Assembly (NCBI GenBank): GCA_951813395.1
Contig: OX638356.1
Location: 3,112,501-3,176,500 of the forward strand
DNA: 64,000 nucleotides
Origin: Longimicrobiales bacterium
GTDB taxonomy: Bacteria; Gemmatimonadota; Gemmatimonadetes; Longimicrobiales; Gaopeijiaceae
Direction: 5' to 3'
Shown one piece after another: positions 1 through 64,000 of this stretch; positions within the stretch are counted from its first letter, which is position 1; each line of letters starts with the position of its first letter. The notes beneath the pieces were generated by a model. The model searched no databases. It was not told the origin of the DNA and worked only from the letters and a program-made list of their open reading frames with translations. A program made the translations under genes and the position numbers.

Positions 1-101
1 GGGCCTGGGCCCTGGACTGGTTCTGCAACGAGCAACAACGATGCTGAACGTTAATGGATGCTGAACATTAATGTTAAGTATCGGGCGGGGCCCAGCGCGG
101 G
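1..101. other. window-edge intergenic stretch with a short tandem repeat
   Basis: No gene is seen here. Positions 41-57 and 58-74 are two copies of a 17-base unit beginning ATGCTGAAC that differ at two bases, and 64-75 (AACATTAATGTT) is a perfect 12-base palindrome. The stretch is far more AT-rich than its surroundings. It lies just past the 3' end of the TIGR02206 gene, so it could hold an operator or promoter of a gene to the left of the window, but nothing here decides that. Confidence 0.4.
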
Positions 102-803
102 TCAGCTGCCCCGGCGCCGCTTCTCCAGGTACACCGGCAGGTACAGCAGCCCGAAGAAGACCGCCGCAAGCAACTCGAGCTTGAGCAGATACCACGGCCA
201 CGGGAGGAAGATGAAGGGGGACGCGGTGTCCGGGACCGTGCACAGGTACATGTAGTTGCTGTCCAGGAGCAGGTTCACGGGCGTCAGGACCGCGGCCATG
301 ACGTTCAGCGCGACGAACGCACGCACCAGCGACCGGAACGTGGGCCGCATCCCCAGTCCGAGGGTGGCGAACAGCGCCGCGGCAACGATCCCTCCGTGGG
401 AAATGAAGTACTGGAAGAAGAGGTAGTGTGGGAGGCCCTCCGACAGCTCCGGCGTCACCATGGCGTTCGTGGCGCCCGCCAGCCCCCAGAAGTAGACGAG
501 TTCAAAGGTCCAGCGCTGGCGGAAGAGCAGCATCGCCGCTGACAGCAGTATGGTCATGCCGCAGACGTGGAGCGGCAGGTGCTCGCGGACGAACACCTCG
601 CCGCCCTCCGTCATATACCTGTAGATCCAGCCCACGGACTGGTTGACCAGCAGCACGACGGCCAGGCCGATGCACAGGCCACGCGTCACGCGAGGCGAAC
701 CCGACCGCCTCGCCACGACCGTCATCGCGGCGGAAACCGCCGCAGTCAGCACTATGGCCGTGACGTGGGGCAGGCCGAAGAGCTGGAAAGGAGGGGCCGA
801 CAT
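102..803 (-). CDS. TIGR02206 family (YwaF-like) integral membrane protein
   Basis: A 233-residue, very hydrophobic protein with about six to seven predicted membrane segments. It carries the landmarks I associate with TIGR02206/YwaF: LPLHVCGM near residue 77, the YFWGLAGATNAMVTPEL and FQYFISHGGI segments in the middle, and NYMYLC followed by PWPWYLLKLE near the C-terminus. The biochemical function of the family is unknown. Its start lies inside the last 17 codons of the upstream aspartate kinase gene, an unusually long 52-base overlap, so it is probably the last gene of the methionine operon transcript. No link to methionine metabolism is visible in the protein itself. Confidence 0.85.
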   Translation of the reverse strand: MSAPPFQLFGLPHVTAIVLTAAVSAAMTVVARRSGSPRVTRGLCIGLAVVLLVNQSVGWIYRYMTEGGEVFVREHLPLHVCGMTILLSAAMLLFRQRWTFELVYFWGLAGATNAMVTPELSEGLPHYLFFQYFISHGGIVAAALFATLGLGMRPTFRSLVRAFVALNVMAAVLTPVNLLLDSNYMYLCTVPDTASPFIFLPWPWYLLKLELLAAVFFGLLYLPVYLEKRRRGS

Positions 804-1660
804 CGCTCCAAGCTAACCGCCCGGCTCGCGCCCGCGCACGACTGCGGGGGCAGGGGTGGCGGGGAGGCCTGGGGGGACTGGGACGACTGGGGCGACTGGG
901 ACGACCGGGATCGGGTCGGAGTCGGATCCCCCACCCACGTGCCCCGCCCGCCCATCGCGGCCACCCGGAACCCGAGCCGGTGCCGGGCGGCGAAGCGCAG
1001 CGCCTTGTCCTGGACCACGCCGCCGCCGATGCAGCGTGCCCGGTCCCAGCTCACGGTGGCGAGCGGCGCCAGGCCCCGGTTGCGGCGGGGATCCGCGGGA
1101 AACACCCCGTCGACATCCTTGACCAGGCGGATTTCGGCCGCGCCGACGGCGTGACCCAGGAAGAGTGCGGTCAGGTCGGAGCCTCCGCGCCCGAGCAGCG
1201 AGGGCGCGCCGGTTGCGTCGACACCGACGAAACCGGGGACCACGAGCACGTCCGAGCAGGCGAGGGCGGCCGCGATCCGCCGGGTGTCCACGCCGACGGG
1301 TTCGGCATCCCGGAGCGCACCGCGGGTGCGTAGCGACAACTGCCCGGCGGTGAGCCCCGTCGACGAAACGCCGGCGGCGGCCAGCGCGATCCGCAGAAGC
1401 GCCACCGACGCCTCCTCCCCCGTGGCGAGAAGAGCGCCGACGAGCGCGTCCGGAGGCTCGGCCGCAACCGCCCTGGCGGTGTCGAACAGGGCGTCGGTCG
1501 TGCTGCCCATGGCCGACACCACCGCGATCACCTTGTGGCCGCGCGCCACCTCCTCGCGCACGTGTTCGCCGACGCGCCGATAGCCTTCCGGCGCGGCGAG
1601 CACGGACGACCCGAACTTGACCACGTGCAGCGGCTTCTTCGCCGCCGCCACCGCGGTCAC
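752..1660 (-). CDS. aspartate kinase catalytic domain, no ACT domain
   Basis: A 302-residue amino-acid-kinase-fold protein, likely phosphorylating L-aspartate as the first step toward homoserine. The N-terminal VVKFGSS phosphate-binding motif, LATGEEASVALL, the SLLGRGGSDLTAL motif and VKDVDGVFPADPR match aspartokinases. It ends after the kinase domain plus a Ser/Pro/Gln-rich tail, so the ACT regulatory domains of LysC/ThrA and any homoserine dehydrogenase part are absent; feedback control by amino acids is therefore not expected through this chain. The GTG start overlaps the metB stop as GTGA, indicating translational coupling. The tail is encoded by near-9-base repeats (about 868-908) and overlaps the next gene. 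It could alternatively be a related amino-acid kinase, but the metX-metB context favours aspartate. Confidence 0.82.
   Translation of the reverse strand: MTAVAAAKKPLHVVKFGSSVLAAPEGYRRVGEHVREEVARGHKVIAVVSAMGSTTDALFDTARAVAAEPPDALVGALLATGEEASVALLRIALAAAGVSSTGLTAGQLSLRTRGALRDAEPVGVDTRRIAAALACSDVLVVPGFVGVDATGAPSLLGRGGSDLTALFLGHAVGAAEIRLVKDVDGVFPADPRRNRGLAPLATVSWDRARCIGGGVVQDKALRFAARHRLGFRVAAMGGRGTWVGDPTPTRSRSSQSPQSSQSPQASPPPLPPQSCAGASRAVSLERCRPLLSSSSACPTSRP
868..908. repeat. short tandem repeat of a GACTGGG(A/G)C-like unit
   Basis: Degenerate 9-base units (GACTGGGAC / GACTGGGGC / GACCGGGAT) are repeated in tandem. They encode the low-complexity SQSPQSSQSPQ tail of the aspartate kinase on the minus strand. 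Because 9-base units keep the frame, copy-number change would only lengthen or shorten the tail. Confidence 0.6.
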
Positions 1661-2919
1661 GCCGCCTGGCACACGACCTCCTCGGCGCGGCAGAGCGCGC
1701 GCTCCAGGTCGGCCACCAGGTCGTCCGGGGACTCGATCCCGACCGACAGCCGCAGCAGACCCTCGCGGATCCCGGCGACGATCTGCGCGTGCTGGTCCAT
1801 CGATGCGTGCGTCATCGTCGCGGGATGGGCGACCAGGCTTTCCACGCCCCCGAGCGACTCGGCCAGCGCGAAGTGCTCGAGCCCGTCGACGAACGCCTCG
1901 ACCGCCTCTCGCCCACCCTTCAGCTCGAACGAGATCAGGCTGCCCCATCCCGGTTGTTGCCGGCGCGCGGTCTCGTGGCCGGGATGCCCCGCCAGGCTGG
2001 GGTGGTTCACCCGGGAGACGACATCGCTGCCCGTGAGGAAGTCGACGACGCGGAGCGCGTTCTCCTCGTGCACGCGCACCCGGGCGTGCAGCGTCCGGAT
2101 GCCGCGCAGGGTCAGGTAGGAGTCGAAGGGCGCACCGGCCACGCCCATCGCGTTGGTCCACCACGCGACGTCCTCGAACGGCTCCTCGTCCGCCGCGATC
2201 ACCGCGCCCCCGACCACGTCGCTGTGTCCGTTCAGGAACTTGGTGGTCGAGTGCACGACGAGATCCGCGCCGAAGTCGAGCGGCCGCTGGTTGACCGGTG
2301 ACAGGAAGGTGTTGTCCACCACGCACACGGCGCCGATTTCCCGCGCCAGGCGGGTCCACGCCTCGATGTCGGTGATCCGCAGCAGCGGATTGCTCGGCGT
2401 TTCGATCCAGATCATGCGCGGCCGCATCGCCCGTGCGCGCGCCCTGGCTCCCGGCGCCGTCTGGTCCAGGAAGCGGACCCTGTAGGACCCGCGCGCCGCC
2501 TCGGCCGAGAAGAGCCGATAGCTGCCCCCGTAGCAGTCGTGGGGCGCCAGCAGCAGATCGCCGGCGCTTAGCAGCCGCGTGACGACCGCGATGGCCGACA
2601 TGCCCGAAGAGGTGATCACCGCACCGCATCCGCCCTCCAGTTCGGCGATCGCCTCGGCGGCGAGGTCGCGGGTGGGGTTTCCGCTCCGCGTGTAGTCGTA
2701 CCGGGCGTACACCCCGGGCGACTCGAAGTAGAAGTTGGACGACAGATGGATGGGCGGCATGACCGACCGGTGGCCCGGGTCGGCCCCGAGTCCGGCACGC
2801 ACCGCGCGGGTGACGTGCGAAGGGCCGGGACGCGCGTTTGCGAGGCCGGGACGCAGACAGTCGGGAACGTCCGGGGGCGCGCCGTTGGCGGAGTCTGTGA
2901 GCGTGTCGCTGCGGTTCAT
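1657..2919 (-). CDS. metB: cystathionine gamma-synthase / O-acylhomoserine (thiol)-lyase
   Basis: A 420-residue PLP enzyme of the Cys/Met metabolism family; it joins an activated homoserine to cysteine (or sulfide) in methionine synthesis. Visible family marks: YARYDYTRSGNPT near residue 75, the SSGMSAI PLP phosphate contact, WIETPSNPLLRI, DNTFLSPVNQRPLDFGAD, and the Schiff-base lysine in HSTTKFLNGHSD. Length is about 20-30 residues over the usual 385-400 because of the N-terminal extension. It overlaps metX by ATGA and the aspartate kinase by GTGA, so the three are one transcriptional and translational unit behind the SAM riboswitch. Whether cysteine or sulfide is the preferred nucleophile cannot be read from sequence; the partner MetX type suggests O-succinylhomoserine and cysteine. 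Confidence 0.9.
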   Translation of the reverse strand: MNRSDTLTDSANGAPPDVPDCLRPGLANARPGPSHVTRAVRAGLGADPGHRSVMPPIHLSSNFYFESPGVYARYDYTRSGNPTRDLAAEAIAELEGGCGAVITSSGMSAIAVVTRLLSAGDLLLAPHDCYGGSYRLFSAEAARGSYRVRFLDQTAPGARARARAMRPRMIWIETPSNPLLRITDIEAWTRLAREIGAVCVVDNTFLSPVNQRPLDFGADLVVHSTTKFLNGHSDVVGGAVIAADEEPFEDVAWWTNAMGVAGAPFDSYLTLRGIRTLHARVRVHEENALRVVDFLTGSDVVSRVNHPSLAGHPGHETARRQQPGWGSLISFELKGGREAVEAFVDGLEHFALAESLGGVESLVAHPATMTHASMDQHAQIVAGIREGLLRLSVGIESPDDLVADLERALCRAEEVVCQAA

Positions 2920-3938
2920 CGGGATGCCTCCTCATGGGTGAGGCCCGAGGTGATCTGCCGTGCGACTTCCCCTGTTTCCTTGAGGAAGCCGTCATGACCG
3001 AACAATGACGGGATGATGACGTGAGGTACGGGGGATCGTCCCTGCCGCCTGGCGAGTTCGTCGACCAGCCAGGGCGGAACGAGTACATCGGTGTCGAACG
3101 AGACGACGAGCGCGTCGGCCGGAAGCGATCCGGGACGCGTGCCGTGGAGGTCGATCGACTCGGAAAGCGCCAGAAAGCGGTCCGTGTCGAAGACCCGGGC
3201 GAAGGCCGTCCCGCGGGAATCCAGGTACTCCTCCACCGGGAACCTCGACGGGCTCTCGCCGGGGGCGGGGGTCCCGGGCGTGAGGGCGAAGGGCGAGAAG
3301 CGGGCTTCGAATTCGTCGATGCTCCGGTAGGTGGTCATCGCGAGGGCGCGGGCGAGGGCCAGGCCCCGCGCGGCGTGACCGGTCTCGGCGCCCAGCGTGG
3401 CGGCCGCGCGCTGTACGGTGCGCAGGGCGGTGGCCATGGGATGGGTCCGATGGGCGGCGCCGAGGGCGACCAGCTTCGATACGCGCCCGGGGAAGAGTTC
3501 GGCGAAGGCGAGGGCGACCATGCCGCCGTAGGAGGCGCCGACCAGCGAGGTCGACGCGATGCCGAGGTGATCGAGCACCGCCGCGAGGGCCCGCGCCTGA
3601 TCGTGGGTTGTCACCGGGCGGAGGACCTGACCCTCGCAGGGGCCGCCGAGAAAATCCATGCCGATGAGCAGCCGGCGTGCCGGGTCGAGGGCGCCGCCCT
3701 CCTGCACCACCCCTTTCCACCAGCCCGGCTCGGGGTGCGCTGAAGTCGGCGCGAGGTGCCGCCCCGCAGAGATTCCGCCCAGGACCACCGTCGGCGCGTG
3801 GGCGGGACCGACGGCCTCGAAGTCCACCGGTACGGTCCGCGGGCCCAGGTGGTCGAAGTCGATGCGGGTGCGGAGCGTCGAGCGAACGGCGGAGGACGGC
3901 GCGAAGGAAAGAGCGGCGCCGGCGGGGAAACTGGGCAT
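2916..3938 (-). CDS. metX: homoserine O-acyltransferase, MetX alpha/beta-hydrolase family
   Basis: A 340-residue alpha/beta-hydrolase that acylates homoserine to commit it to methionine synthesis. The nucleophile is Ser136 in GASYGGM and the catalytic His is probably His315 in FGHDGF; the acid lies in SFDTDVLVPP. The GGISAGRH...GWW block resembles the Xanthomonas-type MetX enzymes that use succinyl-CoA, so O-succinyltransfer is my preferred reading over acetyltransfer. The ATG at 3938 is preceded 7 bases upstream by GGAGAG, which is part of a pairing that can hide it (see riboswitch). A larger frame-shifted reading that starts further upstream is a shadow and would run through the riboswitch. 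Confidence 0.9.
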   Translation of the reverse strand: MPSFPAGAALSFAPSSAVRSTLRTRIDFDHLGPRTVPVDFEAVGPAHAPTVVLGGISAGRHLAPTSAHPEPGWWKGVVQEGGALDPARRLLIGMDFLGGPCEGQVLRPVTTHDQARALAAVLDHLGIASTSLVGASYGGMVALAFAELFPGRVSKLVALGAAHRTHPMATALRTVQRAAATLGAETGHAARGLALARALAMTTYRSIDEFEARFSPFALTPGTPAPGESPSRFPVEEYLDSRGTAFARVFDTDRFLALSESIDLHGTRPGSLPADALVVSFDTDVLVPPWLVDELARRQGRSPVPHVIIPSLFGHDGFLKETGEVARQITSGLTHEEASR

Positions 3939-3944
3939 CGTTCA

Positions 3945-4022
3945 ACTCTCCGGGTCTGGCCTGCTCATCGGACTCCGGAGATTTGACACCCTGGTACTTC
4001 CGGCTATCGCTCCGAAGAGCGA
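3945..4022 (-). promoter_or_regulatory. metX: expression platform of the SAM riboswitch, probably translational
   Basis: Between the aptamer and metX there is a small hairpin (4007-4022, TCGCTC/GAGCGA with a 4-base loop) without a U-run. Then CCGGAGA over the metX ribosome-binding site (3947-3953) can pair perfectly with TCTCCGG at 3975-3981. A 7-bp helix that hides the Shine-Dalgarno, and no terminator U-tract, point to control of translation initiation rather than termination. The pairing is seen; the SAM-dependent switch is inferred. Confidence 0.6.
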
Positions 4023-4029
4023 CGGGCGG

Positions 4030-4147
4030 TTCATCTTTGCGGCCGGACTCGTGGTCTGCCGCAGGAGTTGGCACCTTTGCGGGAATGCCACTTCCCGCAG
4101 GTTGCCCCGGCTTCACAGGGCCTTTCCCTCAGCCGGTCTCGATGAGT
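4030..4147 (-). promoter_or_regulatory. SAM-I (S-box) riboswitch upstream of metX
   Basis: On the minus strand the segment matches the S-box aptamer in order. P1 is closed by TCATC at the 5' side and GATGA at the 3' side. Next come the GAGGGA-like and GGCCC...GAAGCCGGGGCAACC core, P3 TGCGGG...CCCGCA, the highly conserved AAGGTGCCAACTCC, P4 TGCGGC...GCCGCA, then AAGATGA. It lies directly upstream of the metX-metB-aspartate kinase operon, whose product pathway leads to SAM, so repression at high SAM is expected. Confidence 0.95.
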
Positions 4148-4185
4148 TGTCGTTGAACGATAGCTACAACGGAAAGAGTCGAGCG

Positions 4186-5022
4186 TCAAGAACCATCGGA
4201 ATTGCCCGGCCGCGGATACGACCCCAGCACCCGGAACAGGGCGGCGCGATCCCGCACGCCGCGCAGCGCCTCCCGGACGACGCCGTCCTCCCGGTGGCCC
4301 TCGATGTCGACCAGGAAGATGTAGCGGCCCAGGCTCCGCTTGTCGGGACGCGACTCGATCTTGAGCATGTTGATCCCGCGGGTGGCGAGCTCGCCCAGGG
4401 TGCCGTGGAGGGTGCCGGCCGCGTCCTCCGTGAAGTCGAAGCAGATGGTGGTCTTGTCCCGGCCGGTCCGCTCTGCGTCATCGCGGGCGAGAACGACGAA
4501 CCGCGTCTTGTTGCTGGCGGAATCCTCGATGTTGTGATCGAAGATCTTCGCGCCGAAGATCTCCGCCGCGCGCCGGCTGGTGACCGCTGCTGCCGGACGG
4601 GCGCTCGACCCCATGTCCTTGACGGCGCCCGCGGTGCTCAGGGATGCCACCGGCTCGGCTTCGGGAAGATGCTCGGCGATGTAGCCGCGGCACTGGGCCA
4701 GCGCCTGTGGGTGCGAGTACACCACGCGCACAAGGGGAAGGCCGAAGCCGGTTTGCACCAGCAGGCAGTGGTGAATGGGCAGCACGATCTCCCTGCGGAT
4801 CAGGAGGTCCGTGCTGTGGATCAGCAGGTCCGTGGTGTGCGTGACCGCGCCCTCGAGGCTGTTCTCGATCGGCACCACGGCCTGATCGGCGGCGCCGTTC
4901 TCCACCGCTTCGATCACGGCCGCGATGGTGCCGAACGGCACGGTTTCCGAGGCCCGGCTGGCGTGCCGGAGGGCCGCCTCTTCGCTGTAGGTCCCCCGGG
5001 GACCCAGATACGCGATCCTCAA
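4186..5022 (-). CDS. pheA: prephenate dehydratase
   Basis: A 278-residue monofunctional prephenate dehydratase, converting prephenate to phenylpyruvate in phenylalanine synthesis. It begins MRIAYLGPRGTYSEEAAL, has VVPIENSLEGAV, the catalytic TRF motif in SASNKTRFVVL (about residues 170-180), and a C-terminal ACT domain with TLHGTLGELATRGINML and the ESRP phenylalanine-binding motif. No chorismate mutase domain is attached. The start overlaps the stop of the upstream S8 protease gene by 4 bases, so the two are co-translated although functionally unrelated. Confidence 0.95.
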   Translation of the reverse strand: MRIAYLGPRGTYSEEAALRHASRASETVPFGTIAAVIEAVENGAADQAVVPIENSLEGAVTHTTDLLIHSTDLLIRREIVLPIHHCLLVQTGFGLPLVRVVYSHPQALAQCRGYIAEHLPEAEPVASLSTAGAVKDMGSSARPAAAVTSRRAAEIFGAKIFDHNIEDSASNKTRFVVLARDDAERTGRDKTTICFDFTEDAAGTLHGTLGELATRGINMLKIESRPDKRSLGRYIFLVDIEGHREDGVVREALRGVRDRAALFRVLGSYPRPGNSDGS

Positions 5023-8000
5023 GACGGCCCGGCTCCCACCTCACCCATCGTCACCCAGTACGTCGCATCGCCGCTGCGCCCCTCCACCACCACCCCCAGG
5101 TACGGCTCCCGCCCCTCGGCGTGGGCCGCCGGCGCCGCCCATCCGTGCGCGGTCGTGATCCAGCGCGCACCCGACGCGCGTTCCTGGGGCATGTCGATGG
5201 CGCCGACCGTCCCGTAGGCGGGGTTGAACACGACGTCCAGGTATCGGTAGTACACCTCGTCCGCCGCGCTGGCCGCGTCCACGACCACCTTCCAGGTTCC
5301 GGCTGCCGGGTCGTGCACCACCACCGATTCGTCGCCCACGGGATCGCCGTCGGTGCGGACGCCGGTGCATTCGTCCCCGGTGCAGTCGAAGACGTAGACG
5401 TCGAGGTCGGCGCCCGTCCCCTCCACCTCGGTGCGCACGACCAGCGCCGACGACCCGGGCAGCACTTCGATCTCGTAGACCTGCTGCTCGCGGGGCGCGA
5501 GCGCGCCGAACTCGTGGCGCGCGCTCCCCACCGGCGTGTTCACCGCGCCGCCCGTGAAGGACGCCATCCGGTTCGCGATCCATACTTGGTGCGTGCCCGC
5601 GCCCGTGGCGTTCCCGTTGTCGGCGGCCATGTCCGCCGAGACGACCTCGACATCGGCCGCGAGCGCCGATACCGTGAGCGTCGCGGCCGTGGGCGGCACG
5701 GGCTCGTGCTCCTTCGCCTGCTCCCAGTCGAAGGCGCGCGTGTCGGCGATGTCGCCCAGCCGCACCTCCCAGGTGCCCGGGATGGGGTTCGCCACCACCT
5801 GCGTGATCCCCGAGGCATCGTTTCGGATCATCTCGCCGCGCTGGCCGCGGGTATCCGGGCGGAAGACGCCCAGGGTGACGGGACGGTCCTCCCAGGCGAC
5901 GTCGACCTTGAGCGCGGTCGTGCCTTCGGGCACATCGAAGAAGTAGCTCCTGAGCCCCGGACGCGGGACCTCGGCCTCCTGTTTGGCCGTGTAGCCGTTC
6001 GCGGCGCTGATGGGCTCGGGGGCGACAATGGCTGCGTGCATCCGGTGGGCGTAGCCGGCGACGTCGTCGTGGTGCAGGGTCAGGTGCGCGGTATGTACAC
6101 CGTGCCCCGCCGGAGTGACGGTCACGGGAAAGTCGACCGGGGTGTTGAGGGGGAGGGTGACGGTCAGCGGCGACGAGTAGGTGCCGTGGTCGTTGCCCTC
6201 CCAGGTGACGTCGAAGGTCATGTTGCCGGAGGGACCGGATGTGCGTGTGTAGGTGACGGTGCGTTCGCCGCGCTCGCCCGCCTTCCAGCCGCTGCGCTCG
6301 TAGAGGCCGAAGCCCTCGTGCGGGGTCGGAAGCAGGTGGCTGTACGGGGTGACCACCGAAGACCGCGCTTCGATGTCGACGGCCAGCGCCCCGGCTTCGA
6401 GCCGCTGCAGGATGTCCCACGCCCCGGCGACGCTCACCACGCCGTTGCCCTGCTTGTAGGCCGCTATGTTGGGCACCCAACGCGCGCCCCGCGTGATCGC
6501 GTACTTGAGCCGGTGCGGATCGATCGGGATGCCCGCCTGCCGCGCCGCGCTGATCAGGAGCGCGCCCGCCCCGGTGGCGGTGGGCGTGGCCGTCGAGGTG
6601 CCCCCGGCGATCGTGTAGCCGGGCGGCAGCTGGAAGAGACCGGCCATGGCGCGCCCCTCGATGAACCCCAGCCAGGTGCTCACGTAGTTGGAGGGCGAGA
6701 TCACGTCGGGCTTGAGCGTGCCGTCGCCCATGGGGCCGTAGCCGCCGGTGATGAGCAGGTTGTCGTCGTGCTCGACGCGCACGCCGTGGTTCATGAAGAA
6801 GTTGTCCTTGCTCTCGTGGCCGCCGATGCCGATCACGCCCCGTCCCATCACGATGTCGTCGATCGCGCCAAGGATGGGGAAGTTGTGGGTGGGAGAGAAG
6901 ATGGAGACTCCGTACCGCTCCACCAGGCGGTCGCCGATCACCGAGGGAACCAGACGGCCGTCGCGCAGGAGGTAGTTGCGCGTGATGTTCGAACTCTGCT
7001 CGAAGTAGATCAGGTCGGCGTCCGCATCCCGCGCCGCGACGATCGTGGCCTCGGTCTGCCCGTACGCCGATCCGCCTTCGCCCACGCTCGCGAGCTGCGC
7101 CCCCGGGGCGACCCCCTCGAAGCGCCCGCTCTCGCCACGGCTCGCCAGGATCGCGCCGACGACCAGGGTTCCGTGCGACGCGATCCCCAGGTTGATCGCG
7201 ACCCGGCTCTTGTCACGGTCGATCTGTACCCCGAATCCCACCGATTCGCGCACCGCCGTCTCCGGGTCGTCGGTGCCGAAGACCCCGAACGCGGGCCGCT
7301 CGTCGTATTCGCCCAGCGTGGTTTCGTTGGTGAAGTCGAGGTCCTGATCGGTGTCCACCCAGACATCGCCGGCCCCTTCGTCCCAGAGTACCGCAAAGAG
7401 GTGGCTCGCCCCCTCGGGGTTGCCGTCGCGGTTGACGTCGCGCTCCAGGCTCGAGCCGTAGACGCCCATGGTGTCGGCCCTGACCTCGTCGAACATGGCG
7501 ATCCGGAAGAGGCCGTCCCGCGGGGCGGTGTACGCCGAGTCGCGGTACACGAACGAGCCGCCGCTCGCCTCGACCATGTCGTCCATGTCCAGCCACCAGC
7601 CGTTGTCCTCGATTTCGGGGTCGAGGACGTTCCGGTAGACCGCGATCTTGGGCACCTCGGTGCCGTCCAGGGCGCGCGCGGTCTGGAGCTCGGGCAGCAG
7701 CATGTCCGGCAGCATGTCGATCATTGCGACGACCACGCCCCGCCCGTCCCAGGTCGGGTTCTCTTCGCGGAACTCGAGCGCGCGCATGTCGCCCAGCGGA
7801 CTGTAGCGGTTGCGGAGCGGCTGGTCGCTCAGCACGGGCGGCCACACCGTGTCGGCGGGCAGCGCGGGCGCCTCCGCTTCCCCCCCGGCCAGCCCGAACG
7901 AGCGCGGCCGTCCCGTGATCGACACGTCGACGCTGTGCACGTCACCGAGGCCGACCACCTCCTCCACGCGCTCCACCGGCACCCACGCCCTCAGGTAGTC

Positions 8001-8267
8001 CACATCGTCCGCGCGGAACCCCACCCGGCCTCCCATGCCCTCCACGGCTGCCGCCACGCGCGCGTTGCGCCCGGGCATCGAGGCAATGACCAGCACGACC
8101 TCGCTCTCGCCGCGGGCACGCGCCTGCGCAAGTTCGCCGCGGGCGTCCTTGAAGAGGTAGGGCCGCCGTTCGGGCTGTGCGGCGGCCGGGGCCGCGGCTG
8201 CTGCGCCGGCGGCCAGGGTTGCGAGGATCAGGACAAGACGAGCGGGGATTGCGGCCTTGCGTCGCAT
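5019..8267 (-). CDS. secreted S8 family (subtilisin-like) serine protease
   Basis: A 1082-residue exported protease. A signal peptide (charged MRRKAAIPAR, then an Ala/Leu-rich core ending AAAQ) is followed by a propeptide-like region. The split subtilase triad is visible as Asp184 (VAMIDM), His365 (ASHGT) and Ser558 (GGTSTATP). About 180 residues between Asp and His is longer than in classical subtilisin and carries an insertion with calcium-site-like stretches. The C-terminal half has beta-sandwich segments, including a pre-peptidase-C-type region (VYVFDCTGDECTG), suited to surface or extracellular activity. Likely nutritional or cell-surface protein turnover; the substrate is unknown. Confidence 0.92.
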   Translation of the reverse strand: MRRKAAIPARLVLILATLAAGAAAAAPAAAQPERRPYLFKDARGELAQARARGESEVVLVIASMPGRNARVAAAVEGMGGRVGFRADDVDYLRAWVPVERVEEVVGLGDVHSVDVSITGRPRSFGLAGGEAEAPALPADTVWPPVLSDQPLRNRYSPLGDMRALEFREENPTWDGRGVVVAMIDMLPDMLLPELQTARALDGTEVPKIAVYRNVLDPEIEDNGWWLDMDDMVEASGGSFVYRDSAYTAPRDGLFRIAMFDEVRADTMGVYGSSLERDVNRDGNPEGASHLFAVLWDEGAGDVWVDTDQDLDFTNETTLGEYDERPAFGVFGTDDPETAVRESVGFGVQIDRDKSRVAINLGIASHGTLVVGAILASRGESGRFEGVAPGAQLASVGEGGSAYGQTEATIVAARDADADLIYFEQSSNITRNYLLRDGRLVPSVIGDRLVERYGVSIFSPTHNFPILGAIDDIVMGRGVIGIGGHESKDNFFMNHGVRVEHDDNLLITGGYGPMGDGTLKPDVISPSNYVSTWLGFIEGRAMAGLFQLPPGYTIAGGTSTATPTATGAGALLISAARQAGIPIDPHRLKYAITRGARWVPNIAAYKQGNGVVSVAGAWDILQRLEAGALAVDIEARSSVVTPYSHLLPTPHEGFGLYERSGWKAGERGERTVTYTRTSGPSGNMTFDVTWEGNDHGTYSSPLTVTLPLNTPVDFPVTVTPAGHGVHTAHLTLHHDDVAGYAHRMHAAIVAPEPISAANGYTAKQEAEVPRPGLRSYFFDVPEGTTALKVDVAWEDRPVTLGVFRPDTRGQRGEMIRNDASGITQVVANPIPGTWEVRLGDIADTRAFDWEQAKEHEPVPPTAATLTVSALAADVEVVSADMAADNGNATGAGTHQVWIANRMASFTGGAVNTPVGSARHEFGALAPREQQVYEIEVLPGSSALVVRTEVEGTGADLDVYVFDCTGDECTGVRTDGDPVGDESVVVHDPAAGTWKVVVDAASAADEVYYRYLDVVFNPAYGTVGAIDMPQERASGARWITTAHGWAAPAAHAEGREPYLGVVVEGRSGDATYWVTMGEVGAGPS

Positions 8268-8358
8268 GATGGCACTCCGGGATCAAGGCGTCGGGACGGT
8301 CTGCACGGTGCAGAATCGCGTGCTACGCAGGGCTTCCGCAATGCGTTCGCGGGGTCGC

Positions 8359-10104
8359 CTATGCCGCCGGACGCTCGACGCGCAGGGTCAGGATGTCGGT
8401 ATCGTGATACTTCTGGTGCCGCACGGAGGTCGCGAGGTGGCGGAGCAGCCGCAATGAAAAGTCGTGCTCCGAGGGGATCTCCACCGAGTGCTCTCCCGCC
8501 AGCGCCATACGGTCCTCGATGTTCCCTTCTCCCGCCACGGCAAGGAACTCCAGCTCGGCCGCCCCGGGCACCGAGCGCACGCTGAGGCGCAGCCGCCTCC
8601 CTTCGCGCACATCATCGCCCTCCTCCCCCATGAGACTCAGCAGTCCCTCTTCGGCGGCAAGCGAGACCCGGCCCGACATGGCCTCGTCCCATCCCGCGCG
8701 CGACGCGAAGCTGCCCAGGAACGCCTGGATTTCCGGGACGGCGTTGACGCCGAGGTCGGTCACCAGCCGCTTCCGACGCGGCCCGGAGAGCTCGACGAAC
8801 GCCGACAGCAGGAGTGCGGTCAGGCCGCCGGAGGTCATGCCGTTGCCCAGCATTTCGGAGAAGAAGGGGCTCATCTGGCCGGTGAAGAGTCCGCCGGCCT
8901 GGAAGCCCGAACCCACCCAGAACGACACGCCCACGATCGCGGCCTTGCGGTAGTTCATCCCGTCGCCGACCACGATGCGCATGCCCAGCACGAAGAGGAT
9001 GGCGATCAGCACGACCACGTAGGCGCCGATGACCGCGTTCGGGATCGAGAGGATGACGGCCACGAACCTGGGCAGGAAGGCCAGCGCGATGAATCCGACT
9101 CCGATGCAGACGCCCACCCGCCGGGCGGCGACCCCGGTGATTTCGACGATCGACACGCTGCTCGAATACGTGGTGTTGGGCACGGTGGCGAGCAGCCCTG
9201 AAAGGAAGTTGCCCAGTCCGTCGGCCATGACCGCGCCCTGCACCCCGCGGAAGTCCGTTGCGCGGGCGTCGCGCCACGAAACGCGCTGCACGGCGACCGC
9301 GTCCCCGACGGTCTCGATCGCCCCGACCAGGGTGACGAAAACGAAGGCGGGGAGCAGCGCCCAGAAGGTCGGGCCGAAGGAGAAGTCGAACCCGGGCCAG
9401 CCGCTCACCGGCAGTCCGATCCACGGGGCCGCGGCCACCTGTTCCCAGGAGAACAGATCGAATTGGCCGGCGACAATGCAGCCGGACACGATTCCGATCA
9501 CGGGACCCCAGAGCCGCATCGCGCCGCTCGCGCGGAGGATGATGATCATCGTGATGGCGAGCGTGGCGATCGCCGTGGCCGGGCCGGCGGCGGGCGCCGC
9601 ACCCGGCGGCACCTGCTCGACGAGATCCAGGACGAGCGGCATGACCGTGACCGCGATCAGCATGATCACCGTGCCGGCGACGGTGGGCGTGATGAGGCGC
9701 CGGAGAAGGGCGAGCCGCGACGCGAGCAGGAACTGGAAGAGCGCCGAGGCGGCGACCAGTGTCGCCAGCATCCCGGGCCCTCCCCGTGCCAGCGCGGTGA
9801 CCGCCACCGCGATGAACGCGCCCGACGTGCCCATCAGGAGGATGTAGCCCGACCCGAACCGCCAGACCCGCCTGGCCTGCACCATGGTGGTGATGCCGCT
9901 GACGAGGAGCGCCGCGCAGGCCGCCCACGACAGGAAGAGCTCGCTCTCGCCGGCGGTGCGAACCACGATAGCGATCGTCAGGACGATCGGTCCGAGTGTG
10001 AGCACGCAGTACTGCAGCGCCAGTCCGACCGCGACGGGAAACGGGGGTCTCTCCTCGGGCTCGAAGCGGACGTCGGCGCCTGCCTGGGTCGAGGGATGGG
10101 CCAT
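8359..10104 (-). CDS. NCS2-type (SLC23) nucleobase transporter with a C-terminal ATPase-like domain
   Basis: A 581-residue fusion. Residues about 25-440 form a polytopic xanthine/uracil-permease-type symporter with around 12-14 membrane segments; the signature region is ETVGDAVAVQRVSWRDAR...GVQGAVMADGLGNFLSGLLATVPNT, split here at its usual motif. Residues about 445-581 are soluble and resemble an RsbW-like histidine-kinase-type ATPase fold (SLAAEEGLLSLMGEE, then beta-strands and a closing helix), not the usual short tail. I start at ATG 10104 (MAHPSTQAG) because upstream in-frame sequence has no family character. The substrate class (purine or pyrimidine base) follows from family only. Confidence 0.82.
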   Translation of the reverse strand: MAHPSTQAGADVRFEPEERPPFPVAVGLALQYCVLTLGPIVLTIAIVVRTAGESELFLSWAACAALLVSGITTMVQARRVWRFGSGYILLMGTSGAFIAVAVTALARGGPGMLATLVAASALFQFLLASRLALLRRLITPTVAGTVIMLIAVTVMPLVLDLVEQVPPGAAPAAGPATAIATLAITMIIILRASGAMRLWGPVIGIVSGCIVAGQFDLFSWEQVAAAPWIGLPVSGWPGFDFSFGPTFWALLPAFVFVTLVGAIETVGDAVAVQRVSWRDARATDFRGVQGAVMADGLGNFLSGLLATVPNTTYSSSVSIVEITGVAARRVGVCIGVGFIALAFLPRFVAVILSIPNAVIGAYVVVLIAILFVLGMRIVVGDGMNYRKAAIVGVSFWVGSGFQAGGLFTGQMSPFFSEMLGNGMTSGGLTALLLSAFVELSGPRRKRLVTDLGVNAVPEIQAFLGSFASRAGWDEAMSGRVSLAAEEGLLSLMGEEGDDVREGRRLRLSVRSVPGAAELEFLAVAGEGNIEDRMALAGEHSVEIPSEHDFSLRLLRHLATSVRHQKYHDTDILTLRVERPAA

Positions 10105-10285
10105 GGGGGATCCAGGGCTTGGGGGGATTGTCGGTCCGAAGGAGCACAGTATCGGGGACGCAGGACGCCCGCGCAATGAAGCAGAGGCACCTTGCGGCCC
10201 CGGCGCACGCCACCGAACCTTGGGGCTGATTGCGGCCGTGGGAAGGGCCCGGCCACACGCGCAACGGACCCCTGGAGGGATTGCC

Positions 10286-10906
10286 ATGAGATCGAAGCAA
10301 GACATGCTGCGGCGGCCGCTGTTCGCCGCGATGGTGGCCATGACGGTGGCGTGCGCCGCGCCGGAGCACGGTGCCGAGGGCGAGGGTGCGGAAGCCGAAC
10401 CGATGTCGGCGATGGAGGTCGAACTGCCGCCCACGCCGATGGCCGACCCGGCCGATGTTGCGTCGGTGGAGGCGATCGTGACCGCGGTCTACGAATCCAT
10501 CTCGGGCGATGCCGGGGTTGCGCGGGACTGGGACCGCTTCCGGTCCCTCTTCCTGCCGGGGGCGCGCCTGATGCCCGTGGCCACCGAACATCTGGAGAAC
10601 GGGCGCCGGAGTTCGATCAACTCGGTCTCCCCCGAGCAGTTCGCAGAGGGGACCGACGAGTTCTTCGAGCAGGAGGGGTTCTACGAGGTCGAGATCGGCA
10701 ACGTCACCGAGACCTACGGCGACATCGCGCACCGCTTCAGCAGCTACGCGTCGTTGCGCACCGACGACCCGAACGAGGAGCCCTTCAACCGCGGCATCAA
10801 CTCGTTCCAGCTCCTGCACGACGGCGAGCGCTGGTGGATCCTCACCATCTTCTGGCAGCACGAGCCGGACGCGGGCCCGATCCCGGAAAAGTATCTGGAC
10901 GGCTAG
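10286..10906 (+). CDS. secreted SnoaL/NTF2-like protein, probable lipoprotein
   Basis: A 206-residue protein of unknown role. It has a signal segment (MLRRPLFAAMVAMTVAC) ending at a cysteine that could be a weak lipobox, an Ala/Glu-rich linker, then an alpha+beta domain with VEAIVTAVYESISG, DWDRFRSLFLPGARLMPV and a final GINSFQLLHDGERWWILTIFWQ, which is the pattern of the SnoaL/DUF4440 NTF2-like fold. GGAGGG sits 7 bases before the chosen ATG. It ends 4 bases into the convergent DUF1684 gene. Confidence 0.75.
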   Translation: MRSKQDMLRRPLFAAMVAMTVACAAPEHGAEGEGAEAEPMSAMEVELPPTPMADPADVASVEAIVTAVYESISGDAGVARDWDRFRSLFLPGARLMPVATEHLENGRRSSINSVSPEQFAEGTDEFFEQEGFYEVEIGNVTETYGDIAHRFSSYASLRTDDPNEEPFNRGINSFQLLHDGERWWILTIFWQHEPDAGPIPEKYLDG

Positions 10907-11850
10907 TACGCCGGCTCGGCCGGACGCTTTTCGCCCGCCGTGACGGCGACCTGCAGCCGGTTCTGGCGGGGCGGCAGGCTGCACACCGAGAACGGGGTGA
11001 AGACGCAGGGCGGGTTGTAGGCGCGGTTGAAGTCGATGACCGTCCAGCCGTCGTCGTTCGCGAGGGGGACGCGCATGTAGCGGCCGCCCTGGTAGGTGTC
11101 GCGAACGGCGGTCGAGTCCCACAGCGAGATGAAGTAGGTGCGGCTGGTGGCGCGCGCGAAGGCGACGAGGCGGTGCTCGGTGCCCCCCACCTCGAAGACC
11201 AGCTCGCCGGGCGACTCGTTCTCGACGGTGCCGCCGCGCACGTCGGCGAGGGGAACGATGCGGGGCTCGGGGTAGGGGTCGAACCGGGCCGGGAGCCGCC
11301 AATCGGTGGTCACCGGGAAGTAGTCCGGGAGCTGGAAGGCGGCGAGGCGGGGTGCGTCCCGGTCCCACACGCGCAGCCAAAGGCGGTCCGTCCCGCGCTC
11401 GGAATGGATGCGAAGGCCGAGGGATCCCAGGGCGAGGATGGTGGTATTCTCTTCGCGGTCGTTCCGCAGCGCGAGTTCTTCCGCGACCGCCGACCCGACG
11501 TCGATGGTCAGGCCGCTCTCCTCCTCCGGCACCAGACGAACCTGGCCGTTCGCAAGGTGGAGGGTTCCGGCGAAGGGGGGCGCGTCTTCCGGCGGCAGGA
11601 CGATCGCAAGCGAGGTGTCGGATCCGAACCGGTTCTCGCCCTCCGCGAGCTCCCAGAGGCCCGCCCAGCTGATGACTCCGGCCGCCGGGTTCGCGAGGCT
11701 GGACCGCCGGTTCGCGCGCCACTCCTCGTGCTCCGCCGCGAGGACTTCCGGGGACACCGCGCCGAGGTCGGGTGCCGGATCGCCCGCGCAGGCGGCCAGG
11801 AGCGCGCACACGATTGCGGGAAGAATTCGCGCGGGAGGGAAAGGGAACAT
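10903..11850 (-). CDS. DUF1684 domain lipoprotein
   Basis: A 315-residue protein with a lipobox (CALLAAC, Cys about residue 21). The body matches DUF1684: EEWRANRR near the start, SWAGLWELAEGENRFGSD, then the diagnostic C-terminal block TYQGGRYMRVP...DFNRAYNPPCVFTPFSVCSLPP split here, and a closing AGEK. Function of the family is unknown; the family is common in secretome-rich soil and marine bacteria. Its 3' end overlaps the convergent NTF2-like gene by 4 bases. Confidence 0.88.
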   Translation of the reverse strand: MFPFPPARILPAIVCALLAACAGDPAPDLGAVSPEVLAAEHEEWRANRRSSLANPAAGVISWAGLWELAEGENRFGSDTSLAIVLPPEDAPPFAGTLHLANGQVRLVPEEESGLTIDVGSAVAEELALRNDREENTTILALGSLGLRIHSERGTDRLWLRVWDRDAPRLAAFQLPDYFPVTTDWRLPARFDPYPEPRIVPLADVRGGTVENESPGELVFEVGGTEHRLVAFARATSRTYFISLWDSTAVRDTYQGGRYMRVPLANDDGWTVIDFNRAYNPPCVFTPFSVCSLPPRQNRLQVAVTAGEKRPAEPAY

Positions 11851-11893
11851 ACCCCATGATAGGCTCCCGGCCCGGCGACGCCAACGGGTCGGA

Positions 11894-13882
11894 TCAGCGC
11901 GCTGCCTCCGCGTCCGCCTCCACCGCTTCCCACTCGCGCATCAGGCGGGCGATCCGCTCGGTCAGCTCCCTGCGTTCGGATTCCAGCCCCTGCACCTCCT
12001 CCGGCGCCGCGCGCTCGTAGAAGATCGGAGACGCGAAGACGGCGTCGATCTCGGACACGCGCGCCTCGGCCCCGTCGATTCTCTCGGCCAGCTCCGCGCC
12101 CCTGACCTCCAGCTCACGCAACCGGCGGTCGCGGCGCGCGCGCTTGCGCCGGTTCCTGCCCCACGTATCCTGGCTGGCCCCGCGGGGCGCTTCGTCCCCT
12201 TCGGCGCGGGAACGCCGGTTCCCGGCCCTCGTATTCAGCAGCACGGCGTCGGTGTCGAGGTGATCGTCGCCGCTGTGCTGCACGTATTCTTCATAGGTAC
12301 CTCTGTAGTCGCGCATGCCGTCTTCGGTGATCTCCACGATCCGGTTGGCCAGCCGCGCGACGAACCACCGGTCGTGGGAGACGAACACCAGCGTGCCCGC
12401 GAAGTGCTTCAGCCCGTTGACCAGCGCCTCGATCGACTCCAGGTCCAGGTGGTTGGTGGGCTCGTCGAGCACCAGGACGTTGGGCGCGCGGATCATCAGG
12501 CTGCACAGCACCAGCCGTGCCGACTCTCCGCCCGAGAGCGCGCCGAGACGCTTGTCGGCGTCGTCTCCGGTGAACAGCACCATCCCCATCTTCCCGCGCG
12601 CAAAGCCCGTTCCCTTTCCCGCGCAATAGCTGCCGATCCACGCCTCTGCTGTCTGCCGCTCCGGTGCCCCGCCCCCGTCCGCGGCGCCCACCGCCAGGTG
12701 GTCCTTCGGATCCTGCGCAAAGTACCCGGGCCAGGTCTCGTATCCCCAGGCGACCGAACCCTCGTCCGCCTCCAGTCTGCCGACCATGATCTTGAGCAGC
12801 GTGGACTTGCCGATCCCGTTGGGCCCCACGATCGCAAGCCGGTCCCCCCGGGCCACCCGCAGGTTCACGTCCCGCAGCACCTCGTTGTCCCCGAACGCCT
12901 TGCCGACCCGCTCGACCTTCAGAACCTCGCGGCCGCTGGGGCGCCGCTGCTCGAATCGGAAGGTCGGATACCGCCGCGAGCTCTTCGGCAGCTCCACCAG
13001 CTCCTCGGCCTTCTTCTCGATCATGCGAACGCGGCTCTGGGCCTGCCGCGCCTTGGACGCCTTGGCGCGGAAGCGGTCGACGAACTTCCTGTGGTGCGCG
13101 ATCTCCCGCTCCCGAACGGCGATCTCCTTCTCGCGGCGCTCCCGCTCGGCCGCCTTGGCCCGGAGGAAGCGCGTGTAGTTGCCCGGATACCCGATCACCG
13201 TCTCGTAGTCGATGTCGAGGATCTGCGTGGCCACGTTGTCGAGGAAGCGGTGGTCGTGGCTGATCACGACAACGGGACCGCGGAAGCCCCGGAGGAACTT
13301 CTCCAGCCAGCGGATCGAGACGATGTCGAGGTGATTGGTGGGCTCGTCGAGGAGGAGCGCGTCGGGCGCGCTCGCCAGGACCTGGGCCAGCAGCACGCGC
13401 AGGCGGAAGCCCCCCGACAGGGTGGAAAGCGGGTCGCGGTGGACCCCGGGGGGCAGCCCGAGTCCCTCGAGGATGGCGGCCGCACGCGATTCGGCCGTGT
13501 ATCCGTCGTGCCGCTCGAAGACCTCCTCCAGCCGCGAGAAGCGTTCGCCGTCGAAGTGCTCGTCGGCGCGCGCGAGCACTTCGTCCCGTTCGGCCATTGC
13601 GCGCCACAACTCCTCGTTGCCCATGAGGGTGACTTCGAGGATCCGTTCGTCCTCGTACAGGAAGCGGTCCTGCCGCAACACCCCGAGACGGAGCCTCCGG
13701 GGCATGTCGACCGACCCCTCGCTCGCCTCGATGTCCCCGGCCAGGATGTTCAGCAGGGTGGTCTTGCCCGAACCGTTGGCGCCGACCATTCCGTAGCGCT
13801 CGCCGGGGCTGAGGCGGAACGAGGCGCCCTCGAAGAGGACGCGTTCGCCGAAGGACTTGGAGAGGCTGGTGGCGGAGATCAT
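11894..13882 (-). CDS. ABC-F family ATPase (ribosome-associated, Uup/EttA-like)
   Basis: A 662-residue soluble protein with two ABC ATPase domains and no membrane part. Walker A motifs are GANGSGKTTLLN (about residue 35) and GPNGIGKSTLLK (about residue 350); the signatures are LSGGF and LSGGESARLVL, with LLLDEPTNHLD and LVLDEPTNHLD as Walker B. A charged helical linker rich in Arg/Lys/Glu separates the domains, as in ABC-F proteins that act at the ribosomal E site. The C-terminal 100 residues form a charged coiled coil. Role: translation-factor-like relief of stalled ribosomes, or antibiotic protection; the exact subfamily is not resolved. Confidence 0.92.
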   Translation of the reverse strand: MISATSLSKSFGERVLFEGASFRLSPGERYGMVGANGSGKTTLLNILAGDIEASEGSVDMPRRLRLGVLRQDRFLYEDERILEVTLMGNEELWRAMAERDEVLARADEHFDGERFSRLEEVFERHDGYTAESRAAAILEGLGLPPGVHRDPLSTLSGGFRLRVLLAQVLASAPDALLLDEPTNHLDIVSIRWLEKFLRGFRGPVVVISHDHRFLDNVATQILDIDYETVIGYPGNYTRFLRAKAAERERREKEIAVREREIAHHRKFVDRFRAKASKARQAQSRVRMIEKKAEELVELPKSSRRYPTFRFEQRRPSGREVLKVERVGKAFGDNEVLRDVNLRVARGDRLAIVGPNGIGKSTLLKIMVGRLEADEGSVAWGYETWPGYFAQDPKDHLAVGAADGGGAPERQTAEAWIGSYCAGKGTGFARGKMGMVLFTGDDADKRLGALSGGESARLVLCSLMIRAPNVLVLDEPTNHLDLESIEALVNGLKHFAGTLVFVSHDRWFVARLANRIVEITEDGMRDYRGTYEEYVQHSGDDHLDTDAVLLNTRAGNRRSRAEGDEAPRGASQDTWGRNRRKRARRDRRLRELEVRGAELAERIDGAEARVSEIDAVFASPIFYERAAPEEVQGLESERRELTERIARLMREWEAVEADAEAAR

Positions 13883-13941
13883 TCAAAGGGGTAGCATAAC
13901 ACTCGCTTGAGGATCGATCCAAATCGGGCACCCTGCGTGGA

Positions 13942-14916
13942 CTACTCGAAGTCGTAATAGTACCTCGCGACCGCCCCGCGGCCCGCCGACTCACCCCGGC
14001 TGTAGTATGCGGGCATGCGTTCCGACTTCCAGCGCCCGGCCACCATGATCGCGGTAAGGCCCATCCCGCTTGCGGTCAGGTCCTGCGCCATCCCCACCCG
14101 CGGCGAATGGCCCGTGAAGCCCTCGCCGAGGCCCGCGGCGCGCGCCATGGCGGCAATCCGGTTGGAGATCGTGCGTCCGCGCGCAATGCCGAAGACCCGC
14201 GCGTTCGGATCGGGATCCGGCGGCCGGATGTGGCGGAGTGCTATGGCCGCCTTCAGCCCGATGAACTGCACGGCCGAGGCCGAGGACGTCTTGGAGCGGC
14301 GGATCGTAACGCGCGCGCTTCCGTCGTGGATGAACTCGATGTCCCGCCAGCGAAGTTCGGCGGCTTCTCCGCGGCGGAGCAGCGCGTCGCGCATCACCGT
14401 CGACATCGCGATGTCGACGTTGCCACGGCGGACGGCGGCCCTGACCGACTCCGTGCGCCCGGACGATCCGCTGCGCGGCAGACACGCGGTCTCCTCGATC
14501 CTCGCAAGCAGCCGGGCCGTCAACCCCCGCGCCTGTCGGGGATCGTTGCGGCCCTTGTCCGTGGCCTGGTTCCGCAGCCCGGCCAGCGTGTTCCGAACCC
14601 CCTCCGACGCCGACGGGTTCTGTTGGCCGGCGGTCCGGTGATAGTAGCCGATCGCCTTGCGGTCCATCTCCAGTGACGACATCGAGAGCCCCTGCTTCGT
14701 CCGATAGACGAGATACGCCGCCACCGTCATCGGGTCGGCGGGCAGCGACCGGAGACCCTCGTCCTCCGCCCACTCCCTGAACCTCCTCCAGGCCCCGGCG
14801 TAGGCCCGGCGCGTGGCCGGGCGTCGACTTCCCTCGACTGCCGCGAGTATCGCCTTGACATAGTGGTCGGCCACCTTCGCGGCCTCGACCGGCATGTCAC
14901 GATCGCGCTCCTTCAT
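13942..14916 (-). CDS. tyrosine recombinase / integrase
   Basis: A 324-residue site-specific recombinase. The N-terminal half is a SAM-like core-binding domain (TRRAYAGAWRRFREWAEDEG). The catalytic domain shows the first Arg in RRGEAAELRWRDI, HSPRVG (HxxR), GRWKSERM and the nucleophile Tyr in MPAYYSRG. The start at 14916 is chosen because GGGAGG lies about 7 bases upstream; an ATG at 14931 is part of that site. It sits within 60 bases of the broken 5' end of a divergent large repeat protein gene, which suggests it moved in or inverts DNA there. No phage or plasmid genes accompany it. Confidence 0.9.
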   Translation of the reverse strand: MKERDRDMPVEAAKVADHYVKAILAAVEGSRRPATRRAYAGAWRRFREWAEDEGLRSLPADPMTVAAYLVYRTKQGLSMSSLEMDRKAIGYYHRTAGQQNPSASEGVRNTLAGLRNQATDKGRNDPRQARGLTARLLARIEETACLPRSGSSGRTESVRAAVRRGNVDIAMSTVMRDALLRRGEAAELRWRDIEFIHDGSARVTIRRSKTSSASAVQFIGLKAAIALRHIRPPDPDPNARVFGIARGRTISNRIAAMARAAGLGEGFTGHSPRVGMAQDLTASGMGLTAIMVAGRWKSERMPAYYSRGESAGRGAVARYYYDFE

Positions 14917-15029
14917 GCTGTTCCTCCCCACCGTGTAGCCATCGTCCCCTGCGCAGCGCGCGCCCGTTTACGGGGACGGTAACGGTAGAAGGGGCCGGTC
15001 AGCACGGTATCATCGTTCGGCTCTCGGGC

Positions 15030-18000
15030 ATGTCCGACGCGGAAACGGCGACCGACGACAGCGGCCAGTATTCCTTCACCGGACTGCGTGCCGGGACGTA
15101 TGCGGTCGAGATCTCCGGCTTCGACGCGGGCGAGGTCGGCTTCTCCAGCACATCCGGTGCGGCGACGGTCGGCGTGGGCGAGTCGAAGGTCGTGAGCTTC
15201 GACGGCACGTATCTGCGAACGGCTGGGATCGTGGGGCAGGTCAGCGTTGACGGGGACGGCCTTGAGGGCGTGACCGTTACCCTGTCCGGCCACGACGAAG
15301 AGGCGACCGAAATGACGGACACCGGCGGGCTCTACTCGTTCTTGAAGCTGCGCTCGGGTACCTACCAGATCGCGATCTCGGGCTACGACACCGATGACTA
15401 CGAGTTCCAGGTCACGTCGGAGACCGTGACCGTCGCGACGGGCGAGACCGCGAACGTGCCCTTCGAGGGCACCCTGCTCCGCACCGCCGGCATCGCGGGC
15501 CGCGTGAGCGTTGCCGGCATGGGACTCGACGGCGTCACCGTCACGCTGGCGGGTGCCGCCGAGGCCACGACCGAGACCTCGAACGGCGGCCAGTACGCGT
15601 TCGCCGGTCTGGCGGCGGGTACCTACGTAGTGGGCATCTCCAACCCGAACGACGTCGCCTACAGCTTCGAGACGACCTCGATCAACGTCGAGCTGGCGGA
15701 CGATCAGTCGGCGATCGTCAACTTCGACGGGACGCACACGCGGACCGCCTCCGTGACGGGCATGTTGTACCTTGACGAGGCGCCGCAGGACAAGATGTAC
15801 ACGGCCAACGAGCCGGCGCTCGCGCACGCGGGCATCCCTGTCGCCCTCCAGGGACCGGGGATCAACGACGTGGCGGTGGGCGTGACGATGGACGACGGCA
15901 GCTTCACCTTCGAGGGGCTGACCGCGGGATCCTACCGCATCCTGGTCAACATGACCGATGAAGTGGCGACGGCGATCGAGGCGGCCGGCTTCGCGTTTGT
16001 CGGCGACCTGACCGGTTCAATCGTGAACGTCGAGGCCGGCGGCAGCGCGCAGGTCAACTTCCCGTTCCGGATCACGATGCAGACGCTCGTCGCTGGTGCA
16101 GCCATGGGCAACGCGGACGAGACGGGCGCCCCGGTCGCGGGCGTGGAGCTGGCGCTGTACGCCAACGCCGACATGACGGGCATGCTCAGCGAGGCCACGA
16201 CGGACGACACGGGCATGGCCACGTTCGATTTCGCCCGGGCCGACAACACGGGTCCTACCGGCAACGACAACATCGTGTTCGTGAAGGTCAAGGCGACCGG
16301 CAACGACGCGCTGGTGGTGTCGGACAACGACTTCACGGAGGTCTCGTACGGCGCCACGGAGCGAGCCTCTTCGGCTCCGACGGCGGTGAAGCTGCTCAAC
16401 GTGGCGGTGAACTTCCAGTTCTGGGTGAAGAACAACGCGGAAGCCCGCGGCGGGGACATGGGGTTGCCCGGCTGGAACACCCACGTCTACATGGGTGATC
16501 CGGAGGACGGCAACACGGTCGACGCCACGATGCCCACGGACGACGGCGAAGACAACATGGACGACCTGGGCAAGGGCTCGTTCTCGTACGCGGTCGGCGC
16601 GGCCGATCTGCCAGCGACATTCACCGTAGTGGTCGGTGAAGAGCAGGCAGGCGCGATGGGCGAGTCGTTCGAGCAGAGCGACGCGCTCACGTACACCCAC
16701 ACGGGTCTGGCGCATCCGGACATGAACTCGGCCGAGATGAACGACCTCGGTCCGATCTACGTGACCTGGACCACGCAAACGCTCACGGTCGGCGTGTACC
16801 GCGAGGTGGACGACGAGCCCGGCTTCACCGATTACCGCGCGCCCATGGGCGGCGATGACTATCCGGACGAAGCCGTTGCGGCGCAGATGATGGTCGAGCT
16901 CCTGACGCGGGACAGCCGCAACCGCCTGCGCCGGTACGACATGTGGGACAATGACGGCGATGCGAGTACCGATCCCGTCGACGCCATCCAGGAGCTCGGC
17001 AAGAACGGCATGGCCTCCTTCGGCAACCTGCCGGCCGATGTCGAGTTCACCGCGCGGCTGCATCTGGGGGCCGACCGCATGCTGATCGATGCGACCGATG
17101 CCGGCGACGTGGACGCCTTCGGGGCCGATCTCGACCTCGGCATATCGATGGGCGCTTTCGGCGACGCGGGAGGCGCCGGGCCGGAGGTGAAGCTCTGCTC
17201 GGTTTCCACGGACGTGAATAAGTGCGCCACGTGGGCCTACCAGTGGACCACCGGTTCCGTCAGCGGCAGCGTGGCGGGCCCCGGTGGTGCGGCCGTCACT
17301 CTCTCGGCCGAGACGAATGCGCGGGACCGGGACGCCAAGACGGGTGCCGATTCAGAGAAGGCCGGTTACAGGATGTTCGCCATCAACGACATCCAGGACG
17401 GCGAGTACACGCTGACCACGCCGAACACGGCCGACAACTCGTTCTCTCCCAACGGCGGTCACGAACTCGAGATCTATCACAACGAAGCGGACGATGACGA
17501 GGACGAAGACACCGAGTACGTCGGGACTGCGTCAACGCACACCGCCGACTTCACCGCGACCAAGCTGCGGCTCGCGATCAAGGGCTTCGTGGCCAACGAC
17601 GACGGTGACGGGCGCGCGCGTGGCAACGAAGCCATGGCTGGCGTTACGGTAAACCTGCTGAAGGCGTCCAACGCCAATGACACGGCATACACCGTGGTCG
17701 CCGCGACCACCGAGACCGACGAGAACGGGATGTACGAGTTCGCCGACCTCACCGAGGGCGCGAATTACCGCGTCGCGGTCGCGGGCGGCGACGACTACGC
17801 GGGTCTCCGCAGTCTCAATGTGGCCAAGTCCGGGGTCGTAAGCCCCGCAGAATACCCGGCCATCGAGGAGCCGTTCACGGGCCTGCTGCCGAGCTGGGAC
17901 CACGCGAGCAACACGGCGTCGAATGCGACGCCGACTGCCAGCAACAGCACCGGCACCGTAAGCGCGACGCTGCAGAACTTCGCCCTGGTCTACAGGAACG

Positions 18001-19073
18001 GCACCGTGTCGGGTTCGGTGACCAACCTCAGCGGGGTCAACGCGGGCGTGCTCGTGGCAGCCGCGCACTGTATCGAGTACACGGCGGCCAGCGACGGCGA
18101 CACTCCCGACGACGACACCGACGACACCGCCGAAAGCTGCACGTGGGGCGAGGTCATGAGGACCGAGAGTGCGGGCAGTGGCGGCGACTACGAGTTCAGC
18201 GGCCTTCTGGAGGGCTACTACCAGGTGTGGTTCACCGATAACTTCCTGGTGGCGGCGCAGTTGGTCAACGGCACGCCCGACGACGACGTGCCCGCGACGG
18301 GAGAACCGGTCGTGGACACGATCGTATTGCGCACCGCGATGGTGATGGGCCGGTACCAGTACGATACCGGCAACGACTTCTACGTGTACAACGCGCGTGC
18401 CAGCACTGCGGACGAACTGACGGCACTGACGGTCCTGGCGTTCCAGGCGGGCGGCGACACGGTGGACCTGGGAGCGGATGTCAGCGCCATAACCCAGGAC
18501 GCATCGGGTACGAACGCGGTCACGCTGAACACAGGCAGGATCGAGTTCGCGTCCGGTGGCGTGACGATTGATGCAGAAGCTTCACACGATGATGCCACTG
18601 TTAGCGCTTCCATCGAAGCGGACGGCTTTTCGGTCGGCAACCTGCCGTTCAACGAGACGGGCTCGACCGATGCCGGTACGGCGATAACCACTACGATCAG
18701 CGTCACGGTCAAGGCAGCCAACGGATTCAACGACCACGTCTACACCCTCGATGTGGCGCGGACGGCGCCGGTGGGCAACACTCCGACATCCGTGACGGCC
18801 GCCGGAAACGACGTCACCTGGGCGGACGGCGGGTTTCACGATGAGGTCATCACCACTGCGAACGCGGACATTGTGGTCGATCTGGAGGCGGGACAGAGCC
18901 TGGCGGTCACGATCGGCGGCAACGCGGTGGCCTGCGAAGCGGGTACGGATGACACCACCGTCTACACCTGCACGGTTACGACCCCTGTGGGGCAGACTAC
19001 CGCCAAGGTGGAGGTCACGTCGGAAGACGGGGTTGCGGCGAGCATGCTCGTCAACTTCCAGCGAAGCAGCTAG
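15030..19073 (+). CDS. giant secreted repeat protein, 5' end missing (Cna-B/CarboxypepD_reg-like repeats)
   Basis: At least 1347 residues of beta-sandwich repeats. Three near-identical repeats of about 80 residues open the protein (patterns GVTVTLSG, GxYSFxxLRAGTY, FDGTxLRTAGI). Further carboxypeptidase-regulatory-like repeats and acidic stretches follow, then a Cadherin-like beta-sandwich domain (about residues 1125-1245). There is no signal peptide and no ribosome-binding site before ATG 15030. Reading the same frame upstream to about 14967 still gives repeat-1 sequence (FTGTVTVEGAGQHGIIVRLSG), then homology stops next to the integrase. The gene is therefore probably a 3' fragment of a larger surface or adhesion protein, or a silent cassette. 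Confidence 0.8.
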   Translation: MSDAETATDDSGQYSFTGLRAGTYAVEISGFDAGEVGFSSTSGAATVGVGESKVVSFDGTYLRTAGIVGQVSVDGDGLEGVTVTLSGHDEEATEMTDTGGLYSFLKLRSGTYQIAISGYDTDDYEFQVTSETVTVATGETANVPFEGTLLRTAGIAGRVSVAGMGLDGVTVTLAGAAEATTETSNGGQYAFAGLAAGTYVVGISNPNDVAYSFETTSINVELADDQSAIVNFDGTHTRTASVTGMLYLDEAPQDKMYTANEPALAHAGIPVALQGPGINDVAVGVTMDDGSFTFEGLTAGSYRILVNMTDEVATAIEAAGFAFVGDLTGSIVNVEAGGSAQVNFPFRITMQTLVAGAAMGNADETGAPVAGVELALYANADMTGMLSEATTDDTGMATFDFARADNTGPTGNDNIVFVKVKATGNDALVVSDNDFTEVSYGATERASSAPTAVKLLNVAVNFQFWVKNNAEARGGDMGLPGWNTHVYMGDPEDGNTVDATMPTDDGEDNMDDLGKGSFSYAVGAADLPATFTVVVGEEQAGAMGESFEQSDALTYTHTGLAHPDMNSAEMNDLGPIYVTWTTQTLTVGVYREVDDEPGFTDYRAPMGGDDYPDEAVAAQMMVELLTRDSRNRLRRYDMWDNDGDASTDPVDAIQELGKNGMASFGNLPADVEFTARLHLGADRMLIDATDAGDVDAFGADLDLGISMGAFGDAGGAGPEVKLCSVSTDVNKCATWAYQWTTGSVSGSVAGPGGAAVTLSAETNARDRDAKTGADSEKAGYRMFAINDIQDGEYTLTTPNTADNSFSPNGGHELEIYHNEADDDEDEDTEYVGTASTHTADFTATKLRLAIKGFVANDDGDGRARGNEAMAGVTVNLLKASNANDTAYTVVAATTETDENGMYEFADLTEGANYRVAVAGGDDYAGLRSLNVAKSGVVSPAEYPAIEEPFTGLLPSWDHASNTASNATPTASNSTGTVSATLQNFALVYRNGTVSGSVTNLSGVNAGVLVAAAHCIEYTAASDGDTPDDDTDDTAESCTWGEVMRTESAGSGGDYEFSGLLEGYYQVWFTDNFLVAAQLVNGTPDDDVPATGEPVVDTIVLRTAMVMGRYQYDTGNDFYVYNARASTADELTALTVLAFQAGGDTVDLGADVSAITQDASGTNAVTLNTGRIEFASGGVTIDAEASHDDATVSASIEADGFSVGNLPFNETGSTDAGTAITTTISVTVKAANGFNDHVYTLDVARTAPVGNTPTSVTAAGNDVTWADGGFHDEVITTANADIVVDLEAGQSLAVTIGGNAVACEAGTDDTTVYTCTVTTPVGQTTAKVEVTSEDGVAASMLVNFQRSS

Positions 19074-19117
19074 GGCAACTGCCACGGCCGGCTCTCCAAC
19101 GAGAGTCGTGACAGTAC

Positions 19118-19151
19118 GTCGCCCCCGTCCGGTTCGCCGGGCGGGGGCGAC
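19118..19151 (+). terminator. hairpin terminator after the giant repeat protein gene
   Basis: A 15-bp stem, GTCGCCCCCGTCCGG against CCGGGCGGGGGCGAC with one G-T pair, is capped by a TTCG tetraloop 45 bases after the stop codon. It is followed by TTGCCTTGG rather than a clean U-run, so it may be factor-assisted. Confidence 0.7.
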
Positions 19152-19259
19152 TTGCCTTGGCCGTCCACTCGCCACGCGGCGGCCCCCGTGGCACCTTGAT
19201 GGACCCTGCGCCCACCGTCGGCGCCCCGGAGCGTACCCCTCTCGCCACGGAATCCAGCC

Positions 19260-20219
19260 ATGCGTGTCACTGCCCCGATCATCGCCGCCGGAGCCGCCGC
19301 CGCAACCGGCATCCTGAGCCTCGGGCCGCTTGCGCCCGCCAGCGCCCAGCGCCCCGAACCGCCCCCGGTTCTCAAGGTCCACAACTACCTCCCGCACATG
19401 ACGCGGCCCGAGGTGGAGGACTTCCTGACGCGAAGCGACATGGTGATCATCCCCGTGGCCGCGCTGGAGCAGCACGGCACCCACCTCCCGATCGGCACCG
19501 ACTACCTGACCGGTGTCGAGCGTGCGAAGCGGATCGCTCTCCGCACGGACGTCCTGGTGGTCCCGATCCTCCTTCCGGGCCAGTCCCCGTACCACATGGG
19601 CTTCGCCGGCACGGTCACCCTGCCCTCCACGCTTGTGCAGGAGGTCTACGTGGAGTCCGTCAAGAGCCTCATCCGGCACGGTTTCAAGCGCTTCCTGATG
19701 CTAAACGCGCACGGGGGCAACCGTGCGATCACGACCTTCATTGTCGACCGCATCAATCAGGAGACCGCCGGCATCGCGGTCGATCTTGGCGCGGTCACCG
19801 CACCGCTCATCGAACGCGCTGCGTCCGGGCCGGCACCGGACGGCCCCGCCGTGCTGGACCGGCACGGGGGCACCGGCGAGACGTCCAGGTCGATGTACCT
19901 GATTCCCGACCTGGTGGATCTCGAAGCCGCCGTCGTTCCGGAACTCACCCTGCCGCCCCACCTCGAGGCGATGGTTCCCGATGTGCTCGCCGGGGATCCG
20001 ACCGCCCTGGCGCTCTTCCTGGCCGAGGGCCTGAAGGACGAATCGACCGGCAAGGGGACGGCCTCTCACCAGCTGAGCAGCACCGGAGTGTGGGGCGAAC
20101 GCGATCCCCGCGAAGCGACGGCAGAGCGGGGCCGTCGGGCCACCCTGGCGTCCGAGGACGCCGCCGTTGCCTTCATCGAGCGCTGGAACGAACTCCGGCC
20201 CCCGGGAACGGGACACTAG
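19260..20219 (+). CDS. secreted creatininase family hydrolase
   Basis: A 319-residue protein with an N-terminal signal peptide (ending PASAQ) and a creatininase (amidohydrolase) domain. The metal-binding motifs are complete: [12 protein letters not shown] near residue 70, [11 protein letters not shown] near residue 145, and [10 protein letters not shown] near residue 205. Members of the family cleave creatinine or related cyclic or formamide-type amides; the exported form here suggests a periplasmic role, with unknown substrate. It overlaps fbp (convergent) by 4 bases. Confidence 0.9.
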
Positions 20220-21229
20220 CCGGTCTTCAGGTATTCTTCCGCCATGTCGACCAGGCTGGCCGATCCGAGGAACAGGGGAGTCCGGTCGTGGAGGCCCTCC
20301 GGGACGATGTCCAGAATGTTCCGGCTCCCGTCCGAGGCGCGTCCGCCGGCGGCTTCACAGATCAGCCCCAGGGGAGCCGCTTCGTAGAGAACCCGCAATT
20401 TGCCGCCGAGCGACTTCGAATCGGGGGGATACATGAAGATCCCCCCTTGCAGGAGCGTCCGATGGAAATCGGATACCAGCGAACCGATATAGCGTGACTT
20501 GAACCCCCCTACCCCTTCGCCGTTGACCCCCCGGAAGTGATCGACGAGGCGCTGCTGTCCTCGGGACCAGCGCGCGTAGTACGCCTCGTTGACCGAATAG
20601 ACCTTCGCCGGCGGGTCGGGAATCCGGATGTTGCGGTGGCTGAGCAGGAATTCGCCGATCGACGGATCGAGCGTGAATCCGTGAACCCCTCTCGCGGCGC
20701 CGGTCGTGTACACCAGCATCGTGGACGACCCGTAAACGACGTATCCGGCCGCCAGTTGCCGGTATCCCGCCTGCAGACAGTCCTCCAGGGTTCCCGCACC
20801 GCCCTTCGGCGTCACCCTGTGATGGATCGAGAAGATCGTGCCGATCGAGACGTTCACATTGATATTCGACGAGCCGTCGAGCGGATCGAAGAGCAGCACG
20901 TAGTTCCCGATGTCGAACCTGTCGGGAATGGGGATGATCCCGTCCTGCTCCTCGGAGACCATGCAGCACAGGTGGCCCGCGTGGTCCATCGCCTTGACGA
21001 TCACCTCCTGAGCGAAGACGTCGAGCTTCTGTACGCGCTCGCCCTGCACGTTCGTGTCGCCCGTCTGACCGAGGATGTCGATCAGGCCCGCCATGTTCAC
21101 CTCGCGCGAGATGATCTTGGCGGCGAGGGCGAGGTCGTACAGGAGGGCGGAAAAGCGACCCGAAGCGTCCGGGTAGTTGCGCTCCTGGTCGATGATGTGG
21201 CGATCTATTGTGACGACCTTGCTTCGCAC
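20216..21229 (-). CDS. fbp: class 1 fructose-1,6-bisphosphatase
   Basis: A 337-residue enzyme that hydrolyses fructose-1,6-bisphosphate to fructose-6-phosphate in gluconeogenesis. Class I motifs are present: [17 protein letters not shown], the metal site [11 protein letters not shown] (about residues 118-128), GTIFSIH, and the substrate-binding region with [23 protein letters not shown]. Length and start ([11 protein letters not shown]) match the family. It lies alone, convergent with the creatininase and downstream of comEC across a short gap of 89 bases. Confidence 0.95.
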
Positions 21230-21318
21230 GGCCGATCCTGGTGGGGTTGAGGTCGGTGGCGGGTCGGGAAGATGGCCAAGTCGCGGGGTCGGGACAAGGC
21301 GCCGGGCTCGCGCGCGGC

Positions 21319-23586
21319 TCAGTGCGTCGTTCGTACCGTGCCGTCACGGCGCGCGACGATGCCCACGGTGCCGTCGCGGTCGGTCCTGAGGACGCGCACC
21401 CCGGCGCGCTCGAGCCGCTCGAGGACCACGGGATCCGGGTGGCCGTAGCGATTGCGCGCCCCGACCGAGATCAGCGCGTACTCGGGCAGGACGGCCTGCA
21501 CGAATTCGGCGGCGGTCGAGGTGCGGCTGCCGTGATGACCGACCTTGAGGAGTGTGACCTCGCCCTCTTCGAGCAGGCCGGCCTCGATCTCGGCGTCGGC
21601 GTCGCCCATGAGCAGCGCCGAGAAGCGGCCGTAGTCCAACCGCAGCACGACGGACCAGTCGTTCGGGTCGGTGGGGGGCGGGGCGCGGGGCCGGGGCCCG
21701 CCGTCGCCCGGTGCGGGACGCCTGGGGCTGAGCACGCGGAAATCGACGCCGTCGACGCGCCATGAATCGCCGGCCAGGACGCGCCGCCAGGGGACGTCGG
21801 CGTCGCGGGCCTCCGTCAACCCCGCCATGTGGCCGCTCTGGCCGACGCTGAGCCCCGGGCCCAGGACTGCGCGCGTCGAGATGTTCTGCAGCACCGCGGC
21901 GAGTCCTCCCGCGTGGTCCTCGTCGGGGTGCGTGAGGATCACCGCTTCGAGACGGCGTGCGCCGCGCGCGTTCAGGTACGGCACGACGCGGGTCAGGCCG
22001 GCGTCGGATCCGCCGAAGCCGCGGGGACCGGCGTCGACGAGGAACCAGTGCCCGTCCGGGGTGCGCACGGCGATGGCGTCGCCCTGCCCGACGTCGATCG
22101 CGACGATGTGGAGCGCCCCCCGGCCCGCGAAGGCGAGCGCCGCCTGGCCGGTCCAGAGCAGCGCGCACGCCGAGAGCACCGAGACGGCGGCGCGCACGGC
22201 GGGACGCGTGCGCCACGGGGCGTTGACGAACAGCATTGGCATAAGCGCCCCGGCCGTGAGGAGCGCGGCCTCGCGGGGGGTCACCAGCAGCACCGTCCAG
22301 CGCAGTTCGCCGAGCGCCGCGGCCGTCGCCGTGACCGCCTGCAGAAGTCCCTCCGCCCCCGCGCCAGCCACGGCGGCCCCGGGGATGTGAAGAATGTCCA
22401 TGACGATCGCGGCAATCACGCCGGGAACGGCGGTCGCGACAAGGGGGGTCAGCACGATCGAGGAGGGGAGCGAGAGCAGGGGGATCTGTCCGAAGTGGTA
22501 GGCGAGAACGGGCGCCGTGAACACGGACGCGCCGATCCCCGCGGCGAGCGGGGGCGCGATCCAGGATCGGCCCGGGTGAGCAGGCCAGTGCCGCATGATC
22601 CAGCGCGTCATGACGAGGATCCCGGCCGTGCCGGTAACGGTGAGCTGGAACCCGGCACCCGCCACGACCGTGGGTCGAAGCAGCGCGATCATCAGCATGG
22701 AAAGACCCAGCGCGCCGAGGCTCCGGGACGGAGCCTGGCGCATCCGGCCCAGAACGAACGCCGTGGTCATCCAGGCGGCGCGCACCGCCGAGGTGGGCGC
22801 GCCGATAAGGAGCACGTAGGCCCAAACGCCCACGGCGACGCCGACCGCGCGGGTACGGGGAGGGTGGCCGGCCAGGGCGACGAGACCGCCGAGCAGCGCC
22901 GCGATCACGCCGACGTGGAACCCCGAAATCGACAGCAGGTGAGCGCTGCCCGAGCGCGCAAAGGAATCCCAGAGCTCACGCGGTATCCCGTCGCGTTCGG
23001 CCAGCACCAGCGCCGACGCGACACCCGCCTGTCCGCCGAGGCGGCGATCGAGCGCCTCCGAGGCCCGCTCCCGGATGGCGGCGCGGAGACGGTGGGTCGC
23101 CGGTACGGGGACACCCTCCCGCTCGTCGATCGACGAGGCGCTCAGGTACACCGATACGGAGCCGTCCGGGCGCTCGGATCTGAACCAGCGCCCTTCGACC
23201 GTCACCGGGCGCGCTTCCGGGGGCACCCCGGCGCGGGTGTATACGCGGAACTCGCATCCCTCGCGCCTCCCGGAGGCCAGGCGCAGGCTGGATGCCCCGT
23301 CGGCACTGGTCCGCGTGAAGTAGCCAACCACCTGCGTCTCGTCACCGTCGGCGATTCCGGCGTGGCAATGCTCGTTGGCGAGACGGTCCGCCGTACCCCA
23401 GGCGAGCCCGGCGATGAAGCAGAGGACGAGAGGGAATAACCGGCTTCCGGGACCGCGCCATAGCGCTATGGGACCGATCAGGAGCAGGAGCGAGAAGAGG
23501 GTTCGATCGAACCCCAGGGCCGCGCTGGCTGCCGTCCCGGAGGCAAAGCCCACGGCCGTCCACAGGATCGGGGGCGCACCCCTCAC
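21319..23586 (-). CDS. comEC: ComEC/Rec2 DNA-uptake channel protein
   Basis: A 755-residue inner-membrane protein for transport of single-stranded DNA during natural transformation. It has an N-terminal DUF4131-type region with two to three membrane segments, the Competence domain ([19 protein letters not shown] and following segments, about residues 220-480), and a C-terminal metallo-beta-lactamase-like domain with [23 protein letters not shown] and [11 protein letters not shown]. All three parts of a full-length ComEC are therefore intact. Its start overlaps the LapA-like gene by 4 bases. Confidence 0.93.
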
Positions 23587-23879
23587 TCCAGAAGCTTCCC
23601 TCCCTCCCCGGCGTCGGATCTCCCGCGCTCGGTCAGGCTTTGCTTCATGTGCCGCTCCCGAAGGAGCTTGCGCACCTTGAGGTCGGCGTTGATTCCAGCG
23701 ACCAGCACCACGGCCATCCCGACCACCATGCCCCCGAACGCCACGAAGGTCACGGGCACGGCGTCGAGGGTCACGATTCCGAGGTTGATCGCGACTTCAC
23801 GGCCGGCGTTCCCTCGTGCGAACGCGACCCCCATCAGGATCACCAACGCCAGCCCCGCCAACCCCGAAAATCGCCTCAT
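23583..23879 (-). CDS. small LapA-domain membrane protein
   Basis: A 98-residue protein with an N-terminal membrane helix, a short polar loop, a second membrane helix and a basic, coiled cytoplasmic tail (ADLKVRKLLRERHMKQ). This is the layout of LapA/DUF1049 proteins, linked in proteobacteria to lipopolysaccharide assembly. The coupling here is with comEC (4-base overlap) and miaB (6-base gap), so context gives no functional hint. Sequence identity to the family is judged by layout only. Confidence 0.65.
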   Translation of the reverse strand: MRRFSGLAGLALVILMGVAFARGNAGREVAINLGIVTLDAVPVTFVAFGGMVVGMAVVLVAGINADLKVRKLLRERHMKQSLTERGRSDAGEGGKLLE

Positions 23880-23885
23880 CGCGGT

Positions 23886-25232
23886 TCAGCCGGCGACGGC
23901 CGCCGACGTGGGCTCGGCGACGAAGGTCGCGCCCGTGGTCCGAACCAGGTGCGCGGTCCTGTAGCGCCCGATGTCGGCCTCGCTGCCCGGCATCACAGCG
24001 GCCTTGTTGCGGCGCGTGCGTCCCATGACCGTGCCCTGCGTCTTGCCCTTGCGCTCGATCAGCAACTCTTCCAGCCGGCCCACTTCCCCCCTGTTGATCT
24101 CGGCCTGCACGGCCCGCGTTTCGGCGATGAGCGTCTCCAGGCGCCGCTGCCCCACCTCGTCGGCAATGAACTGGTCCGCGGGCAGTCGCGTGGCGGGCGT
24201 GCCGGCGCGAGGGCTGTAGCGGTAGGTGAAGGCGTCGTCGAACCTGACCTTCGAGAGCAGCGTGAGGGTCTGCTCGAAGTCCTCTTCGCTCTCTCCCGGG
24301 AAGCCGACGATGACATCGGTCGAGAGCGCAATGTCCGGCACGCCGGCGCGCACCATTTCGACCTTTTCCATGAACGATTCGGCCGTGTACCGTCGAACCA
24401 TGCGCTTCAGCACCCGGTTGCTGCCCGACTGGACGGGAAGATGCAGTTGCTCGCAAACCGCCGGCTCCTCCGCCATGACCTCCACGAGTTCCGGGGACAC
24501 GTCGTTGGGATGAGGCGAGGTGAAGCGGACGCGGCGGATTCCCGGGATCCGCGCCACCGCGCGCAGAAGGTCAGGGAATGTCCAGTCGCCGTGCTCGTAT
24601 GAGTTGACCGTCTGACCGAGGAGCGTGACCTCGCTGATGCCCTGATCGGCGACCTCCCCGATCTCGGTGAGCACGTCCTGCGGATCGCGGTTCTTCTCGG
24701 GGCCCCGCACGTACGGGACAATGCAGAACGTGCAGCGATGGTCGCAGCCGCGCTGAATGGGCACCCACGCGGTCACCTCGGAACGGCGTCGCTGCTCCAG
24801 TCCCCGGTAGTTCTCGCCGGGGTCGAGGTACAGCACGGACAGCCTCCCGCGCGGGCGTCCCGCGGCAGGCTGGACCGCCCGCAGCGCGGAGGGCAGCCCG
24901 CGGTACCCGTCCGGTCCCATGACCAGGTCGACGTAGGGTGCTCGCGCCAGGAGCCGGTCGCCCATGCGCTGCGCCATGCACCCCGTCACGCCGATCACGA
25001 CTTCGGGGCGTCCCCGTTTCAGGCCGTTGAGCTGCGCCACGCGCCCCAGTACCCTTCGCTCGGCGTGCTCGCGGATGGCGCAGGTGTTGACGAGGATCAC
25101 GTCGGCCTCCTCGGGGGACTGCGCGATCTCGTAACCGTCGTCCTCGAGGACGCCTTCCATGAGCTCTCCGTCGGAGATGTTCATCTGGCACCCGTAGGTC
25201 TCGACGTAGGCCCGCCGGCGTCCGTTCTTCAT
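23886..25232 (-). CDS. miaB: tRNA-2-methylthio-N6-dimethylallyladenosine synthase
   Basis: A 448-residue radical-SAM methylthiotransferase that modifies A37 of tRNAs reading UNN codons. The UPF0004 domain holds cluster-binding cysteines in YGCQMN, VNTCAIREHA and TGCMAQR; the radical SAM cluster motif is CDHRCTFC (CxxxCxxC) near residue 160; a TRAM domain closes the chain. VETYGCQMNISD and IQRGCDHRCTFCIVPYVRG distinguish MiaB from MtaB and RimO. It directly follows mtaB by 6 bases, giving a tandem pair of A37-modifying enzymes. Confidence 0.95.
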   Translation of the reverse strand: MKNGRRRAYVETYGCQMNISDGELMEGVLEDDGYEIAQSPEEADVILVNTCAIREHAERRVLGRVAQLNGLKRGRPEVVIGVTGCMAQRMGDRLLARAPYVDLVMGPDGYRGLPSALRAVQPAAGRPRGRLSVLYLDPGENYRGLEQRRRSEVTAWVPIQRGCDHRCTFCIVPYVRGPEKNRDPQDVLTEIGEVADQGISEVTLLGQTVNSYEHGDWTFPDLLRAVARIPGIRRVRFTSPHPNDVSPELVEVMAEEPAVCEQLHLPVQSGSNRVLKRMVRRYTAESFMEKVEMVRAGVPDIALSTDVIVGFPGESEEDFEQTLTLLSKVRFDDAFTYRYSPRAGTPATRLPADQFIADEVGQRRLETLIAETRAVQAEINRGEVGRLEELLIERKGKTQGTVMGRTRRNKAAVMPGSEADIGRYRTAHLVRTTGATFVAEPTSAAVAG

Positions 25233-25238
25233 GGGACT

Positions 25239-26555
25239 CTAATTCAGCATCGCGTGCGATGCTTCGTCAACTCTGACGCGGGCCCCGTCTGCGGAGAGCC
25301 GGCCCCGGTGCAGCACGGCGGGGTCCGGACGGCGGGGTCCGGCGACCGTCACCCTGAGGTAGTCGCCGGTCAGTGCCGTGCCCCCGGTGCCCTCCATGAC
25401 CACTTCGACCTCGGCGCCGCCGCGGGCGCGGGCGTAGATGGCGGCCTTGTTCGCGGCCAATTCCCGCAGTTCGCGTCCACGCTCCTTCGATGTGCGCTCG
25501 GGGACGGGGTCCGGGAGGCCCGCGGCGACCGTGCCGTCGCGGGGCGAGAACGGGAAGACGTGCAGGTAGGTGAACGGCAGTTCCTCGACGAGGTCGCGGG
25601 TGCGCGCGTGGTCGTCGGCCGTCTCACCGGGGAAGCCGGTGATGATGTCGGCGCCCAGGCCCACCGGCGACACCGCCTCGGCAATCTGATGGGCGCGGCG
25701 GCGGTAATGCTCTCGCGTGTGCCAGCGCCGCATCTTGCGCAGAACCGGGTCCGCGCCGCTCTGCAGCGGCATGTGCAGGTGAGGCGCGAGGCGGCCCCCG
25801 GAGCTGGCCAGCAGGTCGATCATGCCGTCGTCGATTTCGGTGGCCTCGATGCTGCCGAGGCGGAAGCGCGTACCGGGCACTTCGTCGAGCAGCCGCCGCA
25901 CCAGCGCGGTCAGCGTGCCCCGCGGCTCCAGGTCCCGGCCGTAGTGCCCGATATGCACGCCCGTGACAACCAGCTCGGGGTGGTTGCGGGCAAGCGCTCG
26001 CGCCTCCGCAACGATGCGGCCGGGATCGCGGCTGCGGCTGCGGCCCCTGGCGAGCCGCGTCGCGCAGAAGGCGCACTTGCGGTCGCAGCCGTCCTGCACC
26101 TTGAGCCATCCCCGCGTGGCGCCGGCGCGCCGGCGGAGAACGGCCGCCGCGATGCCCTCCACGTGGGTGCGGTCGGGACGCGCCAGAGAACCGAGCTGGA
26201 CGAGATCCCGAGCTTCCCCCCAGGCCCGTGAGGCCGCTGCCAGCACCTCGCCCGGATCGTGGCCCTCGACCACGCCGTCGACCTCCTCCATACCCCTGTA
26301 CTCCTCCCCGCGCAAAGCCGCCGAGCACCCGGCGACCACCACCCGCGCCTTCGGGTTGCGGCGCCCGGCCCTGCGGATGTAACGCCTTGCTCCGGCGTCG
26401 GCCTGGTTGGTCACGGTGCAGGTGTTGATCACGCACAGATCGGCGGATTCGAGCGAGGACGAGCGTACGTTGCCACCCGCCTCGATCAGCTGGCGCATGC
26501 GTTCGGTGTCGTACTGGTTGGTCTTGCAGCCGAACGTCTTGTAATGGACGCGCAC
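25239..26555 (-). CDS. mtaB: tRNA t6A37 methylthiotransferase
   Basis: A 438-residue radical-SAM methylthiotransferase; MtaB turns t6A37 into ms2t6A in tRNAs reading ANN codons. The N-terminal motif YKTFGCKTNQYDTERM is the MtaB type; further cluster cysteines are in CVINTCTVTNQAD and VAGCSA, and the radical SAM motif is CDRKCAFC in VQDGCDRKCAFCATRLARG. A TRAM-like end is present. I chose the GTG at 26555, one residue before the homologous region; an in-frame GTG at 26585 is possible and would touch the upstream stop. Confidence 0.92.
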   Translation of the reverse strand: MRVHYKTFGCKTNQYDTERMRQLIEAGGNVRSSSLESADLCVINTCTVTNQADAGARRYIRRAGRRNPKARVVVAGCSAALRGEEYRGMEEVDGVVEGHDPGEVLAAASRAWGEARDLVQLGSLARPDRTHVEGIAAAVLRRRAGATRGWLKVQDGCDRKCAFCATRLARGRSRSRDPGRIVAEARALARNHPELVVTGVHIGHYGRDLEPRGTLTALVRRLLDEVPGTRFRLGSIEATEIDDGMIDLLASSGGRLAPHLHMPLQSGADPVLRKMRRWHTREHYRRRAHQIAEAVSPVGLGADIITGFPGETADDHARTRDLVEELPFTYLHVFPFSPRDGTVAAGLPDPVPERTSKERGRELRELAANKAAIYARARGGAEVEVVMEGTGGTALTGDYLRVTVAGPRRPDPAVLHRGRLSADGARVRVDEASHAMLN

Positions 26556-26584
26556 GCTTCGACGAGTGGCCTGCCGCCGAGACA

Positions 26585-27754
26585 CTACGAGCTCGAGATG
26601 CCGATGGAGATCGTCGCCCGCCAGAAGTTCTCGCTCAGCGGATCGCTCATGCGCATGCCCCGTTCGGCGGCAAAGTCCATCCACCCGAACCGCACCCCCT
26701 CGATCTCCACGAGATTCAGCCCGAATCCGGCCGACCACGACGATTCGGAGGCGCCCTGATCGCGATAGCCGAAGGGCAGCACCGTGCGCCGGTACCCCAG
26801 GCGCAAGGGGAGACTGCGCGTTTCGCGCTGAATCAGCTGAATCTCCAGGCCGGCACCGTAGCTGAGCTTCTCTTCGCTCACGACCCCGTCCTCGAAGCCC
26901 TCCGCGGCGGACCAGTCCTGATAGACGAACGAGGTGTTGATGTGCAGCCGCTGCGACAGCCTGCCCGTGGCGCCGCCGGACAGTCGCAGCGGGATCGCAT
27001 AGGATCGCCCCGGTTCGCCGCTTGCGAGCCTGGGCTCCTGCGTAAGGTCGCCCGACCACTCGACGGCCCCGGCCAGGTGGATGAGGTCGTGAGGGTCGGC
27101 CGTGAAACCGGCGGAAAAAGTGTACCCCCCGTACTGCCAGGAGCTGTCCTCCTCGTACGAGCGCACGTCGCTCCCCACCACCAGCGAGTCGAGTGTCCGT
27201 ACGAACTCCTGGTCCATCCGGCCGATGTAGGTTCCCGCCGAGGCGCCGAGCGCGAACCGCTCCCCAAGCCTCTGCGCCCAGCCCAGACGGGCGACCGACG
27301 TGCCTCCGTTGGTCTCGAAGCGGTCGTTGACGGGTACGTCGATTCCGCCGAGGCTGACGATGCGGTCCTGTTCACCGGCCCAGCGCTGCTCCATGTGTCC
27401 GCTCAGCGACACGGTGATCGTGCCCTGGGCGCTCGGAACGGGGTACCCGATCCCGAGCATGGGAAAGCGGGTCGTGCGGGCGGTGCCGGTCTGGCCCTCC
27501 AGGTTGAAGTCTCCCCAGGTCGGCTGCATCGATACGCTCACCGTGGGGAACAGGACCCGGGCCCCCGACGCGGGGTCGCTCGCGTTGACCTGCACTCCCG
27601 GCAGCCCGATTCCGAGGTTCCCCAGCGCGACGGCCCGCGACTCGGTGGCGCCGACGGGGAGGCCGAGCGCGCGAAAGCCCACGAAGGACTGGGCGTCCGC
27701 ACCGCCCGGGAGCACCACGAGGAGCAGGGACAGGAGCGGGATCCGGCGACTCAT
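26585..27754 (-). CDS. outer-membrane beta-barrel protein, FadL/PorV-like
   Basis: A 389-residue exported protein with a signal peptide ending GGADA. The rest is a run of amphipathic beta-strands with aromatic girdles and the typical ending RATISIGISSS. The N-terminal GLPVGATESRAVALGNLGIGLPG and later FALGASAGTYIGRMDQ resemble PorV/UPF0164-like members of the FadL superfamily. Role could be hydrophobic-solute transport or a surface-protein export accessory. It follows a co-transcribed lipoprotein by 2 bases, suggesting the two act together at the outer membrane. Confidence 0.7.
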   Translation of the reverse strand: MSRRIPLLSLLLVVLPGGADAQSFVGFRALGLPVGATESRAVALGNLGIGLPGVQVNASDPASGARVLFPTVSVSMQPTWGDFNLEGQTGTARTTRFPMLGIGYPVPSAQGTITVSLSGHMEQRWAGEQDRIVSLGGIDVPVNDRFETNGGTSVARLGWAQRLGERFALGASAGTYIGRMDQEFVRTLDSLVVGSDVRSYEEDSSWQYGGYTFSAGFTADPHDLIHLAGAVEWSGDLTQEPRLASGEPGRSYAIPLRLSGGATGRLSQRLHINTSFVYQDWSAAEGFEDGVVSEEKLSYGAGLEIQLIQRETRSLPLRLGYRRTVLPFGYRDQGASESSWSAGFGLNLVEIEGVRFGWMDFAAERGMRMSDPLSENFWRATISIGISSS

Positions 27755-27756
27755 GA

Positions 27757-29091
27757 TCAGCCTCCACTGCCGTGGGCAAAGTTCAGAATCAGCCTCAACC
27801 GCGGCGCGCCGGGGCCCACTGCATCCTCGAACGACGCGTATTCGATCGTCAGCGGCTCGAAGGTCGAAAGGAGCGCCACCGTGCTGCTCACGGGGTCTCC
27901 GTCGCTCGTCTCGCCGCGAAGGAGGTCACGAACGACGGTCGTCATCGGGACTTCGACGATCTGTCCCGCGGGTGGTGCGAACAACTGCGGCGCCAGCGCC
28001 ACGCCCGTGAGACCGGTGGTCCCGGGACCGAGCGGCGACTTCGGGAGGATGTCGGGAACCATCACCATGCGCAGATCGATGGTCAGCGTGTCCGAAGGCG
28101 CGAAGGCGGGCGACTCGGCGTGCGTGGTGAGCTGCAGGGCCGCATACGAGACGTGCCTCTCGGTGATCTCCAGCGGGCACCCCAGGACTTCGCACAGATC
28201 GGGCGGCCCGTTCAGCGTGCCGGGGATGTCGAGGTCGATGACCGTCCGCCACGCGGGGGCGCCGCCGACCCTCAGCGAGACCTCCGGTGTTCGCGGAATG
28301 GGATCGTAGATGAAGCTCGTGGCCTCTGTGTCGGCGAGGACTTCGACGAGCGTGTCGGGGTTGATGCTGGGCAGCGTCTCGAGCCACATGAGCGCCGAGC
28401 GCATCTGGAGGCGAACCCCGGGGTGGTCGGTGCTGAGGTGCACGCCGCGCGCGAGGTTCAGGGTGTCGGCCCACGATGCCACGCGCGCCGAATCAACGGG
28501 GATGCGGAGGGAATCTCCACCAGTGGCCGGATCCCAGACGGCGCGCCCGATCTCTTCGAGAACCCCTCCGCCCGGCTGCGACCAGAACACGTGGTGGTCG
28601 AGCGTGTCGATGGCGTATTCCCAGTTGGCGCTGACTCCGTCCCACGGCTCCGTGATCGCGCGCGCGGTGACCTCGACGGGCCCCGGCAGAACGCTCGCCA
28701 GCGTATCGAAGCGCGCCGTGATGCGGCCCGAGAGGAAGGTCAGCGACGAGTCCGGCCGTGTGGTGCCGGTCGTGTCGACCAGCGACACGACCTCGGGATA
28801 GCGCCCGAAGCGGAGCAGCGTGACCGCCTCCAGCCCTTCCTCCTCCACGCCGCCGGTGCCCGGGCCGAATGCGTGCGCGATGAACCCGCCGCCGAGTTCG
28901 GAGGCCCTGCCGTAGCCGCCGTAGACCCGCGTGCGCGTGCCGAAGTCCTCGAAGGGCAGGATCACCTCCACCGCCACGCCCCCGCGAACAAGATCGTCGG
29001 TCGCGGCGGTCGGCAGCGATTCCTGGCAGCCGGCGAGGAGCAGAGCCGCGACAAGCGCGGGGCCGCCCCCGGATGCGCGAATCTCAGTCAT
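27757..29091 (-). CDS. large lipoprotein of unknown function, beta-rich
   Basis: A 444-residue protein with a clear lipobox (ALLLAGC). I do not recognise a named domain. The sequence is beta-rich and built of two half-length portions, each with a region of the form (V/I)PVDSARVASWAD or VEVPMTTVVRDLLRG, which resembles the DNRLRE-type secreted modules where a hydrophobic residue cluster ends a sandwich domain. The start overlaps the cytidine deaminase stop by 8 bases, and the next gene, a barrel protein, begins 2 bases after it. Probably a surface lipoprotein paired with that barrel. Confidence 0.65.
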   Translation of the reverse strand: MTEIRASGGGPALVAALLLAGCQESLPTAATDDLVRGGVAVEVILPFEDFGTRTRVYGGYGRASELGGGFIAHAFGPGTGGVEEEGLEAVTLLRFGRYPEVVSLVDTTGTTRPDSSLTFLSGRITARFDTLASVLPGPVEVTARAITEPWDGVSANWEYAIDTLDHHVFWSQPGGGVLEEIGRAVWDPATGGDSLRIPVDSARVASWADTLNLARGVHLSTDHPGVRLQMRSALMWLETLPSINPDTLVEVLADTEATSFIYDPIPRTPEVSLRVGGAPAWRTVIDLDIPGTLNGPPDLCEVLGCPLEITERHVSYAALQLTTHAESPAFAPSDTLTIDLRMVMVPDILPKSPLGPGTTGLTGVALAPQLFAPPAGQIVEVPMTTVVRDLLRGETSDGDPVSSTVALLSTFEPLTIEYASFEDAVGPGAPRLRLILNFAHGSGG

Positions 29092-29482
29092 CGGTGAGCA
29101 CGAAGACCTCGGGGATCAGTTCCTGCAACGTCCAACGCCGGTTCTCCTTCCTTCCAATCCCATGTACCTCCAACCCGGTTCCAAACTCCGCGAGCACCTG
29201 CCGGCAGGCCCCGCACGGCGCCACGGCCCGGTCACCCTCCGTCGCCACGACAAGGCGCCGGAAGCTCCGATGCCCCTCAGCCACGGCCGCCGCCAGCGCC
29301 CCCCGTTCCGCGCAGATCGTTAGACCGTACGAGGCGTTCTCAACGTTGCATCCGGTGAATACCGCGCCCGATTCGGTTTCGAGCGCCGCACCAACCCTGT
29401 ACCGCGAATACGGGGCGTACGCGCGGGCCCACATCGCTCTGGCCAACTCCTTCAACCGCTGCAGCGGAACGTGACTGCTCAT
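29084..29482 (-). CDS. cdd: cytidine deaminase
   Basis: A 132-residue homotetramer-type cytidine deaminase, converting cytidine and deoxycytidine to uridines in pyrimidine salvage. Zinc-site motifs are complete: NVENASYGLTICAERGAL (catalytic Cys-Ala-Glu) and PCGACRQVLAEF. APYSRYRVGAAL near the N-terminus is typical. The ATG at 29482 overlaps the alr stop (ATGA); the longer upstream reading is out of family. Confidence 0.95.
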   Translation of the reverse strand: MSSHVPLQRLKELARAMWARAYAPYSRYRVGAALETESGAVFTGCNVENASYGLTICAERGALAAAVAEGHRSFRRLVVATEGDRAVAPCGACRQVLAEFGTGLEVHGIGRKENRRWTLQELIPEVFVLTDD

Positions 29483-30624
29483 GTTCGTACTCTGGGCAAC
29501 CGGGGCGAGAGTCCCGTCAGGATCTCGTAGCCAATGGTGCGCGCCGACTCGGCGACCTCTCCCAGGGACAACTCGGCTCCGCCATCGCGCCCGACAAACG
29601 TAACGATATCGCCGACCGAAACATCCCCCTGGACACGTACCACCGTCGTGTCCATGGAGATCCGCCCCACGATCGGCACCCTTCGGCCCCCGGCGATGGC
29701 CCACCCGCGGTTGCCCAGGACCCGGGGCAGGCCGTCACCGTAACCGATGCCGACCGCGGCCCAGCGCTCGGTGTCGCGGGCGGTGTAGGTCGCGCCGTAG
29801 CCGAGCGTGGTGCCGGCGGGAACATCGCGCACCAGCACGACGCGCGCGCGCACGGCCGCGACCGGGTGCGGCGGGTTGGCGGGATCGCCGATATCGCCCC
29901 CGTAGAGATAGATGCCGGGGCGAACCGTGTTGGCGACGCGGGAAACCAGCCGGAGCGACCCCGCGCTGTTGGCGCAATGGACCAGTACATCCGGTCCGAT
30001 GCCCGCGGCGTCGCGCACGAAGCGGTCGAATCCGGCGACCTGTGCGCGCGCGCTGCCGAGGTCGGGGTGATCTGCCGAGTGGAGGTGCGTGAAGACGCCG
30101 GAGAGGCGAAGGCCGGCCCGCGTGGCCCGCAGGACTTCGGGCCACCAGGTGGCGGCTTCGTCGAGGGGGAACCCGGCCCTCCCCATGCCCGTGTCGACCT
30201 CGACCTGAAACGGGATACCGGCCCGGGACGCGGACGGCGGCGCGGCGAGCCGGCCGAGCGCGTGTACGGTGTCGAGGTCGGAGACGGCGGGGATCAGGCC
30301 GGCCGCGACGCAGCGCGCAAGGGAGTCGGGCGGCATCGGGCTGTACACCATGATCGGTTCGGGCACGTCGAGGCGAAGCAGTTCGAGACCCTCGCCGAGC
30401 GTCGCGACGCCGTAGCCGAGCGGGCCGGCGGGGCGAATCGCGTCCAGAACGCGCCGTACGCCGAGGCCGTAACCGTCGGCCTTGACCATGGGCACCAGCT
30501 TGACATGCGGACCCGCGACCTCGTGCACCCGGCTCAGATTGCTCTGGATGGCGGCGAGGTCGACTTCGACCCAGGCGCGGTCGCGGGGGTCGGTGGGGCG
30601 GTGGGCTTGGTGGGCGGGTGACAC
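29479..30624 (-). CDS. alr: alanine racemase
   Basis: A 381-residue PLP enzyme that makes D-alanine for peptidoglycan. The PLP lysine lies in MVKADGYGLG (about residue 43 of this start), with FTHLHSAD, the catalytic tyrosine region GYGATYTA, VGIGYGDGLPR and GRISMDTTVV all present. Start is uncertain: GTG 30624 gives about 13 residues before AWVEVDLAAI, which suits the family, while a GTG 39 bases further upstream is possible; neither has a clear ribosome-binding site. It heads a long minus-strand series and is divergent from the MazG-like gene. Confidence 0.93.
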   Translation of the reverse strand: MSPAHQAHRPTDPRDRAWVEVDLAAIQSNLSRVHEVAGPHVKLVPMVKADGYGLGVRRVLDAIRPAGPLGYGVATLGEGLELLRLDVPEPIMVYSPMPPDSLARCVAAGLIPAVSDLDTVHALGRLAAPPSASRAGIPFQVEVDTGMGRAGFPLDEAATWWPEVLRATRAGLRLSGVFTHLHSADHPDLGSARAQVAGFDRFVRDAAGIGPDVLVHCANSAGSLRLVSRVANTVRPGIYLYGGDIGDPANPPHPVAAVRARVVLVRDVPAGTTLGYGATYTARDTERWAAVGIGYGDGLPRVLGNRGWAIAGGRRVPIVGRISMDTTVVRVQGDVSVGDIVTFVGRDGGAELSLGEVAESARTIGYEILTGLSPRLPRVRT

Positions 30625-30677
30625 GGTACGGCGGCGGGCAGGGGGGTGGGCAAGCACGGTTCGAGAGATAATATGAC

Positions 30678-31376
30678 ATGGCGCGCACGCGCTGCGTAAC
30701 CACACGAGCCGTCGACCTCCGGCGGTGCCACGATGACAAGGAGCTGGAATTGGGCGACAGCAGTGGGCAGATGCCGGGACAATCGCGGGCGGACCACGCG
30801 GCGGACGGCGCGGGGCCTGGCACTCAATCCGGGGATGTGGACGCACTGGCCCGGGCCTTCGAGGCGCAGCACCGGGCGAGTGCCGTCGGCTTCGACTGGG
30901 AGGAGCCGGCCGGCGCCCTCGACAAGGTATTCGAAGAGGCCCGTGAAGTCGCCGCGCTCCTGGCGGTGGGCGGGGAGAAGGCGTCCGGGCAGCCGGGGGT
31001 GGGAGATCGAGGGGGCGGGGAGGCCCGGGCTGGGGCGGGCGGTGCGCGGGTGGGAGGGGCGACAGCGGGTTTCCGGGCGGCTGCGGAGGTCAGGGCGGCC
31101 ATGCACGCTGAACTGGGAGATCTGCTCTTTGCAGTGGTCAACCTTGCCCGGTTGGCGAGCGTGGATCCCTCGAAGGCGCTGGATCAGGCGACGCGCAAGT
31201 TCCAGGCGCGCTTTCGCGAGGTCGAGCGGCTGGCGCAAGCGCGGGGCCTACCGATGCCCGGCACCGCGCTCGAATTGCTGGACCGGATCTGGGACGAAGT
31301 GAAGGATCGCGAGCGGGAAGGCCGGCAATCGGCCCCCGGAGGCGACGCGGGGGTTCGCGCTCCGCCTGGTCGGTGA
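30678..31376 (+). CDS. mazG: MazG-like nucleotide pyrophosphohydrolase, single domain
   Basis: A 232-residue protein matching one MazG repeat (the C-terminal domain of full-length MazG). Visible: SAVGFDWEEPAGALDKVFEEAREV, then ELGDLLFAVVNLARL with the ExxD metal-binding helix, and ATRKFQARFREVERLA. Full MazG has two such domains and about 260 residues; the N-terminal one is missing. Between the two helical motifs is a low-complexity Gly/Ala/Arg insertion of about 35 residues that is not typical. It may clear non-canonical or excess NTPs; the first 45 residues have no homology and the true start could be later. Confidence 0.75.
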   Translation: MARTRCVTTRAVDLRRCHDDKELELGDSSGQMPGQSRADHAADGAGPGTQSGDVDALARAFEAQHRASAVGFDWEEPAGALDKVFEEAREVAALLAVGGEKASGQPGVGDRGGGEARAGAGGARVGGATAGFRAAAEVRAAMHAELGDLLFAVVNLARLASVDPSKALDQATRKFQARFREVERLAQARGLPMPGTALELLDRIWDEVKDREREGRQSAPGGDAGVRAPPGR

Positions 31377-31455
31377 CTTGCCCTTATAGTGCCCCCGATT
31401 TCCCTGGACAGTAGTTTAGCAACCCTTCTGGGGTCCAAGGGAGAGGAGGCACCGG

Positions 31456-31626
31456 ATGTCTCGGAGTGCGAGAGAGCAGGATTTGGCGAAGAGCCGCGGC
31501 CGGCCGGAGAGTCTGCCGAAGCGGTGGAGCGCACAGCGGAAGGCCGAGGTAGTGTTGCGACTGCTGCACGGGGAGGACATCGGCGAGGTGAGCCGGGAGA
31601 TTCGCGTACGTGCGAGGTCTGGACGA
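31456..31626 (+). pseudogene. IS transposase orfA remnant (helix-turn-helix N-terminus)
   Basis: After a good ribosome-binding site (AGGAGG) the reading starts at 31456. Residues about 20-50 carry KRWSAQRKAEVVLRLLHGED and GEVSREI, a typical N-terminal helix-turn-helix of IS3-like orfA transposases. Homology ends near 31615 and the frame then runs by chance into arsC. No catalytic domain, orfB or intact terminal repeat is seen, so the element is a relic. It marks a break-point at the left side of the arsenic-related patchwork. Confidence 0.65.
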
Positions 31627-31830
31627 GCGATACAGTTCGACGTCCCTCAACGGTGCGCCCCTCGCGTCCCCCATGCCCGACGGCCTTTCGCTATGTCGGA
31701 GGCGGCCTGGATGAACGGCGCGCGTGGGAGGAACGACTCGCGTCGGCATGGGACCCTTGCGAGGTTGTCCGGGCAGGCGCGTTCAATCCTACTTCCACGA
31801 TCCCGGCCGGGACAGGAGGAAACGGGGCTG
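31627..31830. other. unassigned stretch between the IS remnant and arsC
   Basis: Two hundred bases with no recognisable gene. Short stretches of coding-like composition exist in more than one frame, but I cannot relate them to a family. It most likely holds debris from the same rearrangement and the arsC ribosome-binding site (AGGAGGA at 31815-31821). Confidence 0.4.
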
Positions 31831-32286
31831 ATGGCAGGGTTGGGCGAGAGCTGGCGCTCGGACGCGGACGCGTTGCGCGACCTGGGATTCCGGCACATCC
31901 TCTTCCTGTGCGTGGCCAACTCGGCACGCAGTCAGATGGCCGAGGGGATCGCCCGCTATCTCGCGCCCGCCGGCGTCAGGGTCTCTTCCGCTGGCTCTGA
32001 GCCGTCGCCGGTGCGCCCGCAGGCGGTGGCGGTCCTGGCCGAGGTCGGGATCGACATCTCGGGGCATGACTCCAAGGGGGTGGACGACGTAGTGCGCCCG
32101 GTGGACGCCGTGGTCACGCTGTGCGCGGAGGAGGTGTGCCCGGTCTGGCTCGGGGACGCGCACCGGGTGCACTGGGGGCTGCCCGACCCGGCCGCGGCTC
32201 GGGGACGTCCCGGGGCGCGACTGGACGCTTTTCGGGAGGTGCGGGACGAACTGCGGAGGCGGCTGGCGGTGGTGTTCGCGCGGTAG
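31831..32286 (+). CDS. arsC: thioredoxin-coupled arsenate reductase (LMW-PTP fold)
   Basis: A 151-residue protein of the low-molecular-weight phosphatase fold that reduces arsenate to arsenite. The P-loop C27-x5-R33 (LFLCVANSARSQMAEG), the resolving cysteine pair in VTLCAEEVCPV and the acid in WGLPDPA are those of the thioredoxin-dependent ArsC type. The ATG at 31831 follows AGGAGGA; the same frame also reads back through an IS remnant, which is coincidental. No arsR or arsenite pump adjoins it; arsM lies about 4 kb away. Confidence 0.9.
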   Translation: MAGLGESWRSDADALRDLGFRHILFLCVANSARSQMAEGIARYLAPAGVRVSSAGSEPSPVRPQAVAVLAEVGIDISGHDSKGVDDVVRPVDAVVTLCAEEVCPVWLGDAHRVHWGLPDPAAARGRPGARLDAFREVRDELRRRLAVVFAR

Positions 32287-32552
32287 ACGACCAGCGAGAC
32301 CACGGTATCGCCGAGCAGGGTGGCGATCGTGTGCATGCCCACCATCGTCCCGTACATCATCAGGCCGAAGGCAAGACCCATCACGGCCCCGATGATCGCC
32401 CCGGCCTGAAAGCCCTCCTTCGCATTCGCGACGCCCTTCCAACCCAGGATGATGGTGAGTAACGCCGCGGAAAGGAACTGACCCAGGGTCACCGCCCAAA
32501 TGATGGGCTCGGGATTGATCGCGTCGTTCGCGAAGAAGTCCGCCAGCAGCAC
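32283..32552 (-). pseudogene. fragment of a DUF1761/DUF2177-type small membrane protein gene
   Basis: On the minus strand about 90 residues read VLLADFF, EPIIWAVTLGQFLSAALLTIIL, then GFQAGAIIGAVMGLAFGLMMYGT and a last segment ending LGDTVVSLVV. This pattern, with three membrane segments, is that of a roughly 140-residue family of inner-membrane proteins. The usual first helix is missing at one end and the last Gly-rich helix at the other, where homology stops right at the arsC stop codon. Neither end has a proper start or stop, so it is a broken gene. Confidence 0.6.
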
Positions 32553-33054
32553 GGGCAGGCGGGCGAGCGGGCGTCGAGCAGACGGAGCGTTGGGAGGGCT
32601 GGCGCCAGGCGGGTTGGCCGGTTGAGCCGACCGGTCGGGGTGCCCAATCGGGGGCGCCCAATCGAGCATGCCGATGTCCCGCGTTTTGCCGCGGAAACGT
32701 GGGGGGCGCTACAGCGCGCGGCCGATCCCCCACATGTGCCCGCCAGCCCGTTCCCGGCCTTCGCCTGTCCCAAAACGCGGGAACGCAGTCCCATCCTGCT
32801 ATGGACGGGTTCTGAAAACGCGGTCTTGGCGAGGTCCGGGACATCTGCCACAATGGCCGCCAGGGGCCGCAGGAAGCCCCGGGCGGGGCGATCGGCGGTG
32901 CACGACCCATTCGAAGCCGTCCCGAAGCGAGTTTTCGCGTCCCGGGCCATTACAGAGGGCCGAAAAACGGTAGTTAACTTACTGGTGCGTGGATCGAAGA
33001 ACGAAACACGCTGCACCTAATCCTTTGCCGGACTGCTACTTGAGGAGGATTGAA
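32553..33054. other. intergenic stretch before the HNH nuclease gene
   Basis: No gene is recognised in these 500 bases. The last 60 bases become AT-richer (GGTAGTTAACTTACTGG near 32970) and hold a strong ribosome-binding site, TGAGGAGGATTGAA, just before 33055. A promoter for the HNH gene is likely in this part; I cannot fix the -35 and -10. Confidence 0.4.
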
Positions 33055-34479
33055 ATGACCATCGCCCAACTTGGCGAGCGCATCGTCGAACTCGCCGCAC
33101 GGATCAACATCGCCACCTACGAGATGCTCACCCTCATCGCCGAGTTCGATCGCCGCGAGGGGTGGGCCGATGCCTTCACCTCCTGCGCCGAGTGGCTCGC
33201 CTGGAGCACCGGCCGCACGATCGGCACCTGCCGCGAGAACGTGCGCGTCGCCCACGCGCTACAGGACCTGCCCAAGACCTCGGCCGAGATGCAGGCCGGG
33301 CGGCTGTCCTACACCAAGGTGCGGGCGATCACCCGGGTGGCCACGAAGGCAACGGAAGGTGAACTGCTCGAACTGGCCGACAAGGGCTCCGCCGCCGAGC
33401 TCGAGCGGATGGTGCGGGGATGGCGGCACCTGTCACGCGACGGCGAGTTGACGGCCGAAGAGGTGCGGCACCAGCGGCGGGCGTTCTCGGTCGTGATCGA
33501 TGCCGACGGGACGTACGTGGTGCGCGGAAGGCTCGAGCCCGAGGCGGGGGCCGTGCTGATGCGGGCGATCGAGGCCGCAACGGACGCGCTGTACCGGGGC
33601 GAGGACCCCGAGGCGCGGCCGACGAGCCGCCAGCGCAGGGCCGATGCGGCGGGACTGGTGGCCGAGCGGGCGCTGGCGGCGGGGCTGAAGGCGGCGCACA
33701 GCGGCACGCGGGCCGAGCGGTACCAGGTGACGGTGCATGCCGAGATGGCCACGCTGGAGGAGCACGGCGAGGGTGGCCGGTCGGAGGTCGACGGGGTGCG
33801 GGTGAGCGCGGAGACGTCGCGGCGCATGGCGTGCGATGCGTCGCTGGTGCAAATGCTGCACCGGGAGGGGAAGGTAGTCAGCGTGGGGCGGAAGACGCGG
33901 ACGATCCCGCCGCACATCCGCCGGGCGCTCGAGGAGCGGGACCGGGGCTGCCGGTATCCGGGCTGCGGGGGCCGGTTCACGGAGGCGCATCATGTCAGGC
34001 ACTGGGCCGACGGCGGGGAGACGAGTCTGGCCAACACGGTGCTGCTCTGCCGGCGGCACCACCGGCTGGTGCACGAAGGGCGGGTGCGGATGGCGCTCGA
34101 CGCGAAGGGTCAGGCGGTGTTCTTCACGCGCGGCGGCAAGATGCTGGGGAGCGTGCCGCCGCCGGTGAACGAGCCGAAGCTGACGCCCGCCCTGCCCCCC
34201 GCCCCGCCGCTTCGGCCCGGGCAGATGTACAACGGCGCGGCGCGGCTCGCGGACGGGGCGGTTCCCTGGGAAGTCGAGGCCGCGGCACGGGAGGCCATCG
34301 AGGCGGCGCTGGCGGGGAACCCGGCTCTGGAGGCTGGCGGCCCGACCACGCCCGCCCCACCTCCCGCGCTTCCGCGGCAAAAGCAGGGACACGAGCATGT
34401 CGCTATGGGACGGCGCGAGGGAATGGGGCGGCCGGAACCGGAGAAGGGGACCAACGGAACGCGGACACGAGCCGCCTGA
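33055..34479 (+). CDS. DUF222 / HNH endonuclease (13E12-repeat type)
   Basis: A 474-residue protein: an alpha-helical DUF222 domain (about residues 20-270; ATYEMLTLIAEFDRREGW and SYTKVRAITRVA) followed by an HNH nuclease domain with the CRYPGC knuckle (Cys299/Cys304), FTEAHHVRHWADGGETSLANTVLLC and RRHHRLVHEG. A proline-rich, probably disordered tail closes it. Such proteins are multi-copy in actinobacteria and some other high-GC phyla and behave like mobile or selfish loci; their target is unknown. The start at 33055 is set by the AGGAGG site. It lies amid broken genes, consistent with transfer. Confidence 0.9.
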   Translation: MTIAQLGERIVELAARINIATYEMLTLIAEFDRREGWADAFTSCAEWLAWSTGRTIGTCRENVRVAHALQDLPKTSAEMQAGRLSYTKVRAITRVATKATEGELLELADKGSAAELERMVRGWRHLSRDGELTAEEVRHQRRAFSVVIDADGTYVVRGRLEPEAGAVLMRAIEAATDALYRGEDPEARPTSRQRRADAAGLVAERALAAGLKAAHSGTRAERYQVTVHAEMATLEEHGEGGRSEVDGVRVSAETSRRMACDASLVQMLHREGKVVSVGRKTRTIPPHIRRALEERDRGCRYPGCGGRFTEAHHVRHWADGGETSLANTVLLCRRHHRLVHEGRVRMALDAKGQAVFFTRGGKMLGSVPPPVNEPKLTPALPPAPPLRPGQMYNGAARLADGAVPWEVEAAAREAIEAALAGNPALEAGGPTTPAPPPALPRQKQGHEHVAMGRREGMGRPEPEKGTNGTRTRAA

Positions 34480-34527
34480 CAGCGGACGGGAGCGGCCCGA
34501 GGCCAACCGATGACAAGCAGGACGAAC

Positions 34528-34836
34528 ATGACTGCCCGACGATTGGCCTACGCGGCCGCACTGTTGGTTCCTTGTGGTCTGGTGGTTGAGAGCGGCGCGC
34601 CCCTCGCGGCTCACTACCGGCAGTACACCTGGCACACCAACCGCGACACGTACGACAAGATCGTCTTTGACGACCTGCGCAACAACGCGACGCTCGCGGC
34701 CATGCTGGCCTACGCGCCTTCGGAGGATCCGGAGCGCATGGACGTGACCCGGCGGGTGATGCCGGTCAGCGAGCGGACGGGCCAGCCGGGAACCTGGCCG
34801 CAATGCCGGCCGCCGCGGAGGAGCTCGGGGAGGTAG
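34528..34836 (+). pseudogene. internally deleted M28 peptidase gene: signal peptide joined to the C-terminal end
   Basis: The reading gives MTARRLAYAAALLVPCGLVV as a signal peptide, then within ten residues YTWHTNRDTYDKIVFDDLR and NNATLAAMLAYAPSEDPERM, ending GQPGTWPQC. The second part is the C-terminus of secreted M28 zinc peptidases, where WHTxxDTYDK holds the last zinc ligand. About 400-500 catalytic-domain residues expected in between are missing. It is therefore a deletion relic rather than a working peptidase, possibly still expressed (AGGACG precedes the ATG). Confidence 0.6.
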
Positions 34837-34900
34837 GAAGGCGCGGGCAGGCGCGGGCAACACGCCGTCTTTCGGGCGCCCCGCGGCCGGCTCCGCCCTC

Positions 34901-36154
34901 TTACCGCAGCGTCGCCTTGTCCAGCGCGTCCCAGCCGTAGGCGCGCTGCACGCGTTCCACCACCTCGCGGACGACCTGGCCGCCGCCGGACGCGTTGGTC
35001 ATGACCGCGACCCCGTACCCCTTCACCTTGTGCGCGACGAGTTGGCAGATGAAGCCCCAGTTGCCGCCCGAGTGGCTGAAGTACCAGCCCTGACCGTCGC
35101 GCGCGATGCTGAACCCCACCGCGAAGTCGCCCACACCGACCGGGCTGAGCATCTCGGCGGCCGACGCAGCGGTGATCACGCGGTCCGGGTCGCCGCGCGC
35201 GGCCTTCTGCACCTCGATGGCGAAGCGCGCCAGATCACGGGCGTTGGTCCAGAGCCCGGCCGCCGCCATGGCCGAGTAGGCGTGCCACTTGGCCTCGCCC
35301 AGGGCCCGGCCGCCGGCGTGCGCGCGCGCCGCGTTGGCGTCGCGGCCGGGGGGCAGGGGCTGCTCGAAGGTGCTGGTGGTCATCCCGACGGGTTCGAGCA
35401 CGGTCTTCCGCATGAGCTCCGGGAAGGACTCGTTGAAGACATCGGTGAGCGCGAGCTGCATGATCGTGGTGCCGCCGCCCGAGTAGTGCATGGCGGTGAG
35501 CGGCGGCCGCACCATGGTCACGGCCTCGACATTGGACGGCTCGTCGCCGTTCAGGATCTGCACCGCAGTGGGACGCGGGGCGCCGGGGTCGTAGCCGGGG
35601 AATCCGTGCCCGTCGCCGAGCCCCGCGGTGTGGCTGAACAGCAGGCGCGGCGTGACCGGCCGCCCGTCGGTGAAGCCGTTGCCGGGCAGCTGCCACGACC
35701 GGAGGATCGTGTTGATGTCGGCGTCGAGCGAGAAGCGGCCTTCCTGTACGGCCACCATCGCCGCCATCGCCGTAACGGGCTTGCTGATCGACGCCGCCTG
35801 GAAGAGCGTCTCGACGTCGACCGGGGCGCCGGTCTCCACGTCCGCGACCCCATAACCCCTGGCCCAGTGCACCTCGAAGTCGTGGATCACCGCCACGGTC
35901 ATGCCGGGCACGCCGAACCGCTCCATGACCTCCTCGAGCGTGAGCACGTCCAGGCCCTGACGGTTCGGCGTCTGGACGCCCTCGATGATGGCCTGCATCT
36001 CGGCGGGGGTGCCGACCGGGGCGACCGAGGCGGCCCCGCCACCGCGCTGCTGGGAAGCCACCGGCGCTGGCACGGTCACCGAGGCCAGCACGACCGCCGC
36101 CACGGCCACGGTGGTCAGCGCGGTACGCCCGACCTTGCCGGCAAGTCTTATCAC
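34901..36154 (-). CDS. secreted serine hydrolase, class C beta-lactamase fold
   Basis: A 417-residue exported protein with a signal peptide and a beta-lactamase/transpeptidase-like domain. The nucleophile motif SxxK is in FQAASISKPVTAM (about residue 145), the second motif appears as MHYSGGGTTIMQL, and the late GWYFSHSGGNWGF segment corresponds to the third (HxG-like) motif. These enzymes include esterases, D-aminopeptidases and peptidases; beta-lactamase activity is not implied. The start overlaps the arsM stop by 4 bases, so it is co-translated with arsM. Confidence 0.9.
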   Translation of the reverse strand: MIRLAGKVGRTALTTVAVAAVVLASVTVPAPVASQQRGGGAASVAPVGTPAEMQAIIEGVQTPNRQGLDVLTLEEVMERFGVPGMTVAVIHDFEVHWARGYGVADVETGAPVDVETLFQAASISKPVTAMAAMVAVQEGRFSLDADINTILRSWQLPGNGFTDGRPVTPRLLFSHTAGLGDGHGFPGYDPGAPRPTAVQILNGDEPSNVEAVTMVRPPLTAMHYSGGGTTIMQLALTDVFNESFPELMRKTVLEPVGMTTSTFEQPLPPGRDANAARAHAGGRALGEAKWHAYSAMAAAGLWTNARDLARFAIEVQKAARGDPDRVITAASAAEMLSPVGVGDFAVGFSIARDGQGWYFSHSGGNWGFICQLVAHKVKGYGVAVMTNASGGGQVVREVVERVQRAYGWDALDKATLR

Positions 36155-36972
36155 CCTCCTGCCCCTCCTTCGCGCCGCCCCGGCTTCACCGCCTGAATCG
36201 CACCGCCGTGGATCGACTCCACGAAGGCCTGGACCTCGGCTTGCCGGGCCGGCTCGCGGCGGAGGACCTCCTGCACCTGTGGATCGGCAAGGATGTGTTC
36301 GGACGGATAGCGCTGGCGCTTGTCGATGCCGATGCCCGTGAATCCGGCGTCGGCCAGGTCGGCCTCGTACTCGGCGATCCCGACCGGAAGGCAGCCGACC
36401 AGCGACTCCCGCGAGCTGGCCACGAAATCCGGCATGGGCCGGTCCGACACCAGGTCCGAGATCATGACGCGCCCGCCCGGCCTGAGCACGCGCATCGCCT
36501 CGGCCAGCACGCGTGGGCGGTCGGCCGAGAGGTTGAGCACGCAGTTGGAGATGACAGCATCGACGCTGTCGTCGGCCACCGGCAGTGCCTCGATCTCGCC
36601 CAGCCGGAACTCGACGTTCGCGTAGCCGGCTTCGAGGGCGTTCGCGCGGGCCCTCTCCACCATCTCGGGCGTCATGTCCACACCGATGACCTTCCCGGTG
36701 GGCCCAACCCGCTCCGCGGCCAGGAAGCAGTCGAATCCGGCGCCCGAGCCCAGGTCAAGCAAGGTCTCGCCCGGGGCCAAAGACGCCAGGGCCACTGGGT
36801 TCCCGCACCCGAGACCGAGGTTTGCTCCCTCGGGGACGCTGCCCAGTTCGTCCTGGTCGTACCCGACGGCGCAGCTGATCTCCGACGGCCCGCAGCAGCC
36901 GTCGCCCGTCGTAGCGGCCCGTGCGTAGCGTTCACGCACGGCGGTGCGACGTTCGGTGGCGTTGATGGTCAT
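36151..36972 (-). CDS. arsM: arsenite S-adenosylmethionine methyltransferase
   Basis: A 273-residue methyltransferase that methylates arsenite to volatile or less reactive forms. The Rossmann SAM motif is LLDLGSGAGFDCFLAA, with VIGVDMTPEMVERAR and VISNCVLNLS. Conserved arsenic-binding cysteines are seen in SEISCAVGY, SNCVLNLS and VGCLPV, and N-terminal GDGCCG is typical. The start overlaps the permease stop by 4 bases and its stop overlaps the serine hydrolase start, so all three are one unit. It complements arsC, although the two are separated by about 4 kb of rearranged DNA. Confidence 0.93.
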   Translation of the reverse strand: MTINATERRTAVRERYARAATTGDGCCGPSEISCAVGYDQDELGSVPEGANLGLGCGNPVALASLAPGETLLDLGSGAGFDCFLAAERVGPTGKVIGVDMTPEMVERARANALEAGYANVEFRLGEIEALPVADDSVDAVISNCVLNLSADRPRVLAEAMRVLRPGGRVMISDLVSDRPMPDFVASSRESLVGCLPVGIAEYEADLADAGFTGIGIDKRQRYPSEHILADPQVQEVLRREPARQAEVQAFVESIHGGAIQAVKPGRREGGAGG

Positions 36973-38210
36973 GTGGTTGCTCCTTCAGCGGCGGGGGCCC
37001 TGGGATCGCGCACCCGCTGCAACAGTATGAGTCCGATCAGGAAGAGCGCGGTGAGGACGAGGAAGCCGGGGCGCTGGTTGCCGCCGGCGAAGTACGTGAC
37101 ACCGCCGAAGAGCAGCGGGCCGAGCACGGAGGAGGACCTCCCGCACAACGCGTAGAATCCGAACAGTTCGGCCTCCCTGCCGTCGGGGATCAGCGACGCC
37201 ATCAGCGCCCGGCTGGCGGATTGCACCGATCCCAGACCGAATCCGGCCGCGACCGCCAGGCCGTAGAAGATGTTCGGGCTCTCGACGAAATAGACGGCGA
37301 TTCCTGCTGCAACCCAGAGACAGAGCACTCCCGTCAGCACCTTCTTGGGCCCGATCGTGTCGGTCGGCTTCGCCAGCGTGTACGCACCGGCCAGGGCGGA
37401 GAACTGCACGATGAGGAAGAGGATGATGACCTGCTGCTGGTCGAAGCCGAAGGTGCCCCGCGCGATGACAGCGGCCATCACGATGATCGTCAGGACCCCG
37501 TCGATATAGAAGAAGAAGGCGAAGAGGAAGCGCCGCAGGTTCGTGTGGCCCCAGACCTCGGCCGTGATGCGCTTGAAGTCGCCGAGCCCCTTGACCGCGG
37601 CTTGCGCGATGCCAAGCCCGCCCGCGGTACCCTTTGGCAGAAACAGAAACGCCGGGATCGAGAACACCGCGAAGAATACGATGACCGTCAGCCAGACGAA
37701 CTCGAAGCGTCCGGAATTGGCAAACGGTATCACCAGCAGCAGGCCCACGGCCGAACCGAGGTATCCGAGACCGTAGCCCTGACCGGAGGTGCGGCCCAGC
37801 CGCTCTGGAGGGACGATGTCGGGAAGGTAGGCGTTGTAGAAGACGTTCGCGCTCTCGAACCCCACGTTCGCGATGACGAAGAAGAGGAAGCCGGCGACGA
37901 TCATCCCCGGCTCCAGCGTCGTCATGAGCCCCACCCCGACCAGGCAGGTGAGCACATAGCAAGCCAGGAAGCGCTTGCGGGCCCCACTGCGGTCGGCGAT
38001 CGCTCCCAGCAGCGGCGACGTGAAGGCGACGACGAGCGCCGAAGCGGCCACCGCCCAGCCCCACCAGAGTTCGCCCAGGCCTCCCTCACCGCCGACGATC
38101 AGGCCCTGGTAGAACAGCGGAAACACCGCGGTCGTGACGACCGCCGGATAGATCGAGTTGGCGAAGTCGTAGAGAATCCACGCCCGGACGGTGCGCTTGT
38201 CGTGGTTCAA
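36969..38210 (-). CDS. UMF1 / Atg22-type MFS permease
   Basis: A 413-residue, 12-segment permease of the major facilitator superfamily. VRAWILYDFANSIYPAVV at the N-terminus, SPLLGAIADRSGARKRFL and YNAYLPDIVPPERLGRTSGQGYGLGYLG are marks of the UMF1/Atg22 branch, associated with amino-acid efflux in yeast vacuoles. I place the start at TTG 38210, eight residues before the conserved WILYDFANS and 10 bases after AGGACG; a GTG at 38303 is also in frame but adds a charged, unlike segment that overlaps the next gene. Being coupled to arsM, it might export methylated arsenic, but this is only context. Confidence 0.8.
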   Translation of the reverse strand: MNHDKRTVRAWILYDFANSIYPAVVTTAVFPLFYQGLIVGGEGGLGELWWGWAVAASALVVAFTSPLLGAIADRSGARKRFLACYVLTCLVGVGLMTTLEPGMIVAGFLFFVIANVGFESANVFYNAYLPDIVPPERLGRTSGQGYGLGYLGSAVGLLLVIPFANSGRFEFVWLTVIVFFAVFSIPAFLFLPKGTAGGLGIAQAAVKGLGDFKRITAEVWGHTNLRRFLFAFFFYIDGVLTIIVMAAVIARGTFGFDQQQVIILFLIVQFSALAGAYTLAKPTDTIGPKKVLTGVLCLWVAAGIAVYFVESPNIFYGLAVAAGFGLGSVQSASRALMASLIPDGREAELFGFYALCGRSSSVLGPLLFGGVTYFAGGNQRPGFLVLTALFLIGLILLQRVRDPRAPAAEGATT

Positions 38211-38271
38211 GGAACGTTCGTCCTGTGCGAATCCGGGAGACCCGTTCGGGCCCCGGCGGTCGTCGTGGCCC

Positions 38272-38544
38272 TTACGCCCCTCGCGCCTGCTTGATGCCGA
38301 CACCCACGCCCGTTCCTACGCCGAGCCCGACGAGGATCGCCGTGCCCGCGCCCACCACCGGCAGCAGTGCCACTACCGGTGCGGCGGCGATTGCGGTGGC
38401 CGCGCCGGCGGCCAGTCCCACTCCGCTCGCCGACTTCTCCGCGACCTTGGTGTACTTGAGCTTGCGGCGTACGAAGTCCTTGGACTTCACGTGTCCGAAC
38501 AGCCCCGCCGCACCCCCGATCCCAAGAGCAAGCAACTCAAACAT
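38272..38544 (-). CDS. small Gly/Ala-rich membrane protein
   Basis: A 90-residue protein starting MFELLALGIGGAAGLFGHV. It has a basic middle (KDFVRRKLKYTKVAEKS) and two adjacent hydrophobic Gly/Ala/Val-rich segments, ending IKQARGA. No family is recognised. A GGAAAG site precedes the ATG. It lies between the permease and a DUF1232 gene, all on the same strand. A 5-bp hairpin with a loop (about 38560-38575) lies just upstream of it. Confidence 0.55.
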   Translation of the reverse strand: MFELLALGIGGAAGLFGHVKSKDFVRRKLKYTKVAEKSASGVGLAAGAATAIAAAPVVALLPVVGAGTAILVGLGVGTGVGVGIKQARGA

Positions 38545-38628
38545 GGTCTTTCCGTCCTTTCCCGGGGTCGAAGCCCCGTTTTTACTCAAATACGGTCCCG
38601 GCAACAACAACGTTTCCGACCCCCACGG

Positions 38629-39141
38629 TCAGGAAGGCCTTCCCATCTCGGCGTACACCTTGCTGACGTGCGTCGAAACGTCCTGCAGAGCGAAGATCGA
38701 GGCCGCGTCCAGCTTCCTGCTGATCTCTCGACCTACGAGCCTGCGCAGGAAGCGCAACGGCTCGTTGAAATCGGCATCGAACAGCGGGTCCGAGCCTCGA
38801 TTGAGGTTTTCCAGGATGCGCAAGGCCAGGTAGGTGTCATCCAGGAGCCCGGCCATTCCCTGGGTCATCTCGGGAATCAGGTCGACAGGATTGACGAAGT
38901 AGCGCGCCGCGTGATCCAGCAGCGGCATGACCACCACCTTCAGGCCACGCTGATCCGCGGCCTGCGCGGCCCTGGCCAGCAGAACCGGAACGGTCTCCAC
39001 GACCTCGACCGCGACCGCGGCCGCCTCCGTCACCTCCCCTTCCGTCGCTTCCGGCGCGGTGCCGCGGATGAACTCCTCCAGCATCCCGTTGTCCCGAACC
39101 TTCGCGCTGTCGATGACGGCCTGAACGTCTCTGAGGTCCAT
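38629..39141 (-). CDS. DUF1232 (YkvA-like) protein
   Basis: A 170-residue protein. In its middle is the DUF1232 core: FVNPVDLIPEMTQGMAGLLDDTYLALRIL, with the DLIPE turn usually written DLIPD. N-terminal residues are acidic and helical, C-terminal ones helical and amphipathic. YkvA-like proteins are poorly understood and may associate with the membrane. The start at 39141 has AGGAGT three bases upstream and lies 8 bases after the FG-GAP gene. Confidence 0.75.
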   Translation of the reverse strand: MDLRDVQAVIDSAKVRDNGMLEEFIRGTAPEATEGEVTEAAAVAVEVVETVPVLLARAAQAADQRGLKVVVMPLLDHAARYFVNPVDLIPEMTQGMAGLLDDTYLALRILENLNRGSDPLFDADFNEPLRFLRRLVGREISRKLDAASIFALQDVSTHVSKVYAEMGRPS

Positions 39142-39148
39142 CCGACTC

Positions 39149-41023
39149 CTATCGTCTGCGGTAGACCGTGATCCCGCCCCCCACGCCACCCGATACCAGG
39201 TCGCGGTCGCCATCTCCGTCGATGTCGACGAAGACCGGTGCGGTGAATGTGGGGACTGCGGACGCAAAAGGCACGGTCTCGACAAAAACGGGCTCGGCGG
39301 GCGAACCCTCGTTCAGGTAGAGCAGAAGCCCGGAAGCCTCCGTCCCTACGGCGAGATCCAGATCCCCGTCGCCGTCCAGATCGAGGATGGTGGGGACACT
39401 CCGGCGACCGATATCGATATCCTGGAATTCGTCCGAGACGAGCACGAAGTCCGGGGCGCCCGGACCGCCGTCGTTACGGTAGTAGTTCAACGTGCCGGAC
39501 GACTCGCCGACGATGAGATCGAGGTCCCCGTCCGCGTCCAGGTCTCCAAGGGCGGGCGTGGTGTTGCGTCCTCGCGTGAGTGTGGCGGCCGCCGAGTCCA
39601 CGAGGGTCCAGCGGGGCAGGAGGTCGTCCGAGCCGCGGCGTCCGGCACGGCCGCGGCGGCCACCGTCGTTGCGGTAGTAGGCGATCCGGTCGCGCCACTC
39701 GCCCAGCAGCATGTCGTCGTCGCCGTCGCCGTCGAGGTCTCCGAACGCGGGAGCATAGTGGTACGCCTCCGGCAGCCCCGGCACCGGGCCCCGCGCCGTG
39801 AAGGCGGGTGCGGTGGGCGAACCCGTGTTCTCGAACACGTAGAGGCGGCCGCTGCGGTTGTCCCCCGGCTCGATCTTGTTGGACACGAGCAGGTCCAGAT
39901 CGCCGTCACCGTCGAGATCGGTGAAGGCGGGAATCGACTCGCTGCCGACGTCGAGACTGCGAATCAGGCGCCTGGTGGTCTCGGTGAACCCGCCGTCCGC
40001 GCCCTGTTCGAACTGGTGGAGGTTTTCGACGGTGGTGAGGTTCGGGTTGAAGGCCCCGCCCAGCACCCCCATGGTCAGGTCCATGTCGCCATCCTGGTCC
40101 ACGTCTCCGAGCGCCGGGGCGTTGTAGCCGGACGTGCCTACAGGGTCGCGCAGCGGGAACGGCCTCGGCACGCCCCGGAGAACGGGACGGCGACAGCTGC
40201 CCGTGTTCTCGATGAAGAGGAGGCCGGGCTCGAAGAAATCTCCCCAGAAGAGGTCGTGGTCGCCGTCCTCGTCGATGTCGCCGAGCGCCATGGTGTTGGC
40301 GCCGTGCAGACTCCCCTGGAATGCGCCGATGATCTCGATGTCCTCGAAGGAATCGGTGATGTGACGGAAGCGCGGCACGCCGTTGGCGTCGATGGACTCG
40401 GCCTCGTAGCGCGTGATGGTTCCCGTGAGGCGGCCGATCAGCAGGTCGAGCATCCCGTCACAGTCGATGTCCGCAGCGTTGGGGATGTTCTGGCGGTCGG
40501 AGAAGACGGGTTCGCCCGTGACGTCCTTGATCGTATCGGTCGCCAGGACGTAGGCGGCCGGCCCCGTCCCGCCATCGTTGCGATAGTAGCGGATGTAGCT
40601 GAACGGCTCTTCCGCGAGGAGGTCCAGGTCGCCGTCGAGGTCGACGTCCACGAACCGGAACCACTCTCCCACGGCCAGATCCTCGAACGCGTCGGTGACC
40701 CAGCGGTAGACGGGCGGGCCGCCCTCCGTTTCGTTGCGGAAGAACATCACCTGGTTCGAGCGCTCCTGGACGAAGAGGTCCAGGTCACCGTCTCCATCCG
40801 CGTCGGCGAGCTGGGGCCGGGGGAGGTTGAAGCCGCCCAGGAAGGGATGATCGATCGGCTCGCCCGCTTCATCCGTGACCGTGATGCCGGATACGACGCG
40901 TTCCCAGTCGGAAGCCGGGGCCGAGGCTACCGGAGCCGGAGGCAGCGGAGCCGGAGCCGGGGCACAGACGCCGGTGAACCCCGACAGGATCAGGACGGAG
41001 ACGATTGCGCGACCGAGGGTCAC
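39149..41023 (-). CDS. secreted FG-GAP/VCBS beta-propeller protein
   Basis: A 624-residue exported protein. After a signal segment ending near GVCAPAP (possible lipoprotein Cys) and a Pro/Ala linker, about ten FG-GAP repeats follow. Each bears a calcium-binding motif of the form DxDxDGDxD: DADGDGDLDLFV, DVDLDGDLDLLA, DIDCDGMLDLLI, DIDEDGDHDLFW, DVDQDGDMDLTM, DLDGDGDLDLLV and others. Repeats are 50-80 residues apart and would build one or two propeller rings, as in integrin-alpha-like surface proteins. The GTG start overlaps the upstream stop as GTGA. Confidence 0.88.
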   Translation of the reverse strand: MTLGRAIVSVLILSGFTGVCAPAPAPLPPAPVASAPASDWERVVSGITVTDEAGEPIDHPFLGGFNLPRPQLADADGDGDLDLFVQERSNQVMFFRNETEGGPPVYRWVTDAFEDLAVGEWFRFVDVDLDGDLDLLAEEPFSYIRYYRNDGGTGPAAYVLATDTIKDVTGEPVFSDRQNIPNAADIDCDGMLDLLIGRLTGTITRYEAESIDANGVPRFRHITDSFEDIEIIGAFQGSLHGANTMALGDIDEDGDHDLFWGDFFEPGLLFIENTGSCRRPVLRGVPRPFPLRDPVGTSGYNAPALGDVDQDGDMDLTMGVLGGAFNPNLTTVENLHQFEQGADGGFTETTRRLIRSLDVGSESIPAFTDLDGDGDLDLLVSNKIEPGDNRSGRLYVFENTGSPTAPAFTARGPVPGLPEAYHYAPAFGDLDGDGDDDMLLGEWRDRIAYYRNDGGRRGRAGRRGSDDLLPRWTLVDSAAATLTRGRNTTPALGDLDADGDLDLIVGESSGTLNYYRNDGGPGAPDFVLVSDEFQDIDIGRRSVPTILDLDGDGDLDLAVGTEASGLLLYLNEGSPAEPVFVETVPFASAVPTFTAPVFVDIDGDGDRDLVSGGVGGGITVYRRR

Positions 41024-42141
41024 GGGACGGCCACCGTCCCCAGCGAAATCCCGGCCGGATACTCGCCGACTTCGATCGTCTGCACGACTTCCAGCGACCG
41101 GGTGTCGATCTTCACCACCGTGCCCACGTCGGCGTTGCTTTCCACCTGGCGGGTGGGCGTGTAGGCGCCCTTGAGGTTCCGGTTCGACACGAAGAGGTAG
41201 CGGCCATCGGCAGTCACGGCGCTGCCGTGCGGTTCCACGATTCCCGGCGCGGTGATCCGCTTCGCCACGGTCCACTCCTCCGTCTCGACCACCACGACCG
41301 CGTCGTCGTCCTTGGCGCCGAAGTACACCCGGTCGCCGCTCGGCGAGAAGACCGGATGCCACGGCTGGGTACCCACCTCGACCTCGGCAACGAGGGCGAG
41401 CGCGGGGGTGGTGGCGTCGAAGACCAGGAGCTTCCCGGTCAACTGCGTCGTGGCGACGAGGCGGCTGCCGTCCGGGGAAAGCGCGAACTGCACGAAGGTG
41501 TGGGGCGGTCCTGCGATGTCTACGAGTTCCAGCGCCTCGGTGCCGCCTTCCACGACCGCGACGCGGTTCTCGACAAGCGAGGCCGTGAAGATGCGGTTGG
41601 TGGCGGGGTCGATGGTCAGGGCATGCGGCCGCGGGAAGAAGACGTCCAGCTCCTGGACGGTCATGTCGTCGCGGTCGATCTCGCCGATGCGCTGCGGCGG
41701 ATTGACCGCCATCATCGAGCGTCCCACGTACAGCCGGTCGCTCGACGGATCGACGGACAGCAGGCCGGGCGTCTCGAACGGTGCGCGGCTGACCAGTTCA
41801 TTGTCCGCGTTGAAGCGCAGGACGTTGCCGCCGCCGATCAGCGAGACGTACCAGTGACGGCCGTCCGGGTCGACCGCGGTGTGGTGGGGGCGGCAGTTGG
41901 GGTCGAAACCGAGTTGCGTGAGGTCGATGGTCTCAATGACGGTCCCGGACGCGGCGTCGATGACGGAGACGCTGGCAGCCGCCTGGTTGGCCACGTAGAC
42001 GCGCTGGGCCGTTTCGGTCTGGCCGTGCGCGACATCCGCGGCGCCGTTCAGTGCCGCGCCGATACAGGCCAGCAGGACGGCCAGGGCAACCGGGCGTGCG
42101 CAGTGCGTCGCCGTGTGAGGTGTTTGCGGCATGCTCATCAA
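41020..42141 (-). CDS. YncE/YVTN-type secreted beta-propeller
   Basis: A 373-residue exported protein with a signal peptide ending AHGQ and YVTN-type beta-propeller repeats: RVYVANQAAASVSVIDAASGTVIETIDL, RLYVGRSMMAVN, RIFTASLVENRVAVVEGG, YLFVSNRNL and others. Seven blades would fit the length. Such propellers bind ligands or partners in the periplasm rather than carry an obvious catalytic site. It is the middle of three co-directional beta-propeller genes. Confidence 0.85.
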   Translation of the reverse strand: MMSMPQTPHTATHCARPVALAVLLACIGAALNGAADVAHGQTETAQRVYVANQAAASVSVIDAASGTVIETIDLTQLGFDPNCRPHHTAVDPDGRHWYVSLIGGGNVLRFNADNELVSRAPFETPGLLSVDPSSDRLYVGRSMMAVNPPQRIGEIDRDDMTVQELDVFFPRPHALTIDPATNRIFTASLVENRVAVVEGGTEALELVDIAGPPHTFVQFALSPDGSRLVATTQLTGKLLVFDATTPALALVAEVEVGTQPWHPVFSPSGDRVYFGAKDDDAVVVVETEEWTVAKRITAPGIVEPHGSAVTADGRYLFVSNRNLKGAYTPTRQVESNADVGTVVKIDTRSLEVVQTIEVGEYPAGISLGTVAVP

Positions 42142-42149
42142 TGCGCCTT

Positions 42150-44501
42150 TCAGGAGACGGGCGTTCGGTTCCGCTTCTTGACCAGGAACAATCCCTGCGA
42201 TCCGGAAGTCACCACGATGACCCCGGATGCGAAGAACGGGTAGTTGCTCCAGGAACCGTCCATCGACGGCGAATCCTCACCCGGCACCGTATCGAAGAAC
42301 GCGACTTCCAGCGGGTTGACCGCATCGGAGATGTCCAGAACACGCAGTCCGCTGTTGTAATTCGACTGGTACATCAGGTCGCCGACGATGTAGAGGTTGT
42401 GATCGCTGGCTGTGTTTTCCGACACATGCTCCTTGACCATGATCGGCTCATCCAGGTCGCTGACGTCCCAGATGAGGGTCCGCGTTCCCTGCGTGAGCCC
42501 GCGCACCTCGTCCAACTCGTCGTTCATGTAGAAGTAGGACTGATCCTCGGTGAGCCAGCCCTGATGCGTGTACCCGACGTTGGGGTAGGCACCCATCGCC
42601 AGGGCGATCGGATTGTCCTTGTCGGTAACGTCGGCGATGCTCAGGGCCGTCTCGTTGGCGCCGAAGCAGATCTCCTTGCCGGCATGCTCCCGGTCCGGTC
42701 CGTCATAGATGACGCACTGCGCGTCGTGGGAGTAGCCGGTGCCCGACCTTCCCGTGGTGGGGTCGGCGAAACACCCCGCGAAGACCGGGTTCCTGGGCTC
42801 CTGGATGTTGATCATGTGGAGCCCGCCGCCACAGGTGTCCCCGCCCCCACTGCTGCCGACGGCGTACGCGAACCCCGTCTCTTCGTTGATCACGATGTTG
42901 TGAACGCTGTTGATCCGGTCGTAGTGCGCGTCCTCGTCGAAGGTGAGCATCTCGCCCGAGAACTCGCGCAGCCGTGCAAGGTCGAACACCTGCATACCGT
43001 GGTCGGCGGCCCCGTCCGCCACGATGAAGACATGGTCGGCATAGACCTTCATGTCTCTCCAGATGCTCCCCGGCGCCCATTCCGGTTTGGGCAGGTTGCC
43101 GACGACAATCGGGTTGACCGGGTCGGTCACATCGACGAAGGACGTGCCGTCCATCCGGCCCACGATCGCGTAGTCCCGCTGGGACTCGGGGTCCGTCCAT
43201 CCCCAGACATCGTTGACACGCACACCGCGGCTGCCGCCGAGATCCTCGACCGGCACAAAGGAGACGAGGTCCACATCGCTGCACCCGAACGCAGACGCGT
43301 TGCCCTCGGCACAGTCGACCTGGCCTCCGAGCACAGGGGCCATTCCCGTGACGTCCGTGAACACGGAGAAGCCCTCCGTCCAGCCTTCCCCGTCCCGTTC
43401 GAGGATCAGCGCCGTGCCGGCTCCGTAGTCGTCCCGGGGCATTCCCGAAACCAGAACCCCGTTGCCGTAGGCCACCCTCGTACCCATCCAGGCGCCGGGT
43501 TCGGGCGACGGATCGGTCAACTTCATCGCAGAGGCCCAGCCACCCATCCCGTCGCCGCCGAATTCGTAGATGCCGCCCCTGCGAGTGTCCACGCCCGGAG
43601 CACCGACCCACAGCATGGGTCCGTCCGCCGCCATGGTGGTCCCGAACTGGTCGCCGGGAGATCCGTCGAAGGCGGCGAGACGGCCCACCTCGGTCCATTG
43701 ACCGTCGTCGCTTGCGAAGACGAACACCGTCCCCGCGTCGTTGACCGGATGCCCCCCGGCCACGAGGATACGGTCTTCCATGATGAGCGCGGAGGTGCCC
43801 AGATAGGAGCCGGCGCTACCGTCGCCGGCCAGTTCAGCCGTCATGTCCCACCCGTCGGGTCCCGGTTCGTAGACGAACGCCGCACCCATCGCGGAGTCGG
43901 CAATGGGAGCTCCGACGACGAGCATGTCGTCGGATAGCGCGATCGATCCGCCGAACCCGATCCTCTCGCCGGGCTGCGGAGACTCAAGCGTGGCTTCCTG
44001 GATCCAGGAGCCGCCGGTGTGCCGGAACAGCAGGACGGGTCCGTCGCCGCGCATCGAGGCCGTAGCGACCGCGGCGCGATCGCCGCTCAGCGCCGCAAAC
44101 CCCATCATCGCACCCTCCGGAAGCACGTCGGCGACGATCATCCCGTCATGACTCCAGCCCGTCGCCGTGCGAATATACGAATGGACGCCACCACCCTGCG
44201 GAGAGCGCGGGTTCAGGGCCGTGACCAGCATGCGGTCCCCCGACACGGCGATCCCGTAACCGAATCCGTCGCCGGCGGAGGGCTCCGGACCGGTCAGTCT
44301 GCCGGCCTCGACCCAGCGGTCCCCTTCCCGTATGTAGGTGTGGATCCCCCCTTCACTGGAGCCGCCAAAAGCGGGGTCCGCCACCAGCACCTCGTTGCCC
44401 CACACGGCCACGCTTCCCCCGAACCCCTGTGCAAGCAGCGAACCGGGGAGCAGCACCATGGCCACCAGGCCTGCCCGAACAACCCTCAACACTCTTCTCA
44501 T
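42150..44501 (-). CDS. choice-of-anchor B family secreted protein
   Basis: A 783-residue exported protein: signal peptide (MRRVLRVVRAGLVAMVLLPG, ending LLAQ), then FG-GAP-like propeller repeats (VAVWGNEVLVADPAFGG, GFGGSIALSDDMLVVGAP, GTTMAADGPMLWVGAPG), then a long domain typical of choice-of-anchor B proteins with VWGWTDPESQRDYAIVGRMDGTSFVDVTDP, HGMQVFDL, SVHNIVINEETGFAYAVGS and SDHNLYIVGDLMYQSNYNSGLRVLDIS (pieces). No C-terminal sorting signal is present in this copy. The start at 44501 follows GGAAGGG; a longer reading has no signal. Confidence 0.88.
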   Translation of the reverse strand: MRRVLRVVRAGLVAMVLLPGSLLAQGFGGSVAVWGNEVLVADPAFGGSSEGGIHTYIREGDRWVEAGRLTGPEPSAGDGFGYGIAVSGDRMLVTALNPRSPQGGGVHSYIRTATGWSHDGMIVADVLPEGAMMGFAALSGDRAAVATASMRGDGPVLLFRHTGGSWIQEATLESPQPGERIGFGGSIALSDDMLVVGAPIADSAMGAAFVYEPGPDGWDMTAELAGDGSAGSYLGTSALIMEDRILVAGGHPVNDAGTVFVFASDDGQWTEVGRLAAFDGSPGDQFGTTMAADGPMLWVGAPGVDTRRGGIYEFGGDGMGGWASAMKLTDPSPEPGAWMGTRVAYGNGVLVSGMPRDDYGAGTALILERDGEGWTEGFSVFTDVTGMAPVLGGQVDCAEGNASAFGCSDVDLVSFVPVEDLGGSRGVRVNDVWGWTDPESQRDYAIVGRMDGTSFVDVTDPVNPIVVGNLPKPEWAPGSIWRDMKVYADHVFIVADGAADHGMQVFDLARLREFSGEMLTFDEDAHYDRINSVHNIVINEETGFAYAVGSSGGGDTCGGGLHMINIQEPRNPVFAGCFADPTTGRSGTGYSHDAQCVIYDGPDREHAGKEICFGANETALSIADVTDKDNPIALAMGAYPNVGYTHQGWLTEDQSYFYMNDELDEVRGLTQGTRTLIWDVSDLDEPIMVKEHVSENTASDHNLYIVGDLMYQSNYNSGLRVLDISDAVNPLEVAFFDTVPGEDSPSMDGSWSNYPFFASGVIVVTSGSQGLFLVKKRNRTPVS

Positions 44502-44608
44502 TTTCCCTTCCCTGACCGTCAGCGATGACAAGGCGACAAGATAGTAAGGCTGGCACCAAAGGAGCCCGTGGACAAGACTACATTCAGGCATCGGCGAGGA
44601 GACCCTAC

Positions 44609-45394
44609 ATGCATGTCACCTACTTCATTCCCGGCCCGCTCTCGCGTGGTCCTCTCGGATTCGGGGAACTCGAACGCCGCCGGGCGTATCTGGAACGCCA
44701 CGCGGCTCCCGGCACGACCGTGGCGGTCGAGGACAGCGAGGAGGGACCCGTGTCGATTGAAAGCTCGGCGGAAGAGGCCCTCTGCGTGCCATCGCTGCTT
44801 GCGTCGGCTCCGCGGCTCGAATCCCGAGGGACGAATGCCATCATCGTCGGCTGTTTCGGTGATCCCGGACTTTGTGCCGTTCGTGAGGTCACCAGTATCC
44901 CCGTGGTGGGCCCCGGACAGGCAAGCGGACATCTGGCGGCCCAGGTCGGCGATCGTTTCGCGGTACTGACGGTCGTGGACGAGGTGGTTCCCTCTGTGCA
45001 CCGGCAATTCCGCGGCCACGGGCTGGAGCGATTCGTGTCAGAGGTGCGGGCCGTGGACGTGCCGGTCCTGGAGCTGCGCAGCCGGCGCAACGAGGTCCTG
45101 GACACGCTCGAAGGCGAGGGGCATGCGGCTGTTGCGAACGGCGCCGACTCCATCGTGCTCGGATGCATGACGATGGGTTTTCTGGACGTGGCACGGGAAC
45201 TGCAAGCGCGCCTGGGCGTACCGGTCGTCAATCCGGTTGTCGCCGCGCTCAAGGCGGCGGAAGGAATGGTCGCGGCCGGCCTGGCACCGTCGGTGCGTGC
45301 CTATCCGCCTCCGCGCAAGCAACTGGAGGGGGCGGGCGCCGGATCAGCCTCCGGGCGGATGAGCGACGAGCGGGACGGCCACCCGCTGGAGTAG
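44609..45394 (+). CDS. Asp/Glu/hydantoin racemase family protein
   Basis: A 261-residue protein of the cofactor-independent racemase family. Both catalytic cysteines are visible, in IIVGCFGDPG (about residue 74) and IVLGCMTMGF (about residue 180), and FIPGPLS and PVVNPVVAALKAAE are in place as in hydantoin racemases. The last 25 residues are atypical and overlap the convergent M28 peptidase gene by 51 bases. A GAGGAGA site precedes the ATG. Likely substrate is an amino-acid derivative, but not identifiable. Confidence 0.82.
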   Translation: MHVTYFIPGPLSRGPLGFGELERRRAYLERHAAPGTTVAVEDSEEGPVSIESSAEEALCVPSLLASAPRLESRGTNAIIVGCFGDPGLCAVREVTSIPVVGPGQASGHLAAQVGDRFAVLTVVDEVVPSVHRQFRGHGLERFVSEVRAVDVPVLELRSRRNEVLDTLEGEGHAAVANGADSIVLGCMTMGFLDVARELQARLGVPVVNPVVAALKAAEGMVAAGLAPSVRAYPPPRKQLEGAGAGSASGRMSDERDGHPLE

Positions 45395-47119
45395 CCACGA
45401 CGCCTCTGCGAAGCCGGCAACCACCTGGTTGACCCGGCGTTGCAGATCCGTCACCACGAATGGAAACAGCTCCGACTCCGTTTCTCGCATTTCGGCAAGC
45501 TCGGGCACCCTGGCAAGCTTGGGCATGGGTACGCGGGGCGTTGCCGGATCGTGCTCGAACCGGGGCCCCTCGGCGTATCCGATGGGCACCAGGATCCGCG
45601 CCAGTCTAAGCAGCACCTCGTTTGCCACATCGGGATCGAAATTGCCCTCTTCGATGTCGTCGTAGAAGGTGGTCAGCCGCTCCAGCAGTGCGTCGTAGGA
45701 CTCTCTAACCGGCACCAGGTTGAACACCTTGGCGAGATCCTTGTCGATCGTGGCTTCATACGCCTCGAGAGCATCTCCCAGTTCGGCCATCGTCGCCCGG
45801 AAATCCAACGGCAGTACCTCGTCATCCAGGAACCTGCCGATGGCCGTCAGGTAGACCCGGAGGTCGCGTTCCAGGTTGGCGCGGTCCGCGACCTCGATCC
45901 GGTCCTTCTCCGTATGCCATGCGATGTTGCCCCCACAGCCGCCTACCGGGTAGAACCCGAGCCGGTCCCGTTCCTCCTCGGGGATGTTGGAGAGCAGCAT
46001 GAAGAAGGAGGTAAGACCGATCTGGTCGAACGAATAGTCTCCCGCCCGGAGGGGCCGCTGGCGGGTCGGCTCGACACCCGCGACGGACACGATGGAGGAC
46101 CGGCAAACCTCTTCCGCCTCGGCCATCCACGGTACGGCGTCGTACTCGGTCGCGCCCCAGCACCCCGGCGAGTCGATGTTGACGGCGGCCACGCATCGCC
46201 GGGACAGATCGAGAGCGAACTTGTCGGCGAACCAGGTCGATCCGCCGTAGCGGCCCGTGGAATGCGCCGGCCACCAGGCTACCCTCAGCGACCGCCTCAG
46301 ATCCTCCCTGTGTTCGTGGAAGATCTGCGCCAGTTCGAGCAGCGTGGCGTCGCCGACTGCATTGTCGCCGATCCCGACGTCCCACGAGTCGTAGTGCCCG
46401 TGCGCGAGGACGAAATCCTCCTCCTGGCCATCGATCTTTGCGACCGGAAGCTGGCAGGGATACCACCCTTCCTCGAGATCGGTGTGGATCGTCACCTTGT
46501 CCAGGCCATCCGCGATGGCTTCCACCAACTTGTTGCCGTCCCACCGATCAATGGCAGCCACAGGGGTGGTTGGACGTTGACCTAGCTGCGACGCCCCCGG
46601 CGCGCCCCAAACGGTGGTGCAGATTCCCCAGTGGACGCGGCTGCCCGGGTTGATATACACCTGGCCGACCGCACCCGCGGCCTCGAAGCGCGCCACGGAC
46701 ACGGGCATCGGCATTCCCTCGGTCACCACGATCTTGCCGGCAATGTCGTCGGGTAGAGAGCCATGCGCCGACTTGAACAGATCGGCTGCGTCGGTGGACG
46801 GGTTCGCGGGGACGTGGACGGGCGCCGCCGTCAGCCCCCTCTTCGGGGTTGAAGCCGCGAACGAAGGTGGCTTGCCGGCGACATCCCCGCCCGCGAATGC
46901 GACCGAAGCCCCCTTCGGTATGGAAAGGTAGAGGTCCGGCTCATAGACGTCGTGAGGGATTTCCGCGTGCTCAAGGCGCGACACAATGAAGTGCGCGGCC
47001 GCACGTTCGTCCGTCGATCCGGATTCGCGTACGAGCACTGCGAACCGCTCGATCAGGCTCCATCCCTCCGAGCCCTCTGCGAACGACACTTTTGACAGGA
47101 GAGACTCGACCAGACTCAT
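45344..47119 (-). CDS. M28-like peptidase with PA domain, no signal peptide
   Basis: A 591-residue protein. The N-terminal third has a protease-associated insert (IAGKIVVTEGMPMPVSVARFEAAGAVGQVYINPG region). The metallopeptidase core follows with HGHYDSWDVGIGDNAVGDAT (zinc His/Asp), AWWPAHSTGRYGGSTWF, VNIDSPGC and WHTEKDRIEVAD (last zinc His). The catalytic Glu-Glu pair normally seen as EE is replaced by AHSTG, so hydrolytic chemistry differs or is lost. No signal peptide, so a cytosolic role is likely. ATG 47119 has GAGG upstream; ATG 47134 is an alternative. It overlaps the racemase end, and both face the peptide cluster. Confidence 0.82.
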   Translation of the reverse strand: MSLVESLLSKVSFAEGSEGWSLIERFAVLVRESGSTDERAAAHFIVSRLEHAEIPHDVYEPDLYLSIPKGASVAFAGGDVAGKPPSFAASTPKRGLTAAPVHVPANPSTDAADLFKSAHGSLPDDIAGKIVVTEGMPMPVSVARFEAAGAVGQVYINPGSRVHWGICTTVWGAPGASQLGQRPTTPVAAIDRWDGNKLVEAIADGLDKVTIHTDLEEGWYPCQLPVAKIDGQEEDFVLAHGHYDSWDVGIGDNAVGDATLLELAQIFHEHREDLRRSLRVAWWPAHSTGRYGGSTWFADKFALDLSRRCVAAVNIDSPGCWGATEYDAVPWMAEAEEVCRSSIVSVAGVEPTRQRPLRAGDYSFDQIGLTSFFMLLSNIPEEERDRLGFYPVGGCGGNIAWHTEKDRIEVADRANLERDLRVYLTAIGRFLDDEVLPLDFRATMAELGDALEAYEATIDKDLAKVFNLVPVRESYDALLERLTTFYDDIEEGNFDPDVANEVLLRLARILVPIGYAEGPRFEHDPATPRVPMPKLARVPELAEMRETESELFPFVVTDLQRRVNQVVAGFAEASWLLQRVAVPLVAHPPGG

Positions 47120-47242
47120 GGTACCTCGGGGCATGACTTCCACGGGCTGAGGGCGCCGTGTTCCGGGATTACAATAACCCTCCCCACAACCCCGGACCCG
47201 TGAGGACCCGTCCGTGTTGGCGTGGCGGTGCCCGAGCAAGTC

Positions 47243-47269
47243 TCCCCGCACGACCGGAATCTGCGGGGA
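47243..47269 (-). terminator. hairpin ending the peptide cluster
   Basis: An 8-bp perfect stem (TCCCCGCA/TGCGGGGA, 11-base loop) lies 22 bases beyond the permease stop in the direction of transcription. A U-run is lacking. Position after the last gene of a nine-gene series supports a terminator. Confidence 0.5.
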
Positions 47270-47290
47270 TCGAAGCAGACAAGAGCAGCC

Positions 47291-47995
47291 CTACCAGTCC
47301 ATCGCGTCCGGCTCCGGTTCGTAGATTTCGAGCCCCTTGCGGGCGAGCAGGAAAGAGCCGGCCAGGACGAGGGCCGAAGCCACCAATGCCGTGGCCGTGG
47401 CAATCAGCAGCGTGTGGTCGCTGGCCATGATGGCCTGAATGGCCCGCAGCGGACTTCCGAAAAGCCGTTCGTAGAGGTAGCCCACTGTAAGGAACGCTGC
47501 AAGAACGGTTAGAAACCCATAGGTCATGACCGTCTTGGCCTTGAATCGGAGTGCAAGCCCCAGCGCGGAACTACAGCACGCGGATATGGTGATCCAAAAC
47601 ACGGGGAAGGAAACGGCGATGGTGCGGACAGTACTTGCGTCCGCGCCAATGCCGGGCCACGCCACACCAGCAGCAACGGCAAACGACAGAGCGCTGAGCG
47701 CCGAAAAGAGCGTGCCCGCCGTCAGCCGAGCCGCGGCGAGAGTCGATGCGCTCAAGGGCAGGGTGGTGAGCAATTCCAGGCCACCGGTCATCTTGTCCTT
47801 GGCCACCTCGAGGGGAACCTGCAGTGCGAGCGAAATACCCAGAATAGATAGCACGGCGCTCCATCCCGCCCGACCGAATCCCAGCACGAGCACCGCCACC
47901 GTGGCCACCGAGAACATGATTCCAACACCCATCAGGAACTGCCGCGAGCGTTGAAACTCAACACCCACCACTGCTCGAAATGCCTGCTTGGTCAT
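47291..47995 (-). CDS. ABC transporter permease of the peptide cluster
   Basis: A 234-residue membrane protein with about six segments, of ABC-2 type. The N-terminus MTKQAFRAVVGVEFQRSRQ is amphipathic and positive as in such permeases; the segments LQVPLEVAKDKMTGGLELLTTLPLSASTL form the usual coupling region. The ATG overlaps the ATPase stop by 4 bases. With the ATPase it would make a half-size ABC exporter or immunity pump for the peptides. It has no peptidase or fused ATPase domain. Confidence 0.8.
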   Translation of the reverse strand: MTKQAFRAVVGVEFQRSRQFLMGVGIMFSVATVAVLVLGFGRAGWSAVLSILGISLALQVPLEVAKDKMTGGLELLTTLPLSASTLAAARLTAGTLFSALSALSFAVAAGVAWPGIGADASTVRTIAVSFPVFWITISACCSSALGLALRFKAKTVMTYGFLTVLAAFLTVGYLYERLFGSPLRAIQAIMASDHTLLIATATALVASALVLAGSFLLARKGLEIYEPEPDAMDW

Positions 47996-48705
47996 GAACG
48001 CTCCAATGCTTGGAGGAGGATCTGGGAAAGCGGTGCACCCGGGTCGCGTTCCCGCAGCTCCGCAGTAGCGACATCTTCGAGGATTCGTCCCACCCTCATG
48101 AGGACGACCCGCTCGGCGATGAACTCCACGTCTTCCAGGATGTGGCTTGAGAAGATGACGAGCCGGTCGCCGCCACCAGGCGCACACTCGTCGATGATCC
48201 CGAGCAGCTCACGGCGCATGACCGGATCGATGGCCGACGTGGGCTCGTCCAGAATGAGGACAGGTGGCCGATGAGCCTCGGCTCCAACCAGAGACAGCTT
48301 TACCGCCATTCCCTTGGATAGTGTTCCGACCTTCGAGGCACTGGGAAGCTCCAGCCGCTCAAGGAGTTCCTCCGCGTACTCATGATCCCAGGTGGGATAG
48401 AACGCCGAAAGGAAACTCAGGTGTTCACCTACGGTCATCCACCCGAACCCGAGCAGCTTCTCGGGAAGAAACCCGATCTGCGCCCTGATCTCCGGCAACC
48501 GGGACCGGACGTCCTCTCCGCCGAGCTCCACCCCGCCCTCATAGTCCCGCAGCCGACCCGCGATCGCCTTGAGCGTCGTGCTCTTGCCGGCGCCGTTTGC
48601 TCCCACCACCGCCACGCGCTCTCCGGGATCGATCGACAGGTCCATCGGCTCCAGGAAAAAGTTCGAGTAGCGGACGCTGAATCCCCGCAACCTCACACCG
48701 ATCAT
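47992..48705 (-). CDS. ABC transporter ATPase of the peptide cluster
   Basis: A 237-residue ATPase. Walker A GANGAGKSTTLKAIAGRL, Q-loop region IGFLPEKLLGFGWMTVGEHL, signature LSKGMAVKLSLVGA, Walker B PVLILDEPTSAIDP and the H-loop HILEDVEF are all intact. The signature LSKGM is the type found in CcmA/BcrA-like antibiotic and bacteriocin self-protection ATPases. I start at ATG 48705 (MIGVRLRGFSVRYSN); an upstream ATG at 48762 would add 19 unlike residues and overlap the previous gene. Confidence 0.88.
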   Translation of the reverse strand: MIGVRLRGFSVRYSNFFLEPMDLSIDPGERVAVVGANGAGKSTTLKAIAGRLRDYEGGVELGGEDVRSRLPEIRAQIGFLPEKLLGFGWMTVGEHLSFLSAFYPTWDHEYAEELLERLELPSASKVGTLSKGMAVKLSLVGAEAHRPPVLILDEPTSAIDPVMRRELLGIIDECAPGGGDRLVIFSSHILEDVEFIAERVVLMRVGRILEDVATAELRERDPGAPLSQILLQALERS

Positions 48706-48746
48706 CTTGCAAGTCCCCACGCCGCCCCGCCCTCTCTCCGGCACCT

Positions 48747-49427
48747 CTATAATGTGACCCATGCACGCACCGCTGAAAAGGCCACCGTCACGCCCCAGAA
48801 GAAGAGCGCAAGACCGAGCGCCGGCCGGACCTCCAGGCCATCACACCGGCGCAAAGCCATCACAAGAAACGCGAACCAACAGACATGGCCGATGGAGAAG
48901 ACCTGCGCGATTGCCAGCAGGAAAGGACTGGTGGCCGGTACAAAAGCCGCCAGCCCCAGCGACACCTGCAGGTCTGCGGGCGAGTCGACGCTGCCGCCAG
49001 TGGTCAGATGCAGATAGAGAGCGAGCAGCACTCCCTGCGCAGCCAGAATCGCCTCTCCGTACAGCAGCACGGAGAGGACCGGGCGGATTCGGCGCTCCGA
49101 ATTCGTCAGTACGAGCACTGCCCAGCCCAGGATCGTCAACAGGCCTGCCTTGAACAGCTGGACCACCGGGGCGATCAGTGCGAGCGACCACACCATCAAC
49201 ATCATTCCCCGGGTTATTTCAGCCCCCTGATCTCCCATCAGACTCTGTAGCAGCGGTCGCAGGGAGAATGCTGCCGCGAGAGAGAACACCCATCCGACGA
49301 CCAGTGGCGGCACAATCGGCCGATGCACCCGAATGTCGTCCAGACTCGGAATGAGCATGTTCCCGAAGTGTCGCAACCTGGCCAGCACGCGTGGCGTCCA
49401 TCCCTCCACCTTGCCACCTCCTTTCAT
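48747..49427 (-). CDS. Yip1-like multi-spanning membrane protein
   Basis: A 226-residue protein with five to six hydrophobic segments and a soluble N-terminus (PRVLARLRHFGNMLIPSLDDIR). The layout resembles YIP1-domain proteins, often encoded next to ABC-2 exporters. Its ATG overlaps the stop of the thioredoxin-like gene by 4 bases. In this cluster it may be an immunity or transporter accessory protein; there is no direct evidence for either. Confidence 0.6.
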   Translation of the reverse strand: MKGGGKVEGWTPRVLARLRHFGNMLIPSLDDIRVHRPIVPPLVVGWVFSLAAAFSLRPLLQSLMGDQGAEITRGMMLMVWSLALIAPVVQLFKAGLLTILGWAVLVLTNSERRIRPVLSVLLYGEAILAAQGVLLALYLHLTTGGSVDSPADLQVSLGLAAFVPATSPFLLAIAQVFSIGHVCWFAFLVMALRRCDGLEVRPALGLALFFWGVTVAFSAVRAWVTL

Positions 49428-49996
49428 GACCCTCCCCCGTTTCCTCCGCGCACCACCGCGATGTAGTCCACCAGCCTGCGCCTGCCGGTTCGCCCGGCAT
49501 GCACGAGCCGCACGGTGTCCGAGCCGTCAACCCAGAACGTCGCCGGCACGGCGTTCAGTCCGAGAGCACGGGCGACGCTGCCGTCCTGGTCGTGCACCGT
49601 CCGCATACGAAGCGATGGAGGCACCCACGCGGCGCCATCCATTGCCGACTTCGGCGATGCGACCACCCACACCTGCAAGTCCCCAACTGTCGCGTTCGTC
49701 CCGTCACCGCTCCCGAGCAGAGACTCCCACAGCTCGAGTTCGGCCTTGCAATGAACACAGCTCCGGTCCACGTACACGAGGGCCGCCGAACTCCGGAAAC
49801 CGGACGCCCGCGCTTGCCCTCCACCCCACACCCGTTCGGTCACAATCCCCGGAAGCGCCCATGGCGGCTCCTCGGGCCCAGGACCAACCGGCGCCCTCCT
49901 GCCAGCCAGGACATACGGTGCCAGTCCGATTCCTACCACCATGACCGCAACGGCCGCAGCCACAACCTTCTTCACCATACCTCGTTCTACTCCCAT
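49424..49996 (-). CDS. membrane-anchored thioredoxin-like protein with CVHC
   Basis: A 190-residue protein with an N-terminal membrane anchor (VVAAAVAVMVVGIGLAPYVL) and an extracytoplasmic thioredoxin-like domain. The CxxC is Cys80-Val-His-Cys83 in VYVDRSCVHCKAELELW, and a cis-proline is seen in NAVPATFWVDG. CVHC is a redox motif of disulfide exchange proteins. Next to precursors with CxxC/CxxxC pairs, disulfide formation or isomerisation in the mature peptides is its likely task. The ATG has an excellent site, GGAGGAGG, and lies 80 bases after the last precursor gene. Confidence 0.8.
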   Translation of the reverse strand: MGVERGMVKKVVAAAVAVMVVGIGLAPYVLAGRRAPVGPGPEEPPWALPGIVTERVWGGGQARASGFRSSAALVYVDRSCVHCKAELELWESLLGSGDGTNATVGDLQVWVVASPKSAMDGAAWVPPSLRMRTVHDQDGSVARALGLNAVPATFWVDGSDTVRLVHAGRTGRRRLVDYIAVVRGGNGGGS

Positions 49997-50016
49997 CACG
50001 TTCCTCCTCCCGAACC

Positions 50017-50050
50017 GGAGCCCGGATGGACCACGATCCATCCGGGCTCC
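50017..50050 (-). promoter_or_regulatory. long perfect inverted repeat between precursor genes and thioredoxin-like gene
   Basis: A 14-bp perfect stem (GGAGCCCGGATGGA against TCCATCCGGGCTCC) with a 6-base loop lies between the fourth precursor and the thioredoxin-like gene. There is no U-run after it. It would protect the 3' end of the peptide-coding mRNA and lower read-through into the five downstream genes, giving more precursor than transporter, as is common in bacteriocin operons. The effect is inferred. Confidence 0.65.
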
Positions 50051-50076
50051 CCTCCCTACGAAGCCGAATTGTCCGT

Positions 50077-50370
50077 TCAGCCGAACGCCACGTGGCAGAT
50101 GTAGGCGCATGGCACAAGCGTGCCGAGCGGCGCGTTGCCAAATGCGATCATCAGTATGCAGCCCGCGCATGCCCCAGTCACAGCTGCCCAGAAGATCATG
50201 AGCGACTGTCCTCCGACTACATCCGGTGTCGCAGAAGCCTCCACCGTAGTTGGGGCCAGGACTCCGCCCACGTCACCGCGCAACCCTGTTTCACTTGCAG
50301 AGATTATCGTTGTACTAAGGGTCAGCGCACCTGCCAACATCACAACTGTCCTTCTCGCTACAGATCTCAT
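50077..50370 (-). CDS. small CxxC/CxxxC peptide precursor (fourth)
   Basis: A 97-residue precursor. An N-terminal signal-like segment (RRTVVMLAGALTLSTTII) is followed by a polar spacer and DVVGG at residues 50-54. The predicted mature part is 43 residues, hydrophobic, with CAGC (Cys68-Cys71) and CAYIC (Cys88-Cys92), 16 residues apart. It shares with its three upstream neighbours the order signal, spacer, VVG(G/A), GC-x2-C, C-x3-C. No known family recognised. A GGGAGG site lies 6 bases before ATG. Confidence 0.75.
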   Translation of the reverse strand: MRSVARRTVVMLAGALTLSTTIISASETGLRGDVGGVLAPTTVEASATPDVVGGQSLMIFWAAVTGACAGCILMIAFGNAPLGTLVPCAYICHVAFG

Positions 50371-50409
50371 CCTTGCCTCCCTCTTCGACGTTCTTCACTT
50401 GGCTCCACT

Positions 50410-50736
50410 TCAAAACACATCCACGCACGCTACAGTACACCCCAAGCCGACAGCGAAGCCCATCGGTGGTATCAGGGCAAGGAGGAAGACACTGATGCCG
50501 AAGCAGGTCCAACAGCCAGAATCAAGCTCCAACTGACCCCCAACCACGGCATTCACGTTCATGGCAACCTCCCGGTCGTGGCCATTCACAACACCATCGC
50601 TTTCTAGCGCCCGCACAACGTCAAGAGACGCCAGTTCGATCTGGCCGGTACCGTTCACCGGAACCGATGCCAGAGTCGTTTGCATGAGCGACAGGACAAG
50701 CATGCCACTCGTTATCATTCTTGTTGTCGATTTCAT
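50410..50736 (-). CDS. small CxxC/CxxxC peptide precursor (third)
   Basis: A 108-residue precursor. N-terminal signal-like segment (MITSGMLVLSLMQTTLA), a long acidic spacer, AVVGG at residues 63-67, then a 41-residue hydrophobic core with CWTC (Cys75-Cys78) and CTVAC (Cys100-Cys104), 21 residues apart, and a Pro-Pro break at the middle. I start at 50736 because of AGGAGAAAAAG just upstream; a longer reading to 50832 overlaps the previous gene. Codon use and base content are more AT-rich than in most of the window. Confidence 0.75.
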   Translation of the reverse strand: MKSTTRMITSGMLVLSLMQTTLASVPVNGTGQIELASLDVVRALESDGVVNGHDREVAMNVNAVVGGQLELDSGCWTCFGISVFLLALIPPMGFAVGLGCTVACVDVF

Positions 50737-50791
50737 CTTTTTCTCCTGTTGATTCCTGTTTGTTCGTTCACCGGCGATGATCCCTGTCCGC

Positions 50792-51112
50792 TCATGCGTA
50801 CCCGATATAGCAGAGACCGGCACATGCGGCATACACCGGCCAAAGCCATCCGAAACTCACAATGAGTCCAACCACTGATCCGGCACCCAATCCCAGCGCG
50901 GTGCCAACACAAACGTTGCAACCTCCCTTTACGATGATCGTGCCAATGCCGCCCTGCATTCCTACTACATTGTCCTCCTGTTGTGCTTCCATGGCGCCGT
51001 CCGCCCGCAATGTTGGCACGCGCCCTGGATTTGAAACAGTGGGATACGCTAACGCGGCGATGACTGCGAATAGAGTCACATGCCTCAACACTTTCTTGCC
51101 CCTCACAAGCAT
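50792..51112 (-). CDS. small CxxC/CxxxC peptide precursor (second)
   Basis: A 106-residue precursor. N-terminal signal-like segment (VTLFAVIAALAYPTVS), a spacer, NVVGMQGG at residues 48-55, then about 51 residues with CNVC (Cys65-Cys68) and CAGLC (Cys97-Cys101), 28 residues apart. Between the cysteine pairs are two Gly-rich hydrophobic stretches that could form a helical hairpin. A GAGGAAAGGAGA site touches the ATG. Together with the first precursor it is the most Gly-rich of the four. Confidence 0.75.
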   Translation of the reverse strand: MLVRGKKVLRHVTLFAVIAALAYPTVSNPGRVPTLRADGAMEAQQEDNVVGMQGGIGTIIVKGGCNVCVGTALGLGAGSVVGLIVSFGWLWPVYAACAGLCYIGYA

Positions 51113-51133
51113 TCTCCTTTCCTCAAAAGGCTC

Positions 51134-51427
51134 CTACATGACCGAGTGATAGCAGAATCCAGCGCAAGCCCCCAATGCGAGGGTGGATCCGGCTTTGCCA
51201 GCTGCGGCTACGACGGCAACCCACCCACCGGTGTACGCCAGACCTACTCCGACGGCGATGCACCCGACGCAACCGAGGAAAGACTTCCAACCGGCGCCAA
51301 CAACCGCCGTCGTCTCCACGGGCTGCGGCGACCTGTCAGCGATTGTGCCGCCGACTGTCGCGGCCTGGGTGCCCAGCAGTGCCAGACACAGTGTCAGCAC
51401 GATGGGCCGAAAACTCCTCTTCTTCAT
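51134..51427 (-). CDS. small CxxC/CxxxC peptide precursor (first)
   Basis: A 97-residue precursor, the first after the C39 peptidase gene. N-terminal signal-like segment (PIVLTLCLALLGTQAAT), spacer, AVVGA at residues 41-45 (GA in place of GG), then 52 residues with CVGC (Cys53-Cys56) and CAGFC (Cys88-Cys92), 31 residues apart. The core GVGLAYTGGWVAVVAAAG is a Gly-rich helix candidate. The site GGAGGAGAAGG lies right before ATG. Order and motifs identify it as a paralogue of the next three genes. Confidence 0.75.
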   Translation of the reverse strand: MKKRSFRPIVLTLCLALLGTQAATVGGTIADRSPQPVETTAVVGAGWKSFLGCVGCIAVGVGLAYTGGWVAVVAAAGKAGSTLALGACAGFCYHSVM

Positions 51428-51492
51428 CCTTCTCCTCCTCTTCTGATGTGGTGACCTGGACCGCGTCGCTCCTCGCCGCGGCCGATCCGGTG

Positions 51493-52092
51493 CTACCCGG
51501 CGAGCAGGATCGACTCGCCGGACCAGATCTTCTCGAATCCTTCCTCGCTGATCGAATAGCGGCCCACCGAAGGGTCCACGACGGTGAGACGTCCGGATGG
51601 CGACCTTCCGGTGACCGTCACGAAGTGGTTGCGGTTCACCCAGGCGATGAACGGGAGACGCGTGTGCGGCAGTTCGGCCGACGTGAGCCGTGTTAGCATG
51701 AGCGACAGGTTGAATCGGCTCGCGGCACGGATCAGCCCACCCGCAGTCGTCCCTCGCGGCTCAGTCCCCGCCAGCACCATGAGCGAGTCGGTCGATGGCG
51801 CAGCAACGCCGACAATGCGCATCATGTTGGCCAGCGCGGCAGGGCCGCAGTCATTCAGCGCGGCCTGGAAGACTACGCCGTCACTTCCCAGGAACTCCGC
51901 ATCCGACCGGGCCAGTTCGGCACGGGCGACAAGTCGCCCCAGACGGGGCAGATCGCTGGCCGCCAGGGTCCCGAGCGCGAGCGCGCCTGACACAAGGACG
52001 AGCACAAGGACGGCGGAGCGGCGAAGGTTGCGCGCGCGCTTCCCCGATCCATGTTCTCGCGGGCCGGAGACTTCGGACTGGTACCTTGGCAT
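51493..52092 (-). CDS. membrane-anchored C39 family peptidase
   Basis: A 199-residue protein with a basic N-terminus, one membrane helix (AVLVLVLVSGALALGTLAA, residues 27-45) and a C39 cysteine peptidase domain outside the membrane. The catalytic residues are Gln76, Cys82 (NDCGPAALANM), His156 (NRNHFVTV) and Asp173 (VVDPSVG). C39 domains remove double-glycine leaders of bacteriocins; they are usually fused to an ABC transporter on the cytosolic side, but here the domain stands alone and probably faces the periplasm. GCGAGG precedes ATG 52092. It heads the nine-gene cluster. Confidence 0.88.
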   Translation of the reverse strand: MPRYQSEVSGPREHGSGKRARNLRRSAVLVLVLVSGALALGTLAASDLPRLGRLVARAELARSDAEFLGSDGVVFQAALNDCGPAALANMMRIVGVAAPSTDSLMVLAGTEPRGTTAGGLIRAASRFNLSLMLTRLTSAELPHTRLPFIAWVNRNHFVTVTGRSPSGRLTVVDPSVGRYSISEEGFEKIWSGESILLAG

Positions 52093-52281
52093 CGGGATGC
52101 CTCGCGGGTCGATGGGTCGTGATACGATCAAGCGAGACCCACGCTACCCGCCCCGGATGTGCGTTTACATGTCTGGATGGGACAATCGTCCCGAGAGCGT
52201 GCATCGCCCCCTTCAGGCACCACGATTCGAGCGCACGTCGACCCCCGAACGCCCCCAACCAGCGGAGCGACCCACCCCAAC

Positions 52282-52304
52282 CGCCCCGCTTTTCGCGCGG
52301 GGCG
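52282..52304 (-). terminator. hairpin after the UGA-containing AhpC/TSA gene
   Basis: An 8-bp stem CGCCCCGC/GCGGGGCG with a 7-base loop lies 13 bases past the stop codon of the thioredoxin-fold gene in the direction of transcription. It separates that gene from the C39 cluster, suggesting the cluster has its own promoter within 52093-52280. Confidence 0.6.
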
Positions 52305-52316
52305 TCGTTCAGCCCG

Positions 52317-52943
52317 CTACAGCGACTTCAGGACCTCCAGGATGTCCTCGTTGGTGGGCCGCACCCGGTAGTCCACCTCCACGAAGCGGTACCGCACGAC
52401 GCCTTCCTTGTCGATCACGTAGGTGGCGGGGTGCGGCAGAGGCCGGTTGGGAGGCGCGTTCTCGTTGAACAGGCCGTAGCGGTCGATTACGGCGTGGTCC
52501 GGGTCGGAGAGCATGATGAAATCGGGGGCCATGCCGTCCTCCGCGGCGACACGGTCGATCATCAACTGCATCCCCTCCCGGTCGTCCACCGACACCGTCA
52601 CGATTTCCGTCTCGTCATTGAGATCGTCGGGCAAAAGGGCTCTCAGCTCCACGAGCTGACCGGCGCAGTAGGGTCACCAGTGGCCCCGGTAGAAGACGAG
52701 CACCACGTTCTTGTCCCCGCGGAAGCCCGAAAGCGCCACCGTGCCGCGGTCGAAGGACTCCAGGGCGAACAGCGGCGCTTCGCCCCCGACCGCCACGCGC
52801 TCGATGTCGGTGCCCGGCAGGTCGTGACCGTCGGCCGGACCCAGCTCCTGTGCGCGAGTCGAGTTTGCGGTCGCTGCCAGGGCGAGCAGCACCGGCAACG
52901 CGATGGATCGCCTGCCGGCCGGGAATCGAATGATCGGGAACAT
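52317..52943 (-). CDS. selenocysteine-containing AhpC/TSA thioredoxin-fold protein (UPYC)
   Basis: A 208-residue exported thioredoxin-fold protein if TGA at 52674-52676 is read as selenocysteine. The signal segment is SIALPVLLALAATANSTRAQ. The fold follows with APLFALESFDRGTVALSGFRGDKNVVLVFYRGHW, then residue 90 is the TGA, then PYCAGQLVELRALLP: the family active site WCPYC has its first cysteine replaced by UGA, giving U-P-Y-C. Translation of the same frame beyond TGA is fully homologous (VTVSVDDREGMQLMIDR, HPATYVIDKEGVVRYRFV). A SECIS-like hairpin follows. The rival view is a nonsense mutation; start at 52943 or 53003. Confidence 0.78.
52643..52659 (-). promoter_or_regulatory. SECIS-like hairpin of the UPYC gene
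   Basis: On the minus strand TCAGCTC-GTG-GAGCTGA forms a 7-bp perfect stem with a GUG loop. It begins 14 bases after the UGA, so the loop starts 22 bases downstream, with G first. Bacterial SECIS elements have an apical loop about 16-37 bases after UGA with a G in the first two loop positions, so this fits. Confidence 0.65.
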
Positions 52944-53016
52944 TTTCGTGGTCCATTGCGAGGCGGCGGATTCCAACCGGGTACACCCCCGGTTCCGGGA
53001 CACCTATGTTAATCGC

Positions 53017-54675
53017 ATGTGCTCAGTCCTCGCCATCCTCGGGTTCGACCCCGCGGATCCACCACCCCGTGATCAGGTCCTGACCCTGTCGAAGCTGCAG
53101 CGACACCGCGGCCCCGACTGGTCCGGCGTCTTCACGCACGAACGGGCGGTCCTGGCCCACAACCGCCTCGCCATCGTGGATGTGGAGCACGGCGCCCAGC
53201 CCCTCCAGAACGCAGCGGGCACACATGTACTGGCCGTCAACGGCGAGATCTACAACCACCGCAAGCTCGAATCCGAGCTCGGGAGGCCGTATCGCTTCCT
53301 AACCCGGAGCGACTGCGAGGTCATTCTCGCGCTGTACGCCGAGCAGGGAAGCGACTTCCTGGATCGCCTGAACGGGATCTTCGCTTTCGTGCTGTACGAC
53401 CTGGAGAAGGACAGGTACCTCGTGGGACGCGACCACCTCGGCATCGTCCCGCTGTATACCGGATACGACGACGACGGCCGGTTCTACGTCGCGTCGGAGA
53501 TGAAGGCCCTTGCGCCGGTCTGCCGCACGGTCTCCGAATTCCCGCCGGGACACCTTCTCGATTCCTCGGAGGGCACTCCGCGACCGTACTACACGCGCGC
53601 CTGGCGGGCCTTCGGCGCGGCGACGGAGGATCCCGACCCGTCACGCATCCGCGAGGCGCTCGAGGCGGCCGTGCATCGGCAGCTCATGTCCGACGTGCCG
53701 TACGGCGTGCTCCTGTCGGGAGGACTGGACTCCTCCATCGTGTCCGCGGTGGCGCGGCGCTTTTCGCGAAACCGGATCGAGGACGACGACCGGACCGAGG
53801 CCTGGTGGCCCCGGCTCCACTCGTTCTGCATAGGGTTGGAGGGATCCCCCGACCTGGCTGCGGCAAGGGTCGTGGCCGATCATATCGGGACCGTGCACCA
53901 CGAGTTCCACTTCACCGTGCAGGACGGACTGGACGCGCTGTCCGACGTCATCCATCACCTGGAGACGTACGATGTGACGACGGTGCGCGCCGCCACGCCG
54001 ATGTACCTGATGGCCCGGCGCATTCGGACCCTGGGGATCAAGATGGTGCTGTCCGGCGAGGGGGCCGACGAGGTGTTCGGCGGCTACCTCTACTTCCATC
54101 GCGCGCCCGACCCGCGCTCGTTCCACGAAGAGACCGTCCGCAAGATCGACCGGTTGCATCAGTACGACTGTCTGCGGGCCAACAAGGCCATGGCCGCGTG
54201 GGGAATCGAGGCCCGCGTCCCGTTCCTGGACAAGGAATTCCTGGATGTGGCCATGTCGATCGATCCAGCCGGGAAGATGCCCGCCGGCGGAATCGAGAAG
54301 CGCATCCTGCGGGAGGCTTTCAGCGACTACCTGCCGGCCGAGGTGCTATGGCGCCAGAAGGAGCAGTTCTCGGACGGCGTGGGGTATTCCTGGATCGACT
54401 CGCTGAAGGATTTCGCGGACCGCAGCGTCAGCGACCGCAAGATGGCCAGCGCCCCCTTCCGCTTCCCCCACAACCCGCCCGCCGACAAGGAAGCCTACCT
54501 TTACCGGCGGATCTTCGAGTCGCATTTCCCGCTGCCGACCGCCGCCCATTGCGTCCCCGGCGGACCGAGCGTGGCGTGCTCCACACCCGAGGCGCTGGCC
54601 TGGGACGAGGTGTTGTCGAAGACGCTCGACCCCTCGGGGCGGGCGGTCGCGGGCGTGCACGAGGCCGCCTACTGA
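53017..54675 (+). CDS. asnB: asparagine synthase (glutamine-hydrolysing), AsnB
   Basis: A 552-residue enzyme making asparagine from aspartate, ATP and glutamine. The N-terminal nucleophile Cys2 is in MCSVLAI; the glutaminase part shows HRGPDWSGV, RLAIVDVEHGAQPL and NGEIYNH. The synthetase domain has the PP-loop YGVLLSGGLDSSIVSA (about residue 233), SFCIGLEGSPDLAAA, and VLSGEGADEVFGGYLYF. Length and sequence follow E. coli AsnB closely. The ATG at 53017 exposes Cys2 after Met removal, which fixes the start. It is divergent from the UPYC gene. Confidence 0.97.
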   Translation: MCSVLAILGFDPADPPPRDQVLTLSKLQRHRGPDWSGVFTHERAVLAHNRLAIVDVEHGAQPLQNAAGTHVLAVNGEIYNHRKLESELGRPYRFLTRSDCEVILALYAEQGSDFLDRLNGIFAFVLYDLEKDRYLVGRDHLGIVPLYTGYDDDGRFYVASEMKALAPVCRTVSEFPPGHLLDSSEGTPRPYYTRAWRAFGAATEDPDPSRIREALEAAVHRQLMSDVPYGVLLSGGLDSSIVSAVARRFSRNRIEDDDRTEAWWPRLHSFCIGLEGSPDLAAARVVADHIGTVHHEFHFTVQDGLDALSDVIHHLETYDVTTVRAATPMYLMARRIRTLGIKMVLSGEGADEVFGGYLYFHRAPDPRSFHEETVRKIDRLHQYDCLRANKAMAAWGIEARVPFLDKEFLDVAMSIDPAGKMPAGGIEKRILREAFSDYLPAEVLWRQKEQFSDGVGYSWIDSLKDFADRSVSDRKMASAPFRFPHNPPADKEAYLYRRIFESHFPLPTAAHCVPGGPSVACSTPEALAWDEVLSKTLDPSGRAVAGVHEAAY

Positions 54676-54706
54676 GGCGACGGACCGGCCCTGCCCAGGC
54701 GCAGCG

Positions 54707-56065
54707 TTACCGATCCGTGGCCGACCTCCCCCCTTTCAGGTAGTCCAGCAGCAGGTTGGTCATCGCGCGGATCCCGACGGGTACGGCAGAGTTGTCGGCC
54801 TGGAAGTCCGGTGTGTGGTGACCGCCGGAGGTGCCGCCGGGCTTGACCTGTCCCAGCCGAAAGAAGAATCCCGGGACTTCGTTTGCGAAGTATGCGAAGT
54901 CCTCGCCACCCATCGTGGGATCCAGGTCGACGACATTCTCTTCGCCGACGGCTCTTGCCAGCGTCGGCAGCATGCGTTCCCCGAGATGGGGATCGTTTAT
55001 CGTGGCCGGCGTGCCCCGGTCGTAGTCCAGCTCGAACGTGCCTCCCCCGGCGGAGGCGATCCCCTCGAGGATCTCGCCCATGCGCCGCTCGACCGCGTCG
55101 CGCACGTCGGGGTTGTAGGTGCGCACGGTGCCCTCGAGCTCGACCTCGTTCGGGATGATGTTGAAGCGGGTTCCGCCCCGGACGATCCCCACGGTGACCA
55201 CGCTCGGCTCCAGCGGCGGCAGGTTGCGCGACCGGATGGTCTGGAACGCGGTCACGGCCTGAGACGCCATGACGATGGGATCGATGCCCAGATGCGGGGC
55301 GGCCCCGTGCGACTGCTTCCCCACGATCCGGATACGGAAGTGGTCCACCGCGGCCAGCGCCGGCCCCGATGTGAAGCCCACCTTGCCGACCTCCATCTCG
55401 GCGAAGCTGTGGAGGCCGAAGATGGCGCTCGGTGCGGGGTCCTGCAGCACCCCTTCCGCCACCATCAGCTCGGCGCCCCCCTCCTCGCCCGGCGGCGGCC
55501 CCTCCTCGGCGGGCTGGAAGATGAACTTGACCGTCCCAGGCAGTTCATCGCGCATGGACGCCAGCACCGACGCCACGCCGAGCTGGACCGCGACGTGGAT
55601 GTCGTGGCCGCAGGCGTGGGATACGCCCACGTCCTGCCCCAGGTAGGTGGTGCGCACGGTCGACCTGAACGAATACGGCGTGTCCTCGGTGACCGGGAGC
55701 GCGTCCATGTCGGCCCGTACAGCCACGACCGGGCCGGGCAGGCCGCCGCGCAGAATGCCCACGACGCCCGTGTGCGCGATCCCCGTGTGAACCTCGTCGA
55801 AGCCGAGTGCGCGCAGGTGGTCGGCGACCAGGGCCGCCGTGTTGAACTCGCGGTTGCCGAGCTCGGGGTTCTGGTGGATGTGCTCGCGCAGGCGAATGAT
55901 CGTGTCCTGGACGGTGGCCAGCACCTCGTCGACGCGCGCGTCCTGCGCGGCCGCGGGCGACCGGGGCGCCGCAACGGCGAACGTGGCAATCACCACGAAC
56001 GTGGCCGCCAGGGCAAACGTGGCCGGGCGGGAAGCCGCCGGCACCTTGTCGAGAATCCTCTTCAT
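54707..56065 (-). CDS. secreted M20 family amidohydrolase/carboxypeptidase
   Basis: A 452-residue exported metallohydrolase of the M20D type (hippurate or indole-acetyl-amino-acid hydrolase-like). A signal peptide ends near AAAQ. Zinc ligands are in SHACGHDIHVAVQLG, QPAEEGPPPGEEGGAE, GLHSFAEMEVG and near the C-terminus GGHHTPDF; the M20 dimerisation domain sits between (KQSHGAAPHLGIDPI). The substrate is an N-acyl or amino-acid conjugate. ATG 56065 has AGGAGGG upstream and overlaps the stop of the MBL gene. Confidence 0.93.
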   Translation of the reverse strand: MKRILDKVPAASRPATFALAATFVVIATFAVAAPRSPAAAQDARVDEVLATVQDTIIRLREHIHQNPELGNREFNTAALVADHLRALGFDEVHTGIAHTGVVGILRGGLPGPVVAVRADMDALPVTEDTPYSFRSTVRTTYLGQDVGVSHACGHDIHVAVQLGVASVLASMRDELPGTVKFIFQPAEEGPPPGEEGGAELMVAEGVLQDPAPSAIFGLHSFAEMEVGKVGFTSGPALAAVDHFRIRIVGKQSHGAAPHLGIDPIVMASQAVTAFQTIRSRNLPPLEPSVVTVGIVRGGTRFNIIPNEVELEGTVRTYNPDVRDAVERRMGEILEGIASAGGGTFELDYDRGTPATINDPHLGERMLPTLARAVGEENVVDLDPTMGGEDFAYFANEVPGFFFRLGQVKPGGTSGGHHTPDFQADNSAVPVGIRAMTNLLLDYLKGGRSATDR

Positions 56066-56988
56066 TCCATCCCTCCTGCCAGGCTCTGATACACGGCGCG
56101 GACGAACCGCTCGGAGTTGGCTCCCCACGCTTCGTCGAGGTCGGCCGTGGGCGCCGCGGCGACCACCTGCTCCTCCGTGCGGCCATTCGCGACCAGGCTC
56201 GCCACGCGCATGCGCACGATCTCGAGCATGTCGCGGTATTCGCGCAGATGCTCCGGCGACGCGAGGTCTCCGTGGCCCGGTATGATCCTCGTGCCTTCGT
56301 TCGAACGCTCCAGCACGAAGTTGGCCGCTGCGATGACTCCGTCGACGCCGCCCCCGCTGTCCACGTCGACAAAGGGATAGCGGCCGCGGAAGAAGGTGTC
56401 TCCCATGTGGAAGACGTTGGCGCGCGGGAAGTGGACGACGGCGTCGCCGTCCGTGTGGGCCTGACCGATGTGCGTCACGTCGATGTGCCGGCCGTTCCAG
56501 TGGAACTGGACGCCCGCGTCGAACGTGACGACGGGCAGCGCAGCCCGCGGCGCCTGGCTGGACCGGCCCATCAGATCCGCGAACTCGTCCGGGTTCATGC
56601 GCCGATAGACGTTGCGGTGGGCGACGATCATGGCGCCGGCATTGCCCAGGTTTTCGTTGCCCCCCGTGTGGTCCCCGTGCCAATGGGTGTTGAGCACCCA
56701 GCGAACGGGCTGGTCGGTCACCTCCGCGACCGCCGCCAGGATCTTGTCGGTCAGCGGCGCGAACTGGTCGTCGATGAGAAACGCGCCGTCTTCTCCCACG
56801 GACAATCCGATGTTCCCGCCCCGTCCCACCAGCATGAACAGGTCGCTCTCCAGGGGAATTGTCGTGATTTCGACATCCGACATGTCCTGCTGCGCGTCAA
56901 GCGCGCCCGGTCCGGCTCCGGCCAGGACAGCAGCAACGGTGCCGATTCCGGCCAGGTGACCCAACTCTCCCGCAAGGGGAATCCTCAT
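56062..56988 (-). CDS. secreted MBL-fold metallohydrolase
   Basis: A 308-residue exported metallo-beta-lactamase-fold protein. The complete zinc motif is NTHWHGDHTGG (HxHxDH), with further ligands in IGQAHTDGDAVVH and IIPGHGDLASPEHL. Subclass B-like architecture and the IDDQFAPL region match subgroups that act as lactonases or amidases; beta-lactamase activity cannot be assumed. It is upstream of and coupled to the M20 amidohydrolase, so the pair may work sequentially in the periplasm. Confidence 0.88.
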   Translation of the reverse strand: MRIPLAGELGHLAGIGTVAAVLAGAGPGALDAQQDMSDVEITTIPLESDLFMLVGRGGNIGLSVGEDGAFLIDDQFAPLTDKILAAVAEVTDQPVRWVLNTHWHGDHTGGNENLGNAGAMIVAHRNVYRRMNPDEFADLMGRSSQAPRAALPVVTFDAGVQFHWNGRHIDVTHIGQAHTDGDAVVHFPRANVFHMGDTFFRGRYPFVDVDSGGGVDGVIAAANFVLERSNEGTRIIPGHGDLASPEHLREYRDMLEIVRMRVASLVANGRTEEQVVAAAPTADLDEAWGANSERFVRAVYQSLAGGME

Positions 56989-57499
56989 TCCAAGCTTCTC
57001 CCGTTCTGGTGACTCTGCCTGCGCTTCCGACAAGTCCGGCCGTCGGCGCGCCTTTTCCATTTGACGCAGGGCGTACCCGTGCCACCTATTGTCTACCCGA
57101 CAGCCTTGCGGTGGCAAATACCAGGATGGAAAAGCGACAATGGGTGGATTCACTGATGCAGGCGCCCGCCGGGGCGACGCAGGAGCCGTTTCGCGCTTCC
57201 GCACGCCGTTTCTCCTCGTTACCGCTCGCGCTTGCGTGCGCGGAGGCGGCACCGCCCGCGGACGCGAACGGCTGAAGGCATACCTGCAGCGGACCCTCGG
57301 GTGATGCCGGGCGGCGGACGGAGTCGGGGGACCGGGAGAACCCGGATCGGAGAGGTGTCACCCCGAGTGGACGCCCACTGTCCCCGCGGAGGGATGGGTT
57401 CGCGTGCCATTCGGTCTCAAGGCCCGGCCGCGGCACATTTGCGGAACGGCACGGGTCTTGCGCTTGAGTATCGCCGAACGCGCAACCAGGAGATCGGAA
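56989..57499. other. intergenic region upstream of the outer-membrane protein gene
   Basis: No recognised gene is present in about 500 bases. TTGACG at 57061-57066 with TATTGT or ACCTAT about 17-20 bases later is a weak promoter candidate on the plus strand. A reading MEKRQWVDSLMQAPAGATQ starting at 57126 after ACCAGG gives a 49-residue peptide of unknown relevance. AGGAG for the barrel gene lies at 57488-57492. Confidence 0.4.
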
Positions 57500-58282
57500 A
57501 TGCTCGGTAACGAACGGAGTTCCAGGACAGGGCCCGTGCTTGGCAGCCTCCTTGCGCTGCTCCTGTTGGGGGCGGTGGCGCCGGCGGCGGCGGTTGCCCA
57601 GAGCCGCGACTTCCTCTTCGGAACGCCCAGGACGACGTTCACGTTGAGGGCAGGGCTGCACATGCCCCGCGCCGGAAGCGGCAACGGCACGGAGAGCCTG
57701 TGGGACCTGACCCGCTCGGAGCTGACGGTCGATACCCGGGATCTGGCCGGGGCGTCGATCGGCGGGGATCTCGCGGTCCGGACCACGAACCGGCTGGACC
57801 TGCTCCTCAGCATAGGATACACCAACTCCAAGACCAGGTCGGAGTTCCGGGACTGGGTGGATAACGACGATCTCCCGATCGAGCAGACCACCGAGTTCTC
57901 GATCCGACCCATCACCCTCGGATTGAAGGCCTACCTGAAGGACCGGGGCAGAGCCATCGGCCGGTTCGCGTGGATTCCGGAGACATGGAACCCATATGTC
58001 GGCGTCGCCGGCGGCATCGTATTCTACCGCTTCGTGCAGCACGGCGACTTCGTGGACTTCGAGACCCTGGAAATCTTCGGCGACCGTTTCTATTCGCGGG
58101 ACAGGGGAGCTACAGTACATTTGTTCAGCGGGATGGATGTCGCAGTTAACGGCCGGGTGCTGCTGGTGGGCGAAGCCAGATACGGCTTTGCCAGCGCCCC
58201 GCTGTCGACCGATTTCGTAGGCTTCCCGGATCTCGATCTGGCGGGCTTGCAGGTTACGTTCGGGATAGGATTCAGGCTATGA
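57500..58282 (+). CDS. outer-membrane beta-barrel protein, unknown role
   Basis: A 260-residue exported protein with a signal peptide (SLLALLLLGAVAPAAAVAQ) and alternating beta-strand pattern ending with a terminal F-x-L strand (LQVTFGIGFRL), the signal for outer-membrane insertion. Aromatic belts are spaced for about eight strands. No known family. AGGAG stands 8 bases upstream of the ATG at 57500. It precedes an unknown Gly/Tyr-rich secreted protein and the DsbD-like gene. Confidence 0.7.
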   Translation: MLGNERSSRTGPVLGSLLALLLLGAVAPAAAVAQSRDFLFGTPRTTFTLRAGLHMPRAGSGNGTESLWDLTRSELTVDTRDLAGASIGGDLAVRTTNRLDLLLSIGYTNSKTRSEFRDWVDNDDLPIEQTTEFSIRPITLGLKAYLKDRGRAIGRFAWIPETWNPYVGVAGGIVFYRFVQHGDFVDFETLEIFGDRFYSRDRGATVHLFSGMDVAVNGRVLLVGEARYGFASAPLSTDFVGFPDLDLAGLQVTFGIGFRL

Positions 58283-58326
58283 TAACGAAGCCACCGGGGC
58301 GGACGCTCCCGACACGGAGGAAAGCG

Positions 58327-59556
58327 ATGCGCGACGCAAGGGGATCAAACATGTTGACGGGAACGAAGGGCATCAGTGTGCTGGCCGGTCTCCTGCTCGC
58401 TGCCATTCCCGGCGCCGTGGAGGCGCAGGCTGGCCAGACGCGAGCGGGATGGCAGCCCTACCTCGGCTGCTGGCAGCCGCAGGTTCCCACTCAGGCGCAG
58501 TGGCCCGCCGATGACGAGGCTGCCGCCGACAGGGGCATGCTCTGCTTCGTACCGAGCGGCACCGACGTGGAGATGCTCACCATAGCGAACGGCGAGATCA
58601 CGCATCGCGAGATCTACTACGCCGACGGGCAATCGCATCCGGTCGAGCAGGATGACTGCCGCGGAACGGAGTCGGCCAGGTTTTCCGACGACGGACGGCG
58701 CCTGTATACGGCGTCCGACCTGACCTGCGACAACGGAACAGTCCGCCTCAGCACCGGAATCATCTCGATGCCGGGCCCCGGGGAATGGCTGGATGTACGG
58801 GCGCTTCAGGCGAACGGCGGCACGACGGCCTGGTCGCAATGGTATACGTACGCGGACGACTCCGTGTTGGAGGACCTGGGTTTCCCGCAGCGTACCGATC
58901 CGCTCCCGTTCGTACTGCAGGGTGCCGAGTTCTTCGCGACAGCCCGCGTCACGATCGACGACGTGATCGACGCTTCGCGCAACGTCGACGCAAAGGCGGT
59001 CGCGGGCTGGCTCGCGCAGGTCCGTCAGGATTTCGCGGGCCTGGACTCGGAACAGCTGATTCGCCTTGACGACGCCGGTGTGTCGGCGGAGGTCATCGAT
59101 ATGGTCGTGGCCGTCTCGTATCCGGAGCACTTCGCGCTCGGAGGCGGCGGCGCGCTGGCGGACGGAGGAGCGTACGGGTCCGACCAGCGAACCCACCGCC
59201 GTGTGTACCTGACGAGCCCCTTCGGCTACTACTCCCCCTTGATGTACGGCTACGGCGGCTACAGCCGCTACGGCTATCCCGGCTACTATGGCTACGGGTA
59301 TTCGAGCTGGGGCGGATGGGGCGGCGGCTACTACAGGCCGGTGATCGTGGATGTGAATCGTGCGCCGTCGAGGTCGTCCGGCGGACAAGTGGTCGCCGGC
59401 AGGGGCTACCGCGGGCCGCGGTCGGTCAGCACCGGCGGATACTCGGGCGGCAGGAGCGTCGGGTCCGTGAGCGGCAGCAGCGGTCGCAGTTCGGGCGCAT
59501 CCGCAAGTTCGGGCCGCAGCAGCGGACGAACCGCCAAGCGCCGCGGCGGAAAATGA
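58327..59556 (+). CDS. secreted protein with Gly/Tyr-rich and Ser/Gly-rich C-terminus
   Basis: A 409-residue exported protein (signal ending AVEAQ). The first 300 residues include paired cysteines (LGCWQPQ, MLCFVP, DDCRG, LTCDNG) in a beta-rich domain, then a helical stretch VDAKAVAGWLAQVRQDFAGLDSEQLIRLDDAGVS. The last 110 residues are low complexity: repeated GYGGYSRYGYPGYYGYGYS, then many SGGRS and SSGRS. Likely a surface or matrix component; unknown function. GGAGG lies 7 bases before ATG 58327. Confidence 0.6.
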   Translation: MRDARGSNMLTGTKGISVLAGLLLAAIPGAVEAQAGQTRAGWQPYLGCWQPQVPTQAQWPADDEAAADRGMLCFVPSGTDVEMLTIANGEITHREIYYADGQSHPVEQDDCRGTESARFSDDGRRLYTASDLTCDNGTVRLSTGIISMPGPGEWLDVRALQANGGTTAWSQWYTYADDSVLEDLGFPQRTDPLPFVLQGAEFFATARVTIDDVIDASRNVDAKAVAGWLAQVRQDFAGLDSEQLIRLDDAGVSAEVIDMVVAVSYPEHFALGGGGALADGGAYGSDQRTHRRVYLTSPFGYYSPLMYGYGGYSRYGYPGYYGYGYSSWGGWGGGYYRPVIVDVNRAPSRSSGGQVVAGRGYRGPRSVSTGGYSGGRSVGSVSGSSGRSSGASASSGRSSGRTAKRRGGK

Positions 59557-59563
59557 CCTTCCC

Positions 59564-60301
59564 GTGACGGAAGTCGCCCCGGCTGTCTTCATTCAGGAGG
59601 CAGCCGGGGGTCTGTCCGAAACGCTCGCCTCCAGCCCGCTTCTGGCTCTCGCCGTGCTCTTCGGAGCCGGCGTGGCAACCAGCCTGACGCCGTGCGTATA
59701 CCCCATGATCCCGATCACGGCATCCGTGATCTCGGGGACGTCAACCGACGGGCAGCCCATGCGGCGCACGGTGGGCCTGACCATGACCTATGTCGTGGGG
59801 ATGGCGCTGCTCTACGCTTTCCTGGGGCTTCTCGCCGGCCTTACCGGGACCCTGTTCGGCACCGTAAGCGCCAGCCCGTGGGCCCTTTTCGCGATCGGCA
59901 ACCTGCTCGTGCTCTTTGCGCTGGCGATGCTCGATGTGATCCCGGTGAGAGTGCCGCAACGGTTGCTGACGTGGGCCGGGAGCCGCGAGGGGGGGTCCTA
60001 CGGCGCCGTCTTTGTACTCGGCGCGACGTCCGGAGTCGTGGCCGCGCCGTGCGGGGCTCCGGCCTTTGCGGCCGTGCTTGCGTGGGTGGCGGCGACGAGG
60101 GCGGGCGCGATGGGGTTCCTCTACCTTTTCGTCTTCTCCCTCGGCATGACGGCGCTCCTGGTCGCGGTGGGGTTGTTCTCCGGCACCCTCTCGCGCCTTC
60201 CGAAGTCCGGAAAGTGGATGGTGACGGTGAAGCGGCTGGCGGCTCTGGTCATGCTGGGGGTGGCGGAGTACTACTTTATCCAGGTCGGATACAACCTGTG
60301 A
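59564..60301 (+). CDS. CcdA/DsbD-type transmembrane thiol-reductant protein
   Basis: A 245-residue polytopic membrane protein. The two conserved cysteines are in SLTPCVYPMIPI (segment 1) and VVAAPCGAPAFAAVL (segment 4), as in DsbD central or CcdA domains that carry electrons from cytosolic thioredoxin to the periplasm. No periplasmic domain is attached. The GTG start lies 8 bases after the previous stop. It is co-directional with a TlpA-like gene and near PrxU, building a periplasmic thiol relay. Confidence 0.85.
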   Translation: MTEVAPAVFIQEAAGGLSETLASSPLLALAVLFGAGVATSLTPCVYPMIPITASVISGTSTDGQPMRRTVGLTMTYVVGMALLYAFLGLLAGLTGTLFGTVSASPWALFAIGNLLVLFALAMLDVIPVRVPQRLLTWAGSREGGSYGAVFVLGATSGVVAAPCGAPAFAAVLAWVAATRAGAMGFLYLFVFSLGMTALLVAVGLFSGTLSRLPKSGKWMVTVKRLAALVMLGVAEYYFIQVGYNL

Positions 60302-60312
60302 GGAGCGTACCA

Positions 60313-60873
60313 GTGAACGTAAAGACGATGGACTCCGACAACGGGCGCGCGTCCCGGTGGGCGCAAGCCACCGCGATTCTCATCACGGGCGCCGTGCTCG
60401 CGGCGGCCGGCCCGGGCGCCGCGCGTGCCCAGGACGACGGACTGGGACTTCCGCCCGGCACGCCGGCGCCGGACGCCCAGGTGGAGGATCTGGACGGCAA
60501 CGCCGTGGCGCTCCTCGACTTGGTGGGAAGCGGCCCCGCGCTCATCAAGTTCTGGGCATCCTGGTGCGAGCAGTGCGAGGCGCTGCAGCCCCAGATCGAC
60601 GAGATCCAGGACCGCTTCTCCGACCGGATCACCGTGGTGGCCGTCGCCGTGGCGGTGAACCAGACGCCGAGACGGATTCGGCGTCACGTCGACCGGCACG
60701 GACCCGGCTATGCCTTCGTGTACGACGCCGGGGGCGAGGCAGTGAGAGCCTATCAGGCCCTCACAACGGCGATTGTCGTGCTGGTGGACGGCGATGGGCG
60801 CATTGTCTCCACGGGCGTGGGCCCGGGGCAGGATCTGGTGGGCTCGGTGGAGTCGATGCTGGGGGCCGGTTAA
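60313..60873 (+). CDS. TlpA/ResA-like exported thioredoxin-fold oxidoreductase
   Basis: A 186-residue exported protein: signal or anchor helix (ATAILITGAVLAAAGPGAARA) and a TlpA domain with the CEQC active site in LIKFWASWCEQCEALQPQ. A cis-Pro is replaced by a Thr-Thr in QALTTAIVVLVDGDG, an uncommon change at this position. The GTG at 60313 has GAGGAG upstream. It lies 11 bases after the DsbD-like gene and is convergent with the PrxU gene, suggesting electron flow DsbD to TlpA to periplasmic peroxidases. Confidence 0.85.
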   Translation: MNVKTMDSDNGRASRWAQATAILITGAVLAAAGPGAARAQDDGLGLPPGTPAPDAQVEDLDGNAVALLDLVGSGPALIKFWASWCEQCEALQPQIDEIQDRFSDRITVVAVAVAVNQTPRRIRRHVDRHGPGYAFVYDAGGEAVRAYQALTTAIVVLVDGDGRIVSTGVGPGQDLVGSVESMLGAG

Positions 60874-60882
60874 GCCCCGCCC

Positions 60883-61470
60883 CTACCCTTCCTCCGGCTC
60901 CGGCGTCACCTCGTCGATCACGGCGGCCAGTTCCTCGTACGCGGCCGGATCCACCTGGTTGAACTGCGGGATCACCCTGGCCACGCGGCCGTCGGGCCCG
61001 ACCACGATGACTGCACGGCTCCCGACCATTCCGTTGTCCCTGAGCGATCCGCCGAACGCCGTAAAGGCGCCGCCGTCGGGATCGCTGCCGAAGAGGTAGG
61101 GGAAGTCCTCGTCCTTCAGCCAGGAAGCGCCCTCCGCCGCCGAATCGCTGGAGATCGCCATGAGCACGACGTTGCGGCCTTCGTTGAACAGTTCTGCGTA
61201 CTGATCACGGTACGCTCTCATTTGAACCGTTCAGCCACGCGTCCTGACTCTGAAGAAGAACGCCAGGACCACCGTCTCACCTCGGTAGTCGCTCAGCCGG
61301 ACCTGATCCTCGAGCACTCCGTGACGGGTCGCTCCGGTCAGTTCGAAGTCGGGAGCCATCGCCCCGACCTCAATGAGGCCGTCGTCGGCCTCCTGGGCCA
61401 TCGCACCCCTCGGCGCGCCTGGCCCCACCAAGGCGGCCAAACCCGCGGCCACCAGCAATCTGCGAATCAT
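60883..61470 (-). CDS. selenocysteine-containing peroxiredoxin (PrxU-like)
   Basis: A 195-residue exported peroxiredoxin if TGA at 61231-61233 is read as selenocysteine. A signal peptide (MIRRLLVAAGLAALVG to AMAQ) and APDFELTGATRHGVLEDQVRLSDYRGETVVLAFFF lead to RTRG, then TGA (residue 80), then TVQMRAYRDQYAELF. Peroxiredoxins of this type have TPGCT-x2-M: the TGA replaces the peroxidatic cysteine. Downstream sequence (NVVLMAISSDSAAEGASWLKDE) is homologous to the end. ATG 61470 has GGAGAG. Sec-peroxiredoxins are known from anaerobes; a chance nonsense mutation is the rival view. Confidence 0.82.
61196..61215 (-). promoter_or_regulatory. SECIS-like hairpin of the PrxU gene
   Basis: On the minus strand GCGTAC-CGTGATCA-GTACGC gives a 6-bp perfect stem with an 8-base loop. 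It begins 15 bases after the UGA, so the loop starts 22 bases downstream with G in its second position. This is the same distance as in the UPYC gene and agrees with bacterial SECIS rules. Confidence 0.65.
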
Positions 61471-61571
61471 TCGGTCTCTCCGTTCTCCGTGTCCGGGGGA
61501 CATGATGGGTATCGCCCTATGAGTATATGAGTATTTGAGCAGGATTCACTCGCCCGGGACCGCGGTCGCAC

Positions 61572-61925
61572 TCAGTTGCTCCCCGCAGTCGCGGCCTTGA
61601 TCGCCTGCACCGTCTGGTCGTGCTTGCCCGTCGCGAGGTACGGGCCGTTCTGTTCGATCCCGCCCGTCGAGATGATCGCGGTCGTCTTGCCGTCGCGGAG
61701 CGCATCGCGCACCTCCATCCAGGTGAGCTCCTCGATCCACACCGAGTTGAGGGCGTCGATCGGGCGTTCCATCCGCATGTCGGCCAGGAGCGCCTCCGCC
61801 TGGCGCGCGGCCATCGTGGCGCGCTGTTGCGCGTTCATCGCGCGGCGCCCCTGCTGCGCGTCACTCGTCCCCGGCGCGGCCAGCATCAGCCCGGCCGCCA
61901 CCAGCGCCCACCTCCGGTCCTTCAT
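61572..61925 (-). pseudogene. creatininase-family fragment with intact start
   Basis: A 117-residue reading: signal peptide (RRWALVAAGLMLAAPGTSDAQ), helical spacer, then EELTWMEVRDALRDGKTTAIISTGGIEQNGPYLATGKHD, the N-terminal part of a creatininase domain with its first metal motif. The domain breaks off after about 35 residues, before NAHGGN and the later metal ligands. GGAGG lies at the right distance before ATG 61925. Sequence after the stop is unrelated, so this is a 3' deletion rather than a Sec codon. Confidence 0.7.
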
Positions 61926-62068
61926 CGCAAGCCTCCGTCCTGTCCGGCTGCCACCCCACGCGGGAGTGCGCCCACGCGGGTCTTCCGCGCACAATTGTAG
62001 CGCGCGCGCACTCCAAAGGCGACCTTGGTCACGCACGTTGGAGCACGGCCCGTTCAGGAGCACCACCC

Positions 62069-63058
62069 ATGAAAGCCGCACCCGCAACAGGTCGGTCCCC
62101 CCTCGCCGCGCTGGCGCCGATCACACTCCTGGCGCTTTCCTGCGCCCCCGCGCCGGAAGAGCCGCCGGACGACGCCCTCCGCACAGCGGACCCCTACGCC
62201 CGCGGCTACACCGACGCCGACTTCCCGCGTGTCCGGGAACTCGCGCCCGGCGTGTATTCCTACGAGCAGCTGCGCTCCGCGGGCGAGGAGCGGTTCACCA
62301 CGGTGAGCATGTTCGTCGTGACCGGCGAAGGCGTACTCGTCGCCGACGGCCAGGGCAGCCCGGAGGAGACGCGCCGCCTGGTCGAGACCATCGCCGCGAT
62401 CACCGACGAGCCCATCACCCACGTCGTCGTGTGCTCCGACCACGGCGACCACACGGCTGGCAACTCCGAATTCCCCAGCGACGCCCGCTTCTACGCGCAC
62501 TCTACCTCCCACGCCGTGCTGCAGGCGGCCGCCGACAACCCGGACCGCCCCGCCGACGCACCCCCGATCGTCGTGCCCACGCACCTGGTCGAGAGCCGCG
62601 AGACGCTCCACCTCGGCGGGCGCGAGATCCAGCTCCTCTTCCTGGGGCGCGCCCACACCGGTGGCGACCTGGTCGTGTACCTGCCCGCCGAAAAGATCCT
62701 CTTCATGAGCGAGGCCTACCTGAACCGTGTCTTCCCGGCCATGCGCTCGGCCTACCCGACCGAGTGGGTGGCCATGATCGAGGCCTCCCAGGCGCTCGAC
62801 GTCGACACCTACGTGCCGGGACACGGCTTCGTGGATTCGCCCGCGGTCCTCGCCGAGGAGCTGGAGACCTACCGGCAGGCCGTCGTCCAGGTCATCGAGG
62901 AGACCACCCGCCTCCACGCGGCGGGGCTCGGCCCGGAGGAGGCAATCGGGCAGGCCGACTTCGGAGCCCTGGAGAGCTGGTCGCTCCACGCCAGCCAGGC
63001 GCCGACGGCCATCCGCCGCGTCTACATGGAACTGAACGGCCAGCTGCCACAGTCGTGA
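62069..63058 (+). CDS. MBL-fold lipoprotein with altered metal motif
   Basis: A 329-residue lipoprotein (LLALSC lipobox) of the metallo-beta-lactamase fold. The usual HxHxDH reads SDHGDH in [13 protein letters not shown], so the first His is Ser; other ligands are present ([23 protein letters not shown]). Similar altered motifs occur in quinoprotein-associated MBL proteins of the relay-metallo-hydrolase type. It precedes a PQQ dehydrogenase by about 95 bases on the same strand, in line with that. AGGAG stands 9 bases before ATG. Confidence 0.8.
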
Positions 63059-63152
63059 CCGCACCGCCGTGATTCCGCACCACTGGCCCACCGGCGGGGT
63101 CCACCATAATGTCCAAGGCGCTCCTACCATTCCGACCCATCCGGAGGAACAT

Positions 63153-64000
63153 GTGAAACCGATCATTCGGGCCTCGGAGGGCTTTGCCCTCGCCACGGCC
63201 CTCACCCTCACCGCTCTCGCCTTCGCCGCCGCCCTCGCTTTCGCCACCCCCGCCCCAGCCTCCGCGCAGGACGGCGAGTGGCGCTATTGGGGCTCGGACG
63301 CCTCCAGCACGCGGTACGCACCGCTCGACCAGATCGACGCCTCCAACTTCAACGACCTCGAAGTGGCGTGGATGTGGCGCAGCGACAACTACAGCCCCGA
63401 GCCGGAGCCGCTCCTGCGCGCGACACCGATCTACGTGAACGGCACCCTCTATTCGGTGGCTGGGTCGCGGCGGACCGCGGTGGCCATCGACCCGGCGACC
63501 GGCGAGACCATCTGGACCTTCCGCGAGCCCTACACAAAGCGGTGGGAGGACTCGATGCGGAAGAACTACGGCAAGGGCGTCGCGTACGCCGAGGTGAACG
63601 GGCGCGAGACGATCTACCTGGTGACGCCGGGCTTCTTCCTGCACGCACTGGATCCGATGACCGGCACGCCCATCGAGTCCTTCGGCAAGAAGGGCAGGGT
63701 GGACCTGCTCGGCGATCTTGGACACTGGGAGCACCACCCCGAGGACGGCCTGCCCTTCGAGGTCGGCTACATCACCAACTCGTCGCCTCCGCTCGTCGTC
63801 AACGGCGTGGTCGTCGTCGGCAACTCGCACGAGCAGGGCTACTACCAGACGATGCAGGAGAACGTGCCGGGCAACATCCTCGCCTACGACGCGGACACCG
63901 GCGCACACATGTGGACCTTCAACGTGATCCCGCAGGAGGGCGAATTCGGCAACGACACCTGGGAGAACGACGCCTGGAAGCGGACCGGCAACGTGTCGGC
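63153..64000 (+). CDS. PQQ-dependent alcohol/glucose-type dehydrogenase, 5' part
   Basis: At least 282 residues, running off the window. A signal peptide ending PASAQ is followed by [19 protein letters not shown], the opening of quinoprotein dehydrogenases. The beta-propeller W-motifs follow ([26 protein letters not shown]) with [15 protein letters not shown] and [12 protein letters not shown]. These periplasmic enzymes oxidise alcohols or sugars with pyrroloquinoline quinone. The GTG at 63153 follows GGAGGAAC; the ATG two bases before meets a stop at once. Without the rest, the subtype is open. Confidence 0.9.

What the first reader, a model, noticed from the sequence alone, without database searches (positions are those of the whole stretch)
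47291..52092. Nine-gene bacteriocin-like peptide cluster that I cannot assign to a known class
A membrane-anchored C39 peptidase, four small paralogous precursors, a CxxC thioredoxin-like protein, a Yip1-like protein and an ABC ATPase/permease lie in one direction with short gaps, and it ends in a hairpin. Seen: gene order, motifs, short overlaps. Established: C39 peptidases cut double-glycine leaders, and small ABC pairs serve export or immunity. Inferred: a Sec-exported, extracytoplasmically processed, disulfide-bonded peptide system with toxin, signalling or surface role.
Basis: partly seen in the sequence, partly recalled or inferred. Interest (0 to 1): 0.95.

Follow-up and report, generated by a model that had tools for sequence, protein, structure and literature searches.

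The report
Two-peptide export operon in Gemmatimonadota bacteria
A conserved gene cluster found in some bacteria of one phylum appears to make a matched pair of small, greasy, cysteine-containing peptides, trimmed outside the cytoplasm by a dedicated protease; it resembles a bacteriocin (haemocin) system of other bacteria, but its peptides belong to no known family and nothing has been tested in the laboratory.

Summary
Nine genes on the minus strand (52092-47291) encode a membrane-anchored stand-alone C39 peptidase, four small precursors, a CxxC thioredoxin-like protein, a Yip1-type membrane protein, an ABC ATPase and a permease. It is not chance: 18 of 395 sampled Gemmatimonadota genomes carry strong matches to the precursors, the same 18 for both families, with the machinery beside them in the same order; no other sampled genome has a strong match to a single part. 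Precursors have a Sec-type signal, then a V-x-G-x processing motif, then a hydrophobic core with CxxC and CxxxC. Selection keeps them in frame (dN/dS mostly 0.2-0.6). In the genus the module sits in one chromosomal slot that in relatives is empty or holds other cassettes. Closest known system: haemocin (Sec signal, GG motif, stand-alone C39, four-Cys peptide). Best reading: a Sec-routed, periplasm-processed two-peptide bacteriocin-like system, ABC/Yip1 for immunity or release (about 0.5). Toxicity and outer-membrane exit are inferred. New variant of a known kind.

The parts
51493..52092 (-). Stand-alone C39 peptidase, 199 aa, N-terminal membrane anchor, C39 domain predicted periplasmic
   Evidence: PF03412 1.9e-23; QxxxxDCGPA, H and D motifs kept in all 16 aligned orthologues; anchor with positive-inside orientation in 15 of 16; only C39 match in the whole genome
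51134..51427 (-). Precursor p1, family A: signal, leader ending VVGA, core GWKSFLGCVGC...CAGFC (52 aa)
   Evidence: 52.5 bits to the A model against 12.9 to the B model, left-out locus; alignment A2
50792..51112 (-). Precursor p2, family B: signal, leader ending VVGM, core about 54 aa with CNVC and CAGLC
   Evidence: 30.9 bits to B against 1.4 to A; alignment A3; AF2 core of three helices, pLDDT 80-90
50410..50736 (-). Precursor p3, optional extra, leader ending VVGG, core QLELDSGCWTC...CTVAC (41 aa)
   Evidence: scores neither A nor B; shares VVG and four Cys
50077..50370 (-). Precursor p4, optional extra, leader ending VVGG, core QSLMIFW...CAGC...CAYIC (43 aa)
   Evidence: scores neither A nor B; shares VVG and four Cys
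49424..49996 (-). Membrane-anchored thioredoxin-like protein, active site CVHC
   Evidence: weak AhpC-TSA/DsbE similarity; CxxC and TM anchor kept in all 16 orthologues
48747..49427 (-). Yip1-type polytopic membrane protein, 226 aa
   Evidence: PF04893 in 4 of 15 orthologues, best 6e-6; several hydrophobic segments; found only with the module at E<1e-50
47992..48705 (-). ABC ATPase, 237 aa
   Evidence: PF00005 1.4e-27; best NCBIfam PmtA 2e-37, below that model's cut-off
47291..47995 (-). ABC permease, 234 aa, six hydrophobic segments, fast evolving
   Evidence: no family match in the window protein; six segments; the positional counterpart in L203 is weakly ABC-2-like
47246..47270 (-). GC-rich hairpin after the permease, possible terminator without clear T run
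   Evidence: fold; not picked by the terminator scan

Best explanation
A two-peptide, bacteriocin-like system. Precursors A and B (and extras) cross the inner membrane by Sec; the membrane-anchored C39 peptidase cuts after a V-x-G-x motif on the periplasmic side; the anchored thioredoxin-like protein makes or corrects disulfides between the CxxC and CxxxC helices; the ~50-residue hydrophobic helical cores act together on membranes of competitors or siblings; the ABC ATPase/permease with the Yip1 protein protects the producer or helps release. Shown by sequence: order, motifs, topology signals, co-occurrence, A/B pairing, purifying selection on precursors. Inferred: the cut itself, disulfides, A-B partnership, toxicity, immunity role. 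Unknown: how the cores cross the outer membrane.
For: A and B always occur together and with C39: same 18 of 395 genomes (Yip1 in 17, the 18th cut by a contig end). One A then one B per complete locus, separable by left-out models, although A and B are distant paralogues (hhalign E 1.8e-12). Motif: V in 47 and G in 53 of the 53 precursors where it could be placed, at P4 and P2, kept even in extras that lost CxxC. C39 and Trx anchors positive-inside. Haemocin, a known bacteriocin locus, has a stand-alone C39 (32% over 128 aa) and a Sec-signal + VKGG + 4-Cys precursor. Peptides and permease are the fastest parts; patchy slot in the genus with empty sites, usual for antagonism genes. The ATPase resembles peptide-export/protection ATPases only generically.
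Against: Cores are about neutral (mean charge -0.4 and -0.2) and GxxxG is not above shuffled expectation, unlike textbook class IIb peptides. No outer-membrane exporter or dedicated small immunity gene in the operon. No orphan copies of the Yip1 part were found in relatives, as immune non-producers would have. The ABC trio could equally be an exporter. No activity data exist.
Confidence: 0.5

Rival explanations
1. Envelope or surface assembly system: A and B are subunits of a heteromeric hydrophobic structure, as in the Pseudomonas Fap amyloid system, with C39 licensing assembly and the ABC/Yip1 unit for placement.
For: [quoted passage not shown] Obligate A+B pairing and several variant extras fit major and minor subunits. 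Neutral hydrophobic cores.
Against: No FapF-like barrel or anchor gene among the nine genes; predicted cores are compact short helices; fast divergence and empty sites are less usual for structural parts.
Confidence: 0.2
2. Self-directed membrane-acting peptides (sibling killing as in SDP of Bacillus, or envelope stress/permeability control) with the ABC/Yip1 unit as producer protection.
For: SDP is also Sec-exported, hydrophobic, disulfide-bonded and about 42 residues (own knowledge). Neutral hydrophobic cores.
Against: No family match for SdpA, SdpB or SdpI among the nine genes.
Confidence: 0.15
3. Secreted peptide signals (pheromones) with ABC-based uptake or clearance.
For: Double-glycine-type leaders and C39 peptidases also mature pheromones in other bacteria (established knowledge); several sequence variants per locus.
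Against: No regulator, kinase or receptor gene in the operon or conserved beside it; strongly hydrophobic ~50-residue cores are unlike most known pheromones.
Confidence: 0.1
4. Precursor ORFs are chance open frames beside an ordinary ABC operon.
For: High-GC DNA gives many spurious long ORFs in this region.
Against: Recognisable precursors at the same place in 18 genomes, dN/dS 0.18-0.62 for most, ribosome-binding-like sites.
Confidence: 0.01

Closest known systems
Haemocin (hmcDCBAI), Haemophilus/Avibacterium
   Same: Stand-alone C39 peptidase with N-terminal export signal; structural gene with Sec-type signal, double-glycine motif (EVKGG) and four Cys (CSVC...CHNC); an ATPase gene beside them.
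   Different: Haemocin has one hydrophilic, basic-looking peptide, a probable outer-membrane barrel (HmcD, weak hit) and a small immunity gene; no thioredoxin, no Yip1 protein, no A/B pair; precursor cores look unrelated by eye (no direct comparison was run).
FapD and the Fap functional-amyloid system (Pseudomonas)
   Same: Periplasmic C39 protease acting in a system of Sec-exported small proteins (PMC5557850).
   Different: Substrates are amyloid proteins; a FapF barrel exports them; no thioredoxin or ABC unit is described for it in what I read.
Class II/IIb double-glycine bacteriocins with C39-ABC exporters
   Same: V-x-G-G-like cleavage motif, small hydrophobic peptides, two different peptides from adjacent genes.
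   Different: There C39 is fused to the exporter and faces the cytosol; here it is separate and anchored to face the periplasm, and no C39-ABC fusion was found in the genome. GxxxG not enriched, not cationic.
SDP of Bacillus subtilis (own knowledge)
   Same: Sec-exported, hydrophobic, disulfide-bonded ~42-residue peptide matured outside the cytosol.
   Different: One peptide; matured by signal peptidase with SdpA/SdpB, not by C39; no related genes among the nine.

Membership tests
C39-matured double-glycine peptides (broad sense) | P2 Gly with hydrophobic P4 just before the core | tested here: met
   motif could be placed in 53 of 54 precursors, V at P4 in 47; P1 often G or A but also R/T/Q. 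The letters G and V/I/L were required by the search, so the finding is their position, not their identity
C39-matured double-glycine peptides (broad sense) | Catalytically complete C39 peptidase encoded with the precursors | tested here: met
Class II bacteriocins with peptidase-ABC exporter | C39 domain fused to an ABC exporter that secretes the peptide | tested here: not met
   stand-alone 199-aa C39; one PF03412 match in the genome
Class IIb two-peptide bacteriocins | Two different peptides from adjacent genes of one operon | tested here: met
   A and B in fixed order in every complete locus
Class IIb two-peptide bacteriocins | GxxxG motifs above expectation | tested here: not met
   13 seen against 17.9 expected (A), 21 against 21.2 (B)
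Class IIb two-peptide bacteriocins | Both peptides needed for antimicrobial activity | not testable with these tools
   needs an assay
Haemocin | Sec signal + GG motif + four-Cys core beside a stand-alone C39 | tested here: met
Haemocin | HmcD-like outer-membrane barrel in the operon | tested here: not met
   none of the nine genes gives a barrel match
Haemocin | Homologue of the HmcI immunity protein | not tested
   no direct comparison run
Fap functional amyloid | FapF-type secretion barrel in the operon | tested here: not met
Lanthipeptides and other modified peptides | A modifying enzyme (LanM/LanB, radical SAM, YcaO) in the cluster | tested here: not met
   no such match among the nine proteins

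The most novel reading that the evidence does not exclude
A previously undescribed class of heteromeric (A+B) peptide effectors in double-membrane bacteria, routed by Sec, matured by a periplasmic C39 peptidase at V-x-G-x, disulfide-stapled by a dedicated thioredoxin, and released or neutralised by an ABC-Yip1 unit of new type.
Probability: 0.4. Interest if true: 0.8.

Novelty: new variant of a known kind. Interest (0 to 1): 0.62.

Why it matters
Periplasmic C39 peptidases are described as uncharacterised and the target of FapD as unclear (PMC5557850). Here candidate substrates lie next to the peptidase in 18 genomes with a recurrent motif, so substrate recognition becomes directly testable with synthetic peptides. 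It also gives two new precursor families with no Pfam model and a candidate antagonism system in a phylum for which my literature search found no described example.

Tried and rejected
Pfam for A, B and Yip1, NCBIfam for the window proteins and for B: nothing for A or B beyond chance. PDB sequence search with A2 and A3: nothing credible. Structure search: no Foldseek match at E<=0.001 and no VIA-align match at Z 5 or more, so no fold claim. Plasmid search with one B precursor: none. Other stand-alone C39 genes in the class (L054-L057) lie in unrelated contexts. Weaker Yip1 matches in family f6 (E 1e-10 to 1e-19): the two neighbourhoods read (L205, L206) show no C39 or precursor. GxxxG as support for class IIb: rejected. 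Literature on Gemmatimonadota with bacteriocin/C39: no description of this cluster found in the held library, which lacks most subscription papers.

Full report
What is there. On the minus strand from 52092 to 47291 the window holds nine genes in one direction: a 199-residue C39 peptidase, four small precursors, a thioredoxin-like protein, a Yip1-type membrane protein, an ABC ATPase and a permease. The C39 domain is complete (catalytic motifs kept in 16 orthologues) and is the only PF03412 match in the 4.09-Mb genome, so no classical C39-ABC exporter was found in this organism.

Is it more than chance. A search of 295 genomes of the class with the C39 protein found 16 further loci with close or moderate matches to a stand-alone C39. 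In all of them C39 is followed in the same direction by small Cys-bearing ORFs, then Trx, Yip1, ATPase and permease; the contig of L038 ends after the precursors. Profiles of the precursors were then run over 395 genomes of the phylum: family B matches strongly in 18, family A strongly in the same 18, Yip1 at E<1e-50 in 17 of those. No other genome in that sample has a strong match to A, B or Yip1. One of the 18, G326, gave no C39 hit; its contig begins inside C39 and carries A, B, Trx, Yip1 and ATPase in order. In a further genus (L203; L204 carries the same A-like precursor) a much more divergent version keeps the same order, with a weak but above-cut-off C39 (E 9e-6), A-like and B-like precursors, a Trx-like protein with a single Cys in the motif (CPAS), a polytopic protein, ATPase and permease, followed by FtsX-like proteins.

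The precursors. Fifty-four were curated. Nearly all have a signal-like N-terminus (52 of 54 by a simple rule). In 53 of 54 a [VIL]-x-G-x motif lies just before the core Cys, V in 47; the residue after the P2 Gly is G or A in half and R, T, Q, S elsewhere. The motif was used to find itself, so the letters are by construction; what is informative is that it can be placed in the right spot in 53 of 54 and persists in extras of L042 and L044 that have lost CxxC. Left-out-locus models separate two families: A members score 16-69 bits with A and at most 22 with B, B members 31-65 with B and at most 23 with A; complete loci have one A followed by one B, and up to four extras that score clearly with neither. 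L043 is the one exception among loci read: its A core lies in a frame without a visible leader. A and B are still distant paralogues (hhalign E 1.8e-12). In the window p1 is A, p2 is B, p3 and p4 are extras. AlphaFold2 with shallow alignments gives a signal helix, a low-confidence leader and a core of three short helices with CxxC on the first and CxxxC on the last (p2 core pLDDT 80-90, p1 69-82); no solved fold was matched.

Evolution. Between two close relatives the precursors have dN/dS 0.24-0.61, one 0.99, against 0.11 for Yip1, 0.25 for C39, 0.27 for Trx and 0.37 for the permease: translated and constrained, yet mostly faster than the machinery. In the window's genus all 23 genomes keep the flanking selenoprotein peroxiredoxin and M28 peptidase. 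Between them seven carry the module, six have only about 150-330 bp, four carry a propeller-like/ABC cassette with, in some, small Cys-bearing secreted proteins, three carry other content including an ORF weakly like the C39 anchor (E 0.008, a possible remnant), and three are broken by contig ends. So the module is an accessory cassette in a fixed slot. Vertical inheritance with losses and exchange in the slot cannot be told apart here.

How it most likely works. Positive-inside anchors put C39 and Trx in the periplasm, and precursors carry Sec-type signals, so processing after export is well supported though not shown. The closest worked example found is haemocin on plasmid p250 of Avibacterium paragallinarum: stand-alone C39 (32% identity over 128 residues), structural protein with signal, EVKGG and four Cys, an ATPase and a probable outer-membrane barrel. 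FapD shows that a Sec-exported C39 protease is active in the periplasm and needed for secretion in its system (PMC5557850). By analogy I favour an A+B bacteriocin-like pair, with Trx acting on the disulfides and ABC/Yip1 as immunity or release. Against a simple label of class IIb stand neutral charge and no GxxxG enrichment. Outer-membrane exit is unexplained.

Limits. All evidence is sequence-based. Only one phylum could be searched in depth, so 'restricted to Gemmatimonadota' is not claimed. The paper library is incomplete.

Noticed in passing
window 52317-53003 (-): Peroxiredoxin-like gene upstream of C39 with in-frame TGA in the motif FYRGHWUPYC; the genome has a tRNA-Sec (79.7 bits) and the best match in all 23 genomes of the genus has one in-frame TGA, so it is probably a selenoprotein.
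   Followed up: partly
L154-L157, between M28 and selenoprotein genes: In four relatives the slot holds a different cassette: propeller-like protein, ABC ATPase, 244-aa permease and, in some, small Cys-bearing secreted proteins; it may be a functional counterpart.
   Followed up: partly
L152, L153, L158: Three relatives have in the slot a propeller-like gene and small Cys-bearing secreted proteins, plus an ORF weakly like the C39 membrane anchor.
   Followed up: partly
L203 4786-11294, L204: Highly divergent version of the operon in another genus, Trx-like protein with CPAS in place of CxxC, followed by two FtsX-like permeases.
   Followed up: partly
L043 6666-6033 (-): Two small ORFs with near-identical signal regions (MKTKYAKKFSR...) but Cys-rich cores without the V-x-G motif lie inside the precursor array.
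   Followed up: no
L042 and L044 extras: Extra precursors keep VVGGQ although CxxC is lost, suggesting the processing motif is constrained apart from the cysteines.
   Followed up: no
L055, L056: Another stand-alone C39 gene directly after an ABC ATPase gene, with no precursors seen beside it.
   Followed up: no
window 4028-4148 (-): SAM riboswitch, 74.3 bits.
   Followed up: no

What the first reader, a model, noticed from the sequence alone, without database searches (positions are those of the whole stretch)
50077..51427. Four precursors share VVG(G/A) and GC-x2-C ... C-x3-C although the rest has diverged
All four have a signal-like N-terminus, a polar spacer, DVVGG, AVVGG, NVVGMQGG or AVVGA, then [GA]CxxC and CxxxC separated by 31, 28, 21 and 16 residues in gene order. 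Predicted mature lengths are 52, 51, 41 and 43. The steady shortening of the loop while cysteine pairs stay fixed suggests a common disulfide frame with diversified cargo. The GC-x2-C opening loosely recalls halocin C8, but cysteine number and spacing differ.
Basis: partly seen in the sequence, partly recalled or inferred. Interest (0 to 1): 0.9.

Follow-up and report, generated by a model that had tools for sequence, protein, structure and literature searches.

The report
Two-peptide, disulfide bacteriocin-like gene cassette
Four small neighbouring genes in a Gemmatimonadota bacterium encode exported, cysteine-paired peptides that belong to a phylum-wide gene cassette always built around the same two partner peptides, most likely a two-part antibacterial weapon matured outside the cytoplasm by its own anchored protease and disulfide enzyme.

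Summary
Four minus-strand precursors (51427-50077) share h-x-G-x and [GA]CxxC...CxxxC with loops of 31, 28, 21 and 16 residues; no other ORF in the window matches. They sit in a nine-gene cassette: membrane-anchored stand-alone C39 peptidase, precursors, thioredoxin-fold CxxC protein, Yip1-like membrane protein, ABC ATPase and ABC permease. I found 19 such cassettes in Gemmatimonadota. The 'steady shortening' is not a gradient. The first two precursors are conserved orthologous classes, A (window P4, loop 28-32) and B (P3, loop 28-29). In independent searches of 395 genomes both hit exactly the same 18 genomes. Ten cassettes contain only A and B. P2 and P1 are accessory peptides; in relatives such peptides can lose CxxC but keep VVGGQ. 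Canonical two-peptide double-glycine cassettes in the same family (C39-ABC exporter plus a related Yip1-like gene) share the h-x-G-x|G-[WF] junction. Best reading: a two-peptide, disulfide-braced bacteriocin whose leader was replaced by a Sec signal and whose exporter was replaced by a periplasmic C39. Halocin C8 membership was tested and not met. Activity, cleavage and disulfide pairing are untested.

The parts
51493..52092 (-). Membrane-anchored stand-alone peptidase C39 (199 aa from ATG 52092; longer TTG start at 52131)
   Evidence: Pfam C39 E 1.9e-23; catalytic Q76/C82/H156/D173 invariant in 13 homologues; aligns to the whole peptidase domain of a bacteriocin C39-ABC transporter, 4ry2/4s0f, E 1e-18
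51134..51427 (-). Precursor P4 = class A core peptide; predicted cut VVGA|GWKSF, 52 aa mature
   Evidence: own-genome match to class A model E 2.7e-17, single copy
50792..51112 (-). Precursor P3 = class B core peptide; predicted cut after VVGM or VVGMQGG
   Evidence: own-genome match to class B model E 9.9e-15, single copy
50410..50736 (-). Precursor P2 = accessory VVGG|Q-type peptide, 41 aa mature, 4 Cys
50077..50370 (-). Precursor P1 = accessory VVGG|Q-type peptide, 43 aa mature, 4 Cys
49424..49996 (-). Membrane-anchored thioredoxin-fold (TlpA/DsbE-like) protein, CVHC plus cis-Pro motif: putative disulfide enzyme for the peptides
   Evidence: CxxC (C80, C83) and P151 invariant in 10 homologues; weak AhpC-TSA/DsbE matches
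48747..49409 (-). Multi-pass Yip1-like membrane protein; candidate immunity or release factor
   Evidence: conserved in cassettes; Pfam Yip1 in 3/12 members, best E 0.001; related to the protein next to canonical C39-ABC exporters
47992..48705 (-). ABC transporter ATPase
   Evidence: Pfam ABC_tran E 1.4e-27; best NCBIfam PmtA-like, below cutoff
47291..47995 (-). ABC transporter permease, fastest-evolving of the machinery genes compared
47120..52316 (-). Whole cassette, inserted between the selenoprotein peroxiredoxin gene (52317-53003) and the M28-type peptidase gene (45344-47119)
   Evidence: congeners lacking the cassette have the two flanking genes next to each other, about 150-330 bp apart (L130, L131, L132, L133, L136, L141, L143)

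Best explanation
The four ORFs are precursors of a two-peptide, disulfide-braced bacteriocin-like system plus two accessory peptides. Proposed route: (1) each precursor crosses the inner membrane by Sec with its N-terminal signal and polar spacer; (2) the anchored C39 peptidase, facing the periplasm, cuts after h-x-G-x (VVGA|GW in A, VVGG|Q in P1 and P2), a double-glycine-type site with a relaxed last residue; (3) the anchored thioredoxin-fold CxxC protein makes or corrects two disulfides that clamp the C-x2-C helix to the C-x3-C helix, giving a hydrophobic helical hairpin; (4) A and B act together on membranes of competing cells, with accessory peptides extending the spectrum; (5) the ABC pair and the Yip1-like protein protect the producer. 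Shown by sequence: the family, the obligate A+B pairing, the linked enzymes with intact catalytic residues, and the junction motif. Inferred: Sec export, cutting position, disulfide pairing, antibacterial action, immunity role.
For: Nineteen cassettes with A then B in every one, ten with only A and B. A and B models independently find the same 18 of 395 genomes, one copy each. C39 catalytic residues and the thioredoxin-fold CxxC are invariant. The P2 Gly is invariant and P4 hydrophobic in nearly all of 60 precursors, as in double-glycine sites. Canonical two-peptide cassettes in the same family (L148, L150, L152, L154, L119) have real GG leaders; several show the same junction (VHGG|GFW, VQGG|GFF, LEGE|GFW), with a C39-ABC exporter, a related Yip1-like protein and a separate ABC ATPase; since C39-ABC is already the exporter there, the second ABC is more likely immunity. 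Patchy distribution (7 of 23 congeners, 18 of 395 in the phylum) with empty sites. Precursors are coding (dN/dS below 1) but evolve faster than C39, ATPase and Yip1-like. Hydrophobic N-terminal segment in all four. Class B model all-helical, both Cys pairs inside helices, pLDDT 77.5.
Against: No activity data. Mature A and B peptides are near neutral (net -2 to +2), unlike most cationic bacteriocins; GxxxG is not enriched in A or B over shuffles. Core peptides show no significant homology to the canonical GG peptides. P1 residues R, T, Q and D are unusual for C39. No outer-membrane exit component is in the cassette. The class A fold is low confidence (pLDDT 67.7). Disulfide pairing was not determined.
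Confidence: 0.62

Rival explanations
1. The ABC pair (with the Yip1-like protein), not Sec, exports the precursors; the hydrophobic N-terminus is an ABC leader, and the anchored C39 acts during or after export.
For: The ABC pair is in every cassette not cut by a contig end; the permease evolves faster than the ATPase, as expected if it recognises the cargo.
Against: Canonical relatives carry a separate ABC ATPase in addition to a C39-ABC exporter, so that ABC is not needed for export there; precursors have a basic N-terminus, hydrophobic core and polar spacer like Sec precursors.
Confidence: 0.18
2. The peptides stay on the producer surface as a contact-dependent or structural layer (as Caulobacter CdzC/CdzD aggregate), rather than diffusing away.
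For: Two very hydrophobic, Gly/Ala-rich peptides (mean KD 1.3-1.4); no outer-membrane exit gene in the cassette; CdzC/D precedent (PMC5380434).
Against: CdzC/D use a type I exporter; a sequence relation was not tested; GxxxG is not enriched in A or B.
Confidence: 0.12
3. They are signalling peptides (pheromones) matured outside the cell.
For: Small exported peptides processed by C39 can be pheromones (ComC-type, established knowledge; ComA peptidase is among the matches).
Against: No sensor or receptor gene was identified in the conserved cassette; two obligate, roughly 50-residue hydrophobic partners with four cysteines each, plus variable extras; patchy presence.
Confidence: 0.06

Closest known systems
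Canonical two-peptide (class IIb-like) double-glycine bacteriocin cassettes, here those of the same Gemmatimonadota family (L148, L150, L152, L154, L119)
   Same: Two adjacent partner peptides; h-x-G-x|G-[WF] junction in several; C39 processing; a related Yip1-like protein; a separate ABC ATPase; L119 also has a thioredoxin-fold CxxC protein and a permease
   Different: Here the LTxxEM-type leader helix is replaced by a Sec-like signal and a spacer; C39 is a stand-alone anchored protein without ABC domains; core has CxxC...CxxxC; core homology not demonstrable
Microcin PDI (McpM) and class IIa microcins
   Same: Gram-negative producer, double-glycine-type cleavage, four cysteines in the mature peptide; McpM even has a second G-A cut downstream of the first leader (PMC5311971)
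   Different: Type I secretion, no Sec signal, single precursor, different cysteine spacing
Halocin C8
   Same: Small hydrophobic Cys-rich peptide with GCxxC opening, released from a larger exported precursor (own knowledge)
   Different: TIGR04449 does not match any precursor tested; ten cysteines instead of four (recalled sequence); no linked C39 known to me
Caulobacter CdzC/CdzD
   Same: Two-protein bacteriocin in a Gram-negative bacterium with a membrane immunity protein (PMC5380434)
   Different: Type I secretion, glycine-zipper proteins; sequence relation not tested
Lactococcin 972 type (Sec-exported bacteriocin with ABC-type immunity; own knowledge)
   Same: Signal-peptide export with linked ABC transporter
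   Different: No C39, no disulfide enzyme, no paired peptides (own knowledge); no Pfam match of the precursors

Membership tests
Two-peptide (class IIb) bacteriocin | Two different adjacent precursor genes that always occur together | tested here: met
   A then B in 19/19 cassettes; same 18/395 genomes by independent models
Two-peptide (class IIb) bacteriocin | Short double-glycine leader with LSxxEL-type helix, exported by a C39-ABC transporter | tested here: not met
   Hydrophobic signal plus spacer, stand-alone C39 without ABC domains; only the junction h-x-G-x is retained
[quoted passage not shown]
   GxxxG occurs but not above shuffled expectation: A 14 vs 20.6, B 23 vs 25.0
Two-peptide (class IIb) bacteriocin | Synergistic antibacterial activity and a dedicated immunity protein | not testable with these tools
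   needs peptides and assays
Peptidase C39 (double-glycine peptidase) | Q, C, H, D catalytic set and full domain | tested here: met
   Q76, C82, H156, D173 invariant; full-length alignment to the 4ry2/4s0f domain
Peptidase C39 (double-glycine peptidase) | Cuts the linked precursors at the h-x-G-x site | not testable with these tools
   motif conservation only
Thiol-disulfide oxidoreductase (TlpA/DsbE-like) | CxxC and cis-Pro motif | tested here: met
   C80, C83, P151 invariant; family scores below curated cutoffs for the window protein
Halocin C8 | Match to TIGR04449 halocin C8-like domain | tested here: not met
   Model detects halocin C8 at 1.1e-16 but none of the precursors tested, including window P4 and P3; no such match for any of the four
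Lactococcin 972 and other Pfam or NCBIfam bacteriocin families | Match to any curated bacteriocin model | tested here: not met
   No family above cutoff for the four precursors

The most novel reading that the evidence does not exclude
A new export and maturation logic for Gram-negative bacteriocins: obligate two-peptide, doubly disulfide-bonded peptides that leave by Sec and are processed in the periplasm by a dedicated anchored C39 with relaxed P1 specificity, derived from C39-ABC double-glycine systems still found in the same family, with a rapidly diversifying set of accessory peptides sharing the same processing site.
Probability: 0.45. Interest if true: 0.75.

Novelty: new variant of a known kind. 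Interest (0 to 1): 0.62.

Why it matters
If true, it shows how a leader peptidase that normally works on the cytoplasmic side of an exporter was moved to the outside and paired with Sec export, and it adds an unannotated family of paired, disulfide-braced peptides in a largely uncultured phylum. The set A+B, protease and redox enzyme is compact and directly testable, and A and B are missed by the Pfam and NCBIfam models tested here. A clear separation between conserved core peptides and variable accessory peptides using one processing site also gives a natural experiment in bacteriocin diversification.

Tried and rejected
Halocin C8 family: rejected by model test. Known bacteriocin or defence families: no hits in Pfam, NCBIfam or PADLOC for the precursors. 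PDB relatives of the cores by profile: none; fold search with the class B model: one insignificant match, E 8.9. Plasmid collection: C39 matches cover only part of the query, mostly ordinary C39-ABC transporters. More distant C39 genes (Neomarinimicrobiota, Luminiphilus/Halieaceae, Planctomycetes and others): no convincing CxxC...CxxxC precursors beside them. Homology of A/B cores to canonical GG peptides: tested against shuffles, not significant. Weak Yip1-like hits in other families (L107-L118): genes outside such cassettes. Promoter scan found nothing. 'Loop shortening' as a trend: rejected.

Full report
Observation. The window lies in a 4.09 Mb single-contig genome. Its named relatives carrying the same cassette are all Gemmatimonadota MAGs, some labelled Longimicrobiales. 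The four precursors are on the minus strand at the stated coordinates. Each start used here has a Shine-Dalgarno-like stretch upstream; P2 starts at 50736. The cysteine frame and loops of 31, 28, 21 and 16 are as stated. Only these four of 258 window ORFs match the pattern, against 0.02 expected.

Surroundings. In transcription order the minus strand carries: C39 peptidase with one N-terminal hydrophobic segment (52092-51493), P4, P3, P2, P1, a thioredoxin-fold protein with CVHC (49996-49424), a multi-pass membrane protein distantly Yip1-like (49409-48747), an ABC ATPase (48705-47992) and an ABC permease (47995-47291). The precursors match no curated family. The C39 domain is complete and its catalytic residues are invariant in 13 homologues.

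Relatives. A search of 146 genomes of the order with C39, of 395 genomes of the phylum with the Yip1-like protein, and one named-genome scan gave 19 cassettes including the window: L022-L033, L047 and L102-L106. C39 is present in 18 of these; in L105 the contig starts next to the first precursor. The thioredoxin-fold CxxC gene is present in all cassettes not cut by a contig end before it.

Two core classes. Sorting the precursors gives class A (window P4) and class B (window P3), one each in all 19 cassettes, A always before B; ten cassettes hold nothing else (L030-L033, L047, L102-L106). Loops: A 28-32, B 28-29. Profiles of A and B, searched separately over 395 genomes, both find the same 18 genomes, one copy each apart from two weak cross-matches, and always at the cassette. 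A and B models also cross-match each other, which suggests common ancestry. One class A member (L027) has no clear start codon and may be frameshifted.

Accessory peptides. P2 and P1 belong to a variable group (22 listed) with VVGGQ or similar; 17 have four cysteines and five (in L026 and L028) only two.

Processing site. Aligned on the invariant Gly (P2), P4 is Val, Leu or Ile in nearly all, P1 is G/A/R/T/Q/S and others, and P1' is Gly in A, mostly Gly in B, Gln or Gly in the accessory group. This is the double-glycine layout (hydrophobic P4, Gly P2) with a relaxed P1. In the same taxonomic family, canonical cassettes encode two short peptides with true leaders (such as MHTLNREEM). Junctions read VHGG|GFW (L152), VQGG|GFF (L148), LEGE|GFW (L150) and MDGR (L154). 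In L148, L150, L152 and L154 these are followed by a ~540 aa protein, an ABC ATPase, a C39-ABC exporter and a ~225 aa membrane protein; L119 has a C39-ABC exporter, a Yip1-like protein, a thioredoxin-fold protein and an ABC pair. The ~225 aa membrane proteins align as a group with the window's Yip1-like family (hhalign probability 92.7, E 4e-7; L119 member E about 1e-8 within a small set). The core peptides themselves do not score above shuffles, so their descent is not shown. The simplest history is that one lineage swapped the cytoplasmic leader for a Sec signal plus spacer and the exporter for an anchored C39.

Mechanism. Shown: gene family, linkage, intact catalytic residues, conserved junction. 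Inferred: Sec export (hydrophobic N-terminus; no signal-peptide predictor was available), N-in/C-out C39, periplasmic cut, disulfides made by the linked thioredoxin-fold protein. AlphaFold gives helices only: B helices 8-26, 32-41 and 43-57, with C17/C20 in the first and C49/C53 in the last (pLDDT 77.5); A is less certain (67.7). A helical hairpin clamped by two disulfides fits, but the pairing is open.

Selection and mobility. Among three close genomes the precursors have dN/dS below 1 (whole-gene values about 0.2-0.7) and identities of 0.37-0.84, while C39, Yip1-like and ATPase keep 0.87-0.95; the permease (0.65) is the fastest machinery gene compared. Seven of 23 congeners carry the cassette. 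Several congeners without it have the peroxiredoxin and M28 peptidase genes adjacent: a clean presence/absence site. In L027, L030, L031, L032 and L033 the cassette lies among other genes.

Against the bacteriocin reading: near-neutral peptides, no GxxxG enrichment, no activity data, no outer-membrane exit gene. I found no paper describing such a cassette in the library searched; this is weak evidence of novelty, since most subscription papers are not held.

Noticed in passing
window 52317-53003 (-): The flanking AhpC/TSA peroxiredoxin is split by an in-frame TGA in GHW-U-PYC. A stop sits at this same position (GHW*P[YFW]C) in all 23 loci of the genus where the stretch is covered, so it is very likely a selenoprotein (UxxC) rather than a frameshift.
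   Followed up: partly
L119 (G107), 6388-12381: Double-glycine two-peptide cassette with C39-ABC exporter, MauE, a TlpA-like CxxC protein, Yip1-like protein and an ABC pair in the same taxonomic family.
   Followed up: partly
L148, L150, L152, L154: Canonical two-peptide cassettes with an unidentified ~540 aa protein (no Pfam hit for the L152 copy) between the peptides and the ABC ATPase; their junctions show unusual P1 residues E and R.
   Followed up: partly
L027 7033-7606 (-): Two extra paralogous small precursors with a different cysteine arrangement (CMFC...CLKC) in the accessory position of a cassette.
   Followed up: no

Follow-up and report, generated by a model that had tools for sequence, protein, structure and literature searches.

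A Predicted Exported Selenoprotein with a UPYC Motif and a Peroxiredoxin Fold in a Member of the Longimicrobiales

The window analyzed here, a 64,000-nucleotide stretch of DNA from a Longimicrobiales bacterium of the phylum Gemmatimonadota, carries a gene that, in all likelihood, encodes an exported selenoprotein in which an in-frame UGA codon is read as selenocysteine (Sec), a rare selenium-containing amino acid. As a whole, this prediction from sequence comparisons provides the best explanation for the properties of the gene, and its support is as strong as comparative genomics allows. An initial annotation had already proposed a probable exported selenoprotein with a UPYC motif; the selenocysteine genes of the host, the conservation of the UGA codon and of a hairpin that follows it, and the exchange of Sec and Cys among relatives all speak in favor of that proposal.

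The Gene and Its Reading Frame

The minus-strand frame opens with an ATG at position 52943, ends with a TAG at 52317, and contains a single in-frame UGA as its codon 90, embedded in the motif FYRGHW-U-PYC (Table 1). When UGA is translated as Sec, a protein of 208 residues results (MFPIIRF...FYRGHW-U-PYCAGQL...EVLKSL). Matches to the Pfam families AhpC-TSA (92.1 bits) and Redoxin (68.5 bits) both extend over either side of the UGA codon. Hence, the frame, the position of the TGA and the homology on both of its sides had been described correctly, with exact coordinates, in the initial annotation. The N-terminus consists of a hydrophobic stretch followed by TRA-Q and was recognized by inspection as a probable signal peptide; a comparable hydrophobic N-terminus is present in most orthologues, near relatives share the AxA-Q site, and several distant orthologues possess a lipobox-like Cys in its place.

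Table 1. Features of the predicted selenoprotein gene and its surroundings; coordinates are positions in the window.
Feature	Coordinates	Strand	Evidence
Predicted selenoprotein coding sequence, 208 amino acids, Sec at residue 90, TAG end	52317..52943	-	Reading frame and orthologues
Predicted signal peptide, residues 1-31, cleavage after TRA before Q	52851..52943	-	Hydrophobic stretch and AxA-Q, by inspection
AhpC/TSA (PF00578) domain, residues 52-185	52389..52790	-	Pfam 92.1 bits, cut-off 26; peroxiredoxin fold in model
UGA codon predicted to be read as Sec90, first position of UPYC	52674..52676	-	Orthologues: UGA in 60 distinct sequences, TGC in three
Cys93, partner of Sec90 in UxxC, aligned with the peroxidatic Cys of AhpE	52665..52667	-	Alignment
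bSECIS-like hairpin, 7 bp stem (U CAGCUC / GAGCUG A), loop GUG at 52650-52652	52643..52659	-	Fold, frozen codons, pair counts, codon-shuffle minimum
asnB (asparagine synthase B), divergent neighbor	53017..54675	+	Synteny kept within the genus

Conservation of the UGA Codon and Its Exchange for Cysteine Codons

Orthologues were searched for in 298 genomes of the phylum, and loci from a species-genome collection were added. An orthologue with exactly one UGA was found in 68 of the 298 genomes, the one containing the window included, and a stop-free orthologue in three. In all 75 UGA-form loci examined at the DNA level, among which 60 sequences (that of the window included) are distinct in the compared region, the UGA occupies this very codon. 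The UGA-form relatives are about 44-89% identical to the query, and one of them (L076) comes from a Myxococcota/Deltaproteobacteria bin. The three stop-free orthologues (L095, L096 and L097), which belong to one genus, have TGC at the UGA site; distant homologues from other phyla (e.g., Calothrix, Paenibacillus, Chitinophagaceae) have TGC or TGT, and in classical peroxiredoxin relatives the site is occupied by Thr or Ser. The TGA thus stands at the first Cys of a WCPYC motif, as had been proposed at the outset. A paralogue (L132, at G239:C308) carries the motif UPFS, in which Ser takes the place of the second Cys and Sec persists.

The type of residue goes along with the genetic equipment of the producer. 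A gene for tRNA-Sec was detected in 64 of the 68 UGA-form genomes (the lists were matched by eye), and the other four possess a SelB protein scoring over the cut-off. The latter genomes (G097, G279, G122 and G209) were considered as counter-examples and were dismissed as such on account of their SelB proteins; assembly gaps are the likelier reason for their missing tRNA-Sec matches. The three Cys-form genomes yielded neither a tRNA-Sec match nor a SelB protein over the cut-off. Fisher's test on the presence of tRNA-Sec versus the residue gives p = 0.0006, a value that overstates the independence of the data since the Cys forms make up a single clade. In the phylogenetic tree, this clade lies among the Sec forms, and the Sec/Cys exchange therefore counts as one evolutionary event and not as several. 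We infer that Sec was probably the ancestral state in the clade and gave way to Cys a single time, in a genus from which the Sec machinery had been lost; this is a reconstruction from the tree, as several of its forks are open and L076 sits on a long branch. An alignment of homologues for Cys/Sec exchange had been recommended as a check, and Cys is indeed seen in relatives devoid of the machinery. Taken together, the UGA aligns with a Cys of the homologues, homology flanks it on both sides, and Cys forms occur, within one clade, where the machinery is absent.

The Selenocysteine Machinery of the Host Genome

The genome from which the window derives is a single contig of 4.09 Mb. It contains a tRNA-Sec gene (79.7 bits; anticodon TCA according to ARAGORN), a SelB protein encoded by an open reading frame of 651 residues, SelA, and SelD, with the three proteins all scoring over their cut-offs. 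The search for selA, selB, selC and selD suggested in the initial annotation hence recovered all four genes, and since they are all present, the genome is equipped to read UGA as Sec.

The selD gene (L018, G000:C1:73954-74880) has an in-frame UGA of its own in the active-site motif HGAG-U-ACKLG, and SelD is thus itself a predicted selenoprotein. A second gene for a redoxin with a UPYC motif (FRGRW-U-PYC) is found in the same genome at G000:C1:646409-646717 on the minus strand (L052, about 1290-1800). Its UGA is common to relatives in other genomes and is followed by a hairpin (GAGCA-GGC-UGCUC) whose geometry is similar to that of the window gene. With the window gene, its UPYC paralogue and selD, the genome would therefore possess at least three predicted selenoprotein genes. 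Across the phylum, tRNA-Sec scored over the family cut-off in 215 of the 298 sampled genomes; the use of Sec is the rule there.

The Hairpin Downstream of the UGA Codon

Folding of the RNA behind the UGA yields a hairpin with a 7 bp stem (U-CAGCUC / GAGCUG-A) and a 3 nt loop (GUG). The initial annotation had placed a hairpin with a G-initial loop 22 bases after the UGA; it is the G of the loop that is the 22nd base, equivalent to a spacing of 21 nt, while the stem itself starts 15 bases after the UGA when counted from its closing U-A pair, or 16 bases after it when counted from the first C-G pair. The published bSECIS model calls for an apical loop of 3-9 nt that has a G in its first position, its second, or both, for an upper stem of 4-16 bp, and for a distance of 16-37 nt from the UGA to the apical loop (PMC13188914). 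Loop, stem and spacing of the hairpin (3 nt, 7 bp and 21 nt) all lie within these limits, and its first loop base is a G in 35 of 35 distinct regions.

Comparisons among the orthologues suggest that this structure is maintained at the RNA level. The codons that form the hairpin are nearly frozen (Gln96 as CAG in 60/60, Leu97 as CTC in 58/60, Glu99 as GAG in 55/55, and Leu100 as CTG in 60/60 sequences), and this freezing of synonymous sites is confined to them; at the remaining well-conserved Leu positions of the gene, at least four Leu codons occur side by side. The closing pair covaries (U-A in 22, G-C in 7, A-U in 1 and unpaired in 5 of 35 regions) with a score above that of every one of 500 shuffles. 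As five of the seven pairs of the stem are without variation, direct covariation concerns one pair, and the counts can be inflated by related sequences. When the codons were shuffled in a manner that preserves the protein, the strongest folding relative to the shuffles was found at the windows covering the hairpin, with a summed z of about -5.6 at +6 as the minimum among the windows tested along the gene. The energy of the single-sequence hairpin gave no signal against dinucleotide shuffles (z = 0.0); with this average energy, the claim for the hairpin rests on the comparative evidence. In the Cys forms, 4, 5 and 4 of the six core pairs are left. The frozen codons, the covarying closing pair and the codon-shuffle minimum thus support an RNA hairpin under selection, and the bSECIS search that had been advised has led to a conserved, bSECIS-like element.

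In the orthologues, windows of 30 bases that start 24-36 nt 3' of the UGA fold more weakly than their codon shuffles (summed z about +4). Perhaps the weak folding just 3' of the hairpin keeps the SECIS free of competing structures.

Other Readings of the UGA Codon

A single base separates TGC or TGT from TGA, and without recoding the gene would give rise only to a truncated product of 89 residues; the locus might hence be viewed as a pseudogene, or its UGA as a sequencing error in a gene for a Cys-containing protein. We consider this exceedingly improbable and have rejected it because the UGA is conserved throughout the phylum: 60 distinct sequences of orthologues, taken from independent assemblies, share it and have no other in-frame stop codon, and the protein is conserved on both sides of it. 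The earlier judgment that random decay is an unlikely cause is borne out by this count, which excludes chance and sequencing error. Translation of the UGA as another amino acid, by read-through or by reassignment (e.g., to Trp), would dispense with selenium altogether, and an open frame on its own is silent on the residue that is inserted. Such a reading is very unlikely, because the aligned residue is Cys and not Trp, in the three stop-free orthologues as well as in the distant homologues, and the genome contains the complete Sec machinery; these observations led to its rejection, and the constrained SECIS-like hairpin after the UGA also argues against it.

Fold and Active Site

An AlphaFold model of the protein (mean pLDDT 84) displays a peroxiredoxin fold, and its nearest structures are Sulfolobus Bcp4 and mycobacterial AhpE (Z 20-21). 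In the alignment with AhpE, Cys93 corresponds to the peroxidatic Cys, Sec90 to the catalytic Thr, and Pro172, which is invariant in 26 aligned members, to Arg116. The UxxC motif and a Pro residue in front of a Thr-x-Val-Ile-Asp strand represent an arrangement that we take to be like that of thioredoxin-like oxidoreductases.

The peroxiredoxin fold and the position of Cys93 could be taken to mean that the selenoprotein functions in the manner of classical peroxiredoxins, Cys93 being the peroxidatic residue and Sec90 having an accessory or resolving role. We regard this as rather unlikely, since the Thr/Cys/Arg triad of classical peroxiredoxins is broken, with Sec90 in the place of Thr and the invariant Pro172 in that of Arg; furthermore, the paralogue L132 retains U and has Ser for the second Cys, which gives the impression that, of the two residues, U is the less dispensable one. 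With Sec substituting for the catalytic Thr and Pro for the catalytic Arg, the protein is more likely to be a thioredoxin-like UxxC oxidoreductase than a classical peroxidase. The designation of the UGA site as that of an 'active-site cysteine' is accordingly apt with respect to the UxxC motif and needs correction with respect to peroxiredoxins, where Sec90 takes the Thr position and Cys93 the peroxidatic one. Likewise, the assignment to AhpC/TSA holds for the fold, but does not imply a peroxidase, as the catalytic Arg is absent.

For the predicted selenoprotein, established Sec biology suggests that SelA and SelD would make Sec-tRNA, which SelB would deliver to the ribosome upon presentation of the hairpin that closely follows the UGA, and the UGA would then be read as Sec. 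In the mature protein, a peroxiredoxin fold would harbor an active site of the thioredoxin-like type, formed by Sec90-Pro-Tyr-Cys93 and the invariant Pro172. Most likely, the selenolate of Sec90 would attack a peroxide or a disulfide outside the cytoplasm, Cys93 would resolve the intermediate to a selenenylsulfide, and a periplasmic thiol donor would reduce the latter.

Relationship to Known Selenoproteins and Redoxins

Prx-like thiol:disulfide oxidoreductases of the PF00578 family with UxxC or UxxU motifs appear among the selenoproteins predicted with high confidence in a 2026 review (PMC13188914), the UxxC type being a prediction of long standing, and 'Prx-like 1' (pfam00578, UxxC) was found in the GOS survey (PMC2398784). 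The window protein scores above the gathering threshold of PF00578 with Sec in a UxxC motif (UPYC), and it is a member of these already known UxxC Prx-like selenoproteins. It shares with them the Pfam domain and the N-terminal position of Sec in the motif; however, the clade to which it belongs is exported and is found almost wholly in Gemmatimonadota, and the kinship lies at the level of domain and motif. A peroxiredoxin-like family protein (cd02970) is a UxxS selenoprotein (PMC13188914) and resembles the window protein as an AhpC/TSA-type redoxin with Sec at the first Cys of CxxC, but the window protein has UxxC, with the UxxS form seen in the paralogue L132 only. AhpE from Mycobacterium tuberculosis, a 1-Cys peroxiredoxin, is, in terms of sequence, the closest relative with a solved structure (E 7e-15) and is among the best matches by fold; it differs in having Thr and Arg116 where the exported window protein has Sec90 and Pro172. 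The selenoprotein L-related redoxin family NF040769 (SelL-related redox protein) weakly matches 25 of 26 aligned members, whereas the score of the window protein (35.9 bits) stays below the cut-off of 120, and none of the NCBIfam models scored over its cut-off with this protein. The commonest weak matches across the aligned members are ResA, PRK09437 and SelL-related proteins. A search of titles and abstracts, which covers the literature in part, retrieved no report on selenoproteins of Gemmatimonadota.

Genomic Neighborhood

The divergently oriented asnB gene is kept within the genus, while the downstream genes vary, and a comparison of the gene neighborhood across relatives revealed no clear partner; asnB is probably not functionally linked to the selenoprotein gene.

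On the minus strand at 50077-51427, four small open reading frames (51134-51427, 50792-51112, 50410-50832 and 50077-50370) encode exported peptides of small size; all of them have a leader, a double-glycine-like site (VVGG-Q, VVGM-Q, VVGA-G) and a hydrophobic core with the pattern CxxC...Cxx(x)C. They adjoin a stand-alone C39 peptidase (51493-52131), a thioredoxin-like exported protein with a CxxC motif (49424-50170) and an ABC transporter (47992-48762), and in a relative (L057) the order is the same, with about six peptides of this type. The whole arrangement resembles a multi-peptide bacteriocin or RiPP-type cluster.

Biological Significance

On balance, we lean towards the view that the window protein represents a hitherto unrecognized subfamily of exported, sometimes membrane-anchored, selenium-dependent oxidoreductases that is ancestral to a large part of the Gemmatimonadota and joins a peroxiredoxin fold to a thioredoxin-type UxxC/Pro site, in a phylum where most of the sampled genomes carry tRNA-Sec. 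Standard gene callers would split such a selenoprotein gene in two; because of this split and the lack of an NCBIfam name, the gene is probably mis-annotated across Gemmatimonadota genomes. The finding adds a predicted exported, selenium-dependent redox protein to a phylum with tRNA-Sec in 215/298 genomes. Moreover, the near-frozen hairpin of the Sec forms and its decay in the Cys forms provide a clean natural comparison for the constraint that acts on a SECIS element, and the same comparison informs on the replacement of Sec by Cys after the loss of the machinery.
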